From contig NZ_CP073754.1 of NCBI RefSeq assembly GCF_018734325.1, forward strand, positions 2,294,001 to 2,358,000: a stretch of DNA of 64,000 nt. Reading direction: 5' to 3'. Under the pieces are notes generated by a model. That model was not told where the DNA came from and did no database searches. It saw only the letters and a list, made by a program, of their open reading frames with translations. Both the position numbers and the translations under genes were made by a program. How positions within the stretch are numbered: position 1 is the first letter of the stretch; each line of letters begins with the position of its first letter. This DNA is from Methylomonas paludis. Lineage in GTDB: Bacteria; Pseudomonadota; Gammaproteobacteria; Methylococcales; Methylomonadaceae. This document shows positions 1-64,000 of this stretch, piece after piece.

Positions 1-393
1 CTGGTGGGCGGCGGCTATCAGTTGTGCCACGCGCGGCGCCCGTTCCGATTGCTGGCTTTCCAGTTCAGCCTGGCGTTTTTCCATTTGTTTGAGTCGATGT
101 TTCAAAGCATCCAGCAAGGCTTTGCGGCGTTTGCGGTTATCTAGCAGATCATCTTCCAGATAGGGGTTGCGGCGCACGGCCCAGATATCGCCCAATACTT
201 CGTAAAGCATCCGTGCTGAACGGCCAGTGACCCGCTCGGCACGCAAGGATTCTATGATTTGCCAGTTTTCTTCACCCAATAGCCGAATCACAATTTCCCG
301 GTCTGAGAAAGAGGTGTAGTTGTAAGGAATTTCGCGCAACCGCAGCGGGGCGGTTTCGGCAACTTGAGGCAAAGAGCTTAAATCCACGGGCAT
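1..393 (-). CDS. DUF3683 FAD/FMN-binding oxidoreductase, N-terminal part (runs off the window)
   Basis: Reading leftward from an ATG at 391-393, an open frame continues without stop to base 1, giving 131 residues. The protein contains [20 protein letters not shown] and a [14 protein letters not shown] stretch, which I recognise as the conserved N-terminal DUF3683 region of very large (about 1,200-1,300 residue) FAD/FMN-containing dehydrogenases of Proteobacteria. The visible end is a charged helical segment rich in K, R, E and Q. Only the N-terminus is here, so the flavin and iron-sulfur domains of the family cannot be seen. The frame is divergent from the Nit1C operon, with about 465 bp between them. 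The substrate is not established; the family resembles D-lactate or glycolate dehydrogenases. Confidence 0.75.
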
Positions 394-807
394 TCGAGGT
401 TAGACGTTGGTTAAAATGGGTGGATTGTACCATTCCGGCTAGCGTGAAAATACCTTAAAAGCTTTTGGTATTTATGGCAGGATTTCCTTAGAAGTGACTG
501 GGTTAGTTAATTCCTGGTCAACTAAAAATGGTTCTCGATCAATTTAATCTAAAAAATAGATAAGTGACGATTATTTATTAAGGCTATAGCGGGTAGTCTC
601 GAATTTTTATCAACTCTAGAGAATTATCCCGGCTTTCTGCGTTTTCTTTAACGACATAACAGTTTTGATTATTTTGCATCATAACAGTCAGTCATTTTGT
701 AAAACTGTATTCTGGATTTTATCCTCTGACTGATTCTGTTTTAAAAATACACTGGTGAGTAAAGTATGCACCGTCAGCCACATTAAGTATTGACGCTCAT
801 TCCTCTC
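394..807. other. Intergenic leader/promoter region upstream of the Nit1C operon
   Basis: There is no gene in this AT-rich stretch between two divergent genes. It holds short complementary segments that could fold in RNA: CAGTCAG near 686 with CTGACTG near 726, and CGTCA near 771 with TGACG near 791. They lie directly upstream of a strong intrinsic terminator at 808-836. I could not identify a convincing sigma-54 (TGGCAC-N5-TTGC) site or an NtrC palindrome. Confidence 0.4.
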
Positions 808-836
808 ACTGCATCGCACTGCGATGCAGTTTTTTT
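808..836 (+). terminator. Intrinsic terminator 22 bp before the first Nit1C gene
   Basis: A perfect 10-bp stem (ACTGCATCGC / GCGATGCAGT) with a three-base loop is followed by seven T residues. It lies just upstream of the ribosome-binding site TGGAGA (848-853) and ATG (859) of the first Nit1C gene. Transcripts starting in the 394-807 region would meet this terminator before the operon, so it could be an attenuator or the end of a separate small RNA. Confidence 0.75.
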
Positions 837-858
837 ACTTATTCATCTGGAGATTTTC

Positions 859-1341
859 ATGCCCGTAGTTCAAGCGCCAGCTCACCAAAAAGGCGATTTT
901 TTTGTCGATTATGAAGAAAAAGTCTTCGAAGACGTTAAGGCCCAAGCCGGCCAAAAAGCTTTGGTTAAATTTCATACCGTGGCATTCGAAGGTTCGATTG
1001 GCTTTGTTAATCTGTTACAGGCCCTGCGTTTGCAACGCAAAGGCTTTGAAACCTCTATTCTGCTATATGGGCCGGGGGTGACGCTGGGTATTCAACGCGG
1101 CTTTCCGCGCCTGGGCGACGAATCGTTTCCCGGACATCAAAATTATGCCAACCAGATTGGCAAATTCATTGAAGAAGGCGGCAAGGTCTACGCCTGCCGG
1201 TTTGCTTTACAAGCCTTGTATGGGCACGGTGAACCCAGTTTGTTGCCGGGCATTCGCCCAATCAGCCCACTTGATGTGTTAGATATTGTACTGCTGCATC
1301 AACGCGACAACGCTTTCATTCTGGATACCTGGACTTTGTAA
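859..1341 (+). CDS. MSMEG_0572/Sll0783-family nitrogen starvation response protein (Nit1C gene 1)
   Basis: The product of 160 residues starts at the ATG at 859, preceded by TGGAGA at good spacing; an earlier in-frame start at 790 would run through the terminator hairpin and is unlikely. The sequence (for example [20 protein letters not shown] and the [18 protein letters not shown] region) matches the Sll0783/MSMEG_0572 family, the hallmark first member of the Nit1C cluster. Its biochemical role is unknown; the family is linked to nitrogen starvation in cyanobacteria, and Nit1C to cyanide nitrogen use in Pseudomonas. No signal peptide or membrane segment is visible, so it should be cytoplasmic. 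The nitrilase follows after 71 bp, with a small hairpin in between. Confidence 0.88.
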
Positions 1342-1363
1342 GCCACAACCATCGTCAGCCTGT

Positions 1364-1389
1364 GCCCGGCTTGATGTTCGGGCCTTTTT
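1364..1389 (+). terminator. Weak intrinsic terminator-like hairpin between Nit1C genes 1 and 2
   Basis: A 5-bp GC-rich stem (GCCCG / CGGGC, 1364-1368 with 1379-1383) is followed by CTTTTTC. It sits between the stop of gene 1 and the ribosome-binding site of the nitrilase. It may lower expression of the downstream genes relative to gene 1; the stem is short, so termination would be partial at best. Confidence 0.4.
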
Positions 1390-1412
1390 CGACCTGCAAC
1401 GGGAGACCAATT

Positions 1413-2435
1413 GTGACTACCTCTAATATCGTTACAGCGGCAGCAGTACAGATTAGCCCAGTATTTGATTCTGCAACCGCCACCGGCGACAAGGTATGCC
1501 AGGCCATTAGCGATGCCGCGGCCCGTGGCGCACAAATTGTGGTGTTTCCGGAAACCTTTGTGCCCTACTACCCTTATTTTTCCTTCGTGCTGCCGCCGGT
1601 AGCCGCTGGACGTGAGCATTTAAAACTATACGATTATGCACCGACAGTACCTGGGCCGATCACCGATGCTGTGGCAGCGCAGGCCAAAGCTCATGGCGTG
1701 GTAGTGGTTTTGGGGGTTAACGAGCGGGATCACGGCAGTCTATATAACACCCAGCTGATTTTCGACGAAACCGGCCGACTGGCACTGAAGCGCCGCAAAA
1801 TTACCCCCACCTATCACGAACGCATGATCTGGGGCCAGGGAGACGCTGCCGGTTTAAAGGTGGTGGAAACCGGCATTGGCCGTATTGGCGCACTGGCATG
1901 CTGGGAACATTATAACCCGTTGGCCCGCTACGCTCTTATGGCCCAGCATGAACAAATTCATTGCAGTCAGTTTCCGGGATCATTGGTCGGCCCTATTTTT
2001 GCCGAGCAGATCGAAGTAACGATACGCCACCATGCCCTGGAATCCGGCTGTTTTGTGATCAACGCCACCGGCTGGCTGAGCGATGAACAAATTGATTCAG
2101 TTAGCAGCGATCCGGGCTTACAAAAAGCCCTGCGCGGAGGGTGTTGTACTGCCATTATCTCGCCGGAAGGTCAGCATGTGACTGAACCTTTGCGCGAGGG
2201 TGAAGGGATTGTGATTGCGGATATGGATATGACTCTGATTACCAAACGCAAACGCATGATGGATGCGGTAGGACATTATGCCCGGCCTGAACTGTTGAGC
2301 CTGCGTATTGATGACCGTCCGGCTGTACCGATGTTTAAGCACTTAACGGCAAACCCTGCAGCTATAAACCCACAAACTATTTTTTCCCAACCTGAACATG
2401 AAGGCGGTGCTTATGAATCCATCAAGACTATCTGA
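1413..2435 (+). CDS. Nit6803-family (nitrilase subfamily 1) nitrilase
   Basis: This carbon-nitrogen hydrolase of 340 residues is predicted to convert a nitrile to carboxylate and ammonia in the cytoplasm. The catalytic triad is visible: Glu in [11 protein letters not shown], Lys in [16 protein letters not shown], and Cys in [12 protein letters not shown] chose the GTG at 1413 because GGGAG lies just upstream and the frame then begins [19 protein letters not shown], as expected for nitrilases; an upstream GTG at 1362 would read through the hairpin. The family is the defining enzyme of Nit1C and is distinct from plant-type and arylacetonitrilases by its fixed gene neighbourhood. The end overlaps the start of the radical SAM gene, so translation is probably coupled. 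The natural substrate is not settled; small or amino-nitriles are plausible. Confidence 0.93.
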
Positions 2436-3525
2436 AACCGGGTCTGCCAGGCTGATTGCCGAACTGCAATCATTAGGCCTGCGCCTGGAAGATTGCACAG
2501 CGGGGGTGAGTGCCCGGCGGGGAGGTGCCGGCCCTACCGACCACAAGGCCGTCACAGTTGCCGGTCGCACCGTGATGATACCCATCGCCACGACTTCGGC
2601 TTATGCATCTCCATTCATCGCCAGTCCACCGGACCAACATGGTATCAGCGTGGTTCATCGCGCCGGCAAGGCGATTGCTGAGATAGTATTCCCGCGCCAA
2701 CCGCGTTTTTACGGTTTACAAACCAAAGATGGTGTGCCGTATTCACACATAGCCACCTTACATTCCAAAGACGTACTGGCCACGACTTTGTTGCAATCCT
2801 GCATTCGCTATGGCAATCGCCAGACTGCCTGCCAGTTTTGCGCCATAGGTCAATCGCTGGAAGCCGGTCAGACCATATTGCGCAAAACGCCGGAACAATT
2901 GGCCGAGGTAGCTGCAGCTGCAGTAGCGCTGGATCACATCAAACACATGGTGATGACTACCGGCACACCAAATCTGACTGATAGAGGCGCGAAAATTCTG
3001 TGCGAAAGCGCCAGCGCTGTTAAAGCCGCCGTCGATCTGCCTATTCAGGGACAGTGCGAGCCTCCAGACGACGATAGCTGGTTTATGCGTATGCGAGATG
3101 CCGGCATTGACAGCTTAGGTATGCATCTGGAGGCGGTCACAACGGAAGTACGCAGCCGCATAATGCCTGGTAAAGCACGGATCTCCATCCAACGATATAT
3201 GGATGCCTTCGATGCTGCCGTGGTGGTGTTCGGTCGTGGTCAGGTCAGCACTTATATATTGGCCGGACTGGGCGATACCCCTGAGGCCATCTTGTCTATC
3301 TCGCAACAATTGATCAACAAGGGAGTTTACCCCTTTGTAGTGCCATTTGTGCCGTTAGGCGGCACACCGTTAGCCCAGCATCCGGCGCCGACAGCGGAAT
3401 TTATGGTCAAAATATTGCCACAGCTTGGGTCTATGTTGAAAAAAGCTAATTTAATGTCTCATGACATCAAGGCCGGCTGCGCTAAATGCGGAGCCTGTTC
3501 CGCGCTAGCCAGTTATGAGGTGTGA
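2413..3525 (+). CDS. MSMEG_0568-family radical SAM protein (Nit1C)
   Basis: This 370-residue protein belongs to the radical SAM family found only in Nit1C clusters. The presumed cluster-binding motif is [14 protein letters not shown], a CX9CX2C spacing rather than the classical CX3CX2C. A second Cys group, GCAKCGACS, lies at the extreme C-terminus and could bind an auxiliary cluster. I prefer the ATG at 2413, with AAGGCGGT upstream, over the ATG at 2398; both overlap the nitrilase end. The reaction is unknown. Its obligate link to a nitrilase, an AIR-synthase-like enzyme and a GNAT suggests the cluster makes or processes a small nitrogen-rich compound (inference). Confidence 0.88.
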
Positions 3526-3526
3526 A

Positions 3527-4069
3527 ATGTTGCTCGAAAACTTTAAGCCGTTTTTTGCCAACGAATACCTGATCAAATACATCACTCAGGATTGGGAGTA
3601 TCGACAAATGCTGGCGCTGCGTCAGGCGGTGTTCTGCGCGGAACAAGGCATTTTTGCCGGCGACGACGTTGATAATATCGACAACACTGCGACCCATATC
3701 GTCGCCATTGCCTGTATTGCCGGTCTACCTGATCGCGTGGTTGGAACCGTGCGCATTCATACAGAAAAACCTGGGGTATGGTGGGGTTCGCGTTTGGCAG
3801 TGGATCAAGACTATCGCAAGCAAGGCAGCCTGGGTGCTGCGCTGATCCGCCTGGCGGTCTGCAGCGCTCACGCCAGGGGTTGCAACACCTTCCTGGCCCA
3901 GGTGCAAAGCCGCAACCAGCTATTATTCCGCCGCCTGCACTGGAAGTCTTTACAAGAACTATCGATACATAACCGGCCACACTATCTGATGCAGGCTGAT
4001 CTGGATTGGTATCCACCTTATGCTGATGGTGCCACGGGATTTGTTGCGACCGGCCGGATTGCGGCATGA
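3527..4069 (+). CDS. GNAT acetyltransferase, MSMEG_0567/Sll0786 N-terminal-domain type
   Basis: This 180-residue protein has a GNAT fold: a beta strand with VVGTVRIHTEKPGVWWGSRL leads into the acetyl-CoA binding VDQDYRKQGSLGAALIRLAV (a variant R/Q-x-x-G-x-G/A loop). I chose the ATG at 3527, with GAGGTG six bases upstream, over the ATG at 3515, which overlaps the radical SAM stop. In Mycobacterium the equivalent domain is fused to the AIR-synthase-like domain; here the two are separate genes overlapping by four bases (ATGA), which supports a physical or functional partnership. The acceptor substrate is unknown. Confidence 0.85.
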   Translation: MLLENFKPFFANEYLIKYITQDWEYRQMLALRQAVFCAEQGIFAGDDVDNIDNTATHIVAIACIAGLPDRVVGTVRIHTEKPGVWWGSRLAVDQDYRKQGSLGAALIRLAVCSAHARGCNTFLAQVQSRNQLLFRRLHWKSLQELSIHNRPHYLMQADLDWYPPYADGATGFVATGRIAA

Positions 4070-5034
4070 ATGCACTCGCAGAATTAACAGACCAAATCCG
4101 GCAAAGTATGGAACTGGCGCATAAACGCGATATTGCCCAGGTAATGGGCATGTTACCCACTATTCATGACATAGCTATAGGCGACGACTGTGCGGCTATT
4201 CCAGACGGTGATGGTTTTTTATTACTGGCAACCGAAGCTTATCTGAACGATTTTGTCGCCAGCCAGCCCTGGTTTGCCGGATATTGCGGGGTAATGGTCA
4301 ATGTCAGTGATATTTATGCGATGGGCGGCCGGCCGATTGCAGTTGTGGATGCACTGTGGAGTGAGGGCGTAGCTCAGGCAAAACCAATTTTAGCCGGCCT
4401 GAGCGCTGCTTCTGCGGTTTACAGCGTGCCGGTAGTGGGTGGTCACAGTAATTTGCGCAATGACCGCCCCCAATTGTCGGTAGCTATCCTGGGCCGGGCC
4501 AATCGGCTACTGAGCAGTTTTGCTGCGCAACCCGGCCAGCTTTTGCTGGCCGCCATCGATTTGCGCGGCCATTTCCGTGAACCTTATTTATGGTGGGATG
4601 CCAGCAGCAATGCAGCGCCAGAGCGCTTGCGCCTGGATCTGGAAATATTGCCGCAGCTTGCTGAAGCTGGCCTGTGCGCTGCAGCCAAGGATATCAGCAA
4701 TGCCGGTGTGATAGGCTCGGTACTGATGCTGCTGGAAGCATCCGGCCTGGGCGGCGTGATCGACATTACGGCCATACCGCGCCCACCAGATATGGATTTA
4801 TCATCCTGGTTGCGCTGTTTTCCCAGCTACGGCTTCGTGCTCAGCGTTGAACCTGCCCACACCAGTACAGTAATAGCTCTGTTTAGGCAACGCGATATCG
4901 TTTGCGCGCCAATCGGCGCGACTGATGATACCGGCCAACTCCGGCTTAATGATGGCACTAACGAACAACTGCTCTGGGATTTGCACGTCACTCCACTGAC
5001 TTCTTGCGGCCCTATCGTAGCAAAACAGTTTTAA
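4066..5034 (+). CDS. Sll0787-family AIR-synthase-like protein (Nit1C)
   Basis: The 322-residue product resembles the PurM/ThiL/SelD/HypE superfamily, which phosphorylates or activates small substrates with ATP. The N-terminal half carries the characteristic acidic GDDCAAIPDG element and a MVNVSDIYAMGGRPIAVVDA strand-helix that forms the dimer ATP site in PurM relatives; a glycine-rich VVGGHSNLRN loop follows. The start overlaps the GNAT gene in an ATGA arrangement. The true substrate is unknown; it is unlikely to be the purine intermediate itself, because the gene is restricted to Nit1C clusters. No membrane segment is visible. Confidence 0.87.
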   Translation: MNALAELTDQIRQSMELAHKRDIAQVMGMLPTIHDIAIGDDCAAIPDGDGFLLLATEAYLNDFVASQPWFAGYCGVMVNVSDIYAMGGRPIAVVDALWSEGVAQAKPILAGLSAASAVYSVPVVGGHSNLRNDRPQLSVAILGRANRLLSSFAAQPGQLLLAAIDLRGHFREPYLWWDASSNAAPERLRLDLEILPQLAEAGLCAAAKDISNAGVIGSVLMLLEASGLGGVIDITAIPRPPDMDLSSWLRCFPSYGFVLSVEPAHTSTVIALFRQRDIVCAPIGATDDTGQLRLNDGTNEQLLWDLHVTPLTSCGPIVAKQF

Positions 5035-5035
5035 C

Positions 5036-6211
5036 ATGCAAACACTACGCATAGCCATACTAACCCATTCCGTTAACCCTCGCGGCGGCGTGGTACATGC
5101 CATGCAACTGGCCGAGGCGCTGCAAGACTTAGGTCACGAGGTGACTTTGATCGCGGCGGCGGAAACAGGCAAAAGTTTTTTCCGGCCGGTAGGTTGCAAC
5201 ACTATCTTGATACCGTTACCGACATTGAGTGGCGATTTGACCAATACAATCGCACAACGCATTCAGGCTTATGTCCAGCATTTTGCAGCCCCCAACACCG
5301 ACACTTACCATGTTTACCATGCACAGGATGCCATCAGTGCTTGCGCTTTGGCCACACTGAGCGAACGAGGTGTGATCGCGGGTTTTGTGCGTACCGTACA
5401 TCATCTGGATAATTTCGACGATATCCGCCTGATGCACTGGCAAAAAATATCGTTCCAGGCGGCCAGGCAGGTACTGTGCGTCAGTCGTGACTGGCAGGAC
5501 AAATTGAGCAGGGATTACGCCATTGCTGCACTTAAAGTCAGCAATGGCATTGATGCCCAACGTTACACGCCCATACCACAAGCGGGGGATGACGAATTAG
5601 CTAAGATGCTAGGCTTAACTCGCAATGGTCCGGTATTTTTGGCAGTCGGCGGTATCGAACCCCGTAAGAATACTTTACGCATTTTCACGGCCTTTTGCGC
5701 GGTACTGCAACAGCAATCAAATGCTCAATTACTCATCGTCGGCGGCGCCAGTCTGCTTGATCATAGCGAATATCGGCAACAGTTTGATGCTGTTGTGACT
5801 GCTAGCGGCATCAAGAATGGACCAAGCCAGCCACTGCTGATAACCGGTTCATTATCCGACTGCGATATGCCGCGACTATTTCGTCTAGCCGATGCACTGA
5901 TATTTCCATCGTTAAGCGAAGGCTTTGGCTTGGTGGTTTTGGAAGCCATTGCCTCCGGCACCCCGGTGGTGGTCTCACGGCGGCCACCATTTACCGAATA
6001 CCTCCAAGCTCAGGACTGTGTCTGGACCCATCCCGAAAACAGTGCCTCTATTGCTATTGCCATGCTGACCGTTATCCAGGCCTTCCCGAAGCAGCGTTTA
6101 GCAGACATTGCCCAACGCTTGACAGCTGAATTCTCCTGGCATAGCTCAGCCAAGCAGCATCTGAATATTTATCAATCCATCATAAAAATCCAAGGAAGCA
6201 GTTATGCCTGA
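5036..6211 (+). CDS. MSMEG_0565-family glycosyltransferase (GT4 type, Nit1C)
   Basis: This 391-residue GT-B glycosyltransferase has the N-terminal Rossmann start RIAILTHSVNPRGGVVHAMQ, a central GGIEPRKN loop, and the C-terminal donor-sugar motif SEGFGLVVLEAIASGTPVV, which contains the EX7E pair typical of family GT4. It begins one base after the stop of the AIR-synthase-like gene. It should be cytoplasmic and use a nucleotide sugar; donor and acceptor are unknown. Its constant presence in Nit1C suggests that the cluster product is glycosylated (inference). Confidence 0.88.
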   Translation: MQTLRIAILTHSVNPRGGVVHAMQLAEALQDLGHEVTLIAAAETGKSFFRPVGCNTILIPLPTLSGDLTNTIAQRIQAYVQHFAAPNTDTYHVYHAQDAISACALATLSERGVIAGFVRTVHHLDNFDDIRLMHWQKISFQAARQVLCVSRDWQDKLSRDYAIAALKVSNGIDAQRYTPIPQAGDDELAKMLGLTRNGPVFLAVGGIEPRKNTLRIFTAFCAVLQQQSNAQLLIVGGASLLDHSEYRQQFDAVVTASGIKNGPSQPLLITGSLSDCDMPRLFRLADALIFPSLSEGFGLVVLEAIASGTPVVVSRRPPFTEYLQAQDCVWTHPENSASIAIAMLTVIQAFPKQRLADIAQRLTAEFSWHSSAKQHLNIYQSIIKIQGSSYA

Positions 6212-6491
6212 AATGCATTTTCGCGTGTGCTGGCCCGATCAAAGCGAAAGCCTCTGTTATTCGCCCTCATTGGTGATCAAAGATTTTTTAGTCCTCGGCC
6301 AAAGTTACCCGCTCCATGAGTTTGTTAACCTCAGTAGGGAGGCTTTGGAAATCGCCAGCGAACGGGTGCGCCAAAAATACGGCTATACCTGTTCCAGCGC
6401 GATGAGCCAGCTCAGCGAAATCGAAGCGACCGCAACCCAATTTTGGGATAGGAAAAATCCGCAAGTGTTTATCAAGGAATTTATTGAATAG
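6204..6491 (+). CDS. MSMEG_0570-family nitrogen starvation response protein (Nit1C)
   Basis: A small 95-residue protein, MPEMHFRVCWPDQSESLCYS at its start, matches the short MSMEG_0570 family that accompanies Nit1C. The gene overlaps the glycosyltransferase end by eight bases, with AAGGAAGC as its ribosome-binding site inside that gene. No catalytic motif is evident, and it may be a carrier or regulatory subunit. The next gene follows after 90 bp without an obvious terminator. Confidence 0.85.
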   Translation: MPEMHFRVCWPDQSESLCYSPSLVIKDFLVLGQSYPLHEFVNLSREALEIASERVRQKYGYTCSSAMSQLSEIEATATQFWDRKNPQVFIKEFIE

Positions 6492-6581
6492 CCACCGTTA
6501 CCCAGGGAGCCGGCCAGACCACTATTACCTATCAAGCTGATTTAAAGCATTACCCCACCATAAAATAAACAAGAGGAAGCT

Positions 6582-7841
6582 ATGAAAGAAAAACGCGAAC
6601 ATACCCGCCTGCACTATGAGGTGATTATCGTTGGTGGTGGACAAGCCGGTTTATCGGTGAGCCATTACCTGCAAAAACACGGTATAGATCATATGATCTT
6701 TGAAAAACACCGGATCGGCCATTCCTGGCGTAATCAGCGCTGGGACAGCTTCTGCCTGGTGACACCGAACTGGCAATGCCGACTGCCGGATTTTCCATAT
6801 CCGGGTAATGATCCCCAGGGCTTTATGCTTAAAGACGAAATCGTGGAATATATCGAAGCCTTTCGCAGCAAGGTTAACCCGCCTATTATGGAAGGGGTAT
6901 CTGTTAGCCGGGTTTACCGTGGTAAAAATGGCGGTTTTAATGTCACGACCAGTGCCGGTGAATTCACAGCCGATCACTTGATCATTGCTACCGGTGGTTA
7001 CGACATACCTATCGTGCCGGATTATGCTCACAGCTTGCCCGGTCATATCAAGCAAATTCACTCTGTGAATTATCGCAACCCGAAGCAATTACCCGAAGGT
7101 GAAGTGCTGGTGGTGGGTAGTGGTCAATCAGGTGTGCAGATTATGGAGGATTTGCATTTGGCGGGACGCAAAGTCCATCTGGCCGTTGGAAATGCTCCGC
7201 GTTCGCCGCGTATGTATCGCGGCCGGGAAACCACTGAATGGTTGTACGATCTGGGCTTCTACGAACTGACCATAGACCGCCATCCGCTAGGCGATGAGGC
7301 CAAACATAAGACCAATCATTTTCTGACCGGGCGGGACGGTGGGCATGAAATCGATCTACGCAAGTTTGCCTTGTCAGGCGTCAAACTTTACGGCAGCATG
7401 GCCAATATACAAGGCACCCGGCTGGAGTTTCAAACAGATTTGACCAAAAATCTGGACGATGCCGACGAAATCTATGTCAACATTCGCAACGATATAGATC
7501 GTTATATTGCCAGCAATAATATCAGTGCACCTGTTGAAGCACCGTTCCGCAAAGCATGGGAACCCGAATTTGATCCTGTCAGCATCGACGCTGACGCCGA
7601 GAACATTACCAGCATCGTCTGGGCAATCGGTTTCAGGCCCAATTACCGCTGGATAGAACTACCGGCATTTGATGGCCGTGGCTACCCGCAATTCGATCGC
7701 GGCGTCACTCATGTCGAAGGCCTGTATTTCATCGGCTTGCCCTGGTTACATACCTGGGGATCGGGGCGTTTTCTGGGCATTGCCGATGATGCTGAGTATC
7801 TATCCGGCCTCATTCATGACAAATTATTGGTTAAATCCTAA
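6582..7841 (+). CDS. MSMEG_0569-family flavin-dependent oxidoreductase (Nit1C)
   Basis: This 419-residue protein resembles flavin monooxygenases (FMO/Baeyer-Villiger type). The FAD-binding GGGQAGLSVSHYLQ is at residues 18-31, and a second nucleotide-binding glycine motif, VVGSGQSGVQIMEDL, lies near residue 180 for NAD(P)H. A conserved SIVWAIGFRPNY segment lies near the C-terminus. AAGAGGAAGC precedes the ATG. It closes the operon and is followed by a symmetrical terminator. It presumably oxidises a cluster intermediate, possibly by N- or C-hydroxylation; the substrate is unknown. Confidence 0.9.
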   Translation: MKEKREHTRLHYEVIIVGGGQAGLSVSHYLQKHGIDHMIFEKHRIGHSWRNQRWDSFCLVTPNWQCRLPDFPYPGNDPQGFMLKDEIVEYIEAFRSKVNPPIMEGVSVSRVYRGKNGGFNVTTSAGEFTADHLIIATGGYDIPIVPDYAHSLPGHIKQIHSVNYRNPKQLPEGEVLVVGSGQSGVQIMEDLHLAGRKVHLAVGNAPRSPRMYRGRETTEWLYDLGFYELTIDRHPLGDEAKHKTNHFLTGRDGGHEIDLRKFALSGVKLYGSMANIQGTRLEFQTDLTKNLDDADEIYVNIRNDIDRYIASNNISAPVEAPFRKAWEPEFDPVSIDADAENITSIVWAIGFRPNYRWIELPAFDGRGYPQFDRGVTHVEGLYFIGLPWLHTWGSGRFLGIADDAEYLSGLIHDKLLVKS

Positions 7842-7894
7842 GCGGTGACAGGCTGTTGACAGAACAGGCGGGACTTGATCAATTGTAAATTCTT

Positions 7895-7922
7895 AATTAT
7901 CCCTTTTTTGAAAGGGATAATT
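7895..7922. terminator. Bidirectional terminator between Nit1C and mocR
   Basis: A perfect 12-bp stem (AATTATCCCTTT / AAAGGGATAATT) with a four-base loop sits between two convergent genes and has T/A runs that allow function on both strands. The right-hand flank, AAAGGGATAATTGGATGCTG then AGTAGT, resembles the right arm of the palindromic repeat at 18156-18282. Confidence 0.7.
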
Positions 7923-7935
7923 GGATGCTGAGTAG

Positions 7936-9366
7936 TTAGCGATTTTCCAGCAACAAATCCCGTGTCATATCGCCCAATTTCTTTAAAGCTTTTTCCAGTC
8001 TGTCATTCCACGGCACAGCACAGCTTAGACGAATATAGTTGGCATATTTTTTTTGGGTTGCGGAAAACAGCGAACCGGGGGCGATGATAATGCTTTCCTG
8101 GCTGGCACGGCGATGCAATTCCATGCCATCCACACCAGCCGGCAGTTCCACCCACAGTGCGAATCCGCCTTCCGGCTGGGTCACGCGAGTGCCTTCCGGA
8201 AACAGCAGACTAACGGCCTTGACGGTTAGAGCGATGTTACGCGCATAGTCTTGACGTACTTGACGCAGATAGCGGTCGTAACCGCCCTGCTCCAGCATGT
8301 GGGCAACAATGAGCTGGTTTAGGGTGGGTACGGCCTGATGCAGCATGTATTTGAGATTTTCAACTTTCTGCTTGTATCGTCCTGGTACCAGCCATCCTAC
8401 CCGCAAACCCGGAGACAGGGTTTTGGCGAATGAGTTGCAATACAGTACTTGGCCGTTTCGACTCCAGGCCTTGGCAACCGAAGGTCGCCGTCCCCCAAAA
8501 TACAGGTCGCCGTAGACATCGTCCTCAACCAACGGAATCTGCTGTTTTTCTAATAAATCAACCAAGGCCTGTTTATGCTGATCCGTCATGCAGGAACCCA
8601 GCGGATTATTGTAGTTGGAAACAATCAGGCAGGCTTTGATGGGCCATTGTTCAATAGCCAATTGCAGAGCATCCAGTGACAGGCCATTACGGGGGTGGGT
8701 AGGGATTTCCAGGGCCTCCATGCCGCAGGATTCGATGACTTGCAACAAGCCATAAAAAGTAGGTGATTCAATGGCGATTAAATCGCCCGGCTGGCAAATG
8801 GCCATTAGTGCCAGACGCACGGCTTCACGTGCGCCGTGGGTGATCACGATGTCATCGGGATGGTCGGCACACTGCAATTCCACCATGCGTTTAGCAATTT
8901 GCCGGCGCAATTCCTGATTACCCAGTAATTCATCGGTATCAAAGCAGCGCTTGCCAAAGGTGCGCGCCACTTTGCCGGTGGCTTGTTGTAGGGCATGGGC
9001 CGGTAAAAAGTCGGCATGCGGCACCGATGAGCCTAGATTAATCTGATATGGATCTTTGGCAGCACGCAATATTTGCCGGGTCAAGGTCTGGCCACTAACT
9101 TTGGCAGGTACAACCGGAGCGAGAGAGATTTCAGGCTCTATTACCGCTTGGCGATGAAAGCTGCTGACGTAGTAACCTGAGCGTAACCGAGCCTGGATGC
9201 GCCCACTGTCTTCCAGCAATCGGTAGGCTTCCAAGGCGGTTGAGATGCTGATATTTAATTGCTGGCTCAAACGTCGTACACCGGGCAGTTTTTCTCCGGG
9301 TTTATAGACACCCTGTTCGATATGGGCAATCACCGTTTCGGCAACGGTTTCATATAAGTGTTTCAT
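7936..9366 (-). CDS. MocR/PdxR-type GntR regulator with aminotransferase-like domain
   Basis: The product of 476 residues has an N-terminal GntR winged helix (LSQQLNISISTALEAYRLLE) and a C-terminal class I aminotransferase fold. The PLP lysine is visible in YCNSFAKTLSPGLRVGW, and SNYNNPLGSCM is also typical. I start it at the ATG at 9364-9366, five bases after the cupredoxin stop; a longer frame would overlap that gene. MocR proteins sense PLP or amine compounds and bind DNA. Its place as last gene of a multicopper oxidase-cupredoxin operon is unusual; it may regulate that operon or simply be co-transcribed. Target genes cannot be inferred from the sequence. Confidence 0.88.
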   Translation of the reverse strand: MKHLYETVAETVIAHIEQGVYKPGEKLPGVRRLSQQLNISISTALEAYRLLEDSGRIQARLRSGYYVSSFHRQAVIEPEISLAPVVPAKVSGQTLTRQILRAAKDPYQINLGSSVPHADFLPAHALQQATGKVARTFGKRCFDTDELLGNQELRRQIAKRMVELQCADHPDDIVITHGAREAVRLALMAICQPGDLIAIESPTFYGLLQVIESCGMEALEIPTHPRNGLSLDALQLAIEQWPIKACLIVSNYNNPLGSCMTDQHKQALVDLLEKQQIPLVEDDVYGDLYFGGRRPSVAKAWSRNGQVLYCNSFAKTLSPGLRVGWLVPGRYKQKVENLKYMLHQAVPTLNQLIVAHMLEQGGYDRYLRQVRQDYARNIALTVKAVSLLFPEGTRVTQPEGGFALWVELPAGVDGMELHRRASQESIIIAPGSLFSATQKKYANYIRLSCAVPWNDRLEKALKKLGDMTRDLLLENR

Positions 9367-9371
9367 ATTGC

Positions 9372-10205
9372 TTATCCAGGGTAGTCTTGGTTTTTTGCCG
9401 CGCCATTCATCACACGCATCATGCGCCGGCCTGCCCATGCCGCCAGCTCAAGTAGTTTAGTAGCACCCCATTTAATATTTTCGAGGGTGGCATACTTGCG
9501 ATAAATCCAGATTAGGATCGGAATTAATACCAAGCCCAGGAATGCCCCGGATAATACTCTGACAAAACCCAATTCTTGCTGGGTATGGCTTGCGGTTAAC
9601 TCCACAGCCTGCGCAGCTTTACCTGCATAATTATCAGCAATGAGCGGATCGCTAATACCAGGTATGGATGAAAATGTAAGACTGCCCTTACCTACCACTA
9701 ATTGCCCTTTCATGCCCTTTTCCATGTGTTGGGCTATGTCGCAATGCACCAGATAGGTTTTGTCATCGCTGGGAGCAATGAAACTACCAGTGATTTTAGC
9801 CGGGCCAGTGATTTCCAAATGAAACATGCCTTGGTTATACAGATTTTTTGGCAAACCATGTAACATCCATTGGTGGCGTACCTTATCTTCATTGATAAAT
9901 TCAACACTTACCCTGGAGCAAGGTTTTACCCGCCACTCATGCTGATCAAATCCAAATATCGTGCCGGAATATTTTTTGGCATATTGGCGTCCGGCACGCA
10001 CGGTAAAAAGCTTTTCTTCAGAGATTTTTTCGCAACCTGCCGGCAAGCGGTCTTTATTTTCTCCCATCACCATGCCGCCATCCATATCCATCAGATGACC
10101 GTAACCATGATCCATTAAAAGTGGATTGTGATCAACATTGCTTTGCCCGGCCAGACTGGCGGCAGACATCAATAATGAAATAGCATAAATAATAATATAT
10201 TTCAT
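9372..10205 (-). CDS. Membrane-anchored cupredoxin-domain protein
   Basis: The 277-residue protein has a signal peptide (MKYIIIYAISLLMSAASLAG), a His/Met/Asp-rich N-terminal stretch (MDHGYGHLMDMDGGMVMG) that may bind copper, then a cupredoxin domain. Likely type-1 copper ligands are His111 (RHQWMLHG) and the Cys155-His160-Met165 loop (CDIAQHMEKGM). A single transmembrane helix near residues 213-236 and a basic tail anchor it in the inner membrane with the copper domain in the periplasm. The gene lies 10 bp downstream of the multicopper oxidase and is probably its electron-transfer partner or a copper carrier (inference). I do not recognise a named gene. Confidence 0.8.
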   Translation of the reverse strand: MKYIIIYAISLLMSAASLAGQSNVDHNPLLMDHGYGHLMDMDGGMVMGENKDRLPAGCEKISEEKLFTVRAGRQYAKKYSGTIFGFDQHEWRVKPCSRVSVEFINEDKVRHQWMLHGLPKNLYNQGMFHLEITGPAKITGSFIAPSDDKTYLVHCDIAQHMEKGMKGQLVVGKGSLTFSSIPGISDPLIADNYAGKAAQAVELTASHTQQELGFVRVLSGAFLGLVLIPILIWIYRKYATLENIKWGATKLLELAAWAGRRMMRVMNGAAKNQDYPG

Positions 10206-10215
10206 GGCTACGCTC

Positions 10216-11934
10216 TCAGAAGTGGCTTTTCAAGCTTGTTAACATTGCAATCACGCGGTTACGCTGCATGATGCCCAGATAAACCAAACTCCCCAGTATC
10301 AGGCCCAAGCTAAATCCGCCGGCAGTTTGCGGCTGCGCGGCTTTCAACTGGTTTGAAGGCATGGATTCCGGCTGATTAAAACTGCCCTGATCCCAGTCCT
10401 GCCATACCGGATACTGACGCGCCCAATACTCTTTGGTAAAAAAAGGGGTTAAGTCCATGCCCAACGTTTTTGGCATGCCTTGGGGGTCGAGATATTCCCG
10501 ATAAGCCACCATGCTGATATTACCGCCATCACCGATGCCGTTTGTGGTAAAGGCGGTTTCGACATGGTCGTGAAACAGCCATAAACCCGAACCATAACTG
10601 TGTAAGCCGTCATCATGTGTATTGAGTTCAAGATCGACCCGTTGCGCGGGTGCCAGTGCGTAAACATCCCTGGTTACCTGCGCCACAGGATTTTGCTCAA
10701 CACCATCGTAATGGGTCTCGGTTGCCTTGTGGCCGTGGATGTGTAGCGCCATGCTCTCACTATGACCATTCAGAACTCTTAGTTTGATCCTTTCGTCTTT
10801 ATCCACCACGATCAGGGATTCCCTTAAGGTGTAGGGAAAGGCCCGACCATTGAGGACAAAATAATCATCGCTGGCTTCGGTAATGTCATATTCCTGATTC
10901 ATGGCTTGCGCAATCAGTCGCGGATCATTGGCTGACTGGGGAATTTCGTGTAATTCTTTGTCAAAAGACTGAAAATGCAGATCATATTCCCGTGCGTATT
11001 TCTCTAACACGGCCACAGAGGGATGGCGCACCTGACCGTCGCCGATATTAAAGGTTTGCACCCAATTATTGGGCCGGTTTTCTTCAATGACAAACAGACC
11101 GGCCATACCCATGGCAATATGGGTATGCGACTGCACATGGCAATGGTAATACATGGTGCCGGGTTGCCGGGAATTGATCACATAGGTTTTGCTTTGTCCG
11201 GGCATAATATCCATGCCGCTGGTTTGCCCCACCCCATCATTACCTTCCCCGCTTCTATCCTTGAAGGGATGATCAACACCGTGTAAATGTATGGCATGTG
11301 GAAAATAATGAGTATTTTCCAGCTCCAGCCAGACAGTATCGCCTTGTTCAATGCGTATGGTCGGCGACGGCAAACGTAATAGTGCATTGGCTTCCGGGCT
11401 GCCAAAGCCTTTGGTGGACATGTCACGCATTTTCGGCACGAAAACCCAGAAAGCCGGTTGTATCCCCGGGGCGATATCAAAGGTTGTAACATTTTCCGGG
11501 GTATCTGGAGAATGGCCGTTGATTTCCATGATTTCCAGTTTAATAACGATGCGATCCGGATCACCATCGCCATCCATATCATCGCTCATGGTGACGGCAT
11601 CCGGCGCCAGATTGGTCGCCATCAGGGTTTCCATGGAGATATTGTTAGTACCCTTGACAAAGGCCGCTATGTCGGCCGGATTATCAGGGTTACAGAGTCG
11701 AGACTCCTGATAGTTGACACCATCCAAATTACCCGCTTCCCGCCATTCCGGCGGCGAACCGCTGTTACAGAAAGGCTCGGATTGGCCTATTCCGACTTTT
11801 TTGGCTGGTGGTAAAGGCGTAACAGCCTGCACCGTACTTGCAACTAATATCAGCAAGCCGGAGCAGAGCAACTGTAGTTGGGCAGAGTTAAGGCTATATG
11901 AATTTTGTTCCGCACCACATTGCAAGTCCCACAT
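10216..11934 (-). CDS. Multicopper oxidase, periplasmic, with C-terminal membrane anchor
   Basis: The product (572 residues) begins at the ATG at 11932-11934, with GAGGTG upstream, and carries a signal sequence ending near STVQA. Copper-site motifs are HAIHLHG, YYHCHVQSHTHIAMGMAG, ALHIHGH and LFHDHVETAFTTNG. The Cys-containing type-1 signature is in the first half and the second-half motif lacks the Cys, unlike CueO or laccase, where it is C-terminal. An insertion rich in Asp/Gly (DDMDGDGDPDRIVIK) may bind calcium. A C-terminal hydrophobic stretch (GFSLGLILGSLVYLGIM) with basic tail could be a membrane anchor. It heads an operon with a membrane cupredoxin. Substrate is unknown; copper(I) or metal oxidation is plausible. 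Confidence 0.88.
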   Translation of the reverse strand: MWDLQCGAEQNSYSLNSAQLQLLCSGLLILVASTVQAVTPLPPAKKVGIGQSEPFCNSGSPPEWREAGNLDGVNYQESRLCNPDNPADIAAFVKGTNNISMETLMATNLAPDAVTMSDDMDGDGDPDRIVIKLEIMEINGHSPDTPENVTTFDIAPGIQPAFWVFVPKMRDMSTKGFGSPEANALLRLPSPTIRIEQGDTVWLELENTHYFPHAIHLHGVDHPFKDRSGEGNDGVGQTSGMDIMPGQSKTYVINSRQPGTMYYHCHVQSHTHIAMGMAGLFVIEENRPNNWVQTFNIGDGQVRHPSVAVLEKYAREYDLHFQSFDKELHEIPQSANDPRLIAQAMNQEYDITEASDDYFVLNGRAFPYTLRESLIVVDKDERIKLRVLNGHSESMALHIHGHKATETHYDGVEQNPVAQVTRDVYALAPAQRVDLELNTHDDGLHSYGSGLWLFHDHVETAFTTNGIGDGGNISMVAYREYLDPQGMPKTLGMDLTPFFTKEYWARQYPVWQDWDQGSFNQPESMPSNQLKAAQPQTAGGFSLGLILGSLVYLGIMQRNRVIAMLTSLKSHF

Positions 11935-11943
11935 AATAATCAC

Positions 11944-12146
11944 CTCGTTTAATGCTAGTTACGACGGTGACTACTTTAGGTGTTTGGCAACTTTGAATAC
12001 AGATTCAGAAATTTGTATTTTTCCAATAACAGATTGACTATCTTATGATCTGTACTGAGGATTTATCGGGAAAACTGTTATGGTGTTGGCGCCGGGACAG
12101 GCACATGCTGATGGCAAAATGCCCCCCCCCAATTATGGCTGGGTCA
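11944..12146. other. Intergenic region with a possible gene fragment and a poly-C run
   Basis: Upstream of the multicopper oxidase, the plus strand from about 12080 reads a short signal-peptide-like piece (MVLAPGQAHADGKMPPPNYG) and then runs into the antisense of the Nudix gene. A run of nine C residues occurs at 12122-12130. This may be the 5' end of a lost gene; I see no intact gene here. Confidence 0.3.
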
Positions 12147-12752
12147 TTACGCCGCCAACCAGCGCCGGCGTAAACTATCGCGATGGATATATAGCCACTG
12201 GATGGCAACAATGGGAATACCCGATTCGATGCTGCCGTCTTCCAGCATCTGAAACACCTGCTCGGCTTTCACTGCCCTAACCAAAATATCCTCGCCTTCT
12301 TCGGCCAGTCCATGCACACCGCCGATGCGGCTGCAGTCCACTCTACCGCAGAACAAAGTGATACGCTCCGAGGAGCCGCCAGGTGTGGTGTAAAACTGCA
12401 TAATTTCAAACAAATCGACTATTTCGCAACCGGCTTCTTCCTGAGCTTCGCGGTAGGCCACGTTTATGGCGGTTTCACCTACTTCAATAGCTCCGGCAAC
12501 AATTTCCAACAACCATGCCCGCTGCGGATCAGCGATAGCTCCCACCCGAAATTGTTCCAAAATAACGACTTCATCTCGCTCAGGATCGTAAAGCAATACT
12601 GCCACACAGTTGTTGCGGCGAAATAATTCCCGGCTAATATCGGCACTCCAGCCGCCATTAAACAATGTGTGTTTCAATTTGTATCGTTCCAGGCTGAAAA
12701 AACCCTGGTAAACCGTTTCGTGTTGCAGGACTTCAAACTGTTTGGCTGTCAT
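12147..12752 (-). CDS. nudF: ADP-ribose pyrophosphatase (Nudix)
   Basis: The 201-residue protein has a full Nudix box, GAIEVGETAINVAYREAQEE followed by AGCEI, matching GX5EX7REUXEEXGU. The N-terminal part (LERYKLKHTLFNGGWS, RNNCVAVLLYDPERDEVVIL) is typical of NudF/TrgB-type ADP-ribose diphosphatases, which hydrolyse ADP-ribose to AMP and ribose 5-phosphate in the cytoplasm. The start overlaps the stop of the upstream PQQ sugar dehydrogenase gene by four bases, so the two are co-transcribed. Confidence 0.9.
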   Translation of the reverse strand: MTAKQFEVLQHETVYQGFFSLERYKLKHTLFNGGWSADISRELFRRNNCVAVLLYDPERDEVVILEQFRVGAIADPQRAWLLEIVAGAIEVGETAINVAYREAQEEAGCEIVDLFEIMQFYTTPGGSSERITLFCGRVDCSRIGGVHGLAEEGEDILVRAVKAEQVFQMLEDGSIESGIPIVAIQWLYIHRDSLRRRWLAA

Positions 12753-13864
12753 GGTCGATAATCCACCTTGTAAACAGCACCAAGCTTGTCGTCACTGATC
12801 AACACACTGCCATCGGGCAATTGCAAAATATCGACCGGACGACCCAATACTTCGCCGTCCGGCTTCAGCCAGCCGCTGATGAAAACTTGTTCGGCATAAG
12901 GCAGGCTGTTTTTAAAGCGCACCAACGCTACTTGATAGCCTTGCGGGTCGCTCCGATTCCAGGAGCCGTGTTGCGCCACCAGTAACTGGTTACGATAAAT
13001 TTCCGGGAATTGGCTACCAGTGTAAAAACGCATACCCAGCGGAGCAATATGGGCAGTATATTTCCAGACGGGAGCGGTATAGTCCGTACAGTGTTTTTGC
13101 ACACCAAATTCGGGATCAGAGATGCTGCCAGCATGACAATAGGGGTAACCGAAATGCTGGCCGGTTTCCGTCCAATGGTTCAATTCCTCTGGCGGCAGAT
13201 TGTCACCCAGGTAATCCCGGCCATTGTCATGAAAGAATAATTGATGAGTTTTGGGTTGCCAGTCAAAACCGACACTGTTGCGAATACCACGCGCCAGAAT
13301 TTCCAGATGGCTGCCATCGGCATTCATGCGCAGCAGAGAGCCGAAGATCGGGTTTTCGGGATTACAAATATTGCAGGGTACACCCACAGCAGTGTAGAGT
13401 TTGCCGTCCGGACCAAAACGCAGATATTTCCAGCCATGATGTTTATCACTGGGAAATTTGTCATAAACCACAACCGGTTCGGGCGGATGTGCCAATTGTG
13501 TGCTGATGGCATCGAAGCGGATAATGCGCTGCACTTCCACAACATAAAGTGCGCCGTCTTGGTAGGCAACACCGTTAGGCATGTTTAAATGATCGGCAAG
13601 TAGATGGCGCTGTTCGGCATAGCCATCACCATCCTGGTCTTGCAAGGCATAAACCTGACCGTTGCGACTGCCCAGATAGATGACGCCATTATCCCCTAAA
13701 GCCAGGCTGCGGGCAGTGGGCAATTTATCGGCAAAGATGGAAATATGAAAACCGGGCGGCAATTTTAACTGCTGTAATACGGCCTGACTTGGGGCGCTGA
13801 CGGCAAAGGCCTGACAGCTAAAACCGGCTAGCAACAAGCAGGTGAGGAGTTTGATGACTTTCAT
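12749..13864 (-). CDS. PQQ-dependent soluble aldose sugar dehydrogenase-like (sorbosone dehydrogenase family)
   Basis: A 371-residue secreted protein with signal peptide (MKVIKLLTCLLLAGFSCQAFA) and a beta-propeller of the glucose/sorbosone dehydrogenase family. Recognisable blocks are LPPGFHISIFAD, KHHGWKYLRFGPDGKLY, CNICNPENPIFGSLLRMN, and QHGSWNRSDPQGY. Members oxidise aldose sugars in the periplasm with PQQ as cofactor and pass electrons to a membrane acceptor. The RFGPDGKLY and HGSWNRS blocks contain positions used for PQQ and calcium binding in the family. A PQQ enzyme fits with the pqqA and xoxF-like genes elsewhere in the window. Substrate unproven. Confidence 0.85.
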   Translation of the reverse strand: MKVIKLLTCLLLAGFSCQAFAVSAPSQAVLQQLKLPPGFHISIFADKLPTARSLALGDNGVIYLGSRNGQVYALQDQDGDGYAEQRHLLADHLNMPNGVAYQDGALYVVEVQRIIRFDAISTQLAHPPEPVVVYDKFPSDKHHGWKYLRFGPDGKLYTAVGVPCNICNPENPIFGSLLRMNADGSHLEILARGIRNSVGFDWQPKTHQLFFHDNGRDYLGDNLPPEELNHWTETGQHFGYPYCHAGSISDPEFGVQKHCTDYTAPVWKYTAHIAPLGMRFYTGSQFPEIYRNQLLVAQHGSWNRSDPQGYQVALVRFKNSLPYAEQVFISGWLKPDGEVLGRPVDILQLPDGSVLISDDKLGAVYKVDYRP

Positions 13865-13976
13865 TTCTTGATTCTCTGCAATAAACTTATCGGCATATTA
13901 TCACTCTATAGCCTTGACTTTAAGGGTTTCACCCCCAGTGTTTGTATAAACCCATCCACACCACAGGATTTTTGAT

Positions 13977-14852
13977 ATGAAACGAATATTTTTATTTTTA
14001 GCGACCAATATCGCGATTATGATTGCAATCAGCATCATATTCAATGTATTAGGTTTAAAGGGGGCACTTGACGCCCAAGGCGTGAATATTAATCTGGAGG
14101 GCTTACTGGCTATCTCGGCAGTGATTGGTATGACCGGCTCGGTCATTTCACTGTTGATGTCAAAATGGACAGCTAAAAACGCGATGGGCGTGCTGGTGAT
14201 CGATCATCCACATAACCAAACTGAGCAATGGCTGGTAAGTATAGTTGGGCGTTTGGCACACCAAGCCGGTATTGGTATGCCGGAAGTAGGTATTTTTGAT
14301 AGCCCGGAACCGAATGCTTTTGCCACTGGTGCAAATCGCAATAATGCCCTGGTAGCGGTCAGTACCGGTTTATTACAGCGCATGAGTGCTGACGAAGTGG
14401 AGGCGGTATTGGGTCATGAGATTAGCCATGTGGCCAATGGCGATATGGTAACCATGACACTGATGCAAGGCGTGATTAACACTTTTGTGTACTTTTTTGC
14501 CTCTGTGATTGGATACGTGGTAGACAGAACGGTGTTCAAGACCGAACGAGGCTATGGTCCGGCTTATTATGTAACCCAGATGATTGCGCAAATTGCGCTA
14601 TCGATTCTGGCTTCCATGCTGGTCATGTGGTTCTCCAGATACCGCGAATTTCGCGCCGATGCCGGTGGGGCAAATCTAGCCGGTCGGCAGAAAATGATTT
14701 CGGCATTGCAAGCTTTGCAACGTGTTAATGAACCCGCTGAATTACCGGGGCAACTGGCCGCTTTTGGCATAACCGGTACCGGCGTGCAACGTTTGTTTAT
14801 GAGCCATCCACCATTAGAGGAACGGATTACCGCTTTACAAAATAGCCGTTAA
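13977..14852 (+). CDS. htpX: Membrane zinc metalloprotease HtpX
   Basis: The 291-residue protein has two N-terminal transmembrane helices, the zinc motif GHEISHVANGDM (HExxH), two more helices, and the third zinc ligand Glu in RYREFRADAGGANLAG. It is an inner-membrane protease that helps quality control of misfolded membrane proteins together with FtsH, which is also in this window. The start is ATG at 13977 with an AGGA box. Its 3' end overlaps the convergent mobA end by four bases. Confidence 0.96.
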   Translation: MKRIFLFLATNIAIMIAISIIFNVLGLKGALDAQGVNINLEGLLAISAVIGMTGSVISLLMSKWTAKNAMGVLVIDHPHNQTEQWLVSIVGRLAHQAGIGMPEVGIFDSPEPNAFATGANRNNALVAVSTGLLQRMSADEVEAVLGHEISHVANGDMVTMTLMQGVINTFVYFFASVIGYVVDRTVFKTERGYGPAYYVTQMIAQIALSILASMLVMWFSRYREFRADAGGANLAGRQKMISALQALQRVNEPAELPGQLAAFGITGTGVQRLFMSHPPLEERITALQNSR

Positions 14853-15439
14853 TCAGGTTTTTGCTGCCAGGCCGCTAATTCGGTCAGGGTATTAATGTTG
14901 GCAAATATTTGCGGCTCGGCACTAAAATCAACCCGTTGGACAGAATGCTGCTGTAGCCAGTTTTGCAGTTTGCGTTCGCCGCCGGCGAGATAGTGATGCA
15001 GGCTGGTTTGCAACTGACTACGCACCGCCAAAAACACCGGATGCAGGCGTTCTCCATCATCGGCAACACTGATGTCATACCCGATTGTCAATGCAGCCAG
15101 TAAACGCTGGAGATGCCGGGTTTCGATAAACGGTGAATCGCAGGGCATGACCAGTAAAACCGGATACTGTGCAGTTTGCATGGCTGCCAGAATACCGGCC
15201 AGCGGACCATCGAAGCTCTGAGTAAGGTCACTGATCACCGGATAGCCCAATTGCTGATATGTTTGCTGATTGCGATTGGCGCTAATGAATAATTCATCAA
15301 CCAGTGGCGACATGGCCGCCAGAGCCGAACTGATGAGTGGCCGCCGCTTAAACAGTACCAAGCCTTTATCCTGCCGGTGCATACGTCTGGCCTGACCGCC
15401 GGCCAGCACTACACCACTGACTTTGTTTTGCCCGCTCAT
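14849..15439 (-). CDS. mobA: Molybdenum cofactor guanylyltransferase
   Basis: MobA (196 residues) transfers GMP from GTP to molybdopterin. The nucleotidyltransferase signature LAGGQARRMHRQDKGLVLF is at the N-terminus, followed by DGPLAGILAAM and LVMPCDSPFI with the metal-binding Asp. I start it at the ATG at 15437-15439 (MSGQNKVSG), since a longer frame would extend into the divergent lipoprotein gene. It is convergent with htpX. Confidence 0.93.
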   Translation of the reverse strand: MSGQNKVSGVVLAGGQARRMHRQDKGLVLFKRRPLISSALAAMSPLVDELFISANRNQQTYQQLGYPVISDLTQSFDGPLAGILAAMQTAQYPVLLVMPCDSPFIETRHLQRLLAALTIGYDISVADDGERLHPVFLAVRSQLQTSLHHYLAGGERKLQNWLQQHSVQRVDFSAEPQIFANINTLTELAAWQQKPD

Positions 15440-15453
15440 AATGGTAAGCTTTG

Positions 15454-15915
15454 ATGATGTTGAAGAATTTGATTTGGCCGGTGTGGCTGTTTTTGCTGAG
15501 CAGTTGTGCCACACCAGGACCACCCAGCGAGTTGGTGCCGTTTTACCAGGTGGAAACCCTTAAACCTTATGATGAGGTTTTGGCAGAACTTGAAGTGGCA
15601 ATAGCCGAACATAATTTTCGCATCACCGGCCATAGCCGAGTCGGTAAAGTGATACGTGAGCGTGGCGCAGTGAATTTTCCGGAGTATGACACCATTCAAT
15701 TTTGTAATCTGACCCTGGCGCAAACTGTACTGGAAATCAGCCCTCAAGCCATAGGTTTTATGCCCTGTAATGTGGTGGCCTATCAGTTTGCCGGTAAAAC
15801 CATCATCAAGACCCATTTGCTGCCGGAAGATAGCGATAATGCCAAATTAAACCAATTTGCCCGGGACATGAATCCGCAATTGCAACAAATAGTCGATTTT
15901 GCCGCACAACCATAA
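15454..15915 (+). CDS. DUF302-domain lipoprotein
   Basis: The 153-residue product begins at one of two adjacent ATGs (15454 or 15457), 14 bp from the divergent mobA start. It has a lipoprotein signal peptide with lipobox LLSSCA, then a DUF302-like domain: EVAIAEHNFRITGHSRVG at the start, the NLTLAQTVLEISPQAIGFMP core and a conserved Cys pair region (FCNLTL, MPCNVV). DUF302 proteins are small periplasmic or membrane-attached proteins of unclear role. A second lipoprotein gene follows after 36 bp. Confidence 0.7.
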   Translation: MMLKNLIWPVWLFLLSSCATPGPPSELVPFYQVETLKPYDEVLAELEVAIAEHNFRITGHSRVGKVIRERGAVNFPEYDTIQFCNLTLAQTVLEISPQAIGFMPCNVVAYQFAGKTIIKTHLLPEDSDNAKLNQFARDMNPQLQQIVDFAAQP

Positions 15916-15951
15916 TTTTAATAACATTAACAACAAAGTGATTAAAACACC

Positions 15952-16359
15952 ATGAATAAATTTTTGCCTTTGCCATTTTTAGTGCTCACTCTGCTGTCTG
16001 GATGCGCCAGCACCCCAGAAACGCCTGCCGTAGCTGAGCAAGCTGCTGCAGATACTGCCCCGGCAGTGACGTTTCTGAATGAATACCCTACCCGTGACCG
16101 AGTGGATTATGTACTGGAATGCGTTGCCAAACACGGCGGTCTGAGTTATATCAATCAATATGCTTGCGGCTGTAAACTGGATAAGATTGCCGACCAGTTG
16201 AGTTTTGCCGATTTTGAAGCCGCCAAAACCTTTGGTCAGATGCAAAAAACCCCAGGTGAAGCGGGCGCACCATTCCGTGACCCGGCTCAATCTAAAGATT
16301 TAAAAACCCGTTTGAAAGAAGCTGAGGCTCTGGCCGAAAAAGCCTGTTTTGTGAAATAA
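15952..16359 (+). CDS. Conserved lipoprotein with four cysteines, unknown function
   Basis: The 135-residue protein has a lipobox (LTLLSGCAS) and an Ala/Thr/Pro-rich linker. Its conserved-looking domain has Cys residues in VLECVAKHG, QYACGCKLD and KACFVK, plus an aromatic/charged FRDPAQSKDLKTRLKEAE helix. The Cys spacing suggests structural disulfides in the periplasm. I do not recognise a characterised family. It lies between a DUF302 lipoprotein and a small membrane protein, all in the same direction. Confidence 0.65.
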   Translation: MNKFLPLPFLVLTLLSGCASTPETPAVAEQAAADTAPAVTFLNEYPTRDRVDYVLECVAKHGGLSYINQYACGCKLDKIADQLSFADFEAAKTFGQMQKTPGEAGAPFRDPAQSKDLKTRLKEAEALAEKACFVK

Positions 16360-16382
16360 CTCATTTTTCAACTCTTATTCCG

Positions 16383-16922
16383 ATGGTGTTTATGTTCAAG
16401 CCACTAGCTACTGTGCAATACCCAAAATTTAAACTGGCTATCGTGGCATTACTGTTTGTAAATGTATTTCTATATGCATTGACCGACACGCTGACCAGCA
16501 CGATAGACGCGCTGGTCTGGCTGGCCTTGCTGATAATATATGAGCTGGAGGCAACTAAATTCTGGACAGCGTTGACTGCTGAGCGTCTGCGGCATATCCG
16601 CAACGTGTTGATTGTAGCAATCACTCTGGTATTTTTCAGTTATGTCAATACCAGTGAATGGCTGGATACTTTAAATGCATTATTCTGGTTTGTGTTGATC
16701 GGCTTGCTGGAACTGGAAATTCGTGCCCCGGATTGGGTAAAAACCCATCAAAACAACTTTTGGCTGGCAACTATATTGGTGTTTGCCTGTCTGATCGCAA
16801 TGGTATTCGCCTGGTTATGGCAAGGGGCATGGCTGGATGCTTATGATGGGGTGTTATGGATAGCGGCATTTGCTTTTATTGAAGTGGATTTTTTTCAATT
16901 TTTGAAATTGAAAAAACAGTAA
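16383..16922 (+). CDS. Small integral membrane protein, unknown function
   Basis: This 179-residue protein is almost all hydrophobic, with about five to six predicted transmembrane helices (for example LAIVALLFVNVFLYALTD, LVWLALLIIYELEA, NVLIVAITLVFFSYV, LNALFWFVLIGLLELEI, FWLATILVFACLIAMVFAWL). Three helix pairs end in a similar ELE(A/I) or IEVD motif, which suggests internal repetition of a two-helix unit. The start may be 16383 or the ATG at 16392. Function unknown. Confidence 0.6.
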   Translation: MVFMFKPLATVQYPKFKLAIVALLFVNVFLYALTDTLTSTIDALVWLALLIIYELEATKFWTALTAERLRHIRNVLIVAITLVFFSYVNTSEWLDTLNALFWFVLIGLLELEIRAPDWVKTHQNNFWLATILVFACLIAMVFAWLWQGAWLDAYDGVLWIAAFAFIEVDFFQFLKLKKQ

Positions 16923-16994
16923 TCAAGCCAAGTTTTCTCTGCTGGCTTTGCCCTAAAGTCAGCCCAGTAGTTTGTATAATAATGAGGTATTGAT

Positions 16995-17564
16995 ATGAAC
17001 ATCAAAAATTATAAAATCAGTTTTATCATACTATTATATTTATTTAGCTTTGCCGGCCATGCAGCCGACATCAGTGCCGGTAAAAGCCGGGCAGTCGCCT
17101 GTCAGGCTTGTCACGGTGCTGATGGTAACAGCACAATTCCGCTACACCCCAGTCTGGCTGGTCAAACTAGCGCCTATCTGGAAACTCAGCTACAACACTT
17201 TAAATCGGGCGCCCGGATTAATCCCACCATGCAGGCACAGGCCGCAGTTTTAAGTGATGCTGATATCCAAAACCTGGCCGCATACTATGCCGGTTTACCG
17301 GCTAAATCGAGCGGCGGTGAGGTAAATTTGGCCAAGCAGGGTCAGGGCAAAGCGACTATGTGTATGGGCTGTCACGGTGAAAAACTGAGCGGACGCGGGC
17401 AATTTCCCAGTCTGGCCGGGCAACAGGCTGCCTATTTGAGTAAACAATTACACGATTTTAAGAGCGGTAATCGTAAAGCCGGAGCGATGAATGCTTTTGC
17501 GCAATCATTAAGTGATGAGGATATCAGCACACTAAGTGCTTATTTAGCCAATCTCAATCATTAA
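16995..17564 (+). CDS. Diheme cytochrome c (c4/c553 type)
   Basis: The 189-residue periplasmic protein has a signal peptide ending near FAGHAA and two class I cytochrome c domains with heme sites CQACH and CMGCH. Each domain has a repeated SLAGQ...YL..QL..FKSG pattern and a distal Met candidate (TMQAQA, AMNAFAQ). This is the organisation of cytochrome c4, which moves electrons between membrane complexes and terminal oxidases. A GAGGTATTG box precedes the ATG. Confidence 0.88.
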   Translation: MNIKNYKISFIILLYLFSFAGHAADISAGKSRAVACQACHGADGNSTIPLHPSLAGQTSAYLETQLQHFKSGARINPTMQAQAAVLSDADIQNLAAYYAGLPAKSSGGEVNLAKQGQGKATMCMGCHGEKLSGRGQFPSLAGQQAAYLSKQLHDFKSGNRKAGAMNAFAQSLSDEDISTLSAYLANLNH

Positions 17565-17588
17565 ACCTTCACAACAAACAGTAAGGGT

Positions 17589-17629
17589 GGCTACAACCAG
17601 TTTGCCAAAAGGCCAGACTGGTTGTAGCC
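17589..17629. terminator. Hairpin terminator between convergent cytochrome c and bcp
   Basis: A perfect 13-bp inverted repeat (GGCTACAACCAGT / ACTGGTTGTAGCC) with a 15-base loop lies in the 71 bp between two convergent genes. There is no long T run, so termination in either direction is likely but not certain. Confidence 0.55.
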
Positions 17630-17635
17630 TGAGGA

Positions 17636-18112
17636 TTAGGCCAGTGCTTTTAGGGTATCCAGCACTAATTGGGCGTGGCCATCATGATTGACACCGTACC
17701 AAGCTTCTACCAATATGCCTTGCTTATTGATAATAAAGGTGGATCGCACAATCTTCCATTTTTTGACTCCGTCTTTTTCGACTTCCTGCCAAACCCCATA
17801 GCTTTCGGTTAACTCACCGCTAACATCAGCCAATAACTGTACGGTCAAGTCGTATTTTTCGATGAATGCGCGGTGGCTTTCGCAATCGTCTTTACTGACC
17901 CCCAGTATAACTGTATCCAGTGCGGCAAATTCGCCGGCCAGCGCGGTAAAGTCTCTGGCTTCTATGGTGCAGCCCGGGGTATCGTCTTTAGGATAAAAAT
18001 ACAATACAACATTTTTCTCACCCTGATAAGCTGATAATGACAGCAATTCATCGTTTTGGTTTAATACACTGAAATCAGGGGCTTTCTGGTTTTTTTTTAA
18101 AAGTTCTGACAT
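17636..18112 (-). CDS. bcp: Thioredoxin-dependent peroxiredoxin (Bcp/PrxQ)
   Basis: The 158-residue protein has the peroxidatic Cys in FYPKDDTPGCTIEARDF. The resolving Cys five residues later in many PrxQ proteins (CTxExC) is Arg here, so it is a one-Cys-type variant, or uses the Cys in GVSKDDCESH. It reduces hydroperoxides in the cytoplasm. It is monocistronic and convergent with the cytochrome c gene. Confidence 0.92.
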   Translation of the reverse strand: MSELLKKNQKAPDFSVLNQNDELLSLSAYQGEKNVVLYFYPKDDTPGCTIEARDFTALAGEFAALDTVILGVSKDDCESHRAFIEKYDLTVQLLADVSGELTESYGVWQEVEKDGVKKWKIVRSTFIINKQGILVEAWYGVNHDGHAQLVLDTLKALA

Positions 18113-18155
18113 GGTGATCTCCGTAACACTAGCATTAAATATCTAAAAAATAGGT

Positions 18156-18282
18156 ACTTACTCAGTTCAACGTGGCGTGACCCTTTTTAAACAATTACTT
18201 AGCTTCGAACGATGCACTGCACTGCGTTTAGCCCATCGTACAACTAATTGTTTTTTAAAGGGATACTTGAACCCTGAGTAGT
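18156..18282. repeat. 127-bp imperfect palindromic repeat (MITE- or REP-like)
   Basis: Outer arms at 18156-18170 and 18267-18282 (ACTTACTCAGTTCAA versus the complement ACTACTCAGGGTTCAA) enclose inner arms at 18181-18197 and 18245-18262 (CCCTTTTTAAACAATTA versus the complement CCCTTTAAAAAACAATTA). The centre also contains short complementary segments. The right half is similar to 7911-7936, so this appears to be a dispersed family. Confidence 0.55.
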
Positions 18283-18340
18283 CACAAAAATAGTTCTTTT
18301 AAACTTAGGTCATCTCAATTAGCGCTGAATTCACATAACG

Positions 18341-19018
18341 CTAAGGATTTTGTTCAATTATCCGGCCATCATGCCCGGTGAACAAAGTTGTTGTTAAGCC
18401 GAAAAAAATCCCGTGTTCGACAATACCGGAAATACTGTTGAGTTTATCATTGAGAGTGCGAGTGTCCAACTCTGGTGGAAATATCACATCCAGTACCAGA
18501 CTGCCGTGACTGGTAACGGCTAAGCCATCGCCATTGCCACTGGGTCTCAATCTACCCTGCCCGCCTAGTTGGCTAACTTCGCGCTGCACCATTTGCCAGG
18601 CAAACGGGATAACTTCCAATGGTATGGGGAAATTTTGGCCTATATGCTGTACACGTTTACTTTGATCAATAAGTACCCAAAACTCAGTGCCGGCTTTAGC
18701 CAAAAGTTTTTCCCGCACCAAATCGGCACCCCGTCCTTTTAACAGACTTAAATCCGGGCTGACTTCATCGGCTCCATCAACATAAACATCAAGCACACTT
18801 ATGTGTTCTATACCCAATAAGGGCAAACCATACTGCTGGGCTTTGAGACTGCTGACCACTGAACTTGAGACGGCCTTAACTTGCAAACCTTCTGTTACCA
18901 CCCGAGTAGCTAGAGCTTCGATGAAATAATTGGCGGTAGAACCGGTACCCAAGCCAACAGTCATTCCGTTTTTTATGCGTTGCGCCGCAAAATGGGCAAC
19001 TCTTTGCTTATCATTCAT
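18341..19018 (-). CDS. rpiA: Ribose-5-phosphate isomerase A
   Basis: The 225-residue RpiA interconverts ribose 5-phosphate and ribulose 5-phosphate. Characteristic motifs are GLGTGSTANYFIEAL (phosphate loop), VDGADEVSPDLSLLKGRGAD (catalytic Asp) and KRVQHIGQNFPIPLEVIPF. I prefer the ATG at 19016-19018 because a GAGG box lies seven bases upstream, over the ATG at 19024. In a methylotroph, RpiA would also serve the ribulose monophosphate cycle (inference). Confidence 0.95.
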   Translation of the reverse strand: MNDKQRVAHFAAQRIKNGMTVGLGTGSTANYFIEALATRVVTEGLQVKAVSSSVVSSLKAQQYGLPLLGIEHISVLDVYVDGADEVSPDLSLLKGRGADLVREKLLAKAGTEFWVLIDQSKRVQHIGQNFPIPLEVIPFAWQMVQREVSQLGGQGRLRPSGNGDGLAVTSHGSLVLDVIFPPELDTRTLNDKLNSISGIVEHGIFFGLTTTLFTGHDGRIIEQNP

Positions 19019-19286
19019 ATACATCCCTCTTTGGCGCTTAACAATTAACTGGGGAAGCCTAGCGCATCAAAACAACCCAGTCGATGGCTTATCTTATTTT
19101 TAAATCTTAGCTCATCATTTATTATGGCAATGTCACCTGCAATGGTGAAAAACTAAGGCCACCTATTTCCTTGTTTCTTAATGGCTAAGTATGCCGTTAA
19201 TTTGTTGCATTAAGCTTTAAGCTATAAAAATACCATCAGTGCCAAGCACCCGAACTGTTTGAAAACAACTATCCGATTATCTATGC

Positions 19287-20315
19287 TTATTGTTCCAGAT
19301 CACTTACTCTGGTTTCCAGGTTTTTAAACTTTTGTAACAGCTCCGGCAATTTGCTTAGAGCCGCCAGTTCCCGCCATGCCAATTTACGGTCTTTGGCTGG
19401 ACTGCCAAACACCTGAGCACCAGGCTCGACATCGGCTGAAATTCCGCTGCGCGCCATAATCACTGCCCGTGAGCCGATATTGACATGATCGGCAACCCCA
19501 GCGCTACCAGCAAGTATGGCACCATCACCTATGGTGCAAGATCCGGAAATACCGGACTGACCGCAAATGATGACGTTACGCCCAACAATATTGTTATGGC
19601 CCAGTTGCACCAGATTGTCGATTTTACTCCCGGCACCAATGCGCGTTGCCCCCAGCGCCCCACGATCTATACAGGTATTTGCACCGATTTCCACAAAGTC
19701 AGCAATTTCCACATTGCCGACATGAGGCACTTTGATATGCTGATTATTCCGAAATTTATAACCAAAACCATCAGCACCAATAATAGCTCCAGCATGAATA
19801 ATCACATGATCACCTATCACGCAATGATCATATATGACGGCATTGGCATGAATACGACTGTATTTACCAATGCTGACATGATTGCCGATTCTGACTCCGG
19901 CATCAATAGTGGCACCGGCACCAATACGGGTAACAGCACCTATACTGACAAACGGACCAATATGCACGTCTTCACCCAGTTCAACCTGCTCTGCCAGCAC
20001 GGCTTGGGTGGATACTTGTCTGGTATATGCCGGTTCTGGATGCAGAAGTTTAACGGCATCAAGAAAACTGATTTCAGGATCATCGCAAATCAGCAAAGTC
20101 AAACCATCTGGTATCTGCTCATCAGCCAGTTTTACGGATATGAAGCAGGCTGTCGCTTGTGTGTCTTTAAGATATTTTTTGTATTTGCTGTCGCTTAACA
20201 CGGTAACCTGATGCGCCAGAGCAGACATAATGTCAGCAGCCGAGCTAACTTCCTGCTCAGCATTGCCACCTTGCACCTGAGCCTGACAGAGTTTTGCAAG
20301 TTCCGTAATCAGCAT
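19287..20315 (-). CDS. lpxD: UDP-3-O-acylglucosamine N-acyltransferase
   Basis: The 342-residue LpxD acts in lipid A synthesis. It has an N-terminal uridine-binding domain, a left-handed beta-helix of hexapeptide repeats (for example IGPFVSIGAVTRIGAGATI), a catalytic-region histidine (IGADGFGYKF, VPHVGNV) and a C-terminal helical coil. The start at 20313-20315 follows AGGAAA; a longer frame from 20333 would overlap the upstream gene end. It stands outside the usual bamA-lpxD-fabZ-lpxA cluster, so this may be a second lpxD copy (inference). Confidence 0.92.
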   Translation of the reverse strand: MLITELAKLCQAQVQGGNAEQEVSSAADIMSALAHQVTVLSDSKYKKYLKDTQATACFISVKLADEQIPDGLTLLICDDPEISFLDAVKLLHPEPAYTRQVSTQAVLAEQVELGEDVHIGPFVSIGAVTRIGAGATIDAGVRIGNHVSIGKYSRIHANAVIYDHCVIGDHVIIHAGAIIGADGFGYKFRNNQHIKVPHVGNVEIADFVEIGANTCIDRGALGATRIGAGSKIDNLVQLGHNNIVGRNVIICGQSGISGSCTIGDGAILAGSAGVADHVNIGSRAVIMARSGISADVEPGAQVFGSPAKDRKLAWRELAALSKLPELLQKFKNLETRVSDLEQ

Positions 20316-20323
20316 GATATTTC

Positions 20324-22546
20324 CTATTTCCAAATTCCAAATATATTAGTGAAATCATCGGTCCAAGATCTCAAACCGAAGGTTAGCGGCAATTTTTGCC
20401 AATGGCCAAGCTGGCTTTGCTCCAAACGCAACAAGCGTTCTGGGTGTTTGCTTATTACCACCCAATCAGTAGCAACCACTAAAGGGACAACGTGATCAGG
20501 TTTAAATTCCTGCAATAACCCGGATAAATGCAATTGGTTGACGTGATCAGCCAAGACTTGCTTTAAAGCCAAGTGTCGATTGGTGATATGAAAAGCCAAC
20601 AGGCCATCATCGGTAAGCTTGCTTAAATACAGCTCTAAGGCTTCGCGGGTCAATAAATGGGTGGGCACTGCATCAGAGCTAAAGGCATCCATGATCAATA
20701 AATTAAAACTATGATCCGGGGCTTTTTGCAAAGATAGCCGGGCATCGCCTATCACCATTTCCGCCCGATTGTTACAGCGTTGCAAGTAATTAAACCAAGC
20801 AGGATTTTTGGCGATTGACACCACTCTGGGGTCAATTTCATAAAACTGCCATTGCTGCTGATCTTTGGCATAACAGGCCAATGCTCCTGCTCCCAAGCCT
20901 ACCGCACCAATTTGCCAGTATTGATTTTCAGCATCATATTCGCTAAATAATTGTCCAATTGGCCCCGGACGGCTGTAATAGGTTAAGGGCGTAGTGATAT
21001 TGGCGGCAGTAAGCCGCTCGGCACCGTGTTTAGTAGTACCGTGATACAGTTCGTGGACTTTTTCAGGATGTTGGTTTTCATCGGCAATCACGGTTTCTCG
21101 TACCGATAAAACACCAAAAAAACTACGCTCCTGATATAAAGTGTTGGATGCCAAGCTGTGCAAACCAAAGGTAAAGATCAGAATCACCGCCGTCAGCATA
21201 CCCAGTCCCAGCGGTGACTGGCGTAACGCATAGCAAAGTCCGGCCAGTAATATCAATGCCCCACCGATCACATCCAGATAATCGAATAATTCATCGGTAT
21301 TAAAATAAATGCCAAAACCACCTATCAGCAGCAATGCTGGAAATATGGCTTGTAAATACCAGCCAGGCTGAAAAAAACCTGGTCTCAGCAACAAAGCGGC
21401 GACTATCATAATTGGATACTCGTAAACCGCATTAAAAATAAACGGAGCCACAAAGGTGTTGAACAAACCGCCCAACATGCCGCCGGCCGACATGATCAGA
21501 TAAAACCGAGTCAAATGGCGGGTATGCGGACGGCGTTTTGCCAGTTCGCCGTGACAGACCATACTGGCTAGAAAAAATGCCGCAGAATGTAAAATCAAAT
21601 CCAGCCAATACGGTAATAAGGCTGGATTAATAAAGGAATAAGCAATAAATATCAGCAATAATGCCGGCTGTGCCGCCAACATGGCTGGGTGCAGCGCATC
21701 ACCCCATTTGGAAAACACCAAAATGAACGTCAACAGATACAAAGTCAGCGGCACTATCCACAGTAGGGGTACAGAGGCGATATCGGTGCTGATGAATTGG
21801 GTTAAACCTAATAGCAAACTAGATGGTACAAACGCCAGAGCCAACCAGTGCAGTTGGTCGAGAACCGGAAGTGGCTCAACTTCGTCATTGGCAGCCTGAC
21901 TATTTTGATTGGCCTGTGAGCGCCATAGCAGCCAGGCACATAAACCCACCAGCAAACATAAGCCACCATAGCCTAAACTCCAAAATAGGCGCTGGTCAGC
22001 CAAACCGACATTTGGTTCCAGCACAAAGGGATAGCTGAGTAGGGCCAGCAAACTACCGGCATTGCTGGCAGCATACAAAAAATACGGATCATGACTGCTA
22101 TGATGACCGCAATGCGCAAACCAGTTTTGCAGCAAGGGCGCGGTGGTGGAAATTATGAAAAACGGCAAACCAATTGCCAGAAACAGGGTTTTGACCAACC
22201 AAAGAGCGGGGTTACCTTCGTTTGGTGGTGCCAGATCGGTAGGCAGAGCCACCGGCAAGGCAATCAAGCTGATAGCCAGTATGGCTAAATGTATCATTAC
22301 CTGACGCTGCCCAGAGTGATGACTGCTAAGCCAGTGGGCATATAAATAACCAAGAAAAAGCAGGGTTTGATAAAACACCATGCAGGTATTCCACACCGCC
22401 GGCGTGCCGCCCAACAATGGCAACAACAACTTACCGAATAACGGTTGTAGAACAAACATTAAACCAGCACTGGCAAACAAGGTGCCGGAAAACAATAAAA
22501 CCGGCGAAAACCTGGCTTTGTCGGGTGATTGCAACGTAATGTTCAT
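20324..22546 (-). CDS. Fused MFS-like membrane/spermidine synthase domain protein
   Basis: The 740-residue protein (start at 22544-22546; an upstream start at 22582 would add 12 hydrophobic residues) has an N-terminal half with about 12 transmembrane helices and a C-terminal spermidine-synthase-like fold. The SAM-type nucleotide loop is IGAVGLGAGALACYA and the catalytic region LLIMDAFSSDAVPTHLLT. Such fused proteins are common in bacteria; a true aminopropyltransferase function has not been shown for most. It ends nine bases before lpxD. Confidence 0.85.
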   Translation of the reverse strand: MNITLQSPDKARFSPVLLFSGTLFASAGLMFVLQPLFGKLLLPLLGGTPAVWNTCMVFYQTLLFLGYLYAHWLSSHHSGQRQVMIHLAILAISLIALPVALPTDLAPPNEGNPALWLVKTLFLAIGLPFFIISTTAPLLQNWFAHCGHHSSHDPYFLYAASNAGSLLALLSYPFVLEPNVGLADQRLFWSLGYGGLCLLVGLCAWLLWRSQANQNSQAANDEVEPLPVLDQLHWLALAFVPSSLLLGLTQFISTDIASVPLLWIVPLTLYLLTFILVFSKWGDALHPAMLAAQPALLLIFIAYSFINPALLPYWLDLILHSAAFFLASMVCHGELAKRRPHTRHLTRFYLIMSAGGMLGGLFNTFVAPFIFNAVYEYPIMIVAALLLRPGFFQPGWYLQAIFPALLLIGGFGIYFNTDELFDYLDVIGGALILLAGLCYALRQSPLGLGMLTAVILIFTFGLHSLASNTLYQERSFFGVLSVRETVIADENQHPEKVHELYHGTTKHGAERLTAANITTPLTYYSRPGPIGQLFSEYDAENQYWQIGAVGLGAGALACYAKDQQQWQFYEIDPRVVSIAKNPAWFNYLQRCNNRAEMVIGDARLSLQKAPDHSFNLLIMDAFSSDAVPTHLLTREALELYLSKLTDDGLLAFHITNRHLALKQVLADHVNQLHLSGLLQEFKPDHVVPLVVATDWVVISKHPERLLRLEQSQLGHWQKLPLTFGLRSWTDDFTNIFGIWK

Positions 22547-22582
22547 TATTATTATGATTATAGCTATAGTGACTAGGTGCAA

Positions 22583-23098
22583 TGATAAAACATTTAATGC
22601 ACCTTGTGGCTTTTTCGGAAACCCGGCTACGTTTCCAGCCCACCATTGCTGGGTATGGTGGGTTTCTAATCAAACATCACCGCTACAAGCAGCAGTTGTA
22701 AGATTTAAATTTTCTAGCGAAGCGCCTTTAAGGTTACAGACCATCATTTTCTGGTGTTAGCTAAATCCATTTGCCTTATGCGGAAAATGAGACCCTCCTC
22801 TCAGAAACGATTTCTTTAGTTAATTATAATTTTCACCAACATAGCGAATAGTTGCATTGCTTTTGCTACTTTTGCCATGTTTTCTACCTGCCAATATTTC
22901 AGTTTAATGAGCCAATATTTTTAGGTGTAAACCACTTTGCATGACAAATAATTTACTTGATTAAAACAATGCTAATTCAAATAGGCTCCATGACCATCAA
23001 AGAATTCGTATTAATAAAATTTTATTGATTTGACCGGATTTCCTTATTTTTATTCAGAGAAATCCTTAATGTTATTTTTATACTCTGCGGAGGTTTAG
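22583..23098. other. Intergenic region upstream of the xoxF-like gene
   Basis: This 516-bp AT-rich stretch between divergent genes has no gene. A hairpin with a perfect 8-bp stem (CCCACCAT / ATGGTGGG) lies at 22639-22662. A possible -10 box TATACT is at 23079-23084, but it is so near the start codon that it may not be used; a TTGACC at 23030-23035 could be a -35 element. No clear promoter can be fixed. Confidence 0.35.
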
Positions 23099-23430
23099 AT
23101 GTATATCAAAAAAAGGCTTACTGAAAACAGAATACAGCCTTGTTTTTTAAAACCGGGGTTTGCCAAATCCCGTGCCGGCATACTAGCAACAATTTTGCTG
23201 GGATCTACAAGCTTATTATCTGAAGCCGCTTTAGCAACAGATTGGGCCACCACTGGCGGTACATTAGACGGCCAACGTTATAGTGCGCTTAACCAAATTA
23301 ACACCACCAATGTGGGCACCCTGACCGAGGACTTCTCAGTCGATACCGGAACCAAGGGCAGTCACATGGGTGAACCATTAGTGGTGGGATCGGAAATTGT
23401 CAATGTAGTTGTCGCCTCGACGTTTAAATC

Positions 23431-24513
23431 TTAAGCGGCATTTTTGTTCTGAGTTGTCTCCTCTGTATTAGGTTTACTGTTAGTCACTGGCTTATCAGGA
23501 TTAAGGTGGACTGCTTGGATGCAATCCCAATTCCGCGTGTTACCAGTCCATCGCTTCGGGTTTCGATCACGGGCAGCCTCATAAACGGCTTTACGCTTAA
23601 CCAGTAGGCCTTGATCTAAGCCTTCATGGCGTTGCGCTGGCGTGACAAACCGGATGGCGCTGTGGCGATGCTCGTGGTTGTACCATTCCACCAGTCTCGT
23701 TACCCAGTCACGAGCATCCGTCACCTTTGCAAACGGCTTTAACGGATAGTTTGGCCGGTATTTTAAGGTCTTAAAGAGCGATTCTGAGTAAGGATTGTCG
23801 TTGCTAACCGAAGGCCGACTTAACGAGGGCATGACACCGAGTTGTTGCAAGGTTGCCAGCATGGTAGCGCCTTTCATGGGGCTACCGTTATCAGAGTGCA
23901 GTATCAGCTGTTTGGGCTGTATCCCCTCACGATGGCACAGGTCACGTAACAATTCGCCTGCCAAGGTACTGCTTTCCTCTTCAAACACCTGCCAACCCAC
24001 GATCTTTCGGCTGAAAATATCCACAAACAGGTAAAGATAGAAAAACTGTCCACGGATTGCTGATGGCAGATAGGTAATATCCCAGCTATAAAGTTGGTTA
24101 GGTACGGTGGCACAGAGGGCACGCGGTTTAGTGCGGGATTGAGCAGGGCGTTCACTGCGACGGTGTGCCAATTGGTTTTCTGCTCGCAGTACGCGATAGA
24201 ATGTCGATTCAGAAGCCAGATAGCGGCCTTGATCGGCCAGCCGAGGTACGATCTGACTCGGCGGCAGATGCCCAAATTCATCGGAATTGGCAACAGCCAA
24301 CACCTCGGCTCGCTCCATGACGGTAAGCTTATGCGGCGGTTGATATTCACGTAATGGACGTTGATCACAATGAACGGTCTCACCGGTCTGCCAGCGCTGC
24401 AAGGTGCGTTCGCTTAAACCCAGCACTTCACAAGCTTGGGCTTGCCGCGCACCCGCTATTATCGATTCATTCAGTAAAACAATTACTTGCTTGCGCTCTT
24501 CGTGGGCAGTCAT
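23431..24513 (-). CDS. IS3-family transposase OrfB (DDE integrase core)
   Basis: The 360-residue protein has an N-terminal HTH (GLSERTLQRWQTGE) and an rve/DDE catalytic core: first Asp in SWDITYLP, second Asp in ILHSDNGSPMKG, and Glu in NPYSESLFKTLKYRP. These match the D-D-35-E pattern of the IS3 family. The ATG at 24513 overlaps the orfA stop by four bases (ATGA), so the two frames are coupled by overlap rather than by the programmed frameshift used in many IS3 elements. It appears intact. Confidence 0.92.
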   Translation of the reverse strand: MTAHEERKQVIVLLNESIIAGARQAQACEVLGLSERTLQRWQTGETVHCDQRPLREYQPPHKLTVMERAEVLAVANSDEFGHLPPSQIVPRLADQGRYLASESTFYRVLRAENQLAHRRSERPAQSRTKPRALCATVPNQLYSWDITYLPSAIRGQFFYLYLFVDIFSRKIVGWQVFEEESSTLAGELLRDLCHREGIQPKQLILHSDNGSPMKGATMLATLQQLGVMPSLSRPSVSNDNPYSESLFKTLKYRPNYPLKPFAKVTDARDWVTRLVEWYNHEHRHSAIRFVTPAQRHEGLDQGLLVKRKAVYEAARDRNPKRWTGNTRNWDCIQAVHLNPDKPVTNSKPNTEETTQNKNAA

Positions 24514-25001
24514 TCGACCTCTCCCCCCAAGAGCGCTCGGAACTTTTTTTGCAGAACCAACAGCGCGGCGGCTTCTGCTAAGGCTTTGTCTTTGCGTAAC
24601 AACTCTCGCTCCAGGGTATGAATTTCCGCTTTTAGGGTATGCACTTCACCTTTTTCAGATACGCCACCCTGACGACAGAATTCAGCTTTCCACTGCTCAA
24701 GCTGATGAACGAATAACCCTTGTTCACGGCACCAGGCATTCAAGTCTTCCCCGTTCAAGCCATAAGATTTCTGTAACGCTGAGAGACGTTCTTCAGGACG
24801 CCAATCATCAGGGCGTTTCGATTTCGACGGTAGATCTCGGGAGTTATGCAATTTAGCTTTTTTCATCCATGTTTTTAGGGTTTGCCAGCAAACGTTCAAG
24901 TCCTTCGCAATATCCTGAATCGATTGGTCGTTTCCACGGTTGTAAACTTTTCTCAGAGCTTGCTCTTTGAAGTCTTCAGAATACCTTGTATATGTTTTCA
25001 T
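24510..25001 (-). CDS. IS3-type transposase OrfA (HTH protein)
   Basis: The 163-residue protein starts MKTYTRYSEDFKEQALRKVY, a typical transposase HTH beginning, with DIAKDLNVCWQTLKTWMKKA as the recognition helix region. A leucine/Glu-rich coiled-coil follows (EKGEVHTLKAEIHTLERELL), as in OrfA proteins that pair with OrfB. A longer start at 25013 is possible. The gene appears intact, so the element may still be mobile. Confidence 0.88.
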   Translation of the reverse strand: MKTYTRYSEDFKEQALRKVYNRGNDQSIQDIAKDLNVCWQTLKTWMKKAKLHNSRDLPSKSKRPDDWRPEERLSALQKSYGLNGEDLNAWCREQGLFVHQLEQWKAEFCRQGGVSEKGEVHTLKAEIHTLERELLRKDKALAEAAALLVLQKKFRALLGGEVE

Positions 25002-26589
25002 CTCTAATCTCAAATTTTATTGGCTTTAAAAATTTGAGACGACAACTAGTCTGACGCGGGGGGGGATCAACATTATATGTTGTCACGCCTTTTCCAAATA
25101 AGTTAATTGCTTATGATTTGGCGAATAAAGGTGCCAAACGCTGGACTTATAACCCAGGTGTTAACAGCTATGCCAAAGGGGTGAATTGTTGCGATGCCAT
25201 CAATCGAGGCGCTGCATATGCCAATGGCAAGATAGTGTTTAATTTATTGGACAATACCACTGTCGCTGTTGATGCGGTCAAAGGTACTGAAATATGGCGC
25301 AATACCACAGCGGACGTACATTCTGGCGTAACAACGGCAGGCGCACCAATTATTGTCAACGGCAAAGTCATTGTGGGCACGGTTAGCGGCGAGATGGGCG
25401 TGCGCGGCTGGGTGCTGGCACTTGATCTGGTTACCGGCAAGGAATTATGGCGTGGTTATCACACCGGACCCGATAAAGATGTATTGATTAACAGTCAGAC
25501 CAAACTGCCGTATACCACATCGGGTCAAAATACCAATTTGGGTCAAACCAGTTGGCCTGGCAATACTTGGCAACAAGGTGGCAGCTCCGCCTGGGCCTAC
25601 CTGACTTACGATAAGGAAACTGATACCGTGTTTTATGGTACCAGTCAGCCTGGGGTATGGAATCCGGAAATTCGTAGTCCTGGCGATAATAAATGGGGCG
25701 CATCGATTTTTGCCAGAGATCCCAATACCGGTGCGGTGAAATGGGTATATCAGGTTACCCCGCATGATAACTGGGACTATGATGCCATTAGTGAAAGTAT
25801 TCCAGTTGATCAAACCATCAACGGCGTTTCCCGTAAGCTGCTGGTACATTTTGACAAGAATGGCTTTGCTTATGCATTCGATCGTGAATTAGGTGAAATC
25901 ATTAGTGCGAATCAATTTGTCACCGATGTGAATTGGGCCAGCCAAATTAATTTAACTACCGGACGGCCATTGGTAAATGCAGACAAACTTACCCATACCG
26001 GCAAAACAACTTATGACATTTGCCCCTCGGCACTGGGTGCTAAAGGTTGGGAGCCTGGCTCCTTCTCGCCAAGTACCGGTCTGTTCTATATGCCTACTTT
26101 TAACTTATGCATGAAACAACACATGTTAAGAGCTGAATATGTTTATGGCGCACCTTATATGGCGATGGACATGGCGATTACAGGTGCACTGACTGATCCA
26201 ACTTATACCAGCGAATTAGTGGCCTGGGATGCCACCAAAGGACAAAAAGTATTCGGTTTAAAAGAACCAAGCGCCATATACGGCGGAGTACTTAGTACAG
26301 CCGGCGGCTTGGTGTTCTATGGTACTCAGGACAAAGTCATTAAAGCAATTGATGCCCGCCCTGATAAGGCCGTTAATGGGGTACCCAAGCTGTTGTGGTC
26401 AACCAAAATGGAATGTAGCACAGTCGGCAATCCTATCACCTTTACTGGCCCAGATAACAAACAACGAGTTGCCGTTTTCAGCGGTGTAGGGGCAATGGCT
26501 GGTGGTTTTGGTGGTGGTGCTTGTACAGGCAAGAATGGCGGTAAAGTTCATGTCTATAAACTTCCGTAACAAGTAAAAAAGGTCTCGGC

Positions 26590-27405
26590 ATGTTCACCAA
26601 GTTTCATAATTGTAATGTATGGCTATTTCTGGCTTTTTGGCCATTGCTTATGTCCCATAGCCAAGCTGTGATTGCCAAACAGGAACTGCGTGTTTGTGCC
26701 GATCCTGATAATTTACCGTATTCCAATCGTAAACAAGAGGGTTTTGAAAACAAAATTGCTGCGCTTTTAGCCAAGGAATTGCACGCCAAACTGAGTTATA
26801 CCTGGCAGCGACAAAAAAATGGCTTTATTCGGCAAACCCTGGGGGCCAACCGATGTGATGTGGTAATGGGAGTCCCTTATGGTTATGAACGGGTGCTTTC
26901 TACCCAACCTTATTATTGGTCCGGCTATGTATTTGTCACGGCACGGAATCGTCATTTGTCTATCGCGTCTTTTGACGATCCGATACTGCGCCAGTTGAAA
27001 ATTGGGCTGCATGGTATCGGTAACGACGGCTCAAATTCCCCGCCGGCCAGTGCGCTTGCCGTGCGTGGTATTACCGAAAATATTGTTGGTTATTCCATGT
27101 GGGGCGATACCACGCAGAAAAACCCACAGGCACAAGTGATTGATGCAGTGGCTAAAGGTGATATTGATGTTGCGATTGTGTGGGGGCCAATTGCAGGTTA
27201 TTACGCCAAGAAATACGGCAATGACCTGGAGTTGACACTGGCACCACATGACCCAAAGCTGCCTGATATGCCATTTGATTATGAAATTGCTTTGGGTGTT
27301 AGAAAAACCGATCAAGCATTTGCGGAAAAATTGGAAAAAATACTGGAAAAGCAGCAAAGCCATATCCAAAACATACTTTCTACATACAACGTTCCGCTTA
27401 TTTAA
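26590..27405 (+). CDS. XoxJ/MxaJ-like periplasmic solute-binding protein
   Basis: The 271-residue protein has a signal peptide (LFLAFWPLLMSHSQAVIA) and a periplasmic binding fold: ELRVCADPDNLPYSNRKQEGFENKIA is the hallmark start of quinoprotein dehydrogenase-associated binding proteins (MxaJ/XoxJ). Other blocks are GANRCDVVMGVPYGYERVLSTQ and GDIDVAIVWGPIAGYYA. XoxJ is thought to help mature or activate XoxF. It begins 20 bp after the xoxF-like stop, so it was in the same operon and is probably cut off from the original promoter by the IS. The frame is intact. Confidence 0.87.
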   Translation: MFTKFHNCNVWLFLAFWPLLMSHSQAVIAKQELRVCADPDNLPYSNRKQEGFENKIAALLAKELHAKLSYTWQRQKNGFIRQTLGANRCDVVMGVPYGYERVLSTQPYYWSGYVFVTARNRHLSIASFDDPILRQLKIGLHGIGNDGSNSPPASALAVRGITENIVGYSMWGDTTQKNPQAQVIDAVAKGDIDVAIVWGPIAGYYAKKYGNDLELTLAPHDPKLPDMPFDYEIALGVRKTDQAFAEKLEKILEKQQSHIQNILSTYNVPLI

Positions 27406-27484
27406 GCTGTTAAGGAACCAGTTGTATCAGATATCAATACAGATTGAATGACCGCTCAAATTTAAAATTAAGAGGCAAATCATT

Positions 27485-28060
27485 ATGAGAGCTCTACCTA
27501 AATCTTTTAAACATGTGTTAGGGGCAATGACCCTAATATTGATGGTTAGTGCGGCAAATGCCGACCCAAAAATAATCAGTACCTATAAAGCCCGGAATTC
27601 TGCGGAAACCGAAGATGGTTCAGGTGGAAACACCGGCAGCTCCGGAAATACTGGAACTACCAGTAACAGTACTACTGCTACTGGTAGTGCTAACAAAGCT
27701 GCTACAACTTACACTATTCCCAGTAATTTCAATTTTAATTGCAGCACTAGAAATCCTAAGGCTGATGCGATCGAAAATGGCCGCAGAGCTTATGTACGAC
27801 TGAATTGTACCGTTTGCCACTCAAGCACCGGTCATGGCGGTACTATGGGGCCAAGTCTGGTTGACGCTGGTGGCGATGTGGCCGAAGCGGTCACCCAGGG
27901 TCAAGAAGGCGGTATGCCATCATTCAAAAAATATTTATGCCCTAATGATATTGCCGATCTTACCGCTTATATTAATACACTGGGCTCCAAAGCTTCGCCG
28001 GACTTCACGGACTGGTGGGTCACCAACCCTCCGGCCCCTTTTGTGGACAGCGCCCCTTAG
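27485..28060 (+). CDS. Monoheme cytochrome c, XoxG-like
   Basis: The 191-residue secreted protein has a signal peptide ending near SAANA, a low-complexity Gly/Ser/Thr linker, and a class I cytochrome c domain with heme site CTVCHSSTGHGG and a likely distal Met in EGGMPSFKKYLC. XoxG-type cytochromes accept electrons from XoxF. Position after the xoxF- and xoxJ-like genes supports that role. GAGGCAA precedes the ATG. The unusual Gly/Ser/Thr spacer may make it flexible or membrane-distal (inference). Confidence 0.8.
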   Translation: MRALPKSFKHVLGAMTLILMVSAANADPKIISTYKARNSAETEDGSGGNTGSSGNTGTTSNSTTATGSANKAATTYTIPSNFNFNCSTRNPKADAIENGRRAYVRLNCTVCHSSTGHGGTMGPSLVDAGGDVAEAVTQGQEGGMPSFKKYLCPNDIADLTAYINTLGSKASPDFTDWWVTNPPAPFVDSAP

Positions 28061-28129
28061 TAGCCGGTTAATAACCGACTGTTTGGCGCTTTCAGCAAAT
28101 CTTTTAAATCTGTTTTTGAGGAAATATTT

Positions 28130-28204
28130 ATGAATTGGGAAACACCTAGCTTTACCGATCTGCGTTTTGGTTTTGAAGTAACCATGTATATCTATAACCG
28201 TTAA
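28130..28204 (+). CDS. pqqA: PqqA, precursor peptide of the cofactor PQQ (24 residues)
   Basis: The peptide begins MNWETPSFTDLRFGFEVTMY and ends IYNR. The conserved Glu16 and Tyr20 (FEVTMY) are the residues that are cross-linked by PqqE to form PQQ. GAGGAAAT lies at normal distance before the ATG. It is 69 bp after the cytochrome gene, and no pqqB-E follow, so it is an extra or orphan pqqA linked to the dehydrogenase cluster. A hairpin follows immediately. Confidence 0.93.
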   Translation: MNWETPSFTDLRFGFEVTMYIYNR

Positions 28205-28212
28205 CGCTAAAT

Positions 28213-28480
28213 TTAGAACGGGGTTATGTTGAGAGACTGCCCCGTTTTGGCAATTTTAAGGCGCTCGGCTTTAAAGACTTCCAGTAGCTCGACCGCAACT
28301 TTTTTATTGGATCAGTTTCTTTTTTGTTCAACTCAGGTTTATGCAACAGATCAAACAGCACCAGGGTTTCCTGGGTTAACTGCTCGCGCATAACGCGAGT
28401 TTCTTCTTCAATATCGCCTATCAACTTGATCAAGGCGAGAATGATTTCAAGGTTTGTGTACTTGTTTCCAACAAAAACAC
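28213..28480 (-). pseudogene. Relic of type I restriction subunit HsdR (C-terminus)
   Basis: Leftward, two frames together read LEIILALIKLIGDIEEETRV, then REQLTQETLVLFDLLHKPEL, and after a single-base shift IKKVAVELLEVFKAERLK. This is the order and style of the HsdR C-terminal helical region (LSEEELAIFDLL..KP.., VKKVAKELLE). No start codon or upstream motor domain remains. It is therefore a frameshifted remnant. Relation to the hsdM stub at 37.8 kb is possible but unproven. Confidence 0.55.
28217..28248 (+). terminator. Hairpin after pqqA
   Basis: AACGGGG at 28217-28223 pairs with CCCCGTT at 28240-28246, followed by TT. It is well placed to end the xox-pqqA transcript, although the T run is short and the sequence overlaps the hsdR relic read from the other strand. 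Confidence 0.5.
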
Positions 28481-28607
28481 AACGATGATGCTTTCTTAAC
28501 TGATTTAATCGAAAAAATACCTGCCACTTTCAAAAGTACGGCTGAAGTTTATGCATTTTTCCCGGCGGAGCACGATGTGCGAGACAACAAAGAATCGTTA
28601 CCGACGG

Positions 28608-29375
28608 TTAATGCGCCGCCTCAATCAAGCGATTGAATTGAATGAAAAATTCGTTATAACCGCCATTAGCTTCGGCAAAGCGTAACGGTTTGACCCTGTC
28701 CACCAAGACCTCGATTATTGCCGGATTTTCTTCCAGCAACTCCAATGTTTCCGATATGAAATCATGCAAAGGCATGGCCATCGGGTCGCTTGCCTGTTGC
28801 GCACCCATCAATTCCGTCTGCACGTAAGGAGGTGCTATTTCAATCACTTGCACTGGAGTCTCTCTGAGTTGGTAACGCAGCGATTGGGTATAGGAATGAA
28901 TAGCTGCTTTGGTTGCACAATAAGTCGGCGTCATGGCCAGCGGCAAAAACGCCAGTCCAGAGGTAACATTGATAATGGCCGGATTTTCTTTGCTTTGTAA
29001 ATGGGGTAACAATGCGGCGCTTAGCCGGATCGGCCCAAGCAAGTTGGTGGCAATGGTATTCTCGGCCACATTAAGATCCACTTCGGATGCCAGTAAATTT
29101 TCAGGCTCCATAATCCCGGCATTGTTAACCAGTACATTCACATCTGGATACTGATCTAAAAGCTGTACGGTAAATTGGCTAATGGCTGCTGAGTCAGTCA
29201 CATCCAGCGTCAGATAACTGATTCCGGGATTAGCCCTTACCGTTTCCTCCAGTAAGGCTAGCCGCCGCCCAGTAATGATGACTTTATTGCCTCTGTGGTG
29301 AAAAGCTTCAGCCAGCCCTCGGCCAATACCACTCCCGCCTCCGGTAATTAAAATCGTATTGCCGGTTAATTTCAT
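28608..29375 (-). CDS. Short-chain dehydrogenase/reductase (DltE-like)
   Basis: The 255-residue SDR has the cofactor loop TGGGSGIGRGLAEAF near its start, an NNAG motif (NVLVNNAGIMEP), and the catalytic Ser, Tyr and Lys in the NVTSGLAFLP and PTYCATKAAIHSY blocks. I chose the ATG at 29373-29375 because GGAGA lies upstream. Substrate is unknown; the family includes DltE-like short-chain reductases that act on small molecules. It is the last gene before the island zone. Confidence 0.9.
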   Translation of the reverse strand: MKLTGNTILITGGGSGIGRGLAEAFHHRGNKVIITGRRLALLEETVRANPGISYLTLDVTDSAAISQFTVQLLDQYPDVNVLVNNAGIMEPENLLASEVDLNVAENTIATNLLGPIRLSAALLPHLQSKENPAIINVTSGLAFLPLAMTPTYCATKAAIHSYTQSLRYQLRETPVQVIEIAPPYVQTELMGAQQASDPMAMPLHDFISETLELLEENPAIIEVLVDRVKPLRFAEANGGYNEFFIQFNRLIEAAH

Positions 29376-29597
29376 AATGCTCTCCAAATTCAGATATTAA
29401 TGAGATACGACCATAAAAACCATAGTTTCAGTGGTAATAAAATTGATGAATTCAACGCTTGAATGTCAGTAGTTTGGATGATTTTATTGCCAGAGCAGCT
29501 TTTTAAACCAACAAAAGGGCTTAATTTATGTTGATTACCTTTAAGCACACATAATGCATTATGATGCAATTTTAAAAAAAATTCAGCATACTGAGAT

Positions 29598-29618
29598 AAA
29601 AAACCCTGTAAAAACAGG
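29598..29618 (-). terminator. Intrinsic terminator, leftward
   Basis: On the minus strand, stem CCTGT / ACAGG with a short loop is followed by GTTTTTT. It faces transcription coming from the island side and lies between the island zone and the SDR gene. Confidence 0.5.
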
Positions 29619-29712
29619 CTGTAATATTTATACGACCAGCCTCATTTTGTTATACTAGGACTTGAATTAGCCACATAACATATTGATTAAATGACATTAC
29701 TTTAAGTTGGCA

Positions 29713-29729
29713 CGATGGCCGGATTTGAA
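29713..29729. repeat. tRNA-Leu 3'-end fragment, att-like scar 1
   Basis: CGATGGCCGGATTTGAA is identical to part of the 3' end of tRNA-Leu(GAG) at 49.3 kb. Its right flank, down to about 29800 (TTTAAAAGTTGTAACAATAA then TTGGCATAAATTTGG), is similar to the right flank of the copy at 33.49 kb. It marks the left end of a small decayed island. Confidence 0.7.
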
Positions 29730-29911
29730 ATGGTTGTAATATTTTGATATTTAATGGCTTATTTTCTGATGTTTAAAAGTTGTAACAATAATTGGCATAA
29801 ATTTGGTTACTCATGACAACACTGGTCTATGCCGACAGAAACCTAAAACCATTACAGCCTTCCTCTCAAATGTATTAATATCTAATACAATCATCAAATG
29901 AGGACAGCGTT

Positions 29912-30157
29912 ATGCCAAGAAATACCTCGGTCACACTGGGCGAGCATTTTGATCGATTCGTCTCTGACAAAATCAAAGAAGGCCGCTTTCAATCTGTCAG
30001 TGAAATTGTGCGAGCCGGCTTGAGGAAGCTTGAAGAGGATGATACCAAATTACGAGCATAAAGAATGCAGCTACAAGCCGGTGAAGATAGCCCAATTGTA
30101 AGCAAGTTTGACGGCGAGGAATTTATTGCCGCAATGCATAAAAAATACATTAAATGA
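29912..30157 (+). pseudogene. ParD-type antitoxin gene with premature stop
   Basis: The frame begins MPRNTSVTLGEHFDRFVSDK, a ribbon-helix-helix ParD start, and continues SVSEIVRAGLRKLEE. A TAA interrupts codon 50 (30059-30061), but the same frame continues for 31 more residues (RMQLQAGEDSP...) to TGA at 30155-30157, giving the full expected length of 81. A single T-to-A change from TTA (Leu) would explain the stop. The first 49 residues could still bind DNA but would lack the toxin-binding tail. Confidence 0.75.
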
Positions 30158-30295
30158 CTGCGCCGTACAGGATTCGCCAATATGCGACCAACGATCTGGA
30201 GCAAATCTGGATACCATTGCTTCCCAGAAGGGAAACACTTAATTTTCTATACCATAGCAGAAAATAGTATTGTTACTATTGGCGTACCTCACTAA
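30154..30295 (+). pseudogene. ParE-type toxin remnant
   Basis: An ATGA overlap with parD starts MTAPYRIRQYATNDLEQIW, the ParE N-terminus. The middle is missing. After a deletion and frame change, the C-terminal part GKHLIFYTIAENSIVTIGV is readable up to TAA at 30293-30295. The toxin is dead. Confidence 0.7.
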
Positions 30296-30422
30296 AGCAT
30301 GGACAGCACCAGTTATTTTGAACAAAATACGGACAACTGATTACCAATCTATCCATCAAGCAAAGCCATCCATCTCTTAAGCCTTCAGTAAAACCAAAAA
30401 CAGAATAATCAAATTTTGTGCG

Positions 30423-30447
30423 TATAATACCTAGACAGTCTAGACAG
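30423..30447 (+). promoter_or_regulatory. Promoter -10 and operator-like repeats before phd-PIN
   Basis: A consensus -10 TATAAT (30423-30428) is followed by CTAGACAGTCTAGACAG (30431-30447), a tandem repeat of CTAGACAG with an internal palindrome TCTAGA, just before the antitoxin start at 30463. This looks like a site for autorepression by the antitoxin complex. The -35 box is not clear. Confidence 0.55.
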
Positions 30448-30462
30448 ATATGGGAGAAAATT

Positions 30463-30708
30463 ATGCATTGGCAATTACAAGAAGCAAAAAACAAGCTGAG
30501 CCAGGTCATCCACGAGGCACAAACCACAGGTCCACAGACCATAACCGTACGCGGAAAAGAGACCGCAGTTGTAATTTCGGCTGCAGACTATCAAAAATTG
30601 ACAGATAAAAAAGACTCATTACTCAAATTCTTCCAGGAATCACCCTTGACTGATGTAGAGCTTGATTTGACGCGATCCAAGGAGAGTGGCAGAGATATCG
30701 AGCTATGA
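30463..30708 (+). CDS. Phd/YefM-family antitoxin
   Basis: The 81-residue protein begins MHWQLQEAKNKLSQVIHEAQ, followed by a GPQTITVRGKETAVVISAAD hairpin typical of Phd/YefM antitoxins; the C-terminal part is charged and probably binds the toxin. I start it at the ATG at 30463, preceded by GGGAGAAAA. It overlaps the toxin gene by four bases (ATGA), so the two are co-translated. It appears intact. Confidence 0.9.
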   Translation: MHWQLQEAKNKLSQVIHEAQTTGPQTITVRGKETAVVISAADYQKLTDKKDSLLKFFQESPLTDVELDLTRSKESGRDIEL

Positions 30709-31124
30709 ATTACCTTTTGGATACCTGTGTCTTATCCGAATTAATAAAACCACAGCCCAACCAGAATGTCGCCACCTGGATTGAAAAAATTCAGGAGTGC
30801 CATTTGTACATCAGCGCTCTGACTATGGGCGAAATTCAAAAGGGAATCTCTAGACTGGAGAATTCAAAAAAGAAACAATCACTCCAAATTTGGCTGGAAC
30901 AAGATTTGGCCGCCCGATTTTCGGGCAGAATCTTGTCTGTAGATGCTGAAATCTCACTTGAATGGGGAAACATGCAAGGACAAGCGATTCGCTCAGGAAC
31001 GACATTACCAGTCATAGATAGCCTGATCGCAGCAACCGCAAAATGTCATAACTTGACGCTTGTAACAAGAAATTTGGAAGACTTCAAAAATCTGCCGATC
31101 AATTTGAATAATCCATGGCTATAA
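30705..31124 (+). CDS. PIN-domain toxin (VapC/FitB-like)
   Basis: The 139-residue protein has the PIN acidic residues: Asp in MNYLLDTCVLSELIKP, Glu in SALTMGEIQKGI, Asp in PVIDSLIAATA, and the final Asp/Asn region LVTRNLEDF. VapC/FitB nucleases cut specific tRNAs or rRNA until blocked by the antitoxin. It forms an intact module with the overlapping Phd-type antitoxin and is the only complete gene pair left in this island remnant. Confidence 0.92.
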   Translation: MNYLLDTCVLSELIKPQPNQNVATWIEKIQECHLYISALTMGEIQKGISRLENSKKKQSLQIWLEQDLAARFSGRILSVDAEISLEWGNMQGQAIRSGTTLPVIDSLIAATAKCHNLTLVTRNLEDFKNLPINLNNPWL

Positions 31125-31168
31125 GCTCTACAGAACATATTTTTTGCATGAATGCATGCTAAAACGTG

Positions 31169-31297
31169 TTACGTCCCTTTTCCTTGAGCCGTTGGGCTTA
31201 ACCAACAGATAAAGGCCGTCCCAGCATTCAGGTGTTTATCTTTCGCTTCCGGCTTCGCCTTGCGTAAGCCTGCATCGTTAAGTAGATGTTTTGCCAT
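31169..31297 (-). pseudogene. Remnant of a P4-type integrase, N-terminus
   Basis: Leftward from ATG at 31295-31297 the frame reads MAKHLLNDAGLRKAKPEAKD, the DUF4102 start of tyrosine integrases. After a one-base shift the reading LYLLVKPNGSRKR continues the expected pattern (compare LYLLVKVNGSKWW of the intact integrase at 49.0 kb). Everything after about 45 residues is lost. Its place next to the att-like scar at 31.5 kb matches the intact integrase next to tRNA-Leu. Confidence 0.75.
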
Positions 31298-31371
31298 GCA
31301 GAATCCCTCGATTTATAGTAACTGAGCAGTACAAATGCAGTAACCTTTTTATCACTGGCATGGCATTACTG

Positions 31372-31518
31372 TAAAACTTACTGCAAAATTTGCCGAGTGT
31401 TGCTGCATTTCCTTGTACTTCTCTGGACAACAAAAAACCCGCCAAGCCTTACAGCTTACGGGTTTCTGGAGTTATTCGGCTTGCTTAGAACCTTGAATTG
31501 GTACCGATGGCCGGATTT
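31372..31518. repeat. Island right-end repeat with terminator and tRNA-Leu 3' scar 2
   Basis: About 147 bp that resemble 33353-33505 closely and 49170-49313 more loosely. It contains a terminator (31431-31465; AAAAAACCCGCCAAGCC paired with GCTTACGGGTTT, read leftward) and then TGGTACCGATGGCCGGATTT, the tRNA-Leu 3' end with CCA. It marks the right end of the first small island remnant. Confidence 0.75.
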
Positions 31519-31719
31519 TAACAATCTTTTACTTTCATATAGTTATATAAGTATTGATGCAATTCTGATGCAATTAAAAAAATCATCATGCTGCATTTTT
31601 GACATGAACGACAGCAATTATTTGACTGCCAACACTCAGCATTATTTATCGAGCCGGTTCAATTCCTAAAGACGTTCTTGAATAGCATCCTAAGATCTAC
31701 GCTTAGGAATAGTGCAATT

Positions 31720-31763
31720 AGATTGACAAGGTAAGATTTTTTCCTTACATTATCAATCTACAG
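31720..31763 (+). promoter_or_regulatory. prlF promoter overlapped by a palindromic operator
   Basis: TTGACA (31723-31728), a 17-bp spacer and TACATT (31746-31751) form a good sigma-70 promoter. The arms AGATTGACAAGGTAAG and, as complement, AGATTGATAATGTAAG match at 13 of 16 positions and cover both promoter boxes. This fits autorepression by a PrlF-YhaV complex. Confidence 0.7.
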
Positions 31764-31780
31764 TTTATGGAAACACAAAG

Positions 31781-32101
31781 ATGCCGCACATTCATGAAAC
31801 CGCTACCGTCACATCAAAAGGCCAGATCACCCTGCCCAAACCTATCCGCCAGGCATTAGGTATTTCAGTCGGCGAAAGGATTGCCTTTGATTTGAGAGGA
31901 ACAGAGGTCATCGTAAGCAAGGCAGAAGAATCCGAACATGTAGACCCTGCCATCGTGGCTTTTTTATCCTTGCTGGAGCAAGACATTCAATCAGGAAGCC
32001 ACCTAAGCTCTCTGCCGGATGATTTAAAATTAGCGATGCTTAATCATCAAGATCACAGTATCGATCTTGATGAGGAAATTTTGGGCGATGTCGAACTATA
32101 A
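31781..32101 (+). CDS. prlF: PrlF (SohA/HtaR-type) antitoxin, AbrB fold
   Basis: The 106-residue protein has a swapped-hairpin AbrB domain (ATVTSKGQITLPKPIRQALG, GERIAFDLRGTEVIVSKAEE) and an acidic C-terminal half (SIDLDEEILGDVEL) likely to bind the toxin. Its stop overlaps the yhaV start by one base. The promoter upstream has a palindromic operator. The frame is intact. Confidence 0.9.
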   Translation: MPHIHETATVTSKGQITLPKPIRQALGISVGERIAFDLRGTEVIVSKAEESEHVDPAIVAFLSLLEQDIQSGSHLSSLPDDLKLAMLNHQDHSIDLDEEILGDVEL

Positions 32102-32553
32102 TGCAGAAACAGGGATGGACACTGCTCTTTCACGCCTGTTTGATCGAGCAACTACAAAAACTGAATGCTGCCGCTAATCGGGCTATCGAATCTGATCCTG
32201 AAGGTTTTGAAAGTAATGCCAACGTCAAGCTGTTACGAGCTTTAAGCCAGCTTATTTTAGAAACCATACCCAGCGACCCGGCGCGGGAGGAATATCGCCA
32301 AGGGAATACAATGGGCGCCAATTACCGCCATTGGCGGCGCGCAAAAATCGGTCGGCGATTCAGATTGTTTTTTCGGTATGACTCTAAAGCAAAATTGATT
32401 ATTTATGCCTGGGTTAATGATGAACAAACCCTGCGCTCAGCCGGCAGCAAGACCGATCCCTATACTGTGTTTCAAAAAATGCTGGAACGGGGCAATCCTC
32501 CGAATGATTGGAAAAATTTGGTTGCGGCATGTCAGGAAGATTTTTTAGATTAA
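32101..32553 (+). CDS. yhaV: YhaV-type ribonuclease toxin
   Basis: The 150-residue toxin has the YhaV features: N-terminal GWTLLFHACLIEQLQKLNAA, a GANYRHWRRAKIGRRFRLFF block and FRYDSKAKLIIYAWVNDEQT, ending in a NPPNDWKNL helix. YhaV is a RelE-like ribosome-dependent RNase, neutralised by PrlF. The pair is intact and is the only complete cargo of the second island remnant. Confidence 0.92.
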   Translation: MQKQGWTLLFHACLIEQLQKLNAAANRAIESDPEGFESNANVKLLRALSQLILETIPSDPAREEYRQGNTMGANYRHWRRAKIGRRFRLFFRYDSKAKLIIYAWVNDEQTLRSAGSKTDPYTVFQKMLERGNPPNDWKNLVAACQEDFLD

Positions 32554-32687
32554 TTGAACGATTAACTTAATAACTAGATCAAAAAATGACTTTAAGGCCC
32601 ACTGATGGAGAACATATAGCTAGAATTGGATACGAAGCACAAGATATGAAAAATCGCCACCCAATCAAAATTGCCTACATAAACAGG

Positions 32688-33346
32688 GTAGAGTAAGGAA
32701 CAGGCTTACGCCTGCCCCTCCTCATCAAACCGTGCTTGCGCTATTAACGCACACGGCTTTCCGATGCTCTTGATACCGAGGGATGCGCTGAGTTCCAACC
32801 TGCAACTGTCGGAACTTTATATAGCCCGTATTGCTCGTAAAGATCGCGGCGTGGAAATCGGATTAAAGCCGCTTTCCTGTTTTTGACCTTGTAGCGTTTC
32901 AGCAAGTGGGTTCGCAGTCGGTCTTCCGCATGTTGCCTAGCCTTACCCATTATTTGACTTGAATTGCGGTAATGGAAGTAATTCGCCCACCCTCTCAGGC
33001 TACGGTTCATTCTTCCCACCACATCCTCCAGTGGGATAGCGGTTAGATTCCTGGCTGTCAGCTCCGTTAATCTCGCCTTGATTTTCTTTAGCGATTTATC
33101 TGCCGGTCTGACATTCGGATACGGTTTTCCGGTGCGTGCCCCTTGACTCATCTGAATCGTAAAACCTAGGAAGTTGAAGCTGGCTTGCTTGGCGTCCACC
33201 CTATGGGTCTTGGTCTCATTGAGGCTGAGACCCAGTCGTTCCAGTACGTGGCGCACTACTTTTAACGGCTCCTCTACATCCTGTTTACACAAGACGACAA
33301 AATCAAAGGAGGCACATCCCCTACAGTCACCTTTTACCCCTAGCAT
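32688..33346 (-). mobile_element. 3' part of a group II intron (5'-truncated)
   Basis: Leftward, after the maturase frame, the sequence holds a domain V-like hairpin (AGCCGTGTGCGTTAATAGCG and its GCACGGTT partner) and a domain VI-like GAGGAGGGGCAGGC...GCCTGTTCCTTACTCTAC end at about 32688. The 5' part, with intron domains I-IV and the catalytic reverse transcriptase core, is missing; the truncation lies beside the repeat that starts near 33353. Confidence 0.75.
32744..33346 (-). pseudogene. ltrA: Group II intron reverse transcriptase/maturase, C-terminal fragment
   Basis: The 200-codon frame starts inside the reverse transcriptase: SFDFVVLCK stands where an intact enzyme has YADDFVVLCK, so the catalytic DD pair is lost or altered. 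What follows is typical: LGLSLNETKTHRV, FNFLGFTIQM, then the maturase X domain (GRMNRSLRGWANYFHYRNSS) and the C-terminal RFPRRDLYEQYGLYKVP. Full-length proteins have over 400 residues. It cannot be a working reverse transcriptase. Confidence 0.85.
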
Positions 33347-33352
33347 GCGCTT

Positions 33353-33505
33353 ACTCTAAAACTTACAGCAAAACTTGTCGAGTGTTACCGCATTTCCTGG
33401 TATTACCCCAAACAACAAAAAACCCGCCAAGCCTTACAGCTTACGGGTTTCTGGACTTATTCGGCTTGCTTAGAACCTTGAATTGGTACGATGGCCGGAT
33501 TTGAA
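33353..33505. repeat. Island junction repeat with terminator and tRNA-Leu 3' scar 3
   Basis: This copy has both flanks: a left flank nearly identical to 31372-31518, including a leftward terminator (33415-33450), the tRNA 3' end with one base missing (TGGTACGATGGCCGGATTTG, 33484-33503), and a right flank similar to that of the 29.71-kb copy down to about 33580. It is the junction between the second remnant and the large island. Confidence 0.75.
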
Positions 33506-33559
33506 TTGACTGTAGTAATATGATTTTTATGGTCTTATTTTTTGAAGTTTAAAAGTTGT

Positions 33560-33746
33560 AACGATAATCGGCATAAATTTGGGTTTTGCCTCACTTTGTC
33601 CAAGCAGTTCCATCCGGGTGATCTGACTAATGCCGGTTTTTTCAATAACCAGCTCTGCTTGTTCAGCAAGCTCAATCGCGGCATCATGTCCTTTTATGTA
33701 AACCAATAACCATATTGGTGTCTAGAAGGTATTTAATCCCACTCAT
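33560..33746 (-). pseudogene. PIN-domain toxin remnant (VapC type), frameshifted and truncated
   Basis: From ATG at 33744-33746 the frame reads MSGIKYLLDTNMVIG and stops early; a one-base shift restores GHDAAIELAEQAELVIEKTG then SQITRMELLGQ, the expected PIN sequence. It runs out at the island-end repeat near 33.56 kb. The toxin is inactive. Confidence 0.7.
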
Positions 33747-33909
33747 TGCGCATTTCCTGTTGAATAAGCAACGGGTCACCATTCAAATTAGGCGAGGATC
33801 TAAGCACCCCGACAAATTGTTTCCAATCCTTTACAGACTCTGTAATGCCTTGAGGCTTCCTGGGCTTGGAAATTTTCAATATGAATAAATGTTCGTTTTC
33901 AGCTGACAC
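33733..33909 (-). CDS. Small antitoxin-like protein (58 residues) paired with the broken PIN gene
   Basis: A GTG at 33907-33909, with AGGAG upstream inside the AlbA_2 gene end, opens a 58-codon frame (MSAENEHLFILKISKPRKPQ ... QQEMRNEWD) that overlaps the PIN gene start. Size, position and overlap fit an antitoxin whose toxin has decayed. The sequence resembles the short uncharacterised antitoxins of VapC pairs, but I cannot name the family. Confidence 0.55.
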   Translation of the reverse strand: MSAENEHLFILKISKPRKPQGITESVKDWKQFVGVLRSSPNLNGDPLLIQQEMRNEWD

Positions 33910-35078
33910 TATTTAACTCCTCTCAAGATCGCTTTCCGTAAAATCACTGCCTTGAATACATTACCATCACGATCATCAATGAATTCAATATCCGGGTAAG
34001 CCTTTAGCGCTCGCAAAATACCACTTCCCAACCCGCGATATGGCAAAACTCGCGGTGCAAACGAAGCAAGAATAGGATTTCTAACATTTGAATTGCCCAA
34101 TTTAATATTTTCGACAGTTAAATTATTGGGTAAATGACCTGGGCTGATGATTTCCATACGATTAGAAAACACTAATACTTTTACTGGAGCCGAAACGAAA
34201 TAATCCCGATGAATAAGTGCATTAGCAATTAATTCTTCCAAAACAATCCTTGGGATTTCCGGCTCACCTAATGAATTTACCCCTTGTTCTCGCTGTTGGT
34301 GGTGAATATTACCCAGTACAAAACTTAAGGTTTTTTGGAAAATATCGGACAATTTACCGAGAATATCCTGACTATCGCTATAAATAGTATCGGCAATATC
34401 TTCTCCCGGAAACGCTACTGCTTTGACAATAAAAACTGGTAAACGAAGCTGCGGTCTTTGGGAAAATAAAAGAGCCCCGCAAAGATTGAGCTGACCCGAC
34501 CTCATTAAATTCATATTCTCCATCAGTTGCGGCAATGAGATTGCTTGTTCAACTAAAGGCTCTCCAACAAATTTCTCAAAAAACGATGCGAAGAAATCCA
34601 TGTCAACATCAGCAACAGACGTACCTTGAACAGGGATTTCATCAGCATGTACTAAGGCTGCTTCCTGGTACATACGCTGCAATTCTTCCCTGACAGTGAC
34701 TTTTCTTTTGTCTCCACTGTTTTTTACCCAAATAAAACCCTGATTGTCCATGTAAGGTTTACTGATACCCTGATCTATCGTAACGACCATGACCATACCA
34801 TCTGGTAGGGCAATATTTTCAGTAATGGGATTGATGGGCGGGCGCACCGATTGACTTGCCGCATTCGAAATTAACTGATTGAGCCTTCTCATATCACCAG
34901 CATCTAATCCCGCAATACTTCCATCATCGTTAACACCGATAAGTAAAATACCGCCCTTAGAATTACTAAAGGCGACCATTTCCGCAGCAACTGCGTTTGC
35001 GTTGGTTAAATCTGCCTTAAACTGGTGCCTACTATCCTCGCCGTTGGCGATAATGCTTAATAATTCTTGGGTTTCCAT
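33909..35078 (-). CDS. AlbA_2/Schlafen-type ATP-binding protein
   Basis: The 389-residue protein begins with an AlbA_2 (divergent AAA_4) domain: GEDSRHQFKADLTNANAVAA, MVAFSNSKGGILLIGVNDDG and MDNQGFIWVKNSGDKRKVT. The C-terminal half has an HATPase-like part (ELIANALIHRDYFVSAPVKV, IISPGHLPNNLT) found in RecG-like transcriptional regulators. Its start overlaps the trlF end by 22 bases, so the two are translated together. Similar proteins are often found in defence or regulatory loci. The role is unknown. Confidence 0.8.
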   Translation of the reverse strand: METQELLSIIANGEDSRHQFKADLTNANAVAAEMVAFSNSKGGILLIGVNDDGSIAGLDAGDMRRLNQLISNAASQSVRPPINPITENIALPDGMVMVVTIDQGISKPYMDNQGFIWVKNSGDKRKVTVREELQRMYQEAALVHADEIPVQGTSVADVDMDFFASFFEKFVGEPLVEQAISLPQLMENMNLMRSGQLNLCGALLFSQRPQLRLPVFIVKAVAFPGEDIADTIYSDSQDILGKLSDIFQKTLSFVLGNIHHQQREQGVNSLGEPEIPRIVLEELIANALIHRDYFVSAPVKVLVFSNRMEIISPGHLPNNLTVENIKLGNSNVRNPILASFAPRVLPYRGLGSGILRALKAYPDIEFIDDRDGNVFKAVILRKAILRGVK

Positions 35079-37690
35079 GCTTCATATACCTGTTTGCGTC
35101 TCTCAAAGGCTTCTGCACCACCTTCCATAATGCCGACGATATTTTTTTGAATTTCTACGCAATCTATACTTCCGCTGACAGTAGAAATCCGTTCATCAAT
35201 ATACTGGCATGCAATCACTTGTTCAGCATCCCCCAAAACAGGAATATTGGCATTGTGAGTCGCAAAGATGAATTGTGTTTCCGGTTTAAGTGTACGGACA
35301 AGCTTAATCACATCGTCGTATATGGTCTGATTATCCAAATCGTCTTCGGGTTGATCGATAATAACGACATCATTGTCTCGCTGACTTAAAACAAACAACA
35401 TAAGTGCCGAGGCCCGTTGACCAAGGGAATGATGCGCTAAAGCCTTACCGTGAAATTCGATGGTAAAAGTATTGGGCACTTGCCACGTTAACAATGCCTC
35501 AATATTGTCTTCAAAGTATCGCCAAAACGTTTCCGCTGAATTTATTAACGCTATAGCGGCGTCAACCGAATCATAATCACGCCACATTGCACCAAAATCG
35601 CTGTATTGATCAATCATACCCTGTAACGTAGCTTCTCTAATACGGCTGCCCCGAAAAAGGTCTTGCATGTGCTTAAGCATGGCGTCCTTATTCGCTTTGA
35701 ATTGAGGCACTATCCGCAAAGGTGAATCGTTTCGATTGATGCTTGCTAAAACTTTTTCAATAACCCGATATTCTTCAAGCCAAAGCTCATTTAATTTACT
35801 CAGCTCGATTTCGAGCATCTTTTTCAAGTCGGCATATTGTTTCTCGCTTTTATCCAGCACAGCCAGCATTTGATCTGCTTGATCCAACAGTGTTTTTAAT
35901 TGCTTAAATTCCTGTGGACTGATTGCTTGTGCGCCAGCTTGCTGCAATTCACCCGCCAGTTTTCGCTCAATTTCCGCGAACTCTTCCTTGAGCGCCTGCT
36001 TTTTCTGGTTGAACTGAGCTAACTTTTGTCGCAGCTCTGTTAGCAACGGCTTCCCTTGAGCTGAAACATGTTTGATAGTTTCTAAGCCTTGCAATACCTG
36101 CTTAAAGGTCGCAAAAAAATCATCGAAAAAGGCCTGATTATTAGCTGATTTATAGCTGAGCTGATTTTTTAATTCGTCTTCGTTGCTAGCTATAAAACCA
36201 ACCAGTTGCTCTAAATAATTCTGTGTTTCTTGTATCACCTGACCGGCTTTACGTTCGTCGCGATCAAAGTCAATCTGCTTTTGAAGTTTTTCCTCAACGC
36301 CATGCTGTTGATAAAACCTTAGCTTGAATTCGGCATCCTGTTTTTTTTGGGCCCATTCCTGCTTTTGTTCGGAGGCGCGTTTAAGCCGCTTGATATGAGC
36401 AATGGCATCCAATACCGATAATTTTCCAGCTTCGATTTTTTGCCTTATCGGAGCCAATGATTCACCGACCAGCTTTTCGATTAAATCTTTTTCAAAGCCA
36501 GCACCAGTACTAGAAAGGTCTTTCTGCCCAAAGTAGATGGGCTTATGCAATACCGTTTCGCGTATAGATACACCCGGTTGAAGCTGGCCATTAACATAAA
36601 CATCTGGGCGTTCGTTCAATATTCGGCGTATTTGATAAGGCTGACCACGACGATCTACAGCATCAATGGTAATTTTACCGCCACTACGCAATAGGTGCTT
36701 AACCAATCCTTCCTTATATTCAATATCCGATGCCTTATCTCCAAAAGGAATATTTAACGCGTAACGAATTCCCTCTAATACAGAAGATTTGCCACTGCCC
36801 CTAATGCCGATTAATGTATTTAGCTCTGGAGACAGGCATACTTCGGTACCACCCAAAGCGCCTACCCCTTCAAAATAAATCTTTGAAATATATGAGTGGC
36901 TATAACTAGGCTTTTCCTTGCGAACACGATTAACATGATCAATCAACGCAAATTTAACTGCCTCAAAATTGAAAGCACCCAACTTCAGGTAGCATGCATC
37001 TTTTCTTGCAGACATATCGGAAAACTGCTTTGCATCACAGCCTTCAACCTCGGCGGGGTAATCACAACCCAATTCCTGCTTTATTTTCTGCCGCTCGTTA
37101 TGAGTGCGAACTTTTTGGAATCCAAGCACTCTGCGGCTTACCGTTTCATTAGCAAATAATTCCTTAATTCGCCCCGGCAACAAACTACCCCACAAACCGT
37201 TTGGAGCTTCCACATGCGCAAATATCAAAAAATACTCTTTATGAAACTTATCCAGTTCGCGAATCGTTTCTACAATATCATGATTTGAGCGGGCGTTTTC
37301 TTGTTCAAAATTTGCTTGTCCAGCAAAAGTCACACTGAGAAAGCTCTGGATATAATTCCCTTGCTGCAAATTGTCTATCCAGTCGCTAGAAAACACCACC
37401 AAGGTGTGAACTCCAGCCTGACCGTCTTTTATCGACAGCTCGATACCGGGCAATAAACCAATACCCGCCTTACGTGCCGCTTTTCGAAGAGATTTGAACT
37501 CTTGCAAATCGAATTTATTATGATTGGTAATCACGCCTAATCCTATGTCTGCCTCAACCAGCGCACCAACATAAGCTTTTAAATAATCATTATCCGCACC
37601 CTGATATCTAAATTCTTTATCGGCATGGGTATGAAGATGAAAATCGGCTTTCAGCCAACGACTACCATATAAGAAAAATTCATCGGTCAC
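35057..37690 (-). CDS. TrlF-family protein: PHP domain plus SMC-like ATPase
   Basis: This 877-residue protein has an N-terminal PHP phosphoesterase (KADFHLHTHADKEF, then GVITNHNKFD), a Walker A (LNTLIGIRGSGKSSVLEGIR) near residue 300, long central coiled-coils, and a C-terminal ABC-type signature and Walker B (ASALMLFVLSQ, VVIIDQPEDDLDNQ) with the switch His in FIFATHNANIP. This matches the TrlF family, often found near type I restriction loci. I chose GTG at 37688-37690, seven bases after AAGGAG. The gene overlaps the hsdM stub end and the AlbA_2 start. A nucleotide- or nucleic-acid-cleaving defence role is plausible but unproven. Confidence 0.85.
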   Translation of the reverse strand: MTDEFFLYGSRWLKADFHLHTHADKEFRYQGADNDYLKAYVGALVEADIGLGVITNHNKFDLQEFKSLRKAARKAGIGLLPGIELSIKDGQAGVHTLVVFSSDWIDNLQQGNYIQSFLSVTFAGQANFEQENARSNHDIVETIRELDKFHKEYFLIFAHVEAPNGLWGSLLPGRIKELFANETVSRRVLGFQKVRTHNERQKIKQELGCDYPAEVEGCDAKQFSDMSARKDACYLKLGAFNFEAVKFALIDHVNRVRKEKPSYSHSYISKIYFEGVGALGGTEVCLSPELNTLIGIRGSGKSSVLEGIRYALNIPFGDKASDIEYKEGLVKHLLRSGGKITIDAVDRRGQPYQIRRILNERPDVYVNGQLQPGVSIRETVLHKPIYFGQKDLSSTGAGFEKDLIEKLVGESLAPIRQKIEAGKLSVLDAIAHIKRLKRASEQKQEWAQKKQDAEFKLRFYQQHGVEEKLQKQIDFDRDERKAGQVIQETQNYLEQLVGFIASNEDELKNQLSYKSANNQAFFDDFFATFKQVLQGLETIKHVSAQGKPLLTELRQKLAQFNQKKQALKEEFAEIERKLAGELQQAGAQAISPQEFKQLKTLLDQADQMLAVLDKSEKQYADLKKMLEIELSKLNELWLEEYRVIEKVLASINRNDSPLRIVPQFKANKDAMLKHMQDLFRGSRIREATLQGMIDQYSDFGAMWRDYDSVDAAIALINSAETFWRYFEDNIEALLTWQVPNTFTIEFHGKALAHHSLGQRASALMLFVLSQRDNDVVIIDQPEDDLDNQTIYDDVIKLVRTLKPETQFIFATHNANIPVLGDAEQVIACQYIDERISTVSGSIDCVEIQKNIVGIMEGGAEAFERRKQVYEAWKPKNY

Positions 37691-37907
37691 TTGCAAACTC
37701 CTTATTCTTAATTACCCCCAAGTTTAATTGCGGTTTTGGCGGAATGACAATCATGCCGTACGGGTCGCCTTTGTATTTGTCGGACACATACTTCATAAAT
37801 AACAGGGTCAGCACATAGTCCTTGTACTGGCTGACGTCCATGCCACCGCGCAGTTCATCACAACTGGTCCACAAAGAAGAATAAAATTCGGTATTTTTAA
37901 GCGCCAT
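37680..37907 (-). pseudogene. hsdM stub: N-terminus of type I restriction methyltransferase
   Basis: The 75-codon frame reads FYSSLWTSCDELRGGMDVSQ then YKDYVLTLLFMKYVSDKYKG, the conserved HsdM N-terminal start. After YGMIVIPP the family sequence ends and a short tail with the trlF ribosome-binding site follows. The SAM-binding and catalytic NPPF/Y regions are absent, so no methylation can occur. A clean internal deletion joined hsdM to trlF. Confidence 0.8.
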
Positions 37908-37935
37908 TTTTGGTTTTCCGTTAACTCATCGTCCG

Positions 37936-38175
37936 TTACAGCAAATCGGTGTTTAGGCCGGCAGCCTTAAGCCGTTGAGTCAAATTACGCATTTTGCTGA
38001 ATTCAGTTCCAAAACTTTGCCGCAGGCCAACACCTTCACAAAATTCCTTAGCCGTAATATGCTGGAGTTCATCGGCATATTTGATCATTTGCAGATGAAG
38101 TTCAACGGTATATTGATTGCGTTGGGCTTCAGCCAAGGCGCGTTTTATGTTGTCGTAAATTTCTATTTCAACCAT
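37936..38175 (-). CDS. Small HTH-like protein before hsdM
   Basis: A 79-residue protein (MVEIEIYDNIKRALAEAQRN, then AKEFCEGVGLRQSFGTEFSK) with a predicted helical, HTH-like fold. Its position 28 bp before hsdM suggests a regulator of the restriction locus. I do not recognise a named family with certainty. No signal peptide or metal site is visible. Confidence 0.5.
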   Translation of the reverse strand: MVEIEIYDNIKRALAEAQRNQYTVELHLQMIKYADELQHITAKEFCEGVGLRQSFGTEFSKMRNLTQRLKAAGLNTDLL

Positions 38176-38370
38176 TGGTGATTAATCAGACTAATGAATA
38201 GCTAACTTAGCTAATTTAGCTAAATTTGATTCATATAGCAAGAAACCGTAGAAATTTTTGTTCTCAGTTTTTTCAGAGCACATAAGTGATTGATATATAT
38301 AAAACTGCTAATTTCTATACATATCGTTAAAAACAAGTATAAGAAATTAAATTTTTGTAATTAGCCGCAA

Positions 38371-38829
38371 TTAGAAAATTCTATCGCCGTAGTCATTACA
38401 TCTTCTTGGAATATCGTCCAATGGCCTAAATTGCTGTTTAGTACAATAGCTATTTCGCAGGTGCCGGCATTCAGTGCAAAAACGCCTATCGTCCGGAAAT
38501 TTAACCGGCAATTTGGATTGTAGTTGCTTGTCCACCCAATTCAATAGCCAATAAAGTTTGTCTGGGTTACGGGCGCATTCATATAGCACTTCTGCTATGA
38601 TTTCCTTATCAGATTCGCCTATGGCCTCCATATAAGCCAGGATTTTTGCCTTGTCTAATTGAAACAAGTGAGTAGATTCAACTTGGAGTTCATAAACAAT
38701 TTCGGCTTTATGCTGCTTTAAAAATTCCCGCTGATTTTGTGTCAGAGCGCTGGCCGGACTGATGGCTAGAGCATCGCCCTTCAGTGCAATGTTAAAACCG
38801 GCTTCACGGATTTTTTGCAGTGCGCCCAT
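38371..38829 (-). CDS. Island protein with TubC-like N-terminus and zinc-ribbon-like C-terminus
   Basis: The 152-residue protein starts MGALQKIREAGFNIALKGDA (a TubC-docking-like element seen on integrative elements), with GGAG upstream of the ATG at 38829; a start at 38850 is also open. The second half has RFCTECRHLRNSYCTKQQF and RRCNDYG, which form a probable zinc-binding Cys set. It is the last gene of the replication-type group 40902-38371. Function unknown. Confidence 0.55.
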   Translation of the reverse strand: MGALQKIREAGFNIALKGDALAISPASALTQNQREFLKQHKAEIVYELQVESTHLFQLDKAKILAYMEAIGESDKEIIAEVLYECARNPDKLYWLLNWVDKQLQSKLPVKFPDDRRFCTECRHLRNSYCTKQQFRPLDDIPRRCNDYGDRIF

Positions 38830-38963
38830 ATCAGAACCACTCCACATCATCCTGTAGAAGTTGAGTAACGGTTTCGGCAGTTTTATCCGCTACAGCGCTA
38901 CAAGTCTTAACCACTGCGGGTTTGAGTGTTGCCCCTGATAGGTTGTTGCCGCAACGGGTGGCA

Positions 38964-40466
38964 TCATTCTGAAAAACCTTGTCCTAGGTTTTGTGTAGCG
39001 CTAATGCTGGCTGAAGCGGGATGTAGCGTTTGGAGATTTTCATCCGCTACACTGCAAGCCTTGTCTGCATTGGCTTGTAGCGTTGTAGCGGCAGAAAGGG
39101 GAATATCGTCCGGAATTATTTTGTTGGATAAATAGCGATTAAAGGCATCGGTAAATTCTTCCAGACTATAGCCCTTTTTTACCTGGTGGCCGATGCGGAC
39201 ATCCTTGGGTTGAATTTTATAACCTTTGAGATTGTCTGCAATTTGTTTAGCTGTGATAGGCTGATTTTTATTGCAACTGGCCCAGCCTTTCGCCTCATCC
39301 AGACATAATGCGGTAATCAGGTCGACTGTAAAAATCCTATCCGTATGCAGGCTGGAAAATATGGCCTGGATATCAGCCAGCAGTTCCTGATTCCGGCTCA
39401 TTTGCGCGTCCTCGGCTCCGGCAAGTTTTAAGGCGGCTGTTCTGGCTAGTTCCGGCCACTGTCCTGCGGCGACATCGGCGATAGCAAGCAAGGCTTCCCA
39501 GTTATCTTGCGCCCGGTCATTCAGGGCTTCCGGTAAATGTGGCCGGGCGGTTCTGATTTGCTCATGATAATCTTCAGCAAACCTTGCCAGCTTAGCGGAC
39601 AGTGTGCTGAATAATTCCGGTTCGGCATGGCGTAAGCGCTCAACCTGTTCATGTGGCAACTTGCGGCGCAGCTCCAATATCACGGCTCTGTCCATCAATG
39701 TATCGGCCAGATGTCCGATACCGGAAATAACTTTTGCGCCCCAAACGTTAAAACGGGTGGGTATAAAGTTTTCGCCAACCACCCGTATGATATAAGCGCT
39801 CTCGCGGGTATGTCCGCAATTAATCAGCCCGCGCAATTCGTCGTTTTCGCGCATGAAGGCATCGGCTTCATCGACCAGCAAAGTTGGCTGCCAGGCATCA
39901 ATTGCCCGAAACAAAGCTGCCGGAGAAATATTGGCCGCCATCAATGGCCGACAAACCATCCGTCCCAACAAGAATAGCAATTGCGATTTTCCGCAACGTT
40001 TTTCCGGCGCGGTAATGATTGCCAGTGGCGCGATCTGAATGACGTCGATGAACCAGGTCATGGCTATCCATAAGCTGGCGGTAATGGCTATTTCCGCATC
40101 GCATACGATAAAACGCTGAATACTGTCTCGGATTTCGGTTAATAGTTCAGCAGGATTAACTGGTTCCGGCCAGGCATCAATGGCTTCAAAATCGATACTC
40201 TGCCTATCCTGGCCTTTACGTTCTGCCTGGATTAACTTATCCAGCGTAACAGGACGCACTCCCAAGGTTTTGGCATATTCCTTTCTAACCCGGTCATATT
40301 CTATTGGCGAAATAGATGCTAAATAACGTAGCGTGGCGGCATCGTCTATATGGGGTTTTGCTGGTCGGTTTTGTACTTCAGTTGTTTCATTATTTTCGAG
40401 GCATTTTGCAACTTCTGTCGGCAACAGCTCATCAAAGTCATCCAGTGTTTCAGGCAGAAACTCCAT
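38964..40466 (-). CDS. DUF3631-domain ATPase (island primase/helicase-type)
   Basis: The 500-residue protein has a Walker A-type loop (ITAPEKRCGKSQLLFLLG) and a Walker B (WQPTLLVDEADAFMREN), followed by RGLINCGHTRESAYIIRVVG, features of DUF3631 proteins. These are found on phages and integrative elements and are thought to act in replication initiation as helicase-like ATPases. The start overlaps the preceding gene by 17 bases. The C-terminal 60 residues are low in order and Ala/Ser/Thr-rich. Confidence 0.8.
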   Translation of the reverse strand: MEFLPETLDDFDELLPTEVAKCLENNETTEVQNRPAKPHIDDAATLRYLASISPIEYDRVRKEYAKTLGVRPVTLDKLIQAERKGQDRQSIDFEAIDAWPEPVNPAELLTEIRDSIQRFIVCDAEIAITASLWIAMTWFIDVIQIAPLAIITAPEKRCGKSQLLFLLGRMVCRPLMAANISPAALFRAIDAWQPTLLVDEADAFMRENDELRGLINCGHTRESAYIIRVVGENFIPTRFNVWGAKVISGIGHLADTLMDRAVILELRRKLPHEQVERLRHAEPELFSTLSAKLARFAEDYHEQIRTARPHLPEALNDRAQDNWEALLAIADVAAGQWPELARTAALKLAGAEDAQMSRNQELLADIQAIFSSLHTDRIFTVDLITALCLDEAKGWASCNKNQPITAKQIADNLKGYKIQPKDVRIGHQVKKGYSLEEFTDAFNRYLSNKIIPDDIPLSAATTLQANADKACSVADENLQTLHPASASISATQNLGQGFSE

Positions 40467-40902
40467 ACCGGCCTCCCTTACCTGGATAAGTGACGATTTG
40501 CTCTCTTATCTGGACCCAGCGTTTTCCTGGCGTTTTTGATACATCATAAGTAAAAGCAGGCTCGCTGCAATCTACCCAGCATGGCCGAACCGTGACTTGG
40601 TAAGCACCTGAAGCCAATAGGACTTTGACAAGCTGCATAACCTGCTCTGTACTTGGGCCTTTGTCCCAGTCTATCAACACACACAGTTCATTCACCAGCC
40701 AAATAAAACCGGCAACCGAATCATATTGAGGCATCACTAAAGCCCAAACAGAAGTGTTCATCTGCCAGTGTCTGGCACGTCGCCAGCAATCATGTCCAAA
40801 ACAAACTATCACCAGCCACGGTGGATTTTCTGAATGCAATTTGTCCGCCAGTGCTCTGCCAAAGGGCGGGAGCTTTTTGCTAGAACCCGATTGCACTACC
40901 AC
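40450..40902 (-). CDS. Island protein of unknown function between alpA and the DUF3631 gene
   Basis: A 150-residue protein (WLVIVCFGHDCWRRARHWQM, NELCVLIDWDKGPSTEQVMQ) that overlaps the alpA end by seven bases and the DUF3631 gene by 17. The acidic DWDKG segment and Rossmann-like strand spacing could indicate a toprim- or nuclease-like fold, but I cannot assign it. The tight overlaps indicate one operon with alpA and the ATPase. Confidence 0.5.
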   Translation of the reverse strand: MVVQSGSSKKLPPFGRALADKLHSENPPWLVIVCFGHDCWRRARHWQMNTSVWALVMPQYDSVAGFIWLVNELCVLIDWDKGPSTEQVMQLVKVLLASGAYQVTVRPCWVDCSEPAFTYDVSKTPGKRWVQIREQIVTYPGKGGRYGVSA

Positions 40903-41120
40903 ACCCCGTTATTGATCAGAGCGCGAATGTCTTCAACACGCCAAACGGTGATTCTTGGCCCGAGTTTGACTGGTGCCGGGAAGCGACCTGATTTAACCCC
41001 CGCCCACCAAGTGGATTTACTGACCGGAATAAGAGCCGGTATCGGCGGATTGGCTTTGGGGTTACCGATAATCTGCGCCAAACGCAGATAACCGGTTTCT
41101 GGCAGTTGGGGCATAGACAT
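40896..41120 (-). CDS. AlpA-family regulator/excisionase
   Basis: The 74-residue protein is a MerR-like winged helix of the AlpA family: LPETGYLRLAQIIG, ALIPVSKSTWWAGVKSGRFP and LGPRITVWRVEDIRALI. AlpA proteins activate integrase or excision genes of P4-like islands. AGGAGA precedes the ATG at 41118-41120. It heads the leftward replication-type operon and is divergent from the mobI-like gene. Confidence 0.88.
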   Translation of the reverse strand: MSMPQLPETGYLRLAQIIGNPKANPPIPALIPVSKSTWWAGVKSGRFPAPVKLGPRITVWRVEDIRALINNGVW

Positions 41121-41951
41121 TCTCCTAAATCCAAAAGTTTGAAAATTTGACGTATCCGTTATTTTGCCTAAATCAAAATGCCATTTATCCGCCGCAGCTA
41201 GCCAAAACGGCCATCTGCGTCAGGAAAATGCACGTCGCAACTTGTTATCAAACCGTTTCAATTGTTATTCGACTTGAGCGCATCGAGAGTTACGAAACTG
41301 AGAACTTATGGCTTCATGCCAGGCAAATAATGCGTTTTTTGTCAGTGCCTTATTTTGCATAAATTAATTTGTAAGTGTGTTGCAGCAAATGTCGTATTTG
41401 ACATTAGCTGCAACATGATTAAAAAAAATTCAATTTAGAATACGGATGAGCTGAAAACTGTCGCATTTTTAACTCTGGATCGGTTTTTCAATATCGCTAT
41501 CTCTGCATGAAATTGTCCTTGAAAATTTTTAAGGCATGCTCGCAAAAAATCGCGAATTTGCGATTTTTAGCAGAAGAGGTGGAAATATTTTCAGTCAAAA
41601 TGTGATACCGACTAAACGCAGGACTCCGGAATAACTGCGTTATGTGGCACAAATTAGGGGATAGCCTTGCCACTTCCTATATTTATTAGGGATTGTGAAT
41701 TCAGAACCAGAAAACATGCAGATATAAGTAAGCCTAATTAGTGAGTTTTGTTTGTTTTGAATAAATAGGATGACTGGTTACAAAGGTGATGGATTTATTA
41801 AAAATGAATCCCTAATAAATATAGGAATTGCTGTCTACAAAACCTAATTTGCAAACGAAAGCGATTAATTTTTTATATCCAAAAAATGTCTTTAAAAAAT
41901 CAACTAGGGACGAACTAACTAAATCCCTATACTTAAAACTAGGAAAACAGC
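41121..41951. other. Long intergenic region with perfect inverted repeats, candidate oriT
   Basis: This 831-bp stretch between alpA and the mobI-like gene has no convincing gene. Two perfect 21-bp inverted copies (41674-41694 and 41807-41827; each contains CCTATATTTATTAGGG or its complement) are separated by 112 bp. A related AATCCCTAT...CTAGGAA pair lies just before the mobI start. In SXT/IncA-C elements oriT lies in exactly this place beside mobI, so this is a candidate transfer origin (inference). Confidence 0.4.
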
Positions 41952-42311
41952 ATGTTTGAAAATGATAGAAATGATCTTGACAGCCAACTGACCGAAGCCG
42001 ATCTTCTACAGTGGATAGAAGTAGAAACCCATAAGCAATATAATGTCGCCAGAATGTTGGTCGATGATTACTGGCGTATGTTTAAACGCGGGCAGAAAGA
42101 AAACCGACGGTTTAAACAAGGCCGGATTGGCGTCAGAATCAGGACCAGAGAAAAATCGCTTTCCTTTAGCATCGAGTGGTTTCGCATTTCCTCGATCATG
42201 ATCAACGGCAAAAACAAAACGATAGCCGAGTATGTCCGCAAAGGCGCAGGCTTCAGTTACCCACTAGGGCGTTTTCTGCAAAACGAGCCGTAAGCGGTTA
42301 TCAAACCCCAT

Positions 42312-43925
42312 CTAGCCATTTTTCCATCCGCTGTTAATATGCTCCCTATCCACTTGCCAGGGCAGCAGTGATTCAATATCTTCCAGAGTCTGAGCCTTGG
42401 GCAGTTCTTTAAAAATATGATGCAGATAGCGATACGGCTCCAGTCCATTGAGTTTGGCGGTTTCAATCAGGCTATAGAGATTGGCACTGGCTTTGGCGCC
42501 TTTTATGGTATCGGCGAATAGCCAGTTATTACGACCAATGACAAAGGGCCGGATGGCGCGTTCCACGGCATTGTTATCAATGTCTAACCGCCCATCTTGG
42601 CAATAGACGGTGAGTGTTGACCACTGGTTAGCCAGATAGCCCAAGGCTTTGCCGGTTAAGCTGGTGGGGGCCACTTGGGTTAAGGAGATATCCAACCAAG
42701 CTTTGATTTCATGCAGGATCGGCACGGCCTGCTGTTGGCGAATCCGGTATTTTTCATCGACCGACAGATATTTGATTTGCGTCTCAATCCGGTACAGTTT
42801 CTGGATCATGATTAAGGCCTTACTGACTTTGCCGGCTTTAGGCTGAGCTTTGCCTTGGGCTTTTAAGGCTTCATCGAATTTACGTCTGGCGTGTGCCCAA
42901 CACCCGGCATGGCGCAAGCCGTTTTTAGCGCACACGGTCGGGTAAGCGGCGTAGCCGTCGGTTTGCAGCGTACCGCTGTAACCTTGTAGCAGTTGGTCTG
43001 CCACGGCCTGGCTGCGGGTGGGTGCATAGTGAAACAGCACGACTGGTTGATCAGGTGGGCCACCGCGCTGTACCCACAGATAAGACTGACTGCTAGCGGC
43101 TTTGCCCTCTTCTTTCAAGACTTGTAGCGTGGTTTCATCCATTTGCAGAATGGGGTACTGATGCAGGTGTTCCTGCATCAAATTGCACAAAGCTTGAATC
43201 AGCTCGCCGCAACGAATCGCCCATAAAGACAGGGTGCCGCGTGATAGCTCAACGCCGATACGCTGAAACTGTTTACTTTGCCGGTAAAACGGCAAGGCAT
43301 CCAGGAATTTGCTGGTGATCAGATAAGCCAGTAAACCGGGCGAAGCATTGCTTTTAGGCAGCGGTTGCGGCGGCAGTGGCGCGGTTTTCACCTCGGCCTG
43401 ACAGCAAGGGCAGGCATACTTGATGCGGATATGGCGTAACACCTGCACCTTGGCTGGAATGATGTCCAGTTGTTCGGACACTTCAGTACCGATTTCTTTT
43501 AGCGCATGGCCGGCTGAGCAACGGCGTTGCGCTTCCGGTAGGTCGTGGATGATCTCAACGCGGGGGAGTGCAGCAGGCAGGGCTTTACGGCCAGGCTTGA
43601 CCGGTACAGTTTGGCCGGGCTGGGCTGCGGAAGCGATAGGCGCTGATGCATTTTCGGTGGCGGCCACCACTTCAGAGGTGGCCGTCGCCGTTTCAGCGGT
43701 CGTTTCATCCGACTCTTCGGCATAGGCTTCCGCCTCATTGAACATATCCGCTTGCTCTGCCCGGTATTTCTCGCTATTGGCGCCAAAGCGTTTATGTAGC
43801 AAGAGATTGATTTGCTCTTGCAGAATATCGTGTTTTGATTGTAATTGCCGATAATCACGCGTCAGCGTACGTAGCATTTTCTGCAGGCTGTCGACATCTG
43901 AAGGCAATTCAAGCTCTTGTTCCAT
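42312..43925 (-). CDS. tnpC: IS66 transposase TnpC
   Basis: The 537-residue protein has an N-terminal leucine-zipper region (LQKMLRTLTRDYRQLQSKHD), the HKRFGANSEKY block, a zinc-finger (HIRIKYACPCCQAEVKTAPL), the DDE core beginning at LQMDETTLQVLKE and including LQTDGYAAYPTVC and NNAVERAIRPFVIGRNNWLF, and the C-terminal GLEPYRYLHHIFKELP. It appears full length and intact. Confidence 0.96.
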   Translation of the reverse strand: MEQELELPSDVDSLQKMLRTLTRDYRQLQSKHDILQEQINLLLHKRFGANSEKYRAEQADMFNEAEAYAEESDETTAETATATSEVVAATENASAPIASAAQPGQTVPVKPGRKALPAALPRVEIIHDLPEAQRRCSAGHALKEIGTEVSEQLDIIPAKVQVLRHIRIKYACPCCQAEVKTAPLPPQPLPKSNASPGLLAYLITSKFLDALPFYRQSKQFQRIGVELSRGTLSLWAIRCGELIQALCNLMQEHLHQYPILQMDETTLQVLKEEGKAASSQSYLWVQRGGPPDQPVVLFHYAPTRSQAVADQLLQGYSGTLQTDGYAAYPTVCAKNGLRHAGCWAHARRKFDEALKAQGKAQPKAGKVSKALIMIQKLYRIETQIKYLSVDEKYRIRQQQAVPILHEIKAWLDISLTQVAPTSLTGKALGYLANQWSTLTVYCQDGRLDIDNNAVERAIRPFVIGRNNWLFADTIKGAKASANLYSLIETAKLNGLEPYRYLHHIFKELPKAQTLEDIESLLPWQVDREHINSGWKNG

Positions 43926-44002
43926 AAGGCTTATTATAGCAACTTACGCCATAATAAGCCATTGAAAATTCAGAAAATAGACGCTTCAAAGCCGGCAAAA
44001 GA

Positions 44003-44362
44003 TTATAAAACCGACTGATAATCCAGCACCGGATGCGGCTTCATGCGATTAATATCATAACCTTCCAACAACCAGTTCAGTTGCTGTACGCTTAACGTCA
44101 CCGTGCCAGACTCGCTGGGTTTTGGCCAGAAAAACCGTGCTTTCTCCAAACGCTTCTGCCATAGACAAAAACCATTACGCTCCCAATACAGCAACTTGAT
44201 AGCCGTGGCTGACCGATTTCTAAACACATACAAACAATCAGCAAACGGATTTAAACTCAACTGCGCTTCCACCAGGACCGCCAAACTGGCAGCGCCCTTC
44301 CTGAAATCAACCGGTTGTTCGCATAAATAAACTGCCCAATCGACGGAAAGGGGCCGCATCAT
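44003..44362 (-). CDS. tnpB: IS66 accessory protein TnpB
   Basis: The 119-residue Orf2 protein has CEQPVDFRKGAASLAVLVEA, FADCLYVFRNRSATAIKLLY and LYWERNGFCLWQKRLEKARF, all hallmarks of IS66 TnpB. The start overlaps the tnpA stop by four bases. The ATG at 44362 fits; the longer frame from 44401 would lie inside tnpA. It is required for transposition in IS66 elements but has no known catalytic motif. Confidence 0.95.
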   Translation of the reverse strand: MMRPLSVDWAVYLCEQPVDFRKGAASLAVLVEAQLSLNPFADCLYVFRNRSATAIKLLYWERNGFCLWQKRLEKARFFWPKPSESGTVTLSVQQLNWLLEGYDINRMKPHPVLDYQSVL

Positions 44363-44742
44363 GCTGGCAACCTCGACAACCCGGTCAGCACCGCCAGGCA
44401 ATGCTCGGTATCAATGGCTTGAAATTGACATTCAATGCCATTGGGTAGGCGCAGCCACAGCGTTGGCCGTTCAAGTGAGCCACTCGTCACCGGCTGTACC
44501 ATCTGCACAGGATGAAAAGTCGCTGTGCCAGCGCCGGTCTGCACAGCACGGCTTGGCCACTCACGCTTACGCTTGATCCAGTGATATAAAGATTTATCGG
44601 CCAATTGGTGTTGCCGGGCATACACGGCAATACTCAAACCTGACGCCAGGCATTGCTCGACATGGGCAAACCAAAAGCGCTGCGTATCGGTTAGACTTAC
44701 AGCATCCGTTGGCTGGGTATTTTCTGAAAGGGGCTGGTTCAT
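44359..44742 (-). CDS. tnpA: IS66 accessory protein TnpA (HTH)
   Basis: The 127-residue protein has an HTH near its N-terminus (FWFAHVEQCLASGLSIAVYA, QHQLADKSLYHWIKRKR) and a C-terminal domain (LWLRLPNGIECQFQAID), as in IS66 TnpA proteins. It is the first gene of the IS, 82 bp from the right end. Confidence 0.92.
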   Translation of the reverse strand: MNQPLSENTQPTDAVSLTDTQRFWFAHVEQCLASGLSIAVYARQHQLADKSLYHWIKRKREWPSRAVQTGAGTATFHPVQMVQPVTSGSLERPTLWLRLPNGIECQFQAIDTEHCLAVLTGLSRLPA

Positions 44743-44894
44743 CGGGTATCCTCATCAATTGACGGTGACGATACTTTCCCAAATTCAATTAATTATGGGT
44801 AGATGGGGTTTGTTAAGCGCTTACAACGAGCCAGGTTGGGAGGCAACTTTGGTTGAGGAGTACGAGCCGGAATTTGCCAAAATCCGTAAGAGTA

Positions 44895-44965
44895 TGGATG
44901 CTTTGGGTAAAATTCGGGATAGGGTCAAGTTTTATTCCAAATTGATGGAGGAAAACAAATTGGAT
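44895..44965 (+). repeat. 3' end of the mobI-like gene, copy A of a direct repeat
   Basis: The last 70 bp of the mobI-like frame (GATGGATGCTTTGGGTAAAA to GGAGGAAAACAAATTGGAT) recur about 85% identical at 45393-45462, on the other side of the 128-residue membrane protein gene. The cassette 44989-45375 is thus flanked by direct repeats. Confidence 0.75.
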
Positions 44966-44988
44966 TAAATTAAGTTGTATTCGCCTTG

Positions 44989-45375
44989 TTATGCATCGAT
45001 TTGAAGCTCGTTTCGAACACCTTGCTTGATAAGATTCACTAGAGCTGGAAGTGCTTTGTTTGCTGCTTCCAAGTCTTTAGTCTCAATTGCGTTAACGAGT
45101 TTCTCTATCAAATCAATGTCATTTTGTGTACCGTATAGATGGAAGGATTCTCGTGCGGCGGCAAGTTTCTCTACTACGTCTGGATTAGCAAACGCATTAC
45201 CATTTTTCTGAATTTCGCGCCAAACTGGCAAAAATGATTCAAGAGCCTTAATCCTAAAGTCAAGGCGTTTCAAATGTATATTGTTTTCGCGGTTTAGTTT
45301 CCCGGTTCGATACCAACCAAAAGAGACTACTAACCCGCCTAAAATAGCTGCGAATATTGGCATATATTCTTGCAT
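44989..45375 (-). CDS. Small membrane-anchored protein downstream of the OLD nuclease
   Basis: The 128-residue protein has one N-terminal transmembrane helix (MPIFAAILGGLVVSFGWYRT), a basic stretch and a long amphipathic C-terminal part (KRLDFRIKALESFLPVWREI, EKLVNAIETKDLEAANKALP). AGGAG precedes the ATG. It follows the OLD gene in the same direction, with about 160 bp and a direct repeat between. I do not recognise a family; a membrane partner of the OLD nuclease is one possibility. Confidence 0.55.
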   Translation of the reverse strand: MQEYMPIFAAILGGLVVSFGWYRTGKLNRENNIHLKRLDFRIKALESFLPVWREIQKNGNAFANPDVVEKLAAARESFHLYGTQNDIDLIEKLVNAIETKDLEAANKALPALVNLIKQGVRNELQIDA

Positions 45376-45392
45376 AGATAACTCCTAATGAG

Positions 45393-45462
45393 GATGGATG
45401 CTTTGGGTAATCGGGATAGGGTCAAGTTTTATTCTAAATTTCTGGAGGAATATAAATTACAT
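45393..45462 (+). repeat. Diverged copy of the mobI-like 3' end, copy B of a direct repeat
   Basis: This segment is about 85% identical to 44895-44965, with a three-base gap (GGGTAATCGGG versus GGGTAAAATTCGGG). It has no start codon of its own and is a leftover of a duplication or recombination event around the cassette gene. Confidence 0.75.
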
Positions 45463-45533
45463 AAAGTATGCTTGATTGTTTGAGCATTTTTAACATCCCT
45501 TCAGCAAATAGATGGCCTTACCGGTAATACAAC

Positions 45534-47585
45534 TTATGCTAATAAGCGATCCAAAATTCCTTGTAAGGCTGTAATGTCATCTGTCTCATGTTTCACTAGC
45601 TCTTGAATAAGTGTTTTTTTGAATCGGACAAGATCAAAGTTTATTTGATATTTTCGTTGAAGATCATCAAATAGACGTTTGCCGCTGCAAAGTTTCTTCC
45701 AGTCATTTTCCCAAATGGGTTCGAGTTCTGTTCTTGTGGTATTGCATCTCTCAACAAAATTTTCCTCCCAATTTTCTTGGTTCAGAATATTTTTTATTTC
45801 AGAAAGCGTTTCATTAAGTTGGTTATACTGTAATTCAGCAATCTCAATGTTTGTTTTACGATTAATATCTTTCTTTAATAGGCCAACCCTAAGAGATCTA
45901 AATGGATTTAAGTGCTTTTGCTGAACTACCTCATCCAATTGGTCTAATGCTAATTGCTTAAGCTCACGAGCAAACGCGCCTCTTGATTCTGGAGGTGTTT
46001 TACCATGCATATTAATTAGATTGAATAAACAAGTTTCATCGATTAAATAATTTTCAATACAGTATTTTTGAAGTTGCTCAACTTTTACAAGAGCTGTGCT
46101 TGGTAAACCAGATGGTTTCGAATCATGATCAAAAAGAAATGCATGTCGCTCTTTTACGCCCCCTTTTTTTTCTGCGGCTTGTAAATCACGAATTGATTTT
46201 TCAATTTCAGTTCTGCCATTTAATGGTTTGACCAATATTCCAGAAAGAATTTTTTGAAATCCAACTTCAAGAATAGCAACATCAGTATCACCTTCAACAA
46301 AGATAGTACCTTTTGATGTGAGTGCTTGTTCTGCACTAACCCCCAATCTACTCATTGCCTCGCGCATTTCATCAGTATCTTGTAATAATACCGGAGATAT
46401 ATCACGATCGTTGCGAAGATGAAATAATTCAGAATTATGATTCTCATATGCATCTTTAAGAATTTCTACGCTATGAGTTGAAATCAAAAACTGACAATCG
46501 GTTTCTCTAATTATGTAATCTACAAGATATGGAAGAATTTTTTTGCAAACCGCAGGGTTTAAATGCAATTCTGGCTCGTCTACTAGAATTATACTGCCCG
46601 GTACAGATGCGGTTCTATATAGAAGAAAGCTTAATATTAAACCTTTTTCACCACTACTTAAGCTATCTATGTCAAAAACTCGATCTGATTTAGTATCGCG
46701 TATTAGAACAGAAACGAGTCCTGTTTGTTTTTGTCTTAATCCAACAAACTCTTTACCAGGTAAGAGCGTTTCAAATATTGAGTCAAAGTCTTTTTTTAAG
46801 TCACGATGCTCAATTCCTGCCAATACTGCTTGATTAACAACTGTTTGTTTTAATCGTCCATATTTGGACGTTGCATGAGCAAGATGACTATCAGCCTGGG
46901 CTTTGAAATCTTGTGCTCCTACTTGTATAGCAATCTCACCCTGAGGCATCGATCTATCGGCTGGAAAATAGCTTAAAATTGCTCGATCGGGTTGTAATCT
47001 TTGCTCTAAGAAGCCAGCGAACAAATTATTCACAGCAGATGAGCTGTTCATTTGTTGGGCAGATATATCAACTGACATTTCGATAGCTTTGTCTGGGTTT
47101 AACTGTTCCCAAGCCCTGTCAACTTCATTAGTTGCAGATTGCAGAGCTTCCTTCCCTTGAGAAGTAGAAAAATACGCTCTAAGATCAAACTGAGGATCAT
47201 CGGGCGTTCGTCCAAGTAAAATAGTAGTAAGACTCCGAGCAATTTGAGGTTTGGCTTGCCTAAGCATTTCAATTTCTTCAGCTGAAAAACTTATGAACAA
47301 TGAAATTTTCAAGGATTGATTAGGGTCACCCGCCAAAGCAGAAATATCAAATTGAAATGTGTTCTGAAAGAAGTGAGCGCTTGTAGCTCCAAGATTAATT
47401 AGGACGTTCCGCAATTCATCTTGCATTCTTGGGAACAGAATTGCTTTTGCTAGACGAATTGCTTCAAATATTGAACTTTTCCCAACTGCATTTGGGCCGA
47501 CAACCACAGCGATATTTTTACTTAGTTCAAACTCAATCTCCGCCAACCGTCTGAAATTGTTTATATAAATTTTTTTTAATTTCAT
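45534..47585 (-). CDS. OLD-family ATP-dependent nuclease (AAA plus TOPRIM)
   Basis: The 683-residue protein begins KLKKIYINNFRRLAEIEFEL with a Walker A VVVGPNAVGKSSIFEAIRLA, an ABC-type signature DSLSSGEKGLILSFLLYRT, a Walker B SIILVDEPELHLNP with the switch His in FLISTHSVEIL, then a TOPRIM part with Glu in TIFVEGDTDVAILEVG and the DxD in AFLFDHDSK. This is the plan of OLD nucleases that act in phage defence. It stands alone, without a GajB or AriB-type partner; the next gene is a small membrane protein. It appears intact. Confidence 0.9.
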   Translation of the reverse strand: MKLKKIYINNFRRLAEIEFELSKNIAVVVGPNAVGKSSIFEAIRLAKAILFPRMQDELRNVLINLGATSAHFFQNTFQFDISALAGDPNQSLKISLFISFSAEEIEMLRQAKPQIARSLTTILLGRTPDDPQFDLRAYFSTSQGKEALQSATNEVDRAWEQLNPDKAIEMSVDISAQQMNSSSAVNNLFAGFLEQRLQPDRAILSYFPADRSMPQGEIAIQVGAQDFKAQADSHLAHATSKYGRLKQTVVNQAVLAGIEHRDLKKDFDSIFETLLPGKEFVGLRQKQTGLVSVLIRDTKSDRVFDIDSLSSGEKGLILSFLLYRTASVPGSIILVDEPELHLNPAVCKKILPYLVDYIIRETDCQFLISTHSVEILKDAYENHNSELFHLRNDRDISPVLLQDTDEMREAMSRLGVSAEQALTSKGTIFVEGDTDVAILEVGFQKILSGILVKPLNGRTEIEKSIRDLQAAEKKGGVKERHAFLFDHDSKPSGLPSTALVKVEQLQKYCIENYLIDETCLFNLINMHGKTPPESRGAFARELKQLALDQLDEVVQQKHLNPFRSLRVGLLKKDINRKTNIEIAELQYNQLNETLSEIKNILNQENWEENFVERCNTTRTELEPIWENDWKKLCSGKRLFDDLQRKYQINFDLVRFKKTLIQELVKHETDDITALQGILDRLLA

Positions 47586-47852
47586 TTGGCCTTTTTCCTT
47601 AGTTTGTTAAATTTGAAAATAGTTTTCTCACACTTATCAAATAACTTAGTGACATGAAACCACAAATGGTAACAATGGCATACTCTAGAATTCATGCATA
47701 TTCTATCAAACAAAGCAAGAGTTGCTATCGACGGCTTAAGCCACACAAACTTGCCATAGAGCTTGCGGGCAACAGGTAATTACCTTGCCTTTCAAAAATT
47801 ACTAGAATGCTAATTCTATTCAGTTACTTTTGCTTTGCTAACATCCAATATC
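47586..47852. other. Intergenic region between integrase and OLD gene
   Basis: About 270 bp of AT-rich sequence with no gene. I see no strong terminator or promoter, apart from weak AT-rich boxes upstream of the OLD start. Confidence 0.4.
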
Positions 47853-49106
47853 TCACACCAATTTCCTAAACGGTATCACCTGAGCCCCTGACTTCAAACC
47901 ATCCAGATAATCCGCCCAAGACTGCATCATGCGCCGATGCTCATCTAAATACTGCGCCCGATTATAAGCTGCTCTAACCTGATCCCGTGGCGCATGGGCC
48001 AATTGCCGCTCAATCGCGTCTGGATTCCAGCCTTGCTCATTTAGCAAGGTTGAGGCAGTGGTTCTAAAACCGTGGGCAGTCATAACATCACTATCGTAAC
48101 CTAAAGATTTTAGTGCCGTTCTGATGGTATTATCGGACATTGGCCTGCCATCGCCTCTACTGGATGGAAATACATATTGACCGTTACCAGTTAGCGGATG
48201 GATGGCTTCCAGTATTGCTACTGCCTGGGTAGATAGCGGCACGATATGGTGAAAATCCGTTTTAGAAATATAGGGTCGCCATTCCCGAACTGTCAGGTCG
48301 ACATCCTCCCAAAGCATTTGCCTGATTTCACCTGGTCTTTGAAACAGCAATGGCGACAGCCTAAATGCTGACTGGACAACAAAAGTGCCTTGGTAATTGC
48401 TAATATCTCGCAGTAATTGTGCGACCTGTTTAGGATCGATAATTGCTGCGCGATGCTTAACTTTTTGGGCGGGAATCTGTTTGGCCACCGGATGGGCTGG
48501 ATCGTATTCCGTATAGTTATGCACTACCGCGTAGGCAAATATGGCGCTAATTTCGGCATGCAGGCGATGTGCTGTTTCCAGCTGACCTTTATCGATTAAG
48601 GGTTTGAGAGCTGCCAAAACTTCTGCTGACTTAATGGCATTGATGGCTTTGTCGCCAAGCGTTGGAAATGCCAAGCGCTCGATCCGGCTGGTTTTTTTGA
48701 TATGCGTGGTAGCGGTGGTGAGATGGGCGATTGAGTCCAGCCATTTTCTGGCGACATCAGCAAAGCTGTTTAGAATTGGCAGGCCATCGCTAACCCGTTC
48801 TTCATTTAATTTATCAAGCTGTTTTGTTTGCCGGCTTACTTTTCTGATTTCGCCTGGATCAATGCCGTTGGCTATGTTTTCGCGAGCTTCTTCTGCTTTG
48901 CGTCTAGCTGTCTCCAAAGAAACGTTTGGATACACGCCCAAGGAAACTTTTTTGCGCTTGCCCTGAAAGGTGTAAATGAAATGCCACCACTTGGAGCCAT
49001 TCACTTTAACGAGCAAGTAAAGACCGCCACCATCGTTGATCATCCGATCTTTTGTGTCAGGCTTTGCAGCCCTGTAAACCACGTCTTTATTGAGTTTTAA
49101 TGCCAT
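47853..49106 (-). CDS. int: Tyrosine recombinase (P4-type integrase) of the tRNA-Leu island
   Basis: The 417-residue integrase has a DUF4102 arm-binding domain (RMINDGGGLYLLVKVNGSKW, SLGVYPNVSLETARRKAEEA), a core-binding SAM-like domain, and the catalytic domain with the Arg (SPLLFQRPGEIRQMLWEDVD), the HGFRTTASTLLNEQGW box, the His in QLAHAPRDQVRAAYNRAQYL and the Tyr in this last block. I start it at the ATG at 49104-49106. It lies about 190 bp from tRNA-Leu, so it is the integrase of the island. Confidence 0.95.
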   Translation of the reverse strand: MALKLNKDVVYRAAKPDTKDRMINDGGGLYLLVKVNGSKWWHFIYTFQGKRKKVSLGVYPNVSLETARRKAEEARENIANGIDPGEIRKVSRQTKQLDKLNEERVSDGLPILNSFADVARKWLDSIAHLTTATTHIKKTSRIERLAFPTLGDKAINAIKSAEVLAALKPLIDKGQLETAHRLHAEISAIFAYAVVHNYTEYDPAHPVAKQIPAQKVKHRAAIIDPKQVAQLLRDISNYQGTFVVQSAFRLSPLLFQRPGEIRQMLWEDVDLTVREWRPYISKTDFHHIVPLSTQAVAILEAIHPLTGNGQYVFPSSRGDGRPMSDNTIRTALKSLGYDSDVMTAHGFRTTASTLLNEQGWNPDAIERQLAHAPRDQVRAAYNRAQYLDEHRRMMQSWADYLDGLKSGAQVIPFRKLV

Positions 49107-49114
49107 GTATCCAC

Positions 49115-49185
49115 CCAAATCGTGCCAATTATTATGCCAATTTTAAACACATTTTAAGAGTTGTAACAATAAATGGCACGATTTT
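49115..49185. promoter_or_regulatory. Candidate integrase arm-binding sites
   Basis: Just upstream of int, the complement strand reads TTTAAAATTGGCATAATAAT and then TTGGCAC, similar to the TTTAAAAGTTGTAAC..ATAATTGGCATAAATTTGG stretches that flank the scars at 29.79 and 33.57 kb. TTTTAAGAGTTGTAACAATA also occurs here (49151-49170). Shared sites near both ends of the islands suggest recognition by the integrase or its helper proteins. Confidence 0.45.
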
Positions 49186-49222
49186 GACTGCATTGCACTG
49201 GTTTTTACCGGATTCCATTGGA

Positions 49223-49260
49223 CAACAAAAAACCCGCCAAGCCAGACAGCTTGCGGGTTT
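49223..49260 (-). terminator. Terminator after tRNA-Leu
   Basis: Leftward, AAACCCGCAAGC pairs with GCTTGGCGGGTTTTTTG around the loop TGTCTG, giving an 11-bp stem with one bulge and a T run. It ends the secG-tRNA transcript. Close copies occur at 31431-31465 and 33415-33450. Confidence 0.8.
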
Positions 49261-49293
49261 TTGGACTTTATTGCATCACACTGGATGCTGAAA

Positions 49294-49378
49294 TGGTACC
49301 GATGGCCGGATTTGAACCGGCACGACTTGCGTCACCACCCCCTCAAGATGGCGTGTCTACCAATTTCACCACATCGGC
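49294..49378 (-). tRNA. tRNA-Leu (anticodon GAG)
   Basis: Leftward 85-nt gene: acceptor GCCGATG pairs with CATCGGT, then the discriminator A and encoded CCA. The anticodon arm CCATC-TTGAGGG-GGTGG gives anticodon GAG. The long variable arm (TGACGCAAGTCG) is of the leucine class, and the T arm CCGGTTCAAATCCGG is normal. Its 3' end is the integration site; the tRNA remains intact after insertion. It follows secG by 10 bp. Confidence 0.96.
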
Positions 49379-49388
49379 TTAAAACTGT

Positions 49389-49811
49389 TTAGTTGGCCTT
49401 GGGTTGTTCAGCCGGAGCAGGTTCTACCTGTTTTAAGGCCGGTGCGGCAGGCACAGCAGTTTCCGGCAGCGCGGCAGCAGTAGGTGCCGCATCTTCAGCG
49501 GGCTTTACGCTTGATAAAGGCACATCGGAAGCAGATTGTTCGACGCTGATGGTATCGATCAAATCAGTTTTTTTGCTGTGATAACCGCTTAAAAACGCCA
49601 AACCCAGGCTGGTCACAAAGAATAGACCGGCAAAAATGGCAGTGGTTCTGGACAGGAAAGAGGCAGAGCCTTGGGCACCAAACACGGAACCGGATGAACC
49701 GCTACCAAAGGCAGCTCCGGCGTCTGCGCCTTTACCATGCTGGATCAGCACCAGGCCGATTATGCCTATGCCCAACAGGATGTGAATAACAATAATAATT
49801 TGGTACAACAT
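49389..49811 (-). CDS. secG: Preprotein translocase subunit SecG
   Basis: The 140-residue SecG has two transmembrane helices (MLYQIIIVIHILLGIGIIGL and AIFAGLFFVTSLGLAFLSGY) and the conserved IQHGKGADAGAAFGSGSSGS loop, followed by a long Ala/Pro-rich tail. I start it at ATG 49809-49811 (AGGA upstream); the longer frame from 49871 overlaps tpiA. SecG assists protein export through SecYEG. It is in the tpiA-secG-tRNA-Leu order typical of gammaproteobacteria. Confidence 0.95.
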   Translation of the reverse strand: MLYQIIIVIHILLGIGIIGLVLIQHGKGADAGAAFGSGSSGSVFGAQGSASFLSRTTAIFAGLFFVTSLGLAFLSGYHSKKTDLIDTISVEQSASDVPLSSVKPAEDAAPTAAALPETAVPAAPALKQVEPAPAEQPKAN

Positions 49812-49833
49812 ATAAATCCTAAACTGTAAAAAA

Positions 49834-50580
49834 CTAGACTGAATGACTAATTTGCAAAAAGCCTTTGGCATCCAGTGAGGCTCCGCCTACCAGGCCACCG
49901 TCGATGTCGGGCTGGGCAAACAAGCCTTTGGCGTTGTCTGCTTTAACACTACCGCCGTATAAAATTTGCAGCTTGGCGGCAATTTCCGGATTCAGCGCAG
50001 CAATGCGGCTACGGATGTAGGCATGCACTTCCTGAGCTTGCTCGTCGGTAGCGGTTTTGCCGGTGCCGATGGCCCACACGGGTTCGTAAGCGATAACAGC
50101 ATTGGCAAATGCTTCAATGCCGGTGGTGTTGATCACGGCATCCAGTTGGGCGTCGATAACGCTGAAAGTTTGATCAGCTTCACGTTCTGCCAAGGTTTCA
50201 CCAACACACAATACTGGGATGATGTTTTGTTTAAGCGCTTGGGCAAAGCGGTTGGCAACAGACTGGTTGGTGTCGCCGTAATAGCTGCGTCTTTCTGAGT
50301 GGCCAACCAGCGCATATTTGATGCCAGAGTCAGCCAGCATGGCAGCAGAAACTTCACCAGTGTAAGCGCCGGCAGCTTGATCAGCAACGTTTTGCGCGCC
50401 GACTGCGATGGCAGAACCGGCTAAAGCGTTACGAATATCTGTCAGGTAGATGAAAGGAACACAAACAGCAACTTCCTGCTCTACCGTACCCAAGCCTTCT
50501 GCTAAGGCGGTAGCAAGTTGAATTCCCTCTTCACGAGAGCCATTCATTTTCCAATTCCCCATTATCAAAGACCGGCGCAT
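49834..50580 (-). CDS. tpiA: Triosephosphate isomerase
   Basis: The 248-residue TIM has GNWKMNGS at the start, the catalytic His in VGHSERRSYYGD, Glu in AVIAYEPVWAIGTGKTATDEQ (motif AYEPVWAIGTG), and the phosphate loop YGGSVKADNAK. It interconverts dihydroxyacetone phosphate and glyceraldehyde 3-phosphate. GGAG precedes the ATG at 50580. Confidence 0.97.
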   Translation of the reverse strand: MRRSLIMGNWKMNGSREEGIQLATALAEGLGTVEQEVAVCVPFIYLTDIRNALAGSAIAVGAQNVADQAAGAYTGEVSAAMLADSGIKYALVGHSERRSYYGDTNQSVANRFAQALKQNIIPVLCVGETLAEREADQTFSVIDAQLDAVINTTGIEAFANAVIAYEPVWAIGTGKTATDEQAQEVHAYIRSRIAALNPEIAAKLQILYGGSVKADNAKGLFAQPDIDGGLVGGASLDAKGFLQISHSV

Positions 50581-50634
50581 TACTTACTCCAAACTGAATA
50601 AAGCAGACTATGATATACGCTGCAGCGTTTCTGT

Positions 50635-51981
50635 TCAAGATGCGATTGCGGTTTTAACATCGTTCGCCAGTTGCTGAGCATATTTTTTCACATCATCGGC
50701 ATCCACGCCTTCCACCATAACTCTGACCAAAGGCTCGGTACCAGATGATCTGAGCAATACCCTGCCCTTGTCACCCAGTTTTTTCTCGACATCGGCCACA
50801 GCGGCTTTCATGCCGGTCAGTTTATCAATCTGGACTTTTCTGTCGGTTTTGATGTTGAGTAGTACCTGCGGATATTTACTCATGCCCGACTTCAGTTCGT
50901 GCAGACTTTTACCGGTACGCTGCATTTCCGCCAGCACCTGCAGGGCGGCAACAATTCCATCGCCGGTGGTGGTTTTATCCAGGCAGATAATATGCCCAGA
51001 ACCTTCGCCACCCAGTTTGCCGCCGTGTTCCAGCAGCATTTCCATGACATAACGATCGCCAACATTGGCGCGCAGCAGGGGGATGCCCAGTTTGCCCAGG
51101 GCATGCTCCATCCCCAGATTGGACATCAGCGTACCGACCACCGGGCCGGTTAATTTGCCTTGATCTATCAGGGATTTGGCGATGATATAGATTAATTCGT
51201 CACCATCGACAATTTCGCCCTTGTCATCTACCATAATCACCCGGTCGCCATCACCATCCAGGGCTATACCCAAGTCTGCCCGAAATTCCAGCACCTTTTG
51301 CGCCAGTGTTTCGGGTTTGGTAGCACCGCATTCATCATTAATATTCAGACCATTAGGCTCAGCAGAAATGGCTACCACTTCTGCGCCGACTTCGCGGAAC
51401 ACATGAGGCGCTATATGATAGGTGGCGCCGTTGGCACAATCGATGACTAGTCGCATGCCTTTAAAATCCAGCTGGGTAGGTACGGTGGCCTTACAAAATT
51501 CGATGTAACGGCCCGCGGCATCAGTAATACGCTTGACTTTGCCCAGTCTGGCCGACTCAACAGTCGTCATTGGTGCATCCAGATAATGTTCTATTTTTTT
51601 CTCAATTTCATCCGGTAGCTTGGTGCCGTTAATCGAGAAAAATTTGATGCCGTTATCGTAATAAGGATTATGCGAAGCACTAATCACTATACCGGCCCGG
51701 GCCCTTAGGGTACGGGTCAGATAGGCAATAGCCGGGGTGGGCATAGGCCCTAACATGCGGGTATCCACACCAGCCGCCGATAAACCGGCTTCCAGTGCCG
51801 ATTCAAACATATAGCCGGAAATACGGGTATCTTTACCCACCAGCACAAAGCCGCTGCCTTCTTTGGCAAATACCCGTCCGGCAGCCCAGCCCAGTTTTAA
51901 CATAAAATCAACAGTGATGGGATATTCACCAACTTTGCCGCGTATCCCATCGGTTCCAAAATACTTTTTAGCCATACTCAT
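50635..51981 (-). CDS. glmM: Phosphoglucosamine mutase
   Basis: The 448-residue GlmM has the phosphoserine loop [20 protein letters not shown], the metal-binding [11 protein letters not shown], and a C-terminal [16 protein letters not shown] phosphate-binding loop. It converts glucosamine 6-phosphate to glucosamine 1-phosphate for cell wall and lipid A precursors. The start may be 51981 or ATG 51975 ([14 protein letters not shown]). In most gammaproteobacteria folP lies between ftsH and glmM; it is absent here. Confidence 0.97.
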
Positions 51982-52002
51982 TTATTACTACGTTTCCTGC
52001 AC

Positions 52003-52029
52003 AAAAAAAAGAGAGGCCTAAGCCTCTCT
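52003..52029 (-). terminator. Terminator of ftsH
   Basis: Leftward, an 8-bp stem AGAGAGGC / GCCTCTCT with a TTAG loop is followed by eight T residues. It separates ftsH from glmM, so glmM needs its own promoter or read-through. Confidence 0.85.
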
Positions 52030-52051
52030 CGATTCAGTTTAATACTAAATC

Positions 52052-53968
52052 TTAACCTTGTTCAGTGGCTCCACCCAATGGCGCACCTTGATCCCAATGA
52101 TCAACGGTAACACCACCGCTAGAGGATGGAGTGTCGTCCCAACCTTTAGGGTCACGCACTGGAATGCGATTCATCAAATCATCAATTTGATATTTATCTA
52201 TGGTTTCATATTTCATCAAAGCCGCTGACATAGCGTGAAGAATATCTTCATTTTCTTTGAGAATTTTTTCCGCTCTTTCATAGTTTCTGTCAATGATAGA
52301 GCGAATTTCTTCATCTATGGTATGCGAAGTTTCTTCAGCCACTGATTTATGCTGAGTTACGGAACGGCCCAGGAACACCTCTCCTTCTTCTTCGCTATAC
52401 GCCAATGGCCCCAGGCGTTGCGACAAGCCCCATTTGGTAACCATATTGCGTGCCAGTTCGGTGGCCCGTTCGATATCGTTGGAGGCTCCGGTAGATACCT
52501 GCTCCCAGCCGAATATCAGTTCTTCGGCAATCCGACCACCGTAGAGGCTGGAGATCATGCTGTCCAACTTGCATTTGCTGGCGCTGTATTGATCACGCTC
52601 AGGCAAGAACATGGTCACACCCAGAGCGCGGCCACGCGGCATGATGCTGACTTTGTATACTGGATCATGTTCCGGCACCAGACGACCGACGATGGCATGA
52701 CCAGCTTCATGGTAAGCGGTCATGCGTTTTTCTTTTTCGTCCATCACCATGGAGCGTCTTTCCGCACCCATAATCAGTTTGTCTTTGGCTTTTTCCAAAT
52801 CCACCATACTGACCAGACGTTTATTCAAACGCGCAGCAAACAAAGCAGCCTCATTAACCAGATTGGCTAAATCGGCACCGGAAAAACCTGGTGTGCCTTG
52901 AGCGATATATTTAATTTTAACATCGTCTGATGCAGGCACTTTTTTCAAATGCACATTAAGAATTTGTTCACGACCCCGCACATCCGGTAAACCGACTACC
53001 ACTTGACGGTCGAAACGGCCCGGACGTAACAAAGCTTTATCCAGCACATCTGCACGGTTAGTGGCTGCGATAACGATAATGCCTTCGTGACCTTCAAAGC
53101 CGTCCATTTCCACCAGCAACTGGTTAAGCGTTTGTTCTCGTTCGTCGTTGCCGCCACCCAGACCAGCGCCACGTGAGCGGCCTACTGCGTCTATTTCGTC
53201 AATAAATATGATGCAGGGGGCATGTTTTTTAGCTTGTTCGAACATGTCCCGAACCCGCGATGCGCCCACACCAACAAACATTTCCACAAAATCCGAACCG
53301 GATATGGTAAAAAACGGTACTTTGGCTTCGCCGGCAATAGCCCGGGCCAACAAGGTTTTACCTGTTCCAGGAGGACCAACCATCAGTGCGCCACGCGGTA
53401 CTTTACCGCCAAGTTTTTGATATTTGGCCGGATCTTTCAAGAAATCGACCATTTCTTCGACTTCTTCTTTGGCCTCATCACAACCGGCAACATCGGCAAA
53501 GGTGACTTTGTTTTGATCCATATCCAGCATGCGAGCTTTGCTTTTGCCAAAACCCATTGCACCGCCACGACCACCAACACCACCACCCTGCATTTGGCGC
53601 ATAAAAAACACCCATACCGCTATCAGCAGCAAGATCGGCCCAAACGAGACGAAAATCTGCATAAGCATGGACGGTTCTTCAGGCGGCTGGACATTAATTT
53701 CCACACCATTGCCCAATAAATCGTCGATCAGGTGCGGATCATTCGGCATATAGGTTTTAAACTTTTCGCCGGTCTGCATACGACCCTTGACAGTATTGTC
53801 GGCGATCTGTACTTGCTGTACCTGTCCAGCTTTGACCGCGTCTATCAGTTGCGAATAAGACAAGGTTGAGTCGGTTCTGACGGTTCTGGAACCGAAATTA
53901 TTGAACACCGCCATTAATACCACGGCGATGACCACCCACAACACCACATTTTTTAACATATCGCTCAA
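52052..53968 (-). CDS. ftsH: ATP-dependent zinc metalloprotease FtsH
   Basis: The 638-residue FtsH has two transmembrane helices ([35 protein letters not shown]), the AAA motor with Walker A GPPGTGKT, Walker [13 protein letters not shown] and SRH region, then the protease motif HEAGHAIVG. It degrades misfolded membrane proteins and regulators such as LpxC. The start is a TTG at 53968 with GGAG upstream (LSDMLKN) or the ATG at 53959. It is followed by a strong terminator. Confidence 0.97.
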
Positions 53969-54269
53969 GTTACGCGCTCCGGCCTTAATTGGCCCTAGAT
54001 TTTAAAAACCAAGTAATTATATCAGGATTACTTGCGTTCCAGCCTGGCATCCAAACACTATGACAAGCGACTTGCTCTTATATCGAGCAAAGATACTCTT
54101 AAACCCGTTACACTTCAAGCCGTGCAGCCCAATTTGGCGCACAAAAACACCAAACACACCAGTTAAGCCATCAATCAAATTTAACCCAGCCTATACCGCT
54201 AATAGAACACCCACTAATTTATAACATACCACGTATTAGCAAAAATTCCTGATTATGGACTGTGGCGTA

Positions 54270-54887
54270 TTATTTATAGCCTTTTGCCAATATATATACT
54301 TCATTACTGCGGGGTCGGGAGGCTTTAGGTTTACGAATCACTACACTGTTGAACTGTTGCTTCACCTGCTGATGATAGGCATCGAAACCAGCACCCTGAA
54401 ACATTTTGATCAAAAACGTACCGCCTTTGTGCAAAATTGCTTGCGCAGCATCCAATGCCAGCTCGCCAAGATAAATGGATTTTGGTTGATCCATTTCCCG
54501 GTTACCACTTATATTGGGGGCCATGTCCGACAATAACAAGTCCACCGGTTGATTGTCCAAAACTTTATAGAGTTGATCCAGTACTTCCTGTTCGCGAAAA
54601 TCGCCCTGGATAAAATCGACACCGGGAATTGGCTCTATATCCAGCAAATCCAGCGCGACCACTTTGGCATTTTTACCGACTATCTTGCTGGCATATTCCG
54701 ACCAACCCCCCGGTGCAGCACCCAAATCGACTACATTCATGCCTGGCCGGATAATTTTGTCTTTTTCCTGAATTTCAATAAGTTTGAATACAGCTCTTGA
54801 ACGGTATCCCAAAGCTTGGGCTTTTTTGACATATTCGTCGTGAAAATGTTCCTGCAACCATTGTGGACTGCTTTTGCTGCGTGCCAT
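54270..54887 (-). CDS. rlmE: 23S rRNA (uridine-2'-O) methyltransferase RlmE
   Basis: The 205-residue FtsJ/RrmJ enzyme methylates U2552 of 23S rRNA. SAM-binding VVDLGAAPGGWSEYASK and the K-D-K-E catalytic set (QEHFHDEYVKKA, LLLSDMAPNISG, FLIKMFQGAGF, RSNEVYILAKGYK) are visible. It lies upstream of ftsH in the same direction, as in E. coli, and is divergent from yhbY. Confidence 0.97.
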   Translation of the reverse strand: MARSKSSPQWLQEHFHDEYVKKAQALGYRSRAVFKLIEIQEKDKIIRPGMNVVDLGAAPGGWSEYASKIVGKNAKVVALDLLDIEPIPGVDFIQGDFREQEVLDQLYKVLDNQPVDLLLSDMAPNISGNREMDQPKSIYLGELALDAAQAILHKGGTFLIKMFQGAGFDAYHQQVKQQFNSVVIRKPKASRPRSNEVYILAKGYK

Positions 54888-54937
54888 ATTTTCGATTGGT
54901 GTAAAATTGTCGAGTTAATTACGTTTAAGGAAACAGA

Positions 54938-55204
54938 GTGAGTCCTATTGAAAAGAAAAAATTAAAAGCCTTGGCCCATGCTTTAAACCCGGTAGTGATG
55001 ATCGGTCAGGCGGGTTTGACTGATGCAGTGTTAAAGGAAATTAATCTGGCACTGGATACACACGAACTTATAAAAGTGAAAATTCGTGCCGAAAAAGTGG
55101 ATCGTCAACTGATATCAGCAGAAATTTGCAGTCAGACTCTGGCTGAACAGATTCAGGCTATCGGCCAAATAGCAGTGTTGTACCGGAAAAATCCGCAGAA
55201 ATAA
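54938..55204 (+). CDS. yhbY: Ribosome assembly RNA-binding protein YhbY
   Basis: The 88-residue CRM-domain protein reads KKLKALAHALNPVVMIGQAG, with the GxxG-type RNA-binding loop, then LTDAVLKEINLALDTHELIK and IQAIGQIAVLYRKNP. It binds pre-50S ribosomal particles. The start is GTG at 54938 with AAGGAAAC upstream. It is divergent from rlmE by 50 bp. Confidence 0.95.
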   Translation: MSPIEKKKLKALAHALNPVVMIGQAGLTDAVLKEINLALDTHELIKVKIRAEKVDRQLISAEICSQTLAEQIQAIGQIAVLYRKNPQK

Positions 55205-55358
55205 GCCGCAATATCAAGCTGTACCGGTTATATCTGCCGCTGCATTTGCATGGTTGATGTAACCTAAGGGGCTGAAATCTTTTGATCTTAGTAAGCGATG
55301 ATTGTTCTCGTACCTGCTTTACCAACAAACCACTGTTCAGTACCTATATTTTTGCATT

Positions 55359-55393
55359 CAATAGCCTGCTATATGGTATGTAACAGGCTATTG
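55359..55393. repeat. Inverted repeat between yhbY and greA
   Basis: CAATAGCCTG (55359-55368) and CAGGCTATTG (55384-55393) form a perfect 10-bp stem with a 15-base loop between two convergent genes. It lacks a clear T run in either direction; a bidirectional terminator is likely but not certain. Confidence 0.45.
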
Positions 55394-55405
55394 CTGTGTT
55401 AGCAG

Positions 55406-55882
55406 TTAAATATACTGGATGGAAATGATTTCATACTCCACATCGCCGCCAGGTGCCTTGACGATAACGCTGTCTTCAACCCGTTTACCGATCAGCGCCC
55501 TTGCTATCGGCGAACCTACCGAAATCCGCCCCTCTTTGATACTGGCTTCATCTTCACCAACGATCTGATAGATAACGACTTTACCACTATCTACAGCCTC
55601 TATTTCCACAGTCGCCCCAAATACCACCTTACCATTGGCATCGGTTTTGGTGACATCGATGATATGGGCATTGGACAACTTGCTTTCAATTTCGGCAATT
55701 CGACCTTCGGCAAAACTTTGTTGTTCCCGGGCAGCATGATATTCGGCATTTTCCTTTAAATCGCCGTGTTCACGTGCGGTAGAAATAGCCTGAATGATTC
55801 TGGGTCTGACCACAGATTTCAATTCATCGAGTTCTGCCCGTAATTTATTGGCTCCAGCCACGGTTAACGGTACCTTGATCAT
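55406..55882 (-). CDS. greA: Transcription elongation factor GreA
   Basis: The 158-residue GreA has the N-terminal coiled-coil ([40 protein letters not shown] with the acidic tip) and the C-terminal FKBP-like domain ([20 protein letters not shown]). It rescues stalled RNA polymerase. I chose the ATG at 55880-55882 because AGGAG lies six bases upstream. It is 18 bp after carB, in the carAB-greA order. Confidence 0.97.
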
Positions 55883-55900
55883 ATACAACTCCTGAAAACT

Positions 55901-58900
55901 TTATTCTTCCGTCAAAAATGTAGCGTGCAAATCATGCAAGCGATTTACATCACCGGCAGAAAGCTCACCCAAGGCAAAGCAAGCTGCTTTAGCCCCGGCC
56001 ATGGTGGTGTAATAACTTACTTTGCGTTGTAAGGCTTCACGGCGCATGGTAAAGGAATCCGCCACAGCTTTAACGCCTTCAGTGGTATTTAACACCAGGT
56101 GTATTTCGCCATTTTTAATCATATCAACCACATGTGGCCTACCTTGATTAACCTTGTACACTTCCTGGCAGGCTATTCCAGCTTCTTTTAATACCTTGGC
56201 TGTACCTGGAGTCGCCACAATTTCATAGTTTTTAGCAATCAGCATCCGCGCCAGTTCGGGCAATTTGGCCTTATCGGCATCGCGGATACTGATTAAAGCT
56301 TTACCGGTATGATTCAATTCCACGCCAGCAGCAAATTGGGATTTGGCAAATGCTTCGCCGAAGGTTTTACCCACGCCCATGACTTCACCGGTGGATTTCA
56401 TTTCTGGACCCAGCAATGGATCAACACCAGGGAATTTAATAAATGGAAATACCGCTTCTTTCACGGAGTAAAAGCTGGGGATTCGCTCTTTGGTAACACC
56501 CTGTTGCTTTAGGGTCTGCCCCGCCATGCAGCGTGCGGCAATTTTGGCCAATGGGTAACCAGTGGCTTTAGAAACAAACGGCACCGTTCTGGAAGCACGT
56601 GGATTCACTTCCAGTACGTAGACAGTTTCGCCTTGAATGGCAAACTGGGTATTCATTAAGCCGCGCACACCCAAGGCTTCTGCCATTTTAGCCACCTGGG
56701 TGCGCAAAACATCCTGAATATGGGCCGGTAAATCATAGGGCGGAATGGAGCAAGCCGAGTCACCGGAATGCACGCCAGCCTGCTCAATATGTTCCATCAA
56801 GCCGCCAATCAGCACTGTTTCGCCATCATATATGGCGTCGACATCCATTTCCACTGCATCATCCAGAAAACGATCCAGTAACACTGGTGAATCATTGGAA
56901 ACGCTGACGGCTTCTTTCATATAGCGCCGCAAGCCTTCTTCGTTGATAACGATTTCCATCGCTCGACCACCCAAAACATAGGAGGGTCGCACAACCAAGG
57001 GAAAACCGATTTCTTTGGCCGCAACCAGGGCTTGCTCTACTGATCGGGCAGTGGCGTTGGGCGGTTGCAATAAATTCAGACGTTCCAGCAATTTCTGGAA
57101 GCGTTCGCGATCTTCAGCCAAATCAATGGAGTCGGGCGAAGTACCGATAATCGGTGCGCCGGCAGCTTCCAAGGCTCTGGCCAGTTTCAGCGGCGTTTGG
57201 CCACCATACTGGACGATAACACCTTTGGGCTTTTCCAGATCGACAATCTCCAGCACGTCTTCAAGTGTTAATGATTCAAAATACAGCCGGTCAGACGTAT
57301 CAAAATCGGTGGAAACGGTTTCTGGATTGCAGTTGATCATGATAGTTTCATAACCATCTTCACGCAAAGCCAATGCAGCATGTACGCAGCAATAATCAAA
57401 TTCTATACCCTGACCAATACGGTTGGGGCCGCCACCTAGAATGATGATTTTTTCCCGATCTGAAGGGTTGGCTTCACATTCCTGTTCGTAGGTTGAATAC
57501 ATGTAGGCGGTATCTGAACTGAATTCGGCCGCACAGGAATCAATACGTTTATATACCGGACGAATTCCCTGTTTGTGGCGACTGTTCCGCACATCAGATT
57601 CCTGGGTACCCAGCAATTTGGCCAGCCGGGCATCGGCAAAGCCTTTACGTTTTAATTGGTATAATTCGCCTACTTCCAGAGTAGCCAGGGTTTTGCTGGC
57701 CAAGCCTTGTTCGGTGAGTATCAAATCTTCGACTTGGGCTAAAAACCAGGGATCAATTTTGCAAGCCTGATGAATTTCCTCAAAACTGAGACCACTGCGA
57801 AAAGCATCGGCCAGATACCAGATACGTTGGGGACCAGGATAACGCAGCTCCCTGAGTATGGTGTCCTGACTGCCCTCATCGTTTAAATCGGTGATTTCGT
57901 CCAAACCAAATACGCCGACTTCGAGACCACGCAAGGCTTTTTGCAAGGACTCCTGAAAGGTGCGGCCTATAGCCATGACTTCACCCACAGACTTCATTTG
58001 AGTGGTCAGTCTGTCGTTAGCTTGCGGGAATTTTTCAAATGCAAAACGCGGCACTTTGGTTACCACATAGTCTATCGATGGCTCGAATGAAGCAGGGGTT
58101 TTACCGTCGGTAATTTCGTTACGCAGTTCGTCTAGGGTATAGCCGACTGCCAGTTTGGCAGCAACTTTGGCAATAGGGAAACCGGTGGCTTTGGAGGCCA
58201 ACGCTGAAGAGCGTGATACCCTGGGGTTCATTTCAATCACGATCAACCGGCCATCGTCGGGATTGACGGCAAACTGGACGTTGGAACCACCAGTATCGAC
58301 CCCAATTTCGCGTAACACTGCCAATGAAGCATCACGCAGGATTTGATATTCTTTATCGGTAAGGGTTTGAGCCGGCGCCACAGTGATGGAGTCACCGGTA
58401 TGAACCCCCATAGGGTCAAAGTTTTCGATGGCGCAGACAATGATGCAATTGTCTTTGTGATCACGCACCACTTCCATTTCAAACTCTTTCCAGCCCAGTA
58501 CCGACTCTTCAATGAGTAACTCATTGGTAGGCGACAAGGACAGGCCGCGTTCGCAAATTTCAATAAATTCTTCACGATTATAGGCAATCCCGCCGCCGCT
58601 GCCGCCCATGGTGAATGATGGACGGATAATGGTGGGATAACCGACTTGTTCCTGCGCAGCAAAGGCCTCTTCCATATTGTGGGCAACATTGGATTTGGCA
58701 ACATTCAAACCGATTTTACGCATAGCCACATTAAACAGGGCGCGGTCTTCGGCTTTGTTGATGGCTTCCTTGGTTGCGCCTATCATTTCCACGCCGTATT
58801 TTTCCAGCACACCGTGCTTATCCAGCGCCAGCGCACAATTCAGTGCAGTTTGGCCACCCATGGTGGGCAAAATCGCATCCGGTCTTTCTTTGGCGATAAT

Positions 58901-59128
58901 TTTTTCGACGGTTTGCCAATTGATAGGCTCAATGTAGATCACATCGGCCATATCGGGGTCAGTCATAATAGTGGCCGGATTGGAGTTGACCAGAATCACC
59001 CGGTAACCCTCTTCACGCAAGGCCTTACAGGCCTGAGTACCGGAGTAGTCGAATTCGCAGGCCTGTCCAATAACGATGGGCCCGGCACCTATTAATAAAA
59101 TCGATTTTATGTCAGTTCTTTTTGGCAT
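55901..59128 (-). CDS. carB: Carbamoyl-phosphate synthase large subunit
   Basis: The 1,075-residue CarB has two homologous ATP-grasp halves ([20 protein letters not shown] and [20 protein letters not shown] starts; [17 protein letters not shown] and [16 protein letters not shown] phosphate loops) and a C-terminal MGS-like allosteric domain. It makes carbamoyl phosphate for arginine and pyrimidine synthesis. Length and motifs are normal. It is 18 bp after carA. Confidence 0.98.
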
Positions 59129-59146
59129 ATTACTCTGTCTGTCAAA

Positions 59147-60280
59147 CTAGGCGGAAGGCGATGAGTTGATCAAAGCCACGAAATCATCGAATAAGGATTC
59201 AACATCATGCGGCCCTGGGCTGGCCTCTGGATGGCCTTGAAAACTGAAGGCTGGGCAATCGGTACGTTCTATGCCTTGCAAACTGCCGTCAAACAGGGAA
59301 ATGTAGGTGGCGCGAACATTGGCAGGCAGTGAATCGGCATTCACAGCAAAGCCATGATTCTGGCTACTGATCATGACCCGGCCAGAGTCGATATGCTGCA
59401 CAGGATGGTTGGCACCATGATGGCCGAATTTCATTTTCAGCGTTTTTGCACCACTGGCCAATGCCAGCAATTGATGCCCCAAACAAATGCCAAACACCGG
59501 TACTTTTTCGGCCAGAATGGTTTTGATGGCCTCGATAGCATAAGTACACGGCTCTGGATCCCCTGGGCCATTTGAGAGAAATACACCGTCCGGCTTTAAA
59601 GCCAGCACATCTGCAGCCGACGTGGTGGCAGGCACTACGGTAACCCGGCAGCCCCGATTAACCAGCAGGCGCAAAATATTGCGCTTGATGCCAAAATCGT
59701 AAGCCACCACATGTCTGGGCAGATTACTGGCCTGACTGTAACCATCAGTCAAATCCCAAACATTTTCTGTCCATTCATACTGAGTTGAGGTAGTCACTTC
59801 CTTGGCCAAATCCAGGCCCTGAAGTCCGGAAAAACCGGCAATAGATTGCAGGGCGGCATCAACATCAACATAATCCCCAGCCATGATACAGCCGCGTTGT
59901 GCACCTTTATCGCGTAGGATACGGGTTAACTGACGGGTATCAATATCAGCGATGGCCACTACATTGCGTTGGCGCAGATATTCCGGCAGATTTTGGCGAT
60001 TGCGCCAATTTTGGGCTAATAACGGTAAATCTCGGATCACCAAACCACTGGCAAATACCCCAATTGACTCATCATCCTCGGGATTAGTGCCGACATTGCC
60101 GATATGCGGATAAGTAAGCGTGATGATTTGCCGAGCGTAAGAAGGATCGCTGAGAATTTCCTGATAGCCGGTCAATGCCGTGTTAAAGACGACTTCCCCA
60201 ACAGAACAGCCATCGGCACCAATGGCTTTGCCGTGAAAAACTGTCCCATCTTCCAATACCAGTAATGCGGGTTTATTCAA
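59147..60280 (-). CDS. carA: Carbamoyl-phosphate synthase small subunit
   Basis: The 377-residue CarA has the N-terminal interaction domain ([35 protein letters not shown]) and the C-terminal glutaminase with Cys in [16 protein letters not shown] and His/Glu in [13 protein letters not shown]. It supplies ammonia to CarB. It is the first gene of carA-carB-greA; a small inverted repeat (AACGGG / CCCGTT) in the leader upstream might matter for regulation. Confidence 0.98.
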
Positions 60281-60476
60281 AATTGGTCACCTTTAGATGT
60301 AGAAAACGGGACAAGCCTGACGACTAATCCCGTTCTGGTAAGATATATACGCCGCTAATTTTACGAAATAATAGCCATCAGGTCACTAACAATTTTTTGC
60401 CGGGGAAATCTCTTTCCGACAAGTTGGCATCCGGGTTACTATTATTGGCAGTTTTAACGTTCATCTCAAGGTCTTT

Positions 60477-60911
60477 ATGTCGAAACCGATTACACCTTTA
60501 TTAGCTGCCGATGCCATTATCGAATTACTGGACTACCCTAACCGGCCTTTTGTACTGATTGAACGAGCCTATCCGCCACTGGGTTGGGCGATTCCGGGCG
60601 GCTTTGTTGATGTCGGCGAAACGGTAGAACATGCGGCGATCCGGGAAATGCGGGAAGAAACCGGATTGACAGTTAACTTAACAGCTTTGCTGGGCATTTA
60701 CTCCAATCCAGCTCGCGATCCGCGCAATCATACCGCTACTGCGGTGTATGTTGCTCAGGCCCATGGTACGCCACTGGCCGCTGATGATGCCAAAAACTAC
60801 GGATTGTTCACTTTTGACAATCTGCCGGCATTAGCCTTTGACCACGCCCTGGTCTTGGCAGATTACCGGCGTTATCGGGAAACCGGAGCCTTAACCCCGT
60901 TGCGAGTATAA
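60477..60911 (+). CDS. Nudix hydrolase
   Basis: The 144-residue protein has a complete Nudix box: GGFVDVGETVEHAAIREMRE followed by ETGLTV. It begins ITPLLAADAIIELLDYPNRP, with a hydrolase substrate loop ERAYPPLGWAIP. The substrate cannot be predicted; the fold and length resemble those acting on ADP-ribose or nucleotide sugars. It is divergent from carA. Confidence 0.88.
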   Translation: MSKPITPLLAADAIIELLDYPNRPFVLIERAYPPLGWAIPGGFVDVGETVEHAAIREMREETGLTVNLTALLGIYSNPARDPRNHTATAVYVAQAHGTPLAADDAKNYGLFTFDNLPALAFDHALVLADYRRYRETGALTPLRV

Positions 60912-61038
60912 TGTCCGTTTTACTAGCGGTTTTGCCGACCTCAATCAAAAAATTGAAAGCCGAGTCAATGGTATACGCTCCAGCCCACCAGCCCAAACCT
61001 TAACATTTATCACTGCCAAGAAATTTAGGGTGTTAAAT

Positions 61039-61875
61039 TTATCCAACTGCTTTTAAGCCAGTGCCAAATTCAAGCACCTCATCAGTTCTAACCGTAAAGC
61101 TTTCTAGGGTATTAGGACCAAAGCTACAACTGATAGCCACATCGGCAGCATCTCGGCCTCTGGCAATTAACACTCGGCCGATACGAGGTATGTTATTGCG
61201 CGGATCAAAAGTGTACCAATGACCATCCAGATAAGCTTCAAACCAACCGGCAAAATCCATTACACCATAGGGAGGCGGGATACCCATATCACCTAAATAC
61301 CCGCTGCAATATCTGGCCGGTATGTTCATGCAGCGACAAAAAGCAATGGCTAAATGCGCATAGTCACGACAAACCCCATTGCGCTCTTGATAGGCCTCCC
61401 AAGCCGTTTTGGTATTCCGGGCATATTGATAACCGAAGGTAATATGCTGATTAACAAAGTTACAAATAGCCTGTACCCGTTGCCATCCGGTTGGTGCTCT
61501 GTCAAATAACTGCCAGGCAATCTCAGACAGCCGGTCGGTCTCACAATACCGACTGCCTAACAGAAAGACCAGGGTATCGTCCGGTAAATTTTCTATGGGT
61601 ATTTGTCTGGCTTGCGGCGCCACCTGATCCGCCAAACCGGTATCACGAATCAAGGCATCCGTAGAAATTTTCAACCGCCCCTGCGGCGCAACAATACGGC
61701 TGCACCAGTTACCAAAATTGTCCCGATAAGCCGATAACGCAACCGGCGGATCCGTAACCAGATAGTCCGGAATAATAATGTCTGATAAGCGGGTATAGTG
61801 CAAACTCAGGGTTAAGATCATGGGAGTGGGCTTGGGGCAATGATAAATCAATTCGTAACCAATGCGTATTTTCAT
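61039..61875 (-). CDS. Transglutaminase-like protein
   Basis: The 278-residue protein has an N-terminal beta domain (RIGYELIYHCPKPTPMILTL) and a transglutaminase-like cysteine protease core: Cys in ERNGVCRDYAHLAIAFCRCM, His in YGVMDFAGWFEAYLDGHWYT, and Asp in FDPRNNIPRIGRVL. AGGAGC precedes the ATG at 61875. In many bacteria such a gene lies with an ATP-grasp and an alpha-E protein next to Anbu, and its position here fits that cluster. Confidence 0.88.
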   Translation of the reverse strand: MKIRIGYELIYHCPKPTPMILTLSLHYTRLSDIIIPDYLVTDPPVALSAYRDNFGNWCSRIVAPQGRLKISTDALIRDTGLADQVAPQARQIPIENLPDDTLVFLLGSRYCETDRLSEIAWQLFDRAPTGWQRVQAICNFVNQHITFGYQYARNTKTAWEAYQERNGVCRDYAHLAIAFCRCMNIPARYCSGYLGDMGIPPPYGVMDFAGWFEAYLDGHWYTFDPRNNIPRIGRVLIARGRDAADVAISCSFGPNTLESFTVRTDEVLEFGTGLKAVG

Positions 61876-61926
61876 AGTGATGCTCCTTAGCCAGCACTGC
61901 CGTTGCGGCAGACTCTGACAGTTGAA

Positions 61927-62709
61927 TTATTGTGAGGTATGGGTATTCTCTAGACACGAGTTGACCAGCACCCTGCATAGTGATGCGGTTAACACTTTAC
62001 GCAGAGCATTCCAGCGCCTGCCTGCCTTGACAATATGTTTTTGGTTGATTTCCAGTTCTATACCAATATAAACATCGGCTAAGAACTGCCGCCGCAACCA
62101 GGTGGTTAAACCATCGTTTTTACCAGCATAAGGATAATTGCGTCTAATCTGAAAATGAGGTAGGCAGTTGTGCAAATCGGCCTGCCAACGCGCGCAGAAG
62201 GCCAGTTCGCCGACCCGGCAAGGGTCATACAACAAACCGATGTCGGCGTTTCTGACTTTACCTTCCAGTTCCGGGGTAAAGCTGTGTACGGACAAATGCA
62301 GCACTTGGCCATGTTCAAGCACGGCCTGCCTGACCAAGCGCTCGACTTGCTCTCGATACGGCTGATAATATTGCCTTAAAATTTGCTGACGTGGTGTCGG
62401 CGGCAGTTCTGCAATGGTTTTACCATGTAGCCGGCGATGACCAATAGAACGATTTAGATCAACCAATAAACGACTGGTGGTAGAGCTCAACAACGGCGCT
62501 GCACAGGATTTTGCAAAGTCCTTGGCTATGCAAAGCGCTCCAGCATCAAAACCGCAATGACTATCCAGCAGTGCCTGCTGATCTGAAAACAGTTCACGAT
62601 ATTGAGCCGGAATCTGATTGCCGCCATGCTCACAACTAATCACCAAACCAGGGCGCTGCTGCCGACGATCCGGTTGAGCAAACGCCAAAGGATTAGCGGG
62701 ACTGGACAA
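61927..62709 (-). CDS. N-formylglutamate amidohydrolase-like protein
   Basis: The 260-residue protein has the family motifs VISCEHGGNQIPAQYRELF, HCGFDAGALCIAKDFA, SRLLVDLNRSIGHRRL and HLSVHSFTPELEG, consistent with a zinc-dependent hydrolase fold. It starts with TTG at 62709, five bases after the Anbu-type stop, since no ATG is available. The histidine degradation genes hut are not present, so the substrate here may be another N-acyl or peptide compound. Confidence 0.82.
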   Translation of the reverse strand: MSSPANPLAFAQPDRRQQRPGLVISCEHGGNQIPAQYRELFSDQQALLDSHCGFDAGALCIAKDFAKSCAAPLLSSTTSRLLVDLNRSIGHRRLHGKTIAELPPTPRQQILRQYYQPYREQVERLVRQAVLEHGQVLHLSVHSFTPELEGKVRNADIGLLYDPCRVGELAFCARWQADLHNCLPHFQIRRNYPYAGKNDGLTTWLRRQFLADVYIGIELEINQKHIVKAGRRWNALRKVLTASLCRVLVNSCLENTHTSQ

Positions 62710-62714
62710 AACAA

Positions 62715-63440
62715 TTACCAGTCCAAATCGGGCAAGTGCCTAAACACCTGGCGAGTACCTTCGGTCCATTGCTTACCCAGTGCCATAAAATATTCATCTC
62801 TCTCCTCAAAACGACGGCACATCCGCACTTGCAGACTGTCACGCTGATAGACCAGTAAATCTATCGGCATCCCCACCGATAAATTGCTGCACATTGTGGA
62901 ATCAAAAGAAACCAGCACACATTTTGCCGCATCGTTTAAGGAGGTAGAACGAGTAATTACTCTATCCATGATAGGTTTGCCGTATTTGGTTTCCCCAGTT
63001 TGCAAATAGGGTGTCTCCAGACTGGCTTCAATAAAATTGCCTTGAGCGTAAATCCTGAACAAGCGCGGCACTTCTCCTGCTATCTGTCCACCCATGATAA
63101 ATGAAGCGTTAAAATGCAAATCACTGGCTTGCAGATAATGACCGTCACGCCGATCAACATCCCGCATAGCATCCGATACCAGCGTGACCGCATCGAACAT
63201 AGACTCGGCATTGCTCAGATTGGCCACGCCAGGCTTGGCGTTGCGCTGTTTCAGCACACTGATAACGGCTTGGGTTCCCGCCAGATTACCGGAGCTTAAC
63301 AGTACGATAACGCGCTGATCCGTTTGTGAAAATACGGTCATTTTGCAAAATTTTGCAATATTATCCACCCCGGCATGGGTACGTGAATCCGAAGCGAACA
63401 CCAGACCAGTATCTAACATCACACCTATACAGTAGGTCAA
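62715..63440 (-). CDS. Anbu-type proteasome-related peptidase
   Basis: The product (about 241 residues from a TTG start at 63438-63440; the frame is open back to 63494) reads LTYCIGVMLDTGLVFASDSR, then THAGVDNIAKFCKMTVF and VLLSSGNLAGTQAVISVL. This resembles Anbu, the ancestral beta-subunit of the proteasome/HslV family, in which the initiator residue (Thr2 in LTYC) is the presumed nucleophile. Start assignment is therefore important: the TTG gives the nucleophile at position 2. It is the first gene of a cluster with the amidohydrolase and the transglutaminase-like gene. Confidence 0.82.
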   Translation of the reverse strand: MTYCIGVMLDTGLVFASDSRTHAGVDNIAKFCKMTVFSQTDQRVIVLLSSGNLAGTQAVISVLKQRNAKPGVANLSNAESMFDAVTLVSDAMRDVDRRDGHYLQASDLHFNASFIMGGQIAGEVPRLFRIYAQGNFIEASLETPYLQTGETKYGKPIMDRVITRSTSLNDAAKCVLVSFDSTMCSNLSVGMPIDLLVYQRDSLQVRMCRRFEERDEYFMALGKQWTEGTRQVFRHLPDLDW

Positions 63441-63494
63441 AACCGCAGTTCTGCGTGCAGATTCATCAAAATTAAACCTATGGCATTTACCCAA

Positions 63495-64000
63495 AACTAA
63501 AAATCAGCAGGCGAAATAAGCAAGCCTGCTAAATTGCATTATCTTTCAGTATGCCCGCCCAAACGTCCAGGGGGTGGCAATAATATGAACTTAAGACTTA
63601 GCAAGAGTCTACCGTTTTGCCGGCAGCCAATCTGTACGTTATCGCACATATATCCCGGCTAAAGCTTACCAGGCTACCGACTTTCCTGAATTGATTTATT
63701 GGCTACCAATAGCCCTATAATCTCTTATCTTCGACAATACCGGCCAATCAGCCAATTTACATTGATTACACATATTTTTAGCCGGCACTGCCCTCCCGCT
63801 TAACCAGCATACGCACCAAAATGAGTATTAATTTATTTTTTGCACTAAAAAAGACCACCATTATGCCCGTTAATTGACATCGATAATTTCACACACCCCC
63901 AGCAATGACGCGCTGGCGCATGATAGCGAACAAGTTGATACAACTCAAAAAAATAGGTTCGAATATTGCATACTAACTGTTGGAATTAATTCTTAATTAT
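63495..64000. other. Intergenic end of window
   Basis: No gene is seen in the final 506 bp. The sequence is AT-rich and ends with AATTCTTAATTAT, the same 13 bases as at 7888-7900, where they begin a terminator hairpin; the continuation lies outside the window. Confidence 0.4.

What the first reader, a model, noticed from the sequence alone, without database searches (positions are those of the whole stretch)
23099..26569. xoxF-like lanthanide dehydrogenase interrupted by an IS3-type element, and restorable in frame
Removing bases 23392-25068 (the IS plus one copy of GGGATC) gives an uninterrupted 597-residue PQQ dehydrogenase of normal length, with signal peptide, adjacent Cys pair and the WDYD motif of lanthanide enzymes. 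No other lesion is visible, so the insertion is probably recent. The xoxJ- and cytochrome-like genes after it remain intact. The strain may be a natural knockout of one alcohol dehydrogenase, or a mixed population.
Basis: partly seen in the sequence, partly recalled or inferred. Interest (0 to 1): 0.8.

Follow-up and report, generated by a model that had tools for sequence, protein, structure and literature searches.

The report
Rare-earth methanol enzyme gene, knocked out
In the lake methane-eating bacterium Methylomonas paludis S2AM, a jumping gene has recently cut one of its rare-earth-type methanol enzyme genes in two, and that gene belongs to a little-studied group whose metal-holding site carries an unusual amino acid.

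Summary
A complete IS3-family element (23391-25063, 1673 bp) splits a PQQ dehydrogenase gene within codon 98; the two parts form one 597-aa frame, with intact relatives up to 88% identical. The target duplication is 4 bp (GGAT), not GGGATC: 9 of 9 full-length copies in the genome have a 4-bp duplication and 8 of 9 are identical, so the insertion looks real and recent. The genome length equals that of Methylomonas paludis S2AM. It keeps open XoxF5 and MxaF genes and a second pqqA: a likely natural knockout of an accessory enzyme.

It falls not with XoxF5 but in an XoxF3 group, in a patchy xoxF-xoxJ-cytochrome-pqqA cassette. In its mainly Methylococcales subgroup the metal ligand Asn (SolV Asn256) is Gln: 57 of 236 sequences have Gln, 179 Asn, including all five MxaF/XoxF1/XoxF2/XoxF5 structures used. 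The Glu55 position is mostly Met. XoxF3 was described as biochemically unstudied, so this is testable. Mixed populations could not be tested without reads.

The parts
23099..23390 (+). 5' part of the split xoxF3-like gene: signal region and residues 1-97 of 597, plus one base of codon 98
   Evidence: the open fragment (23099-23434) matches TIGR03075
23387..23390 (.). left copy of the 4-bp target duplication GGAT
23391..25063 (-). complete IS3-family insertion sequence, 1673 bp, transposase genes on the minus strand
   Evidence: Ends set by 9 full-length copies in the same genome and by relatives of 67-69% identity in G013, G014, G027 and G023 aligning 1-1673
23431..24513 (-). orfB, 360 aa, rve integrase-core transposase (IS3 family)
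24510..25013 (-). orfA, 167 aa, HTH_Tnp_1; overlaps orfB by 4 bases
25064..25067 (.). right copy of the 4-bp target duplication GGAT
25068..26569 (+). 3' part of the split xoxF3-like gene, with Cys138-Cys139, Glu206, Gln291, Asp334, Asp336 in numbering of the joined 597-aa protein
26590..27405 (+). xoxJ-like periplasmic binding protein
   Evidence: TIGR03871 304.4 bits over cut-off 212
27485..28060 (+). c-type cytochrome, xoxG-like by position
   Evidence: Cytochrome_CBB3 / Cytochrom_C; conserved downstream of xoxJ in 10 of 10 related loci examined
28130..28204 (+). pqqA, 24 aa
   Evidence: PF08042 over cut-off; 79-92% identical copy in 8 of 10 related operons

Best explanation
In Methylomonas paludis S2AM an IS3-family element, apparently active, has recently inserted into the xoxF gene of a xoxF-xoxJ-cytochrome-pqqA operon, duplicating GGAT and interrupting codon 98 of 597. 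The 3' part keeps the catalytic residues but lacks the signal region and the first part of the propeller, so no working periplasmic enzyme is expected; the strain is a natural knockout of this enzyme and would rely on its XoxF5 and MxaF. Before the insertion the gene encoded a periplasmic PQQ alcohol (probably methanol) dehydrogenase of the XoxF3 group. In its mainly Methylococcales subgroup the inner-sphere metal ligand Asn is replaced by Gln, while Glu, the catalytic Asp and the extra lanthanide Asp are kept, and the Glu55 position is mostly Met. Shown here: insertion, duplication, frame, signs of recency, clade, conserved Gln. Inferred: IS activity, loss of enzyme activity, lanthanide dependence, substrate, and that the Gln changes metal or substrate choice.
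For: Frame and join. Nine of nine full-length IS copies have perfect 4-bp duplications, 8 of 9 with no mismatch over 1673 bp. Intact orthologues: P0001-P0007 at 74-88% identity and 95-100% coverage; G031 and G013 at 85%, open 592-aa frames. No accelerated change: pN to Methylovulum 0.204 for the split gene against 0.205 for G031; to LL1 0.261 against 0.253. Open XoxF5 and MxaF genes in the same genome (placed). Rooted tree of 50 chosen rows: split gene within a 34-row group (99/99) with Gemmatimonadetes enzymes and two alphaproteobacterial enzymes whose operons carry xoxJ and cox genes; XoxF1, XoxF2, XoxF5 and MxaF lie outside (operons). Ligand columns: Glu 236 of 236; Gln 57 and Asn 179 of 236; second (lanthanide) Asp 234 of 236. 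Seven of 7 plasmid-borne references, outgroups included, have Asn. A Gln-motif DNA pattern was found in 13 of 151 Methylococcales genomes and in 1 of 398 Pseudomonadota genomes (the window's own), with none for the reversed control. Fold of orthologue P0001 matches XoxF 4mae first. XoxF3 protein of Methylosinus trichosporium rises with cerium (PMC12482762 passage), which supports a lanthanide link for XoxF3 in general.
Against: No reads, expression or activity were examined. The XoxF3 name rests on tree position and on literature labels for Gemmatimonadetes and for cox-bearing operons, not on a named reference enzyme; the two outgroup rows are long branches that the tree program flags as possibly joined falsely. 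Gln is not strictly confined to Methylococcales: one five-tip group includes a Rhodospirillales MAG (L068), one single tip (P0119) also has it, and parsimony needs 4 changes on an approximate tree. The 398-genome sample was not chosen for having xoxF3, so its lack of the motif says little about Asn against Gln. In the P0001 model the ten-residue block starting at Gln291 has mean pLDDT 65, and no coordinates were available, so ligand geometry was not tested.
Confidence: 0.87

Rival explanations
1. The insertion is present only in part of the population, or is an assembly error, and most cells keep an intact gene.
For: No reads were available; the IS has about ten copies in the genome, which can confuse assemblers.
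Against: A perfect 4-bp duplication flanks the element here as at all 9 full-length copies, which a misjoin would not be expected to produce. The assembly is one contig from Illumina plus PacBio reads (PMC8446776, first part of the text seen).
Confidence: 0.07
2. The split gene still works: the IS excises precisely at times, or the 3' part is made as a separate active protein.
For: The 3' part is long and open from a TTG codon, and the frame is otherwise undamaged.
Against: The 3' part lacks the signal region and the first part of the propeller; no promoter-like site was listed on the + strand at the IS end (consensus scan only); precise excision of IS3-type elements is rare (recalled, not tested).
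Confidence: 0.05
3. The Gln-type enzymes are not methanol dehydrogenases of the lanthanide kind but oxidise another alcohol or aldehyde, or use another metal; the loss in S2AM then concerns a side pathway.
For: Gln for the metal ligand Asn, and Met at the Glu55 position in 51 of 57 Gln sequences; patchy distribution, 13 of 151 Methylococcales genomes by exact motif; an XoxF5 gene coexists in the window's genome.
Against: The lanthanide Asp is kept in 57 of 57 Gln sequences; the operon with xoxJ, cytochrome and pqqA resembles other xox operons; the best solved relative is XoxF of SolV.
Confidence: 0.3

Closest known systems
XoxF3-type PQQ dehydrogenases (Gemmatimonadetes, Acidobacteria, Proteobacteria)
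   Same: Same group in the rooted tree; xoxJ and cytochrome genes beside xoxF; lanthanide Asp kept.
   Different: Gln instead of Asn at the metal ligand and mostly Met at the Glu55 position; pqqA rather than cox/ctaG genes follow the cytochrome; here broken by an IS.
XoxF2 methanol dehydrogenase of Methylacidiphilum fumariolicum SolV (4MAE)
   Same: Best solved match by sequence (494 bits) and by fold (orthologue P0001); Glu172, Asp299 and Asp301 positions kept.
   Different: About 42% identity (P0001 fold alignment); Asn256 is Gln; separate clade.
XoxF5 of Methylomonas and Methylotuvimicrobium (6DAM)
   Same: PQQ enzyme with the lanthanide Asp.
   Different: Separate clade; the window's genome has its own open XoxF5 gene elsewhere.
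IS3-family insertion sequences (ISAs20-like transposases)
   Same: orfA/orfB arrangement, rve core, short target duplication; a transposase annotated as ISAs20 family is a 55.9% relative.

Membership tests
IS3-family element | OrfB with rve integrase core scoring above the IS3 family cut-off | tested here: met
   NF033516 191.4 bits, cut-off 160; PF00665
IS3-family element | Direct target duplication of about 3-5 bp (range recalled) | tested here: met
   4 bp at 9 of 9 full-length copies
IS3-family element | OrfAB fusion by frameshift (recalled) | not tested
   orfA and orfB overlap by 4 bases; no frameshift assay or motif search
Lanthanide-dependent XoxF | PQQ dehydrogenase of the methanol/ethanol family | tested here: met
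   3' part 458 bits to TIGR03075 (cut-off 480 for the whole protein), 5' part matches profile 9-70; fold match 4mae (orthologue P0001)
Lanthanide-dependent XoxF | Extra Asp at the SolV Asp301 position | tested here: met
   Asp336 of the joined protein
Lanthanide-dependent XoxF | Metal ligands Glu, Asn, Asp, Asp as in solved XoxF | tested here: not met
   Glu206, Gln291, Asp334, Asp336; the solved enzymes in the rows of Table 1 of PMC11845868 that I saw (passage) have Asn
Lanthanide-dependent XoxF | Activity depends on lanthanide | not testable with these tools
   No assay
XoxF3 | Groups with XoxF3 and apart from XoxF1, XoxF2, XoxF5 and MxaF | tested here: met
   99/99 group of 34 rows in rooted tree; XoxF4 not included; no named XoxF3 reference enzyme, labels inferred from PMC10875860 passages
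XoxF3 | cox/ctaG cytochrome genes in the operon (reported for a few, so not strictly defining) | tested here: not met
   Operon here is xoxF-xoxJ-cytochrome-pqqA; cox genes follow in L165 and L168

The most novel reading that the evidence does not exclude
Some methanotrophs evolved an XoxF3 enzyme with a rebuilt PQQ-metal pocket (Gln for the ligand Asn, Met at the Glu55 position) that prefers different lanthanides or substrates from XoxF5. It travels as a xoxF-xoxJ-cytochrome-pqqA cassette and is dispensable enough that one lake isolate, purified with lanthanum in the medium, carries it broken by an IS.
Probability: 0.35. Interest if true: 0.7.

Novelty: new variant of a known kind. Interest (0 to 1): 0.45.

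Why it matters
XoxF3 occurs in many soil bacteria and methanotrophs but, according to PMC10875860 (passages seen), had no biochemical data. A subgroup that changes an inner-sphere metal ligand is a natural experiment on how these enzymes choose lanthanides. S2AM offers a cultured strain with that enzyme already broken beside congeners that keep it, so its role can be tested by comparison. The IS insertion alone would be ordinary.

Tried and rejected
Target duplication of 6 bp (GGGATC): rejected after comparing nine full-length copies. Gene as ordinary XoxF5: rejected by tree. XoxF2-like, suggested by the best solved match: rejected, SolV and Methylacidimicrobium enzymes form their own clade. 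The low identity of the N-terminal part to G031 (54%), which first suggested recombination, comes from the fast-changing signal region; mature residues 49-97 are 73-76% identical to G031 and G013. Loss of PQQ synthesis through polarity: unlikely, a second pqqA exists. Interruption of named genes by other IS copies: flanking pieces were read apart but not identified. Intact alleles of the same species: none among the 120 hits listed of 3703, the best being 88% identical, which does not show that none exist.

Literature: ten searches. No listing or passage that I saw reports an Asn-to-Gln change in XoxF (aimed at this; one search returned 0 papers) or an IS in this gene. I saw passages of eight papers (PMC12482762, PMC6028718, PMC11392852, PMC8446776, PMC10875860, PMC11845868, PMC6222125, PMC10715148), of PMC8446776 also the first of three parts of the text, and only listings of the others. 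Most subscription journals are not held and no supplements were read.

Rows dropped or chosen: the 31-bp IS match L018 is left out of the copy count. Two weak partial hits at 1928181-1928627 are not counted as family enzymes. One search left out L088 and the window's own fragments (L003, L004, L007, L019). One search dropped 12 identical rows (248 to 236). The tree used 57 hand-chosen rows (the joined protein, 37 locus proteins, 14 of the 120 proteins listed, 5 structures); one search dropped 14 of these, among them the long-branched AM2-LC copy, and added 7. Alignment A1 used 41 of the 120.

Full report
What was checked. The window lies in a single-contig genome of 3,673,651 bases at 2,294,001-2,358,000. 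That length is exactly the one published for Methylomonas paludis S2AM, accession CP073754, isolated from hypoxic water of Lake Alinen Mustajarvi on dilute nitrate mineral salts with 0.1 uM lanthanum and sequenced with Illumina and PacBio (PMC8446776; first of three parts of the text seen, passages). I therefore take the organism to be that strain. The parts of that paper that I read mention mxaF and xoxF but no interrupted copy.

The insertion. Bases 23391-25063 are a complete IS3-family element with orfA and orfB on the minus strand. The genome search found the window copy, eight further full-length copies and one internally deleted copy. All 9 full-length copies are flanked by perfect 4-bp duplications; 8 of 9, the window copy included, are identical over 1673 bp, and the ninth is 1677 bp long. 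The deleted copy (1292 bp) has no duplication. Relatives at 67-69% identity in four other Methylomonas genomes (G013, G014, G027, G023) align from base 1 to 1673, which supports the ends; 16 of 37 genomes of the genus, own included, had some match. A misassembly would not be expected to create a duplication.

The gene. Joined in a script, the flanks give an uninterrupted 597-residue frame. The site is colinear with the intact gene of G031, G013, Methylovulum and LL1. The best relatives in the protein collection are 74-88% identical over 95-100% of the length (P0001-P0007; 3703 proteins at E up to 1e-60, 7997 candidates scored, 120 listed). Over mature residues 49-597 the split gene is no faster than its congener: pN to Methylovulum is 0.204 against 0.205 for G031, and to LL1 0.261 against 0.253. 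Synonymous sites are near saturation in these comparisons, so only pN is used. The end branch of the split gene (0.07) is like that of P0001 (0.05-0.06). Together with the identical IS copies, this points to a recent insertion.

The rest of the cell. The genome holds two other enzymes that score over this family's cut-off, both without stops inside; two further weak partial hits (1928181-1928627) were not pursued. One of the two groups with XoxF5 of Methylotuvimicrobium (6DAM), the other with MxaF. A second pqqA over the family cut-off lies at 3,351,551. xoxJ, the cytochrome and pqqA behind the split gene are open. No promoter-like site was listed on the plus strand at the IS end; the whole stretch gave 5 sites against 9.3 expected in shuffles, so whether they are still transcribed is unknown.

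What kind of enzyme it was. Among 37 Methylomonas genomes (own included; some are incomplete), one search shows relatives of this gene at 55% identity or more in seven (G000, G003, G005, G009, G013 twice, G031, G034); an eighth, G032, has a divergent copy in a 729-aa frame. All are in the same clade. G032 has the length of Methylomonas sp. AM2-LC (PMC11392852, passage seen). In 10 of 10 related loci examined, xoxF is followed by xoxJ and the cytochrome, and in 8 of 10 by pqqA; none of the five tested neighbouring genes of the window was found within the 13-14 kb fetched. This patchy cassette with changing neighbours suggests horizontal transfer, an inference.

A tree of 50 chosen rows rooted with two distant alcohol dehydrogenases places the split gene in a group of 34 rows (99/99) with Gemmatimonadetes enzymes and with two alphaproteobacterial enzymes whose operons carry xoxJ and cox genes (operons). 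XoxF1 (7O6Z), XoxF2 (4MAE), XoxF5 (6DAM, 6OC5) and MxaF are outside. The two outgroup rows are long and the program warns that such joins may be false. PMC10875860 assigns Gemmatimonadetes enzymes to XoxF3, reports cox and ctaG in a few xoxF3 operons and says XoxF3 systems had not been studied experimentally (passages). PMC12482762 reports xoxF3 in 22 gammaproteobacterial methanotroph genomes, with multiple copies in two Methylomonas, and XoxF3 protein of Methylosinus trichosporium up under cerium (passages). I therefore call the gene XoxF3-type. No named XoxF3 reference sequence was in my set, and XoxF4 was not represented.

The unexpected feature. Aligned to SolV XoxF, the ligand positions Glu172, Asn256, Asp299 and Asp301 are Glu206, Gln291, Asp334 and Asp336 in the split protein. 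The Asn column is Gln in 57 and Asn in 179 of 236 different sequences; Glu is 236 of 236, the second Asp 234 of 236, the catalytic Asp 232 of 236. The stretch around it aligns without gaps (TSQPGVWN against TSNPGTWN). Seven of seven plasmid-borne references, outgroups included, have Asn; one of them (L164) has Asp at the Glu position. The rows of Table 1 of PMC11845868 that I saw list Asn as ligand for the solved MxaF and XoxF (passage). The Glu55 position is Met in 51 of 57 Gln-type sequences, Gln in 5 and Glu in 1; in the sister set of 82 it is Gln in 67; outside it is Glu in 97 of 97. That Glu55 touches PQQ is recalled, not from a call. An exact DNA pattern for the Gln motif occurs in 13 of 151 Methylococcales genomes (7 of 44 genera) and in 1 of 398 Pseudomonadota genomes, that one being the window's own; the reversed pattern gave none in either. 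An exact pattern misses variants, so these are lower bounds; G031 and G032, for instance, were not in the order sample. The phylum sample was not chosen for having xoxF3.

Results against a neat picture. Gln is not a single clean event: on an approximate tree parsimony needs 4 changes and the Gln sequences form groups of 43, 7, 5, 1 and 1 tips; the group of five includes a Rhodospirillales MAG (L068). I have no activity data. So the Gln is a firm sequence fact and its chemical meaning is open.

Verdict. The IS insertion by itself is ordinary and the strain is best read as a natural knockout of an accessory enzyme. The enzyme group it points to, XoxF3 with Gln at the metal, is a new variant of a known kind as far as my limited literature searches show, and can be tested directly.

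Noticed in passing
L056 (G032, length of Methylomonas sp. AM2-LC), 5499-7127: A very divergent Gln-type copy (729-aa frame, branch 1.44) with eight insertions of 8-31 residues relative to the split protein and G031, in the strain reported as closest to M. paludis; ligands Glu/Gln/Asp/Asp are kept.
   Followed up: partly
G000:C1:1405106-1406398 (L016/L017): An internally deleted copy of the same IS (1292 bp) without matching flanks.
   Followed up: partly
L008, L015, L016 flanks: Three other copies of the IS sit beside sequence whose translations share a RCVASRLRV-like string, perhaps an intergenic repeat; by eye.
   Followed up: no
1362-7841: Cluster of nitrilase-like, radical-SAM-like, AIR-synthase-like, glycosyltransferase and flavoprotein genes, recalled as resembling the Nit1C cluster; by eye, no family search was run.
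   Followed up: no
30418-32553: Two pairs of small genes that look like toxin-antitoxin modules (Phd/VapC-like and AbrB-like with partner), by eye only.
   Followed up: no
47853-49118: Tyrosine-recombinase-like integrase near an IS66-like transposase (42312-43925), suggesting a genomic island downstream of the xox operon; by eye only.
   Followed up: no
L166 (Polaromonas plasmid), residue aligned to Asp336: This outgroup enzyme has Thr where lanthanide enzymes have the extra Asp, while L167 (Aquabacterium) has Asp.
   Followed up: no
L164 (Methylosinus sp. C49 plasmid), 3683-5485: A plasmid-borne XoxF5-side relative on a long branch has Asp where the other references have the metal ligand Glu.
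   Followed up: no
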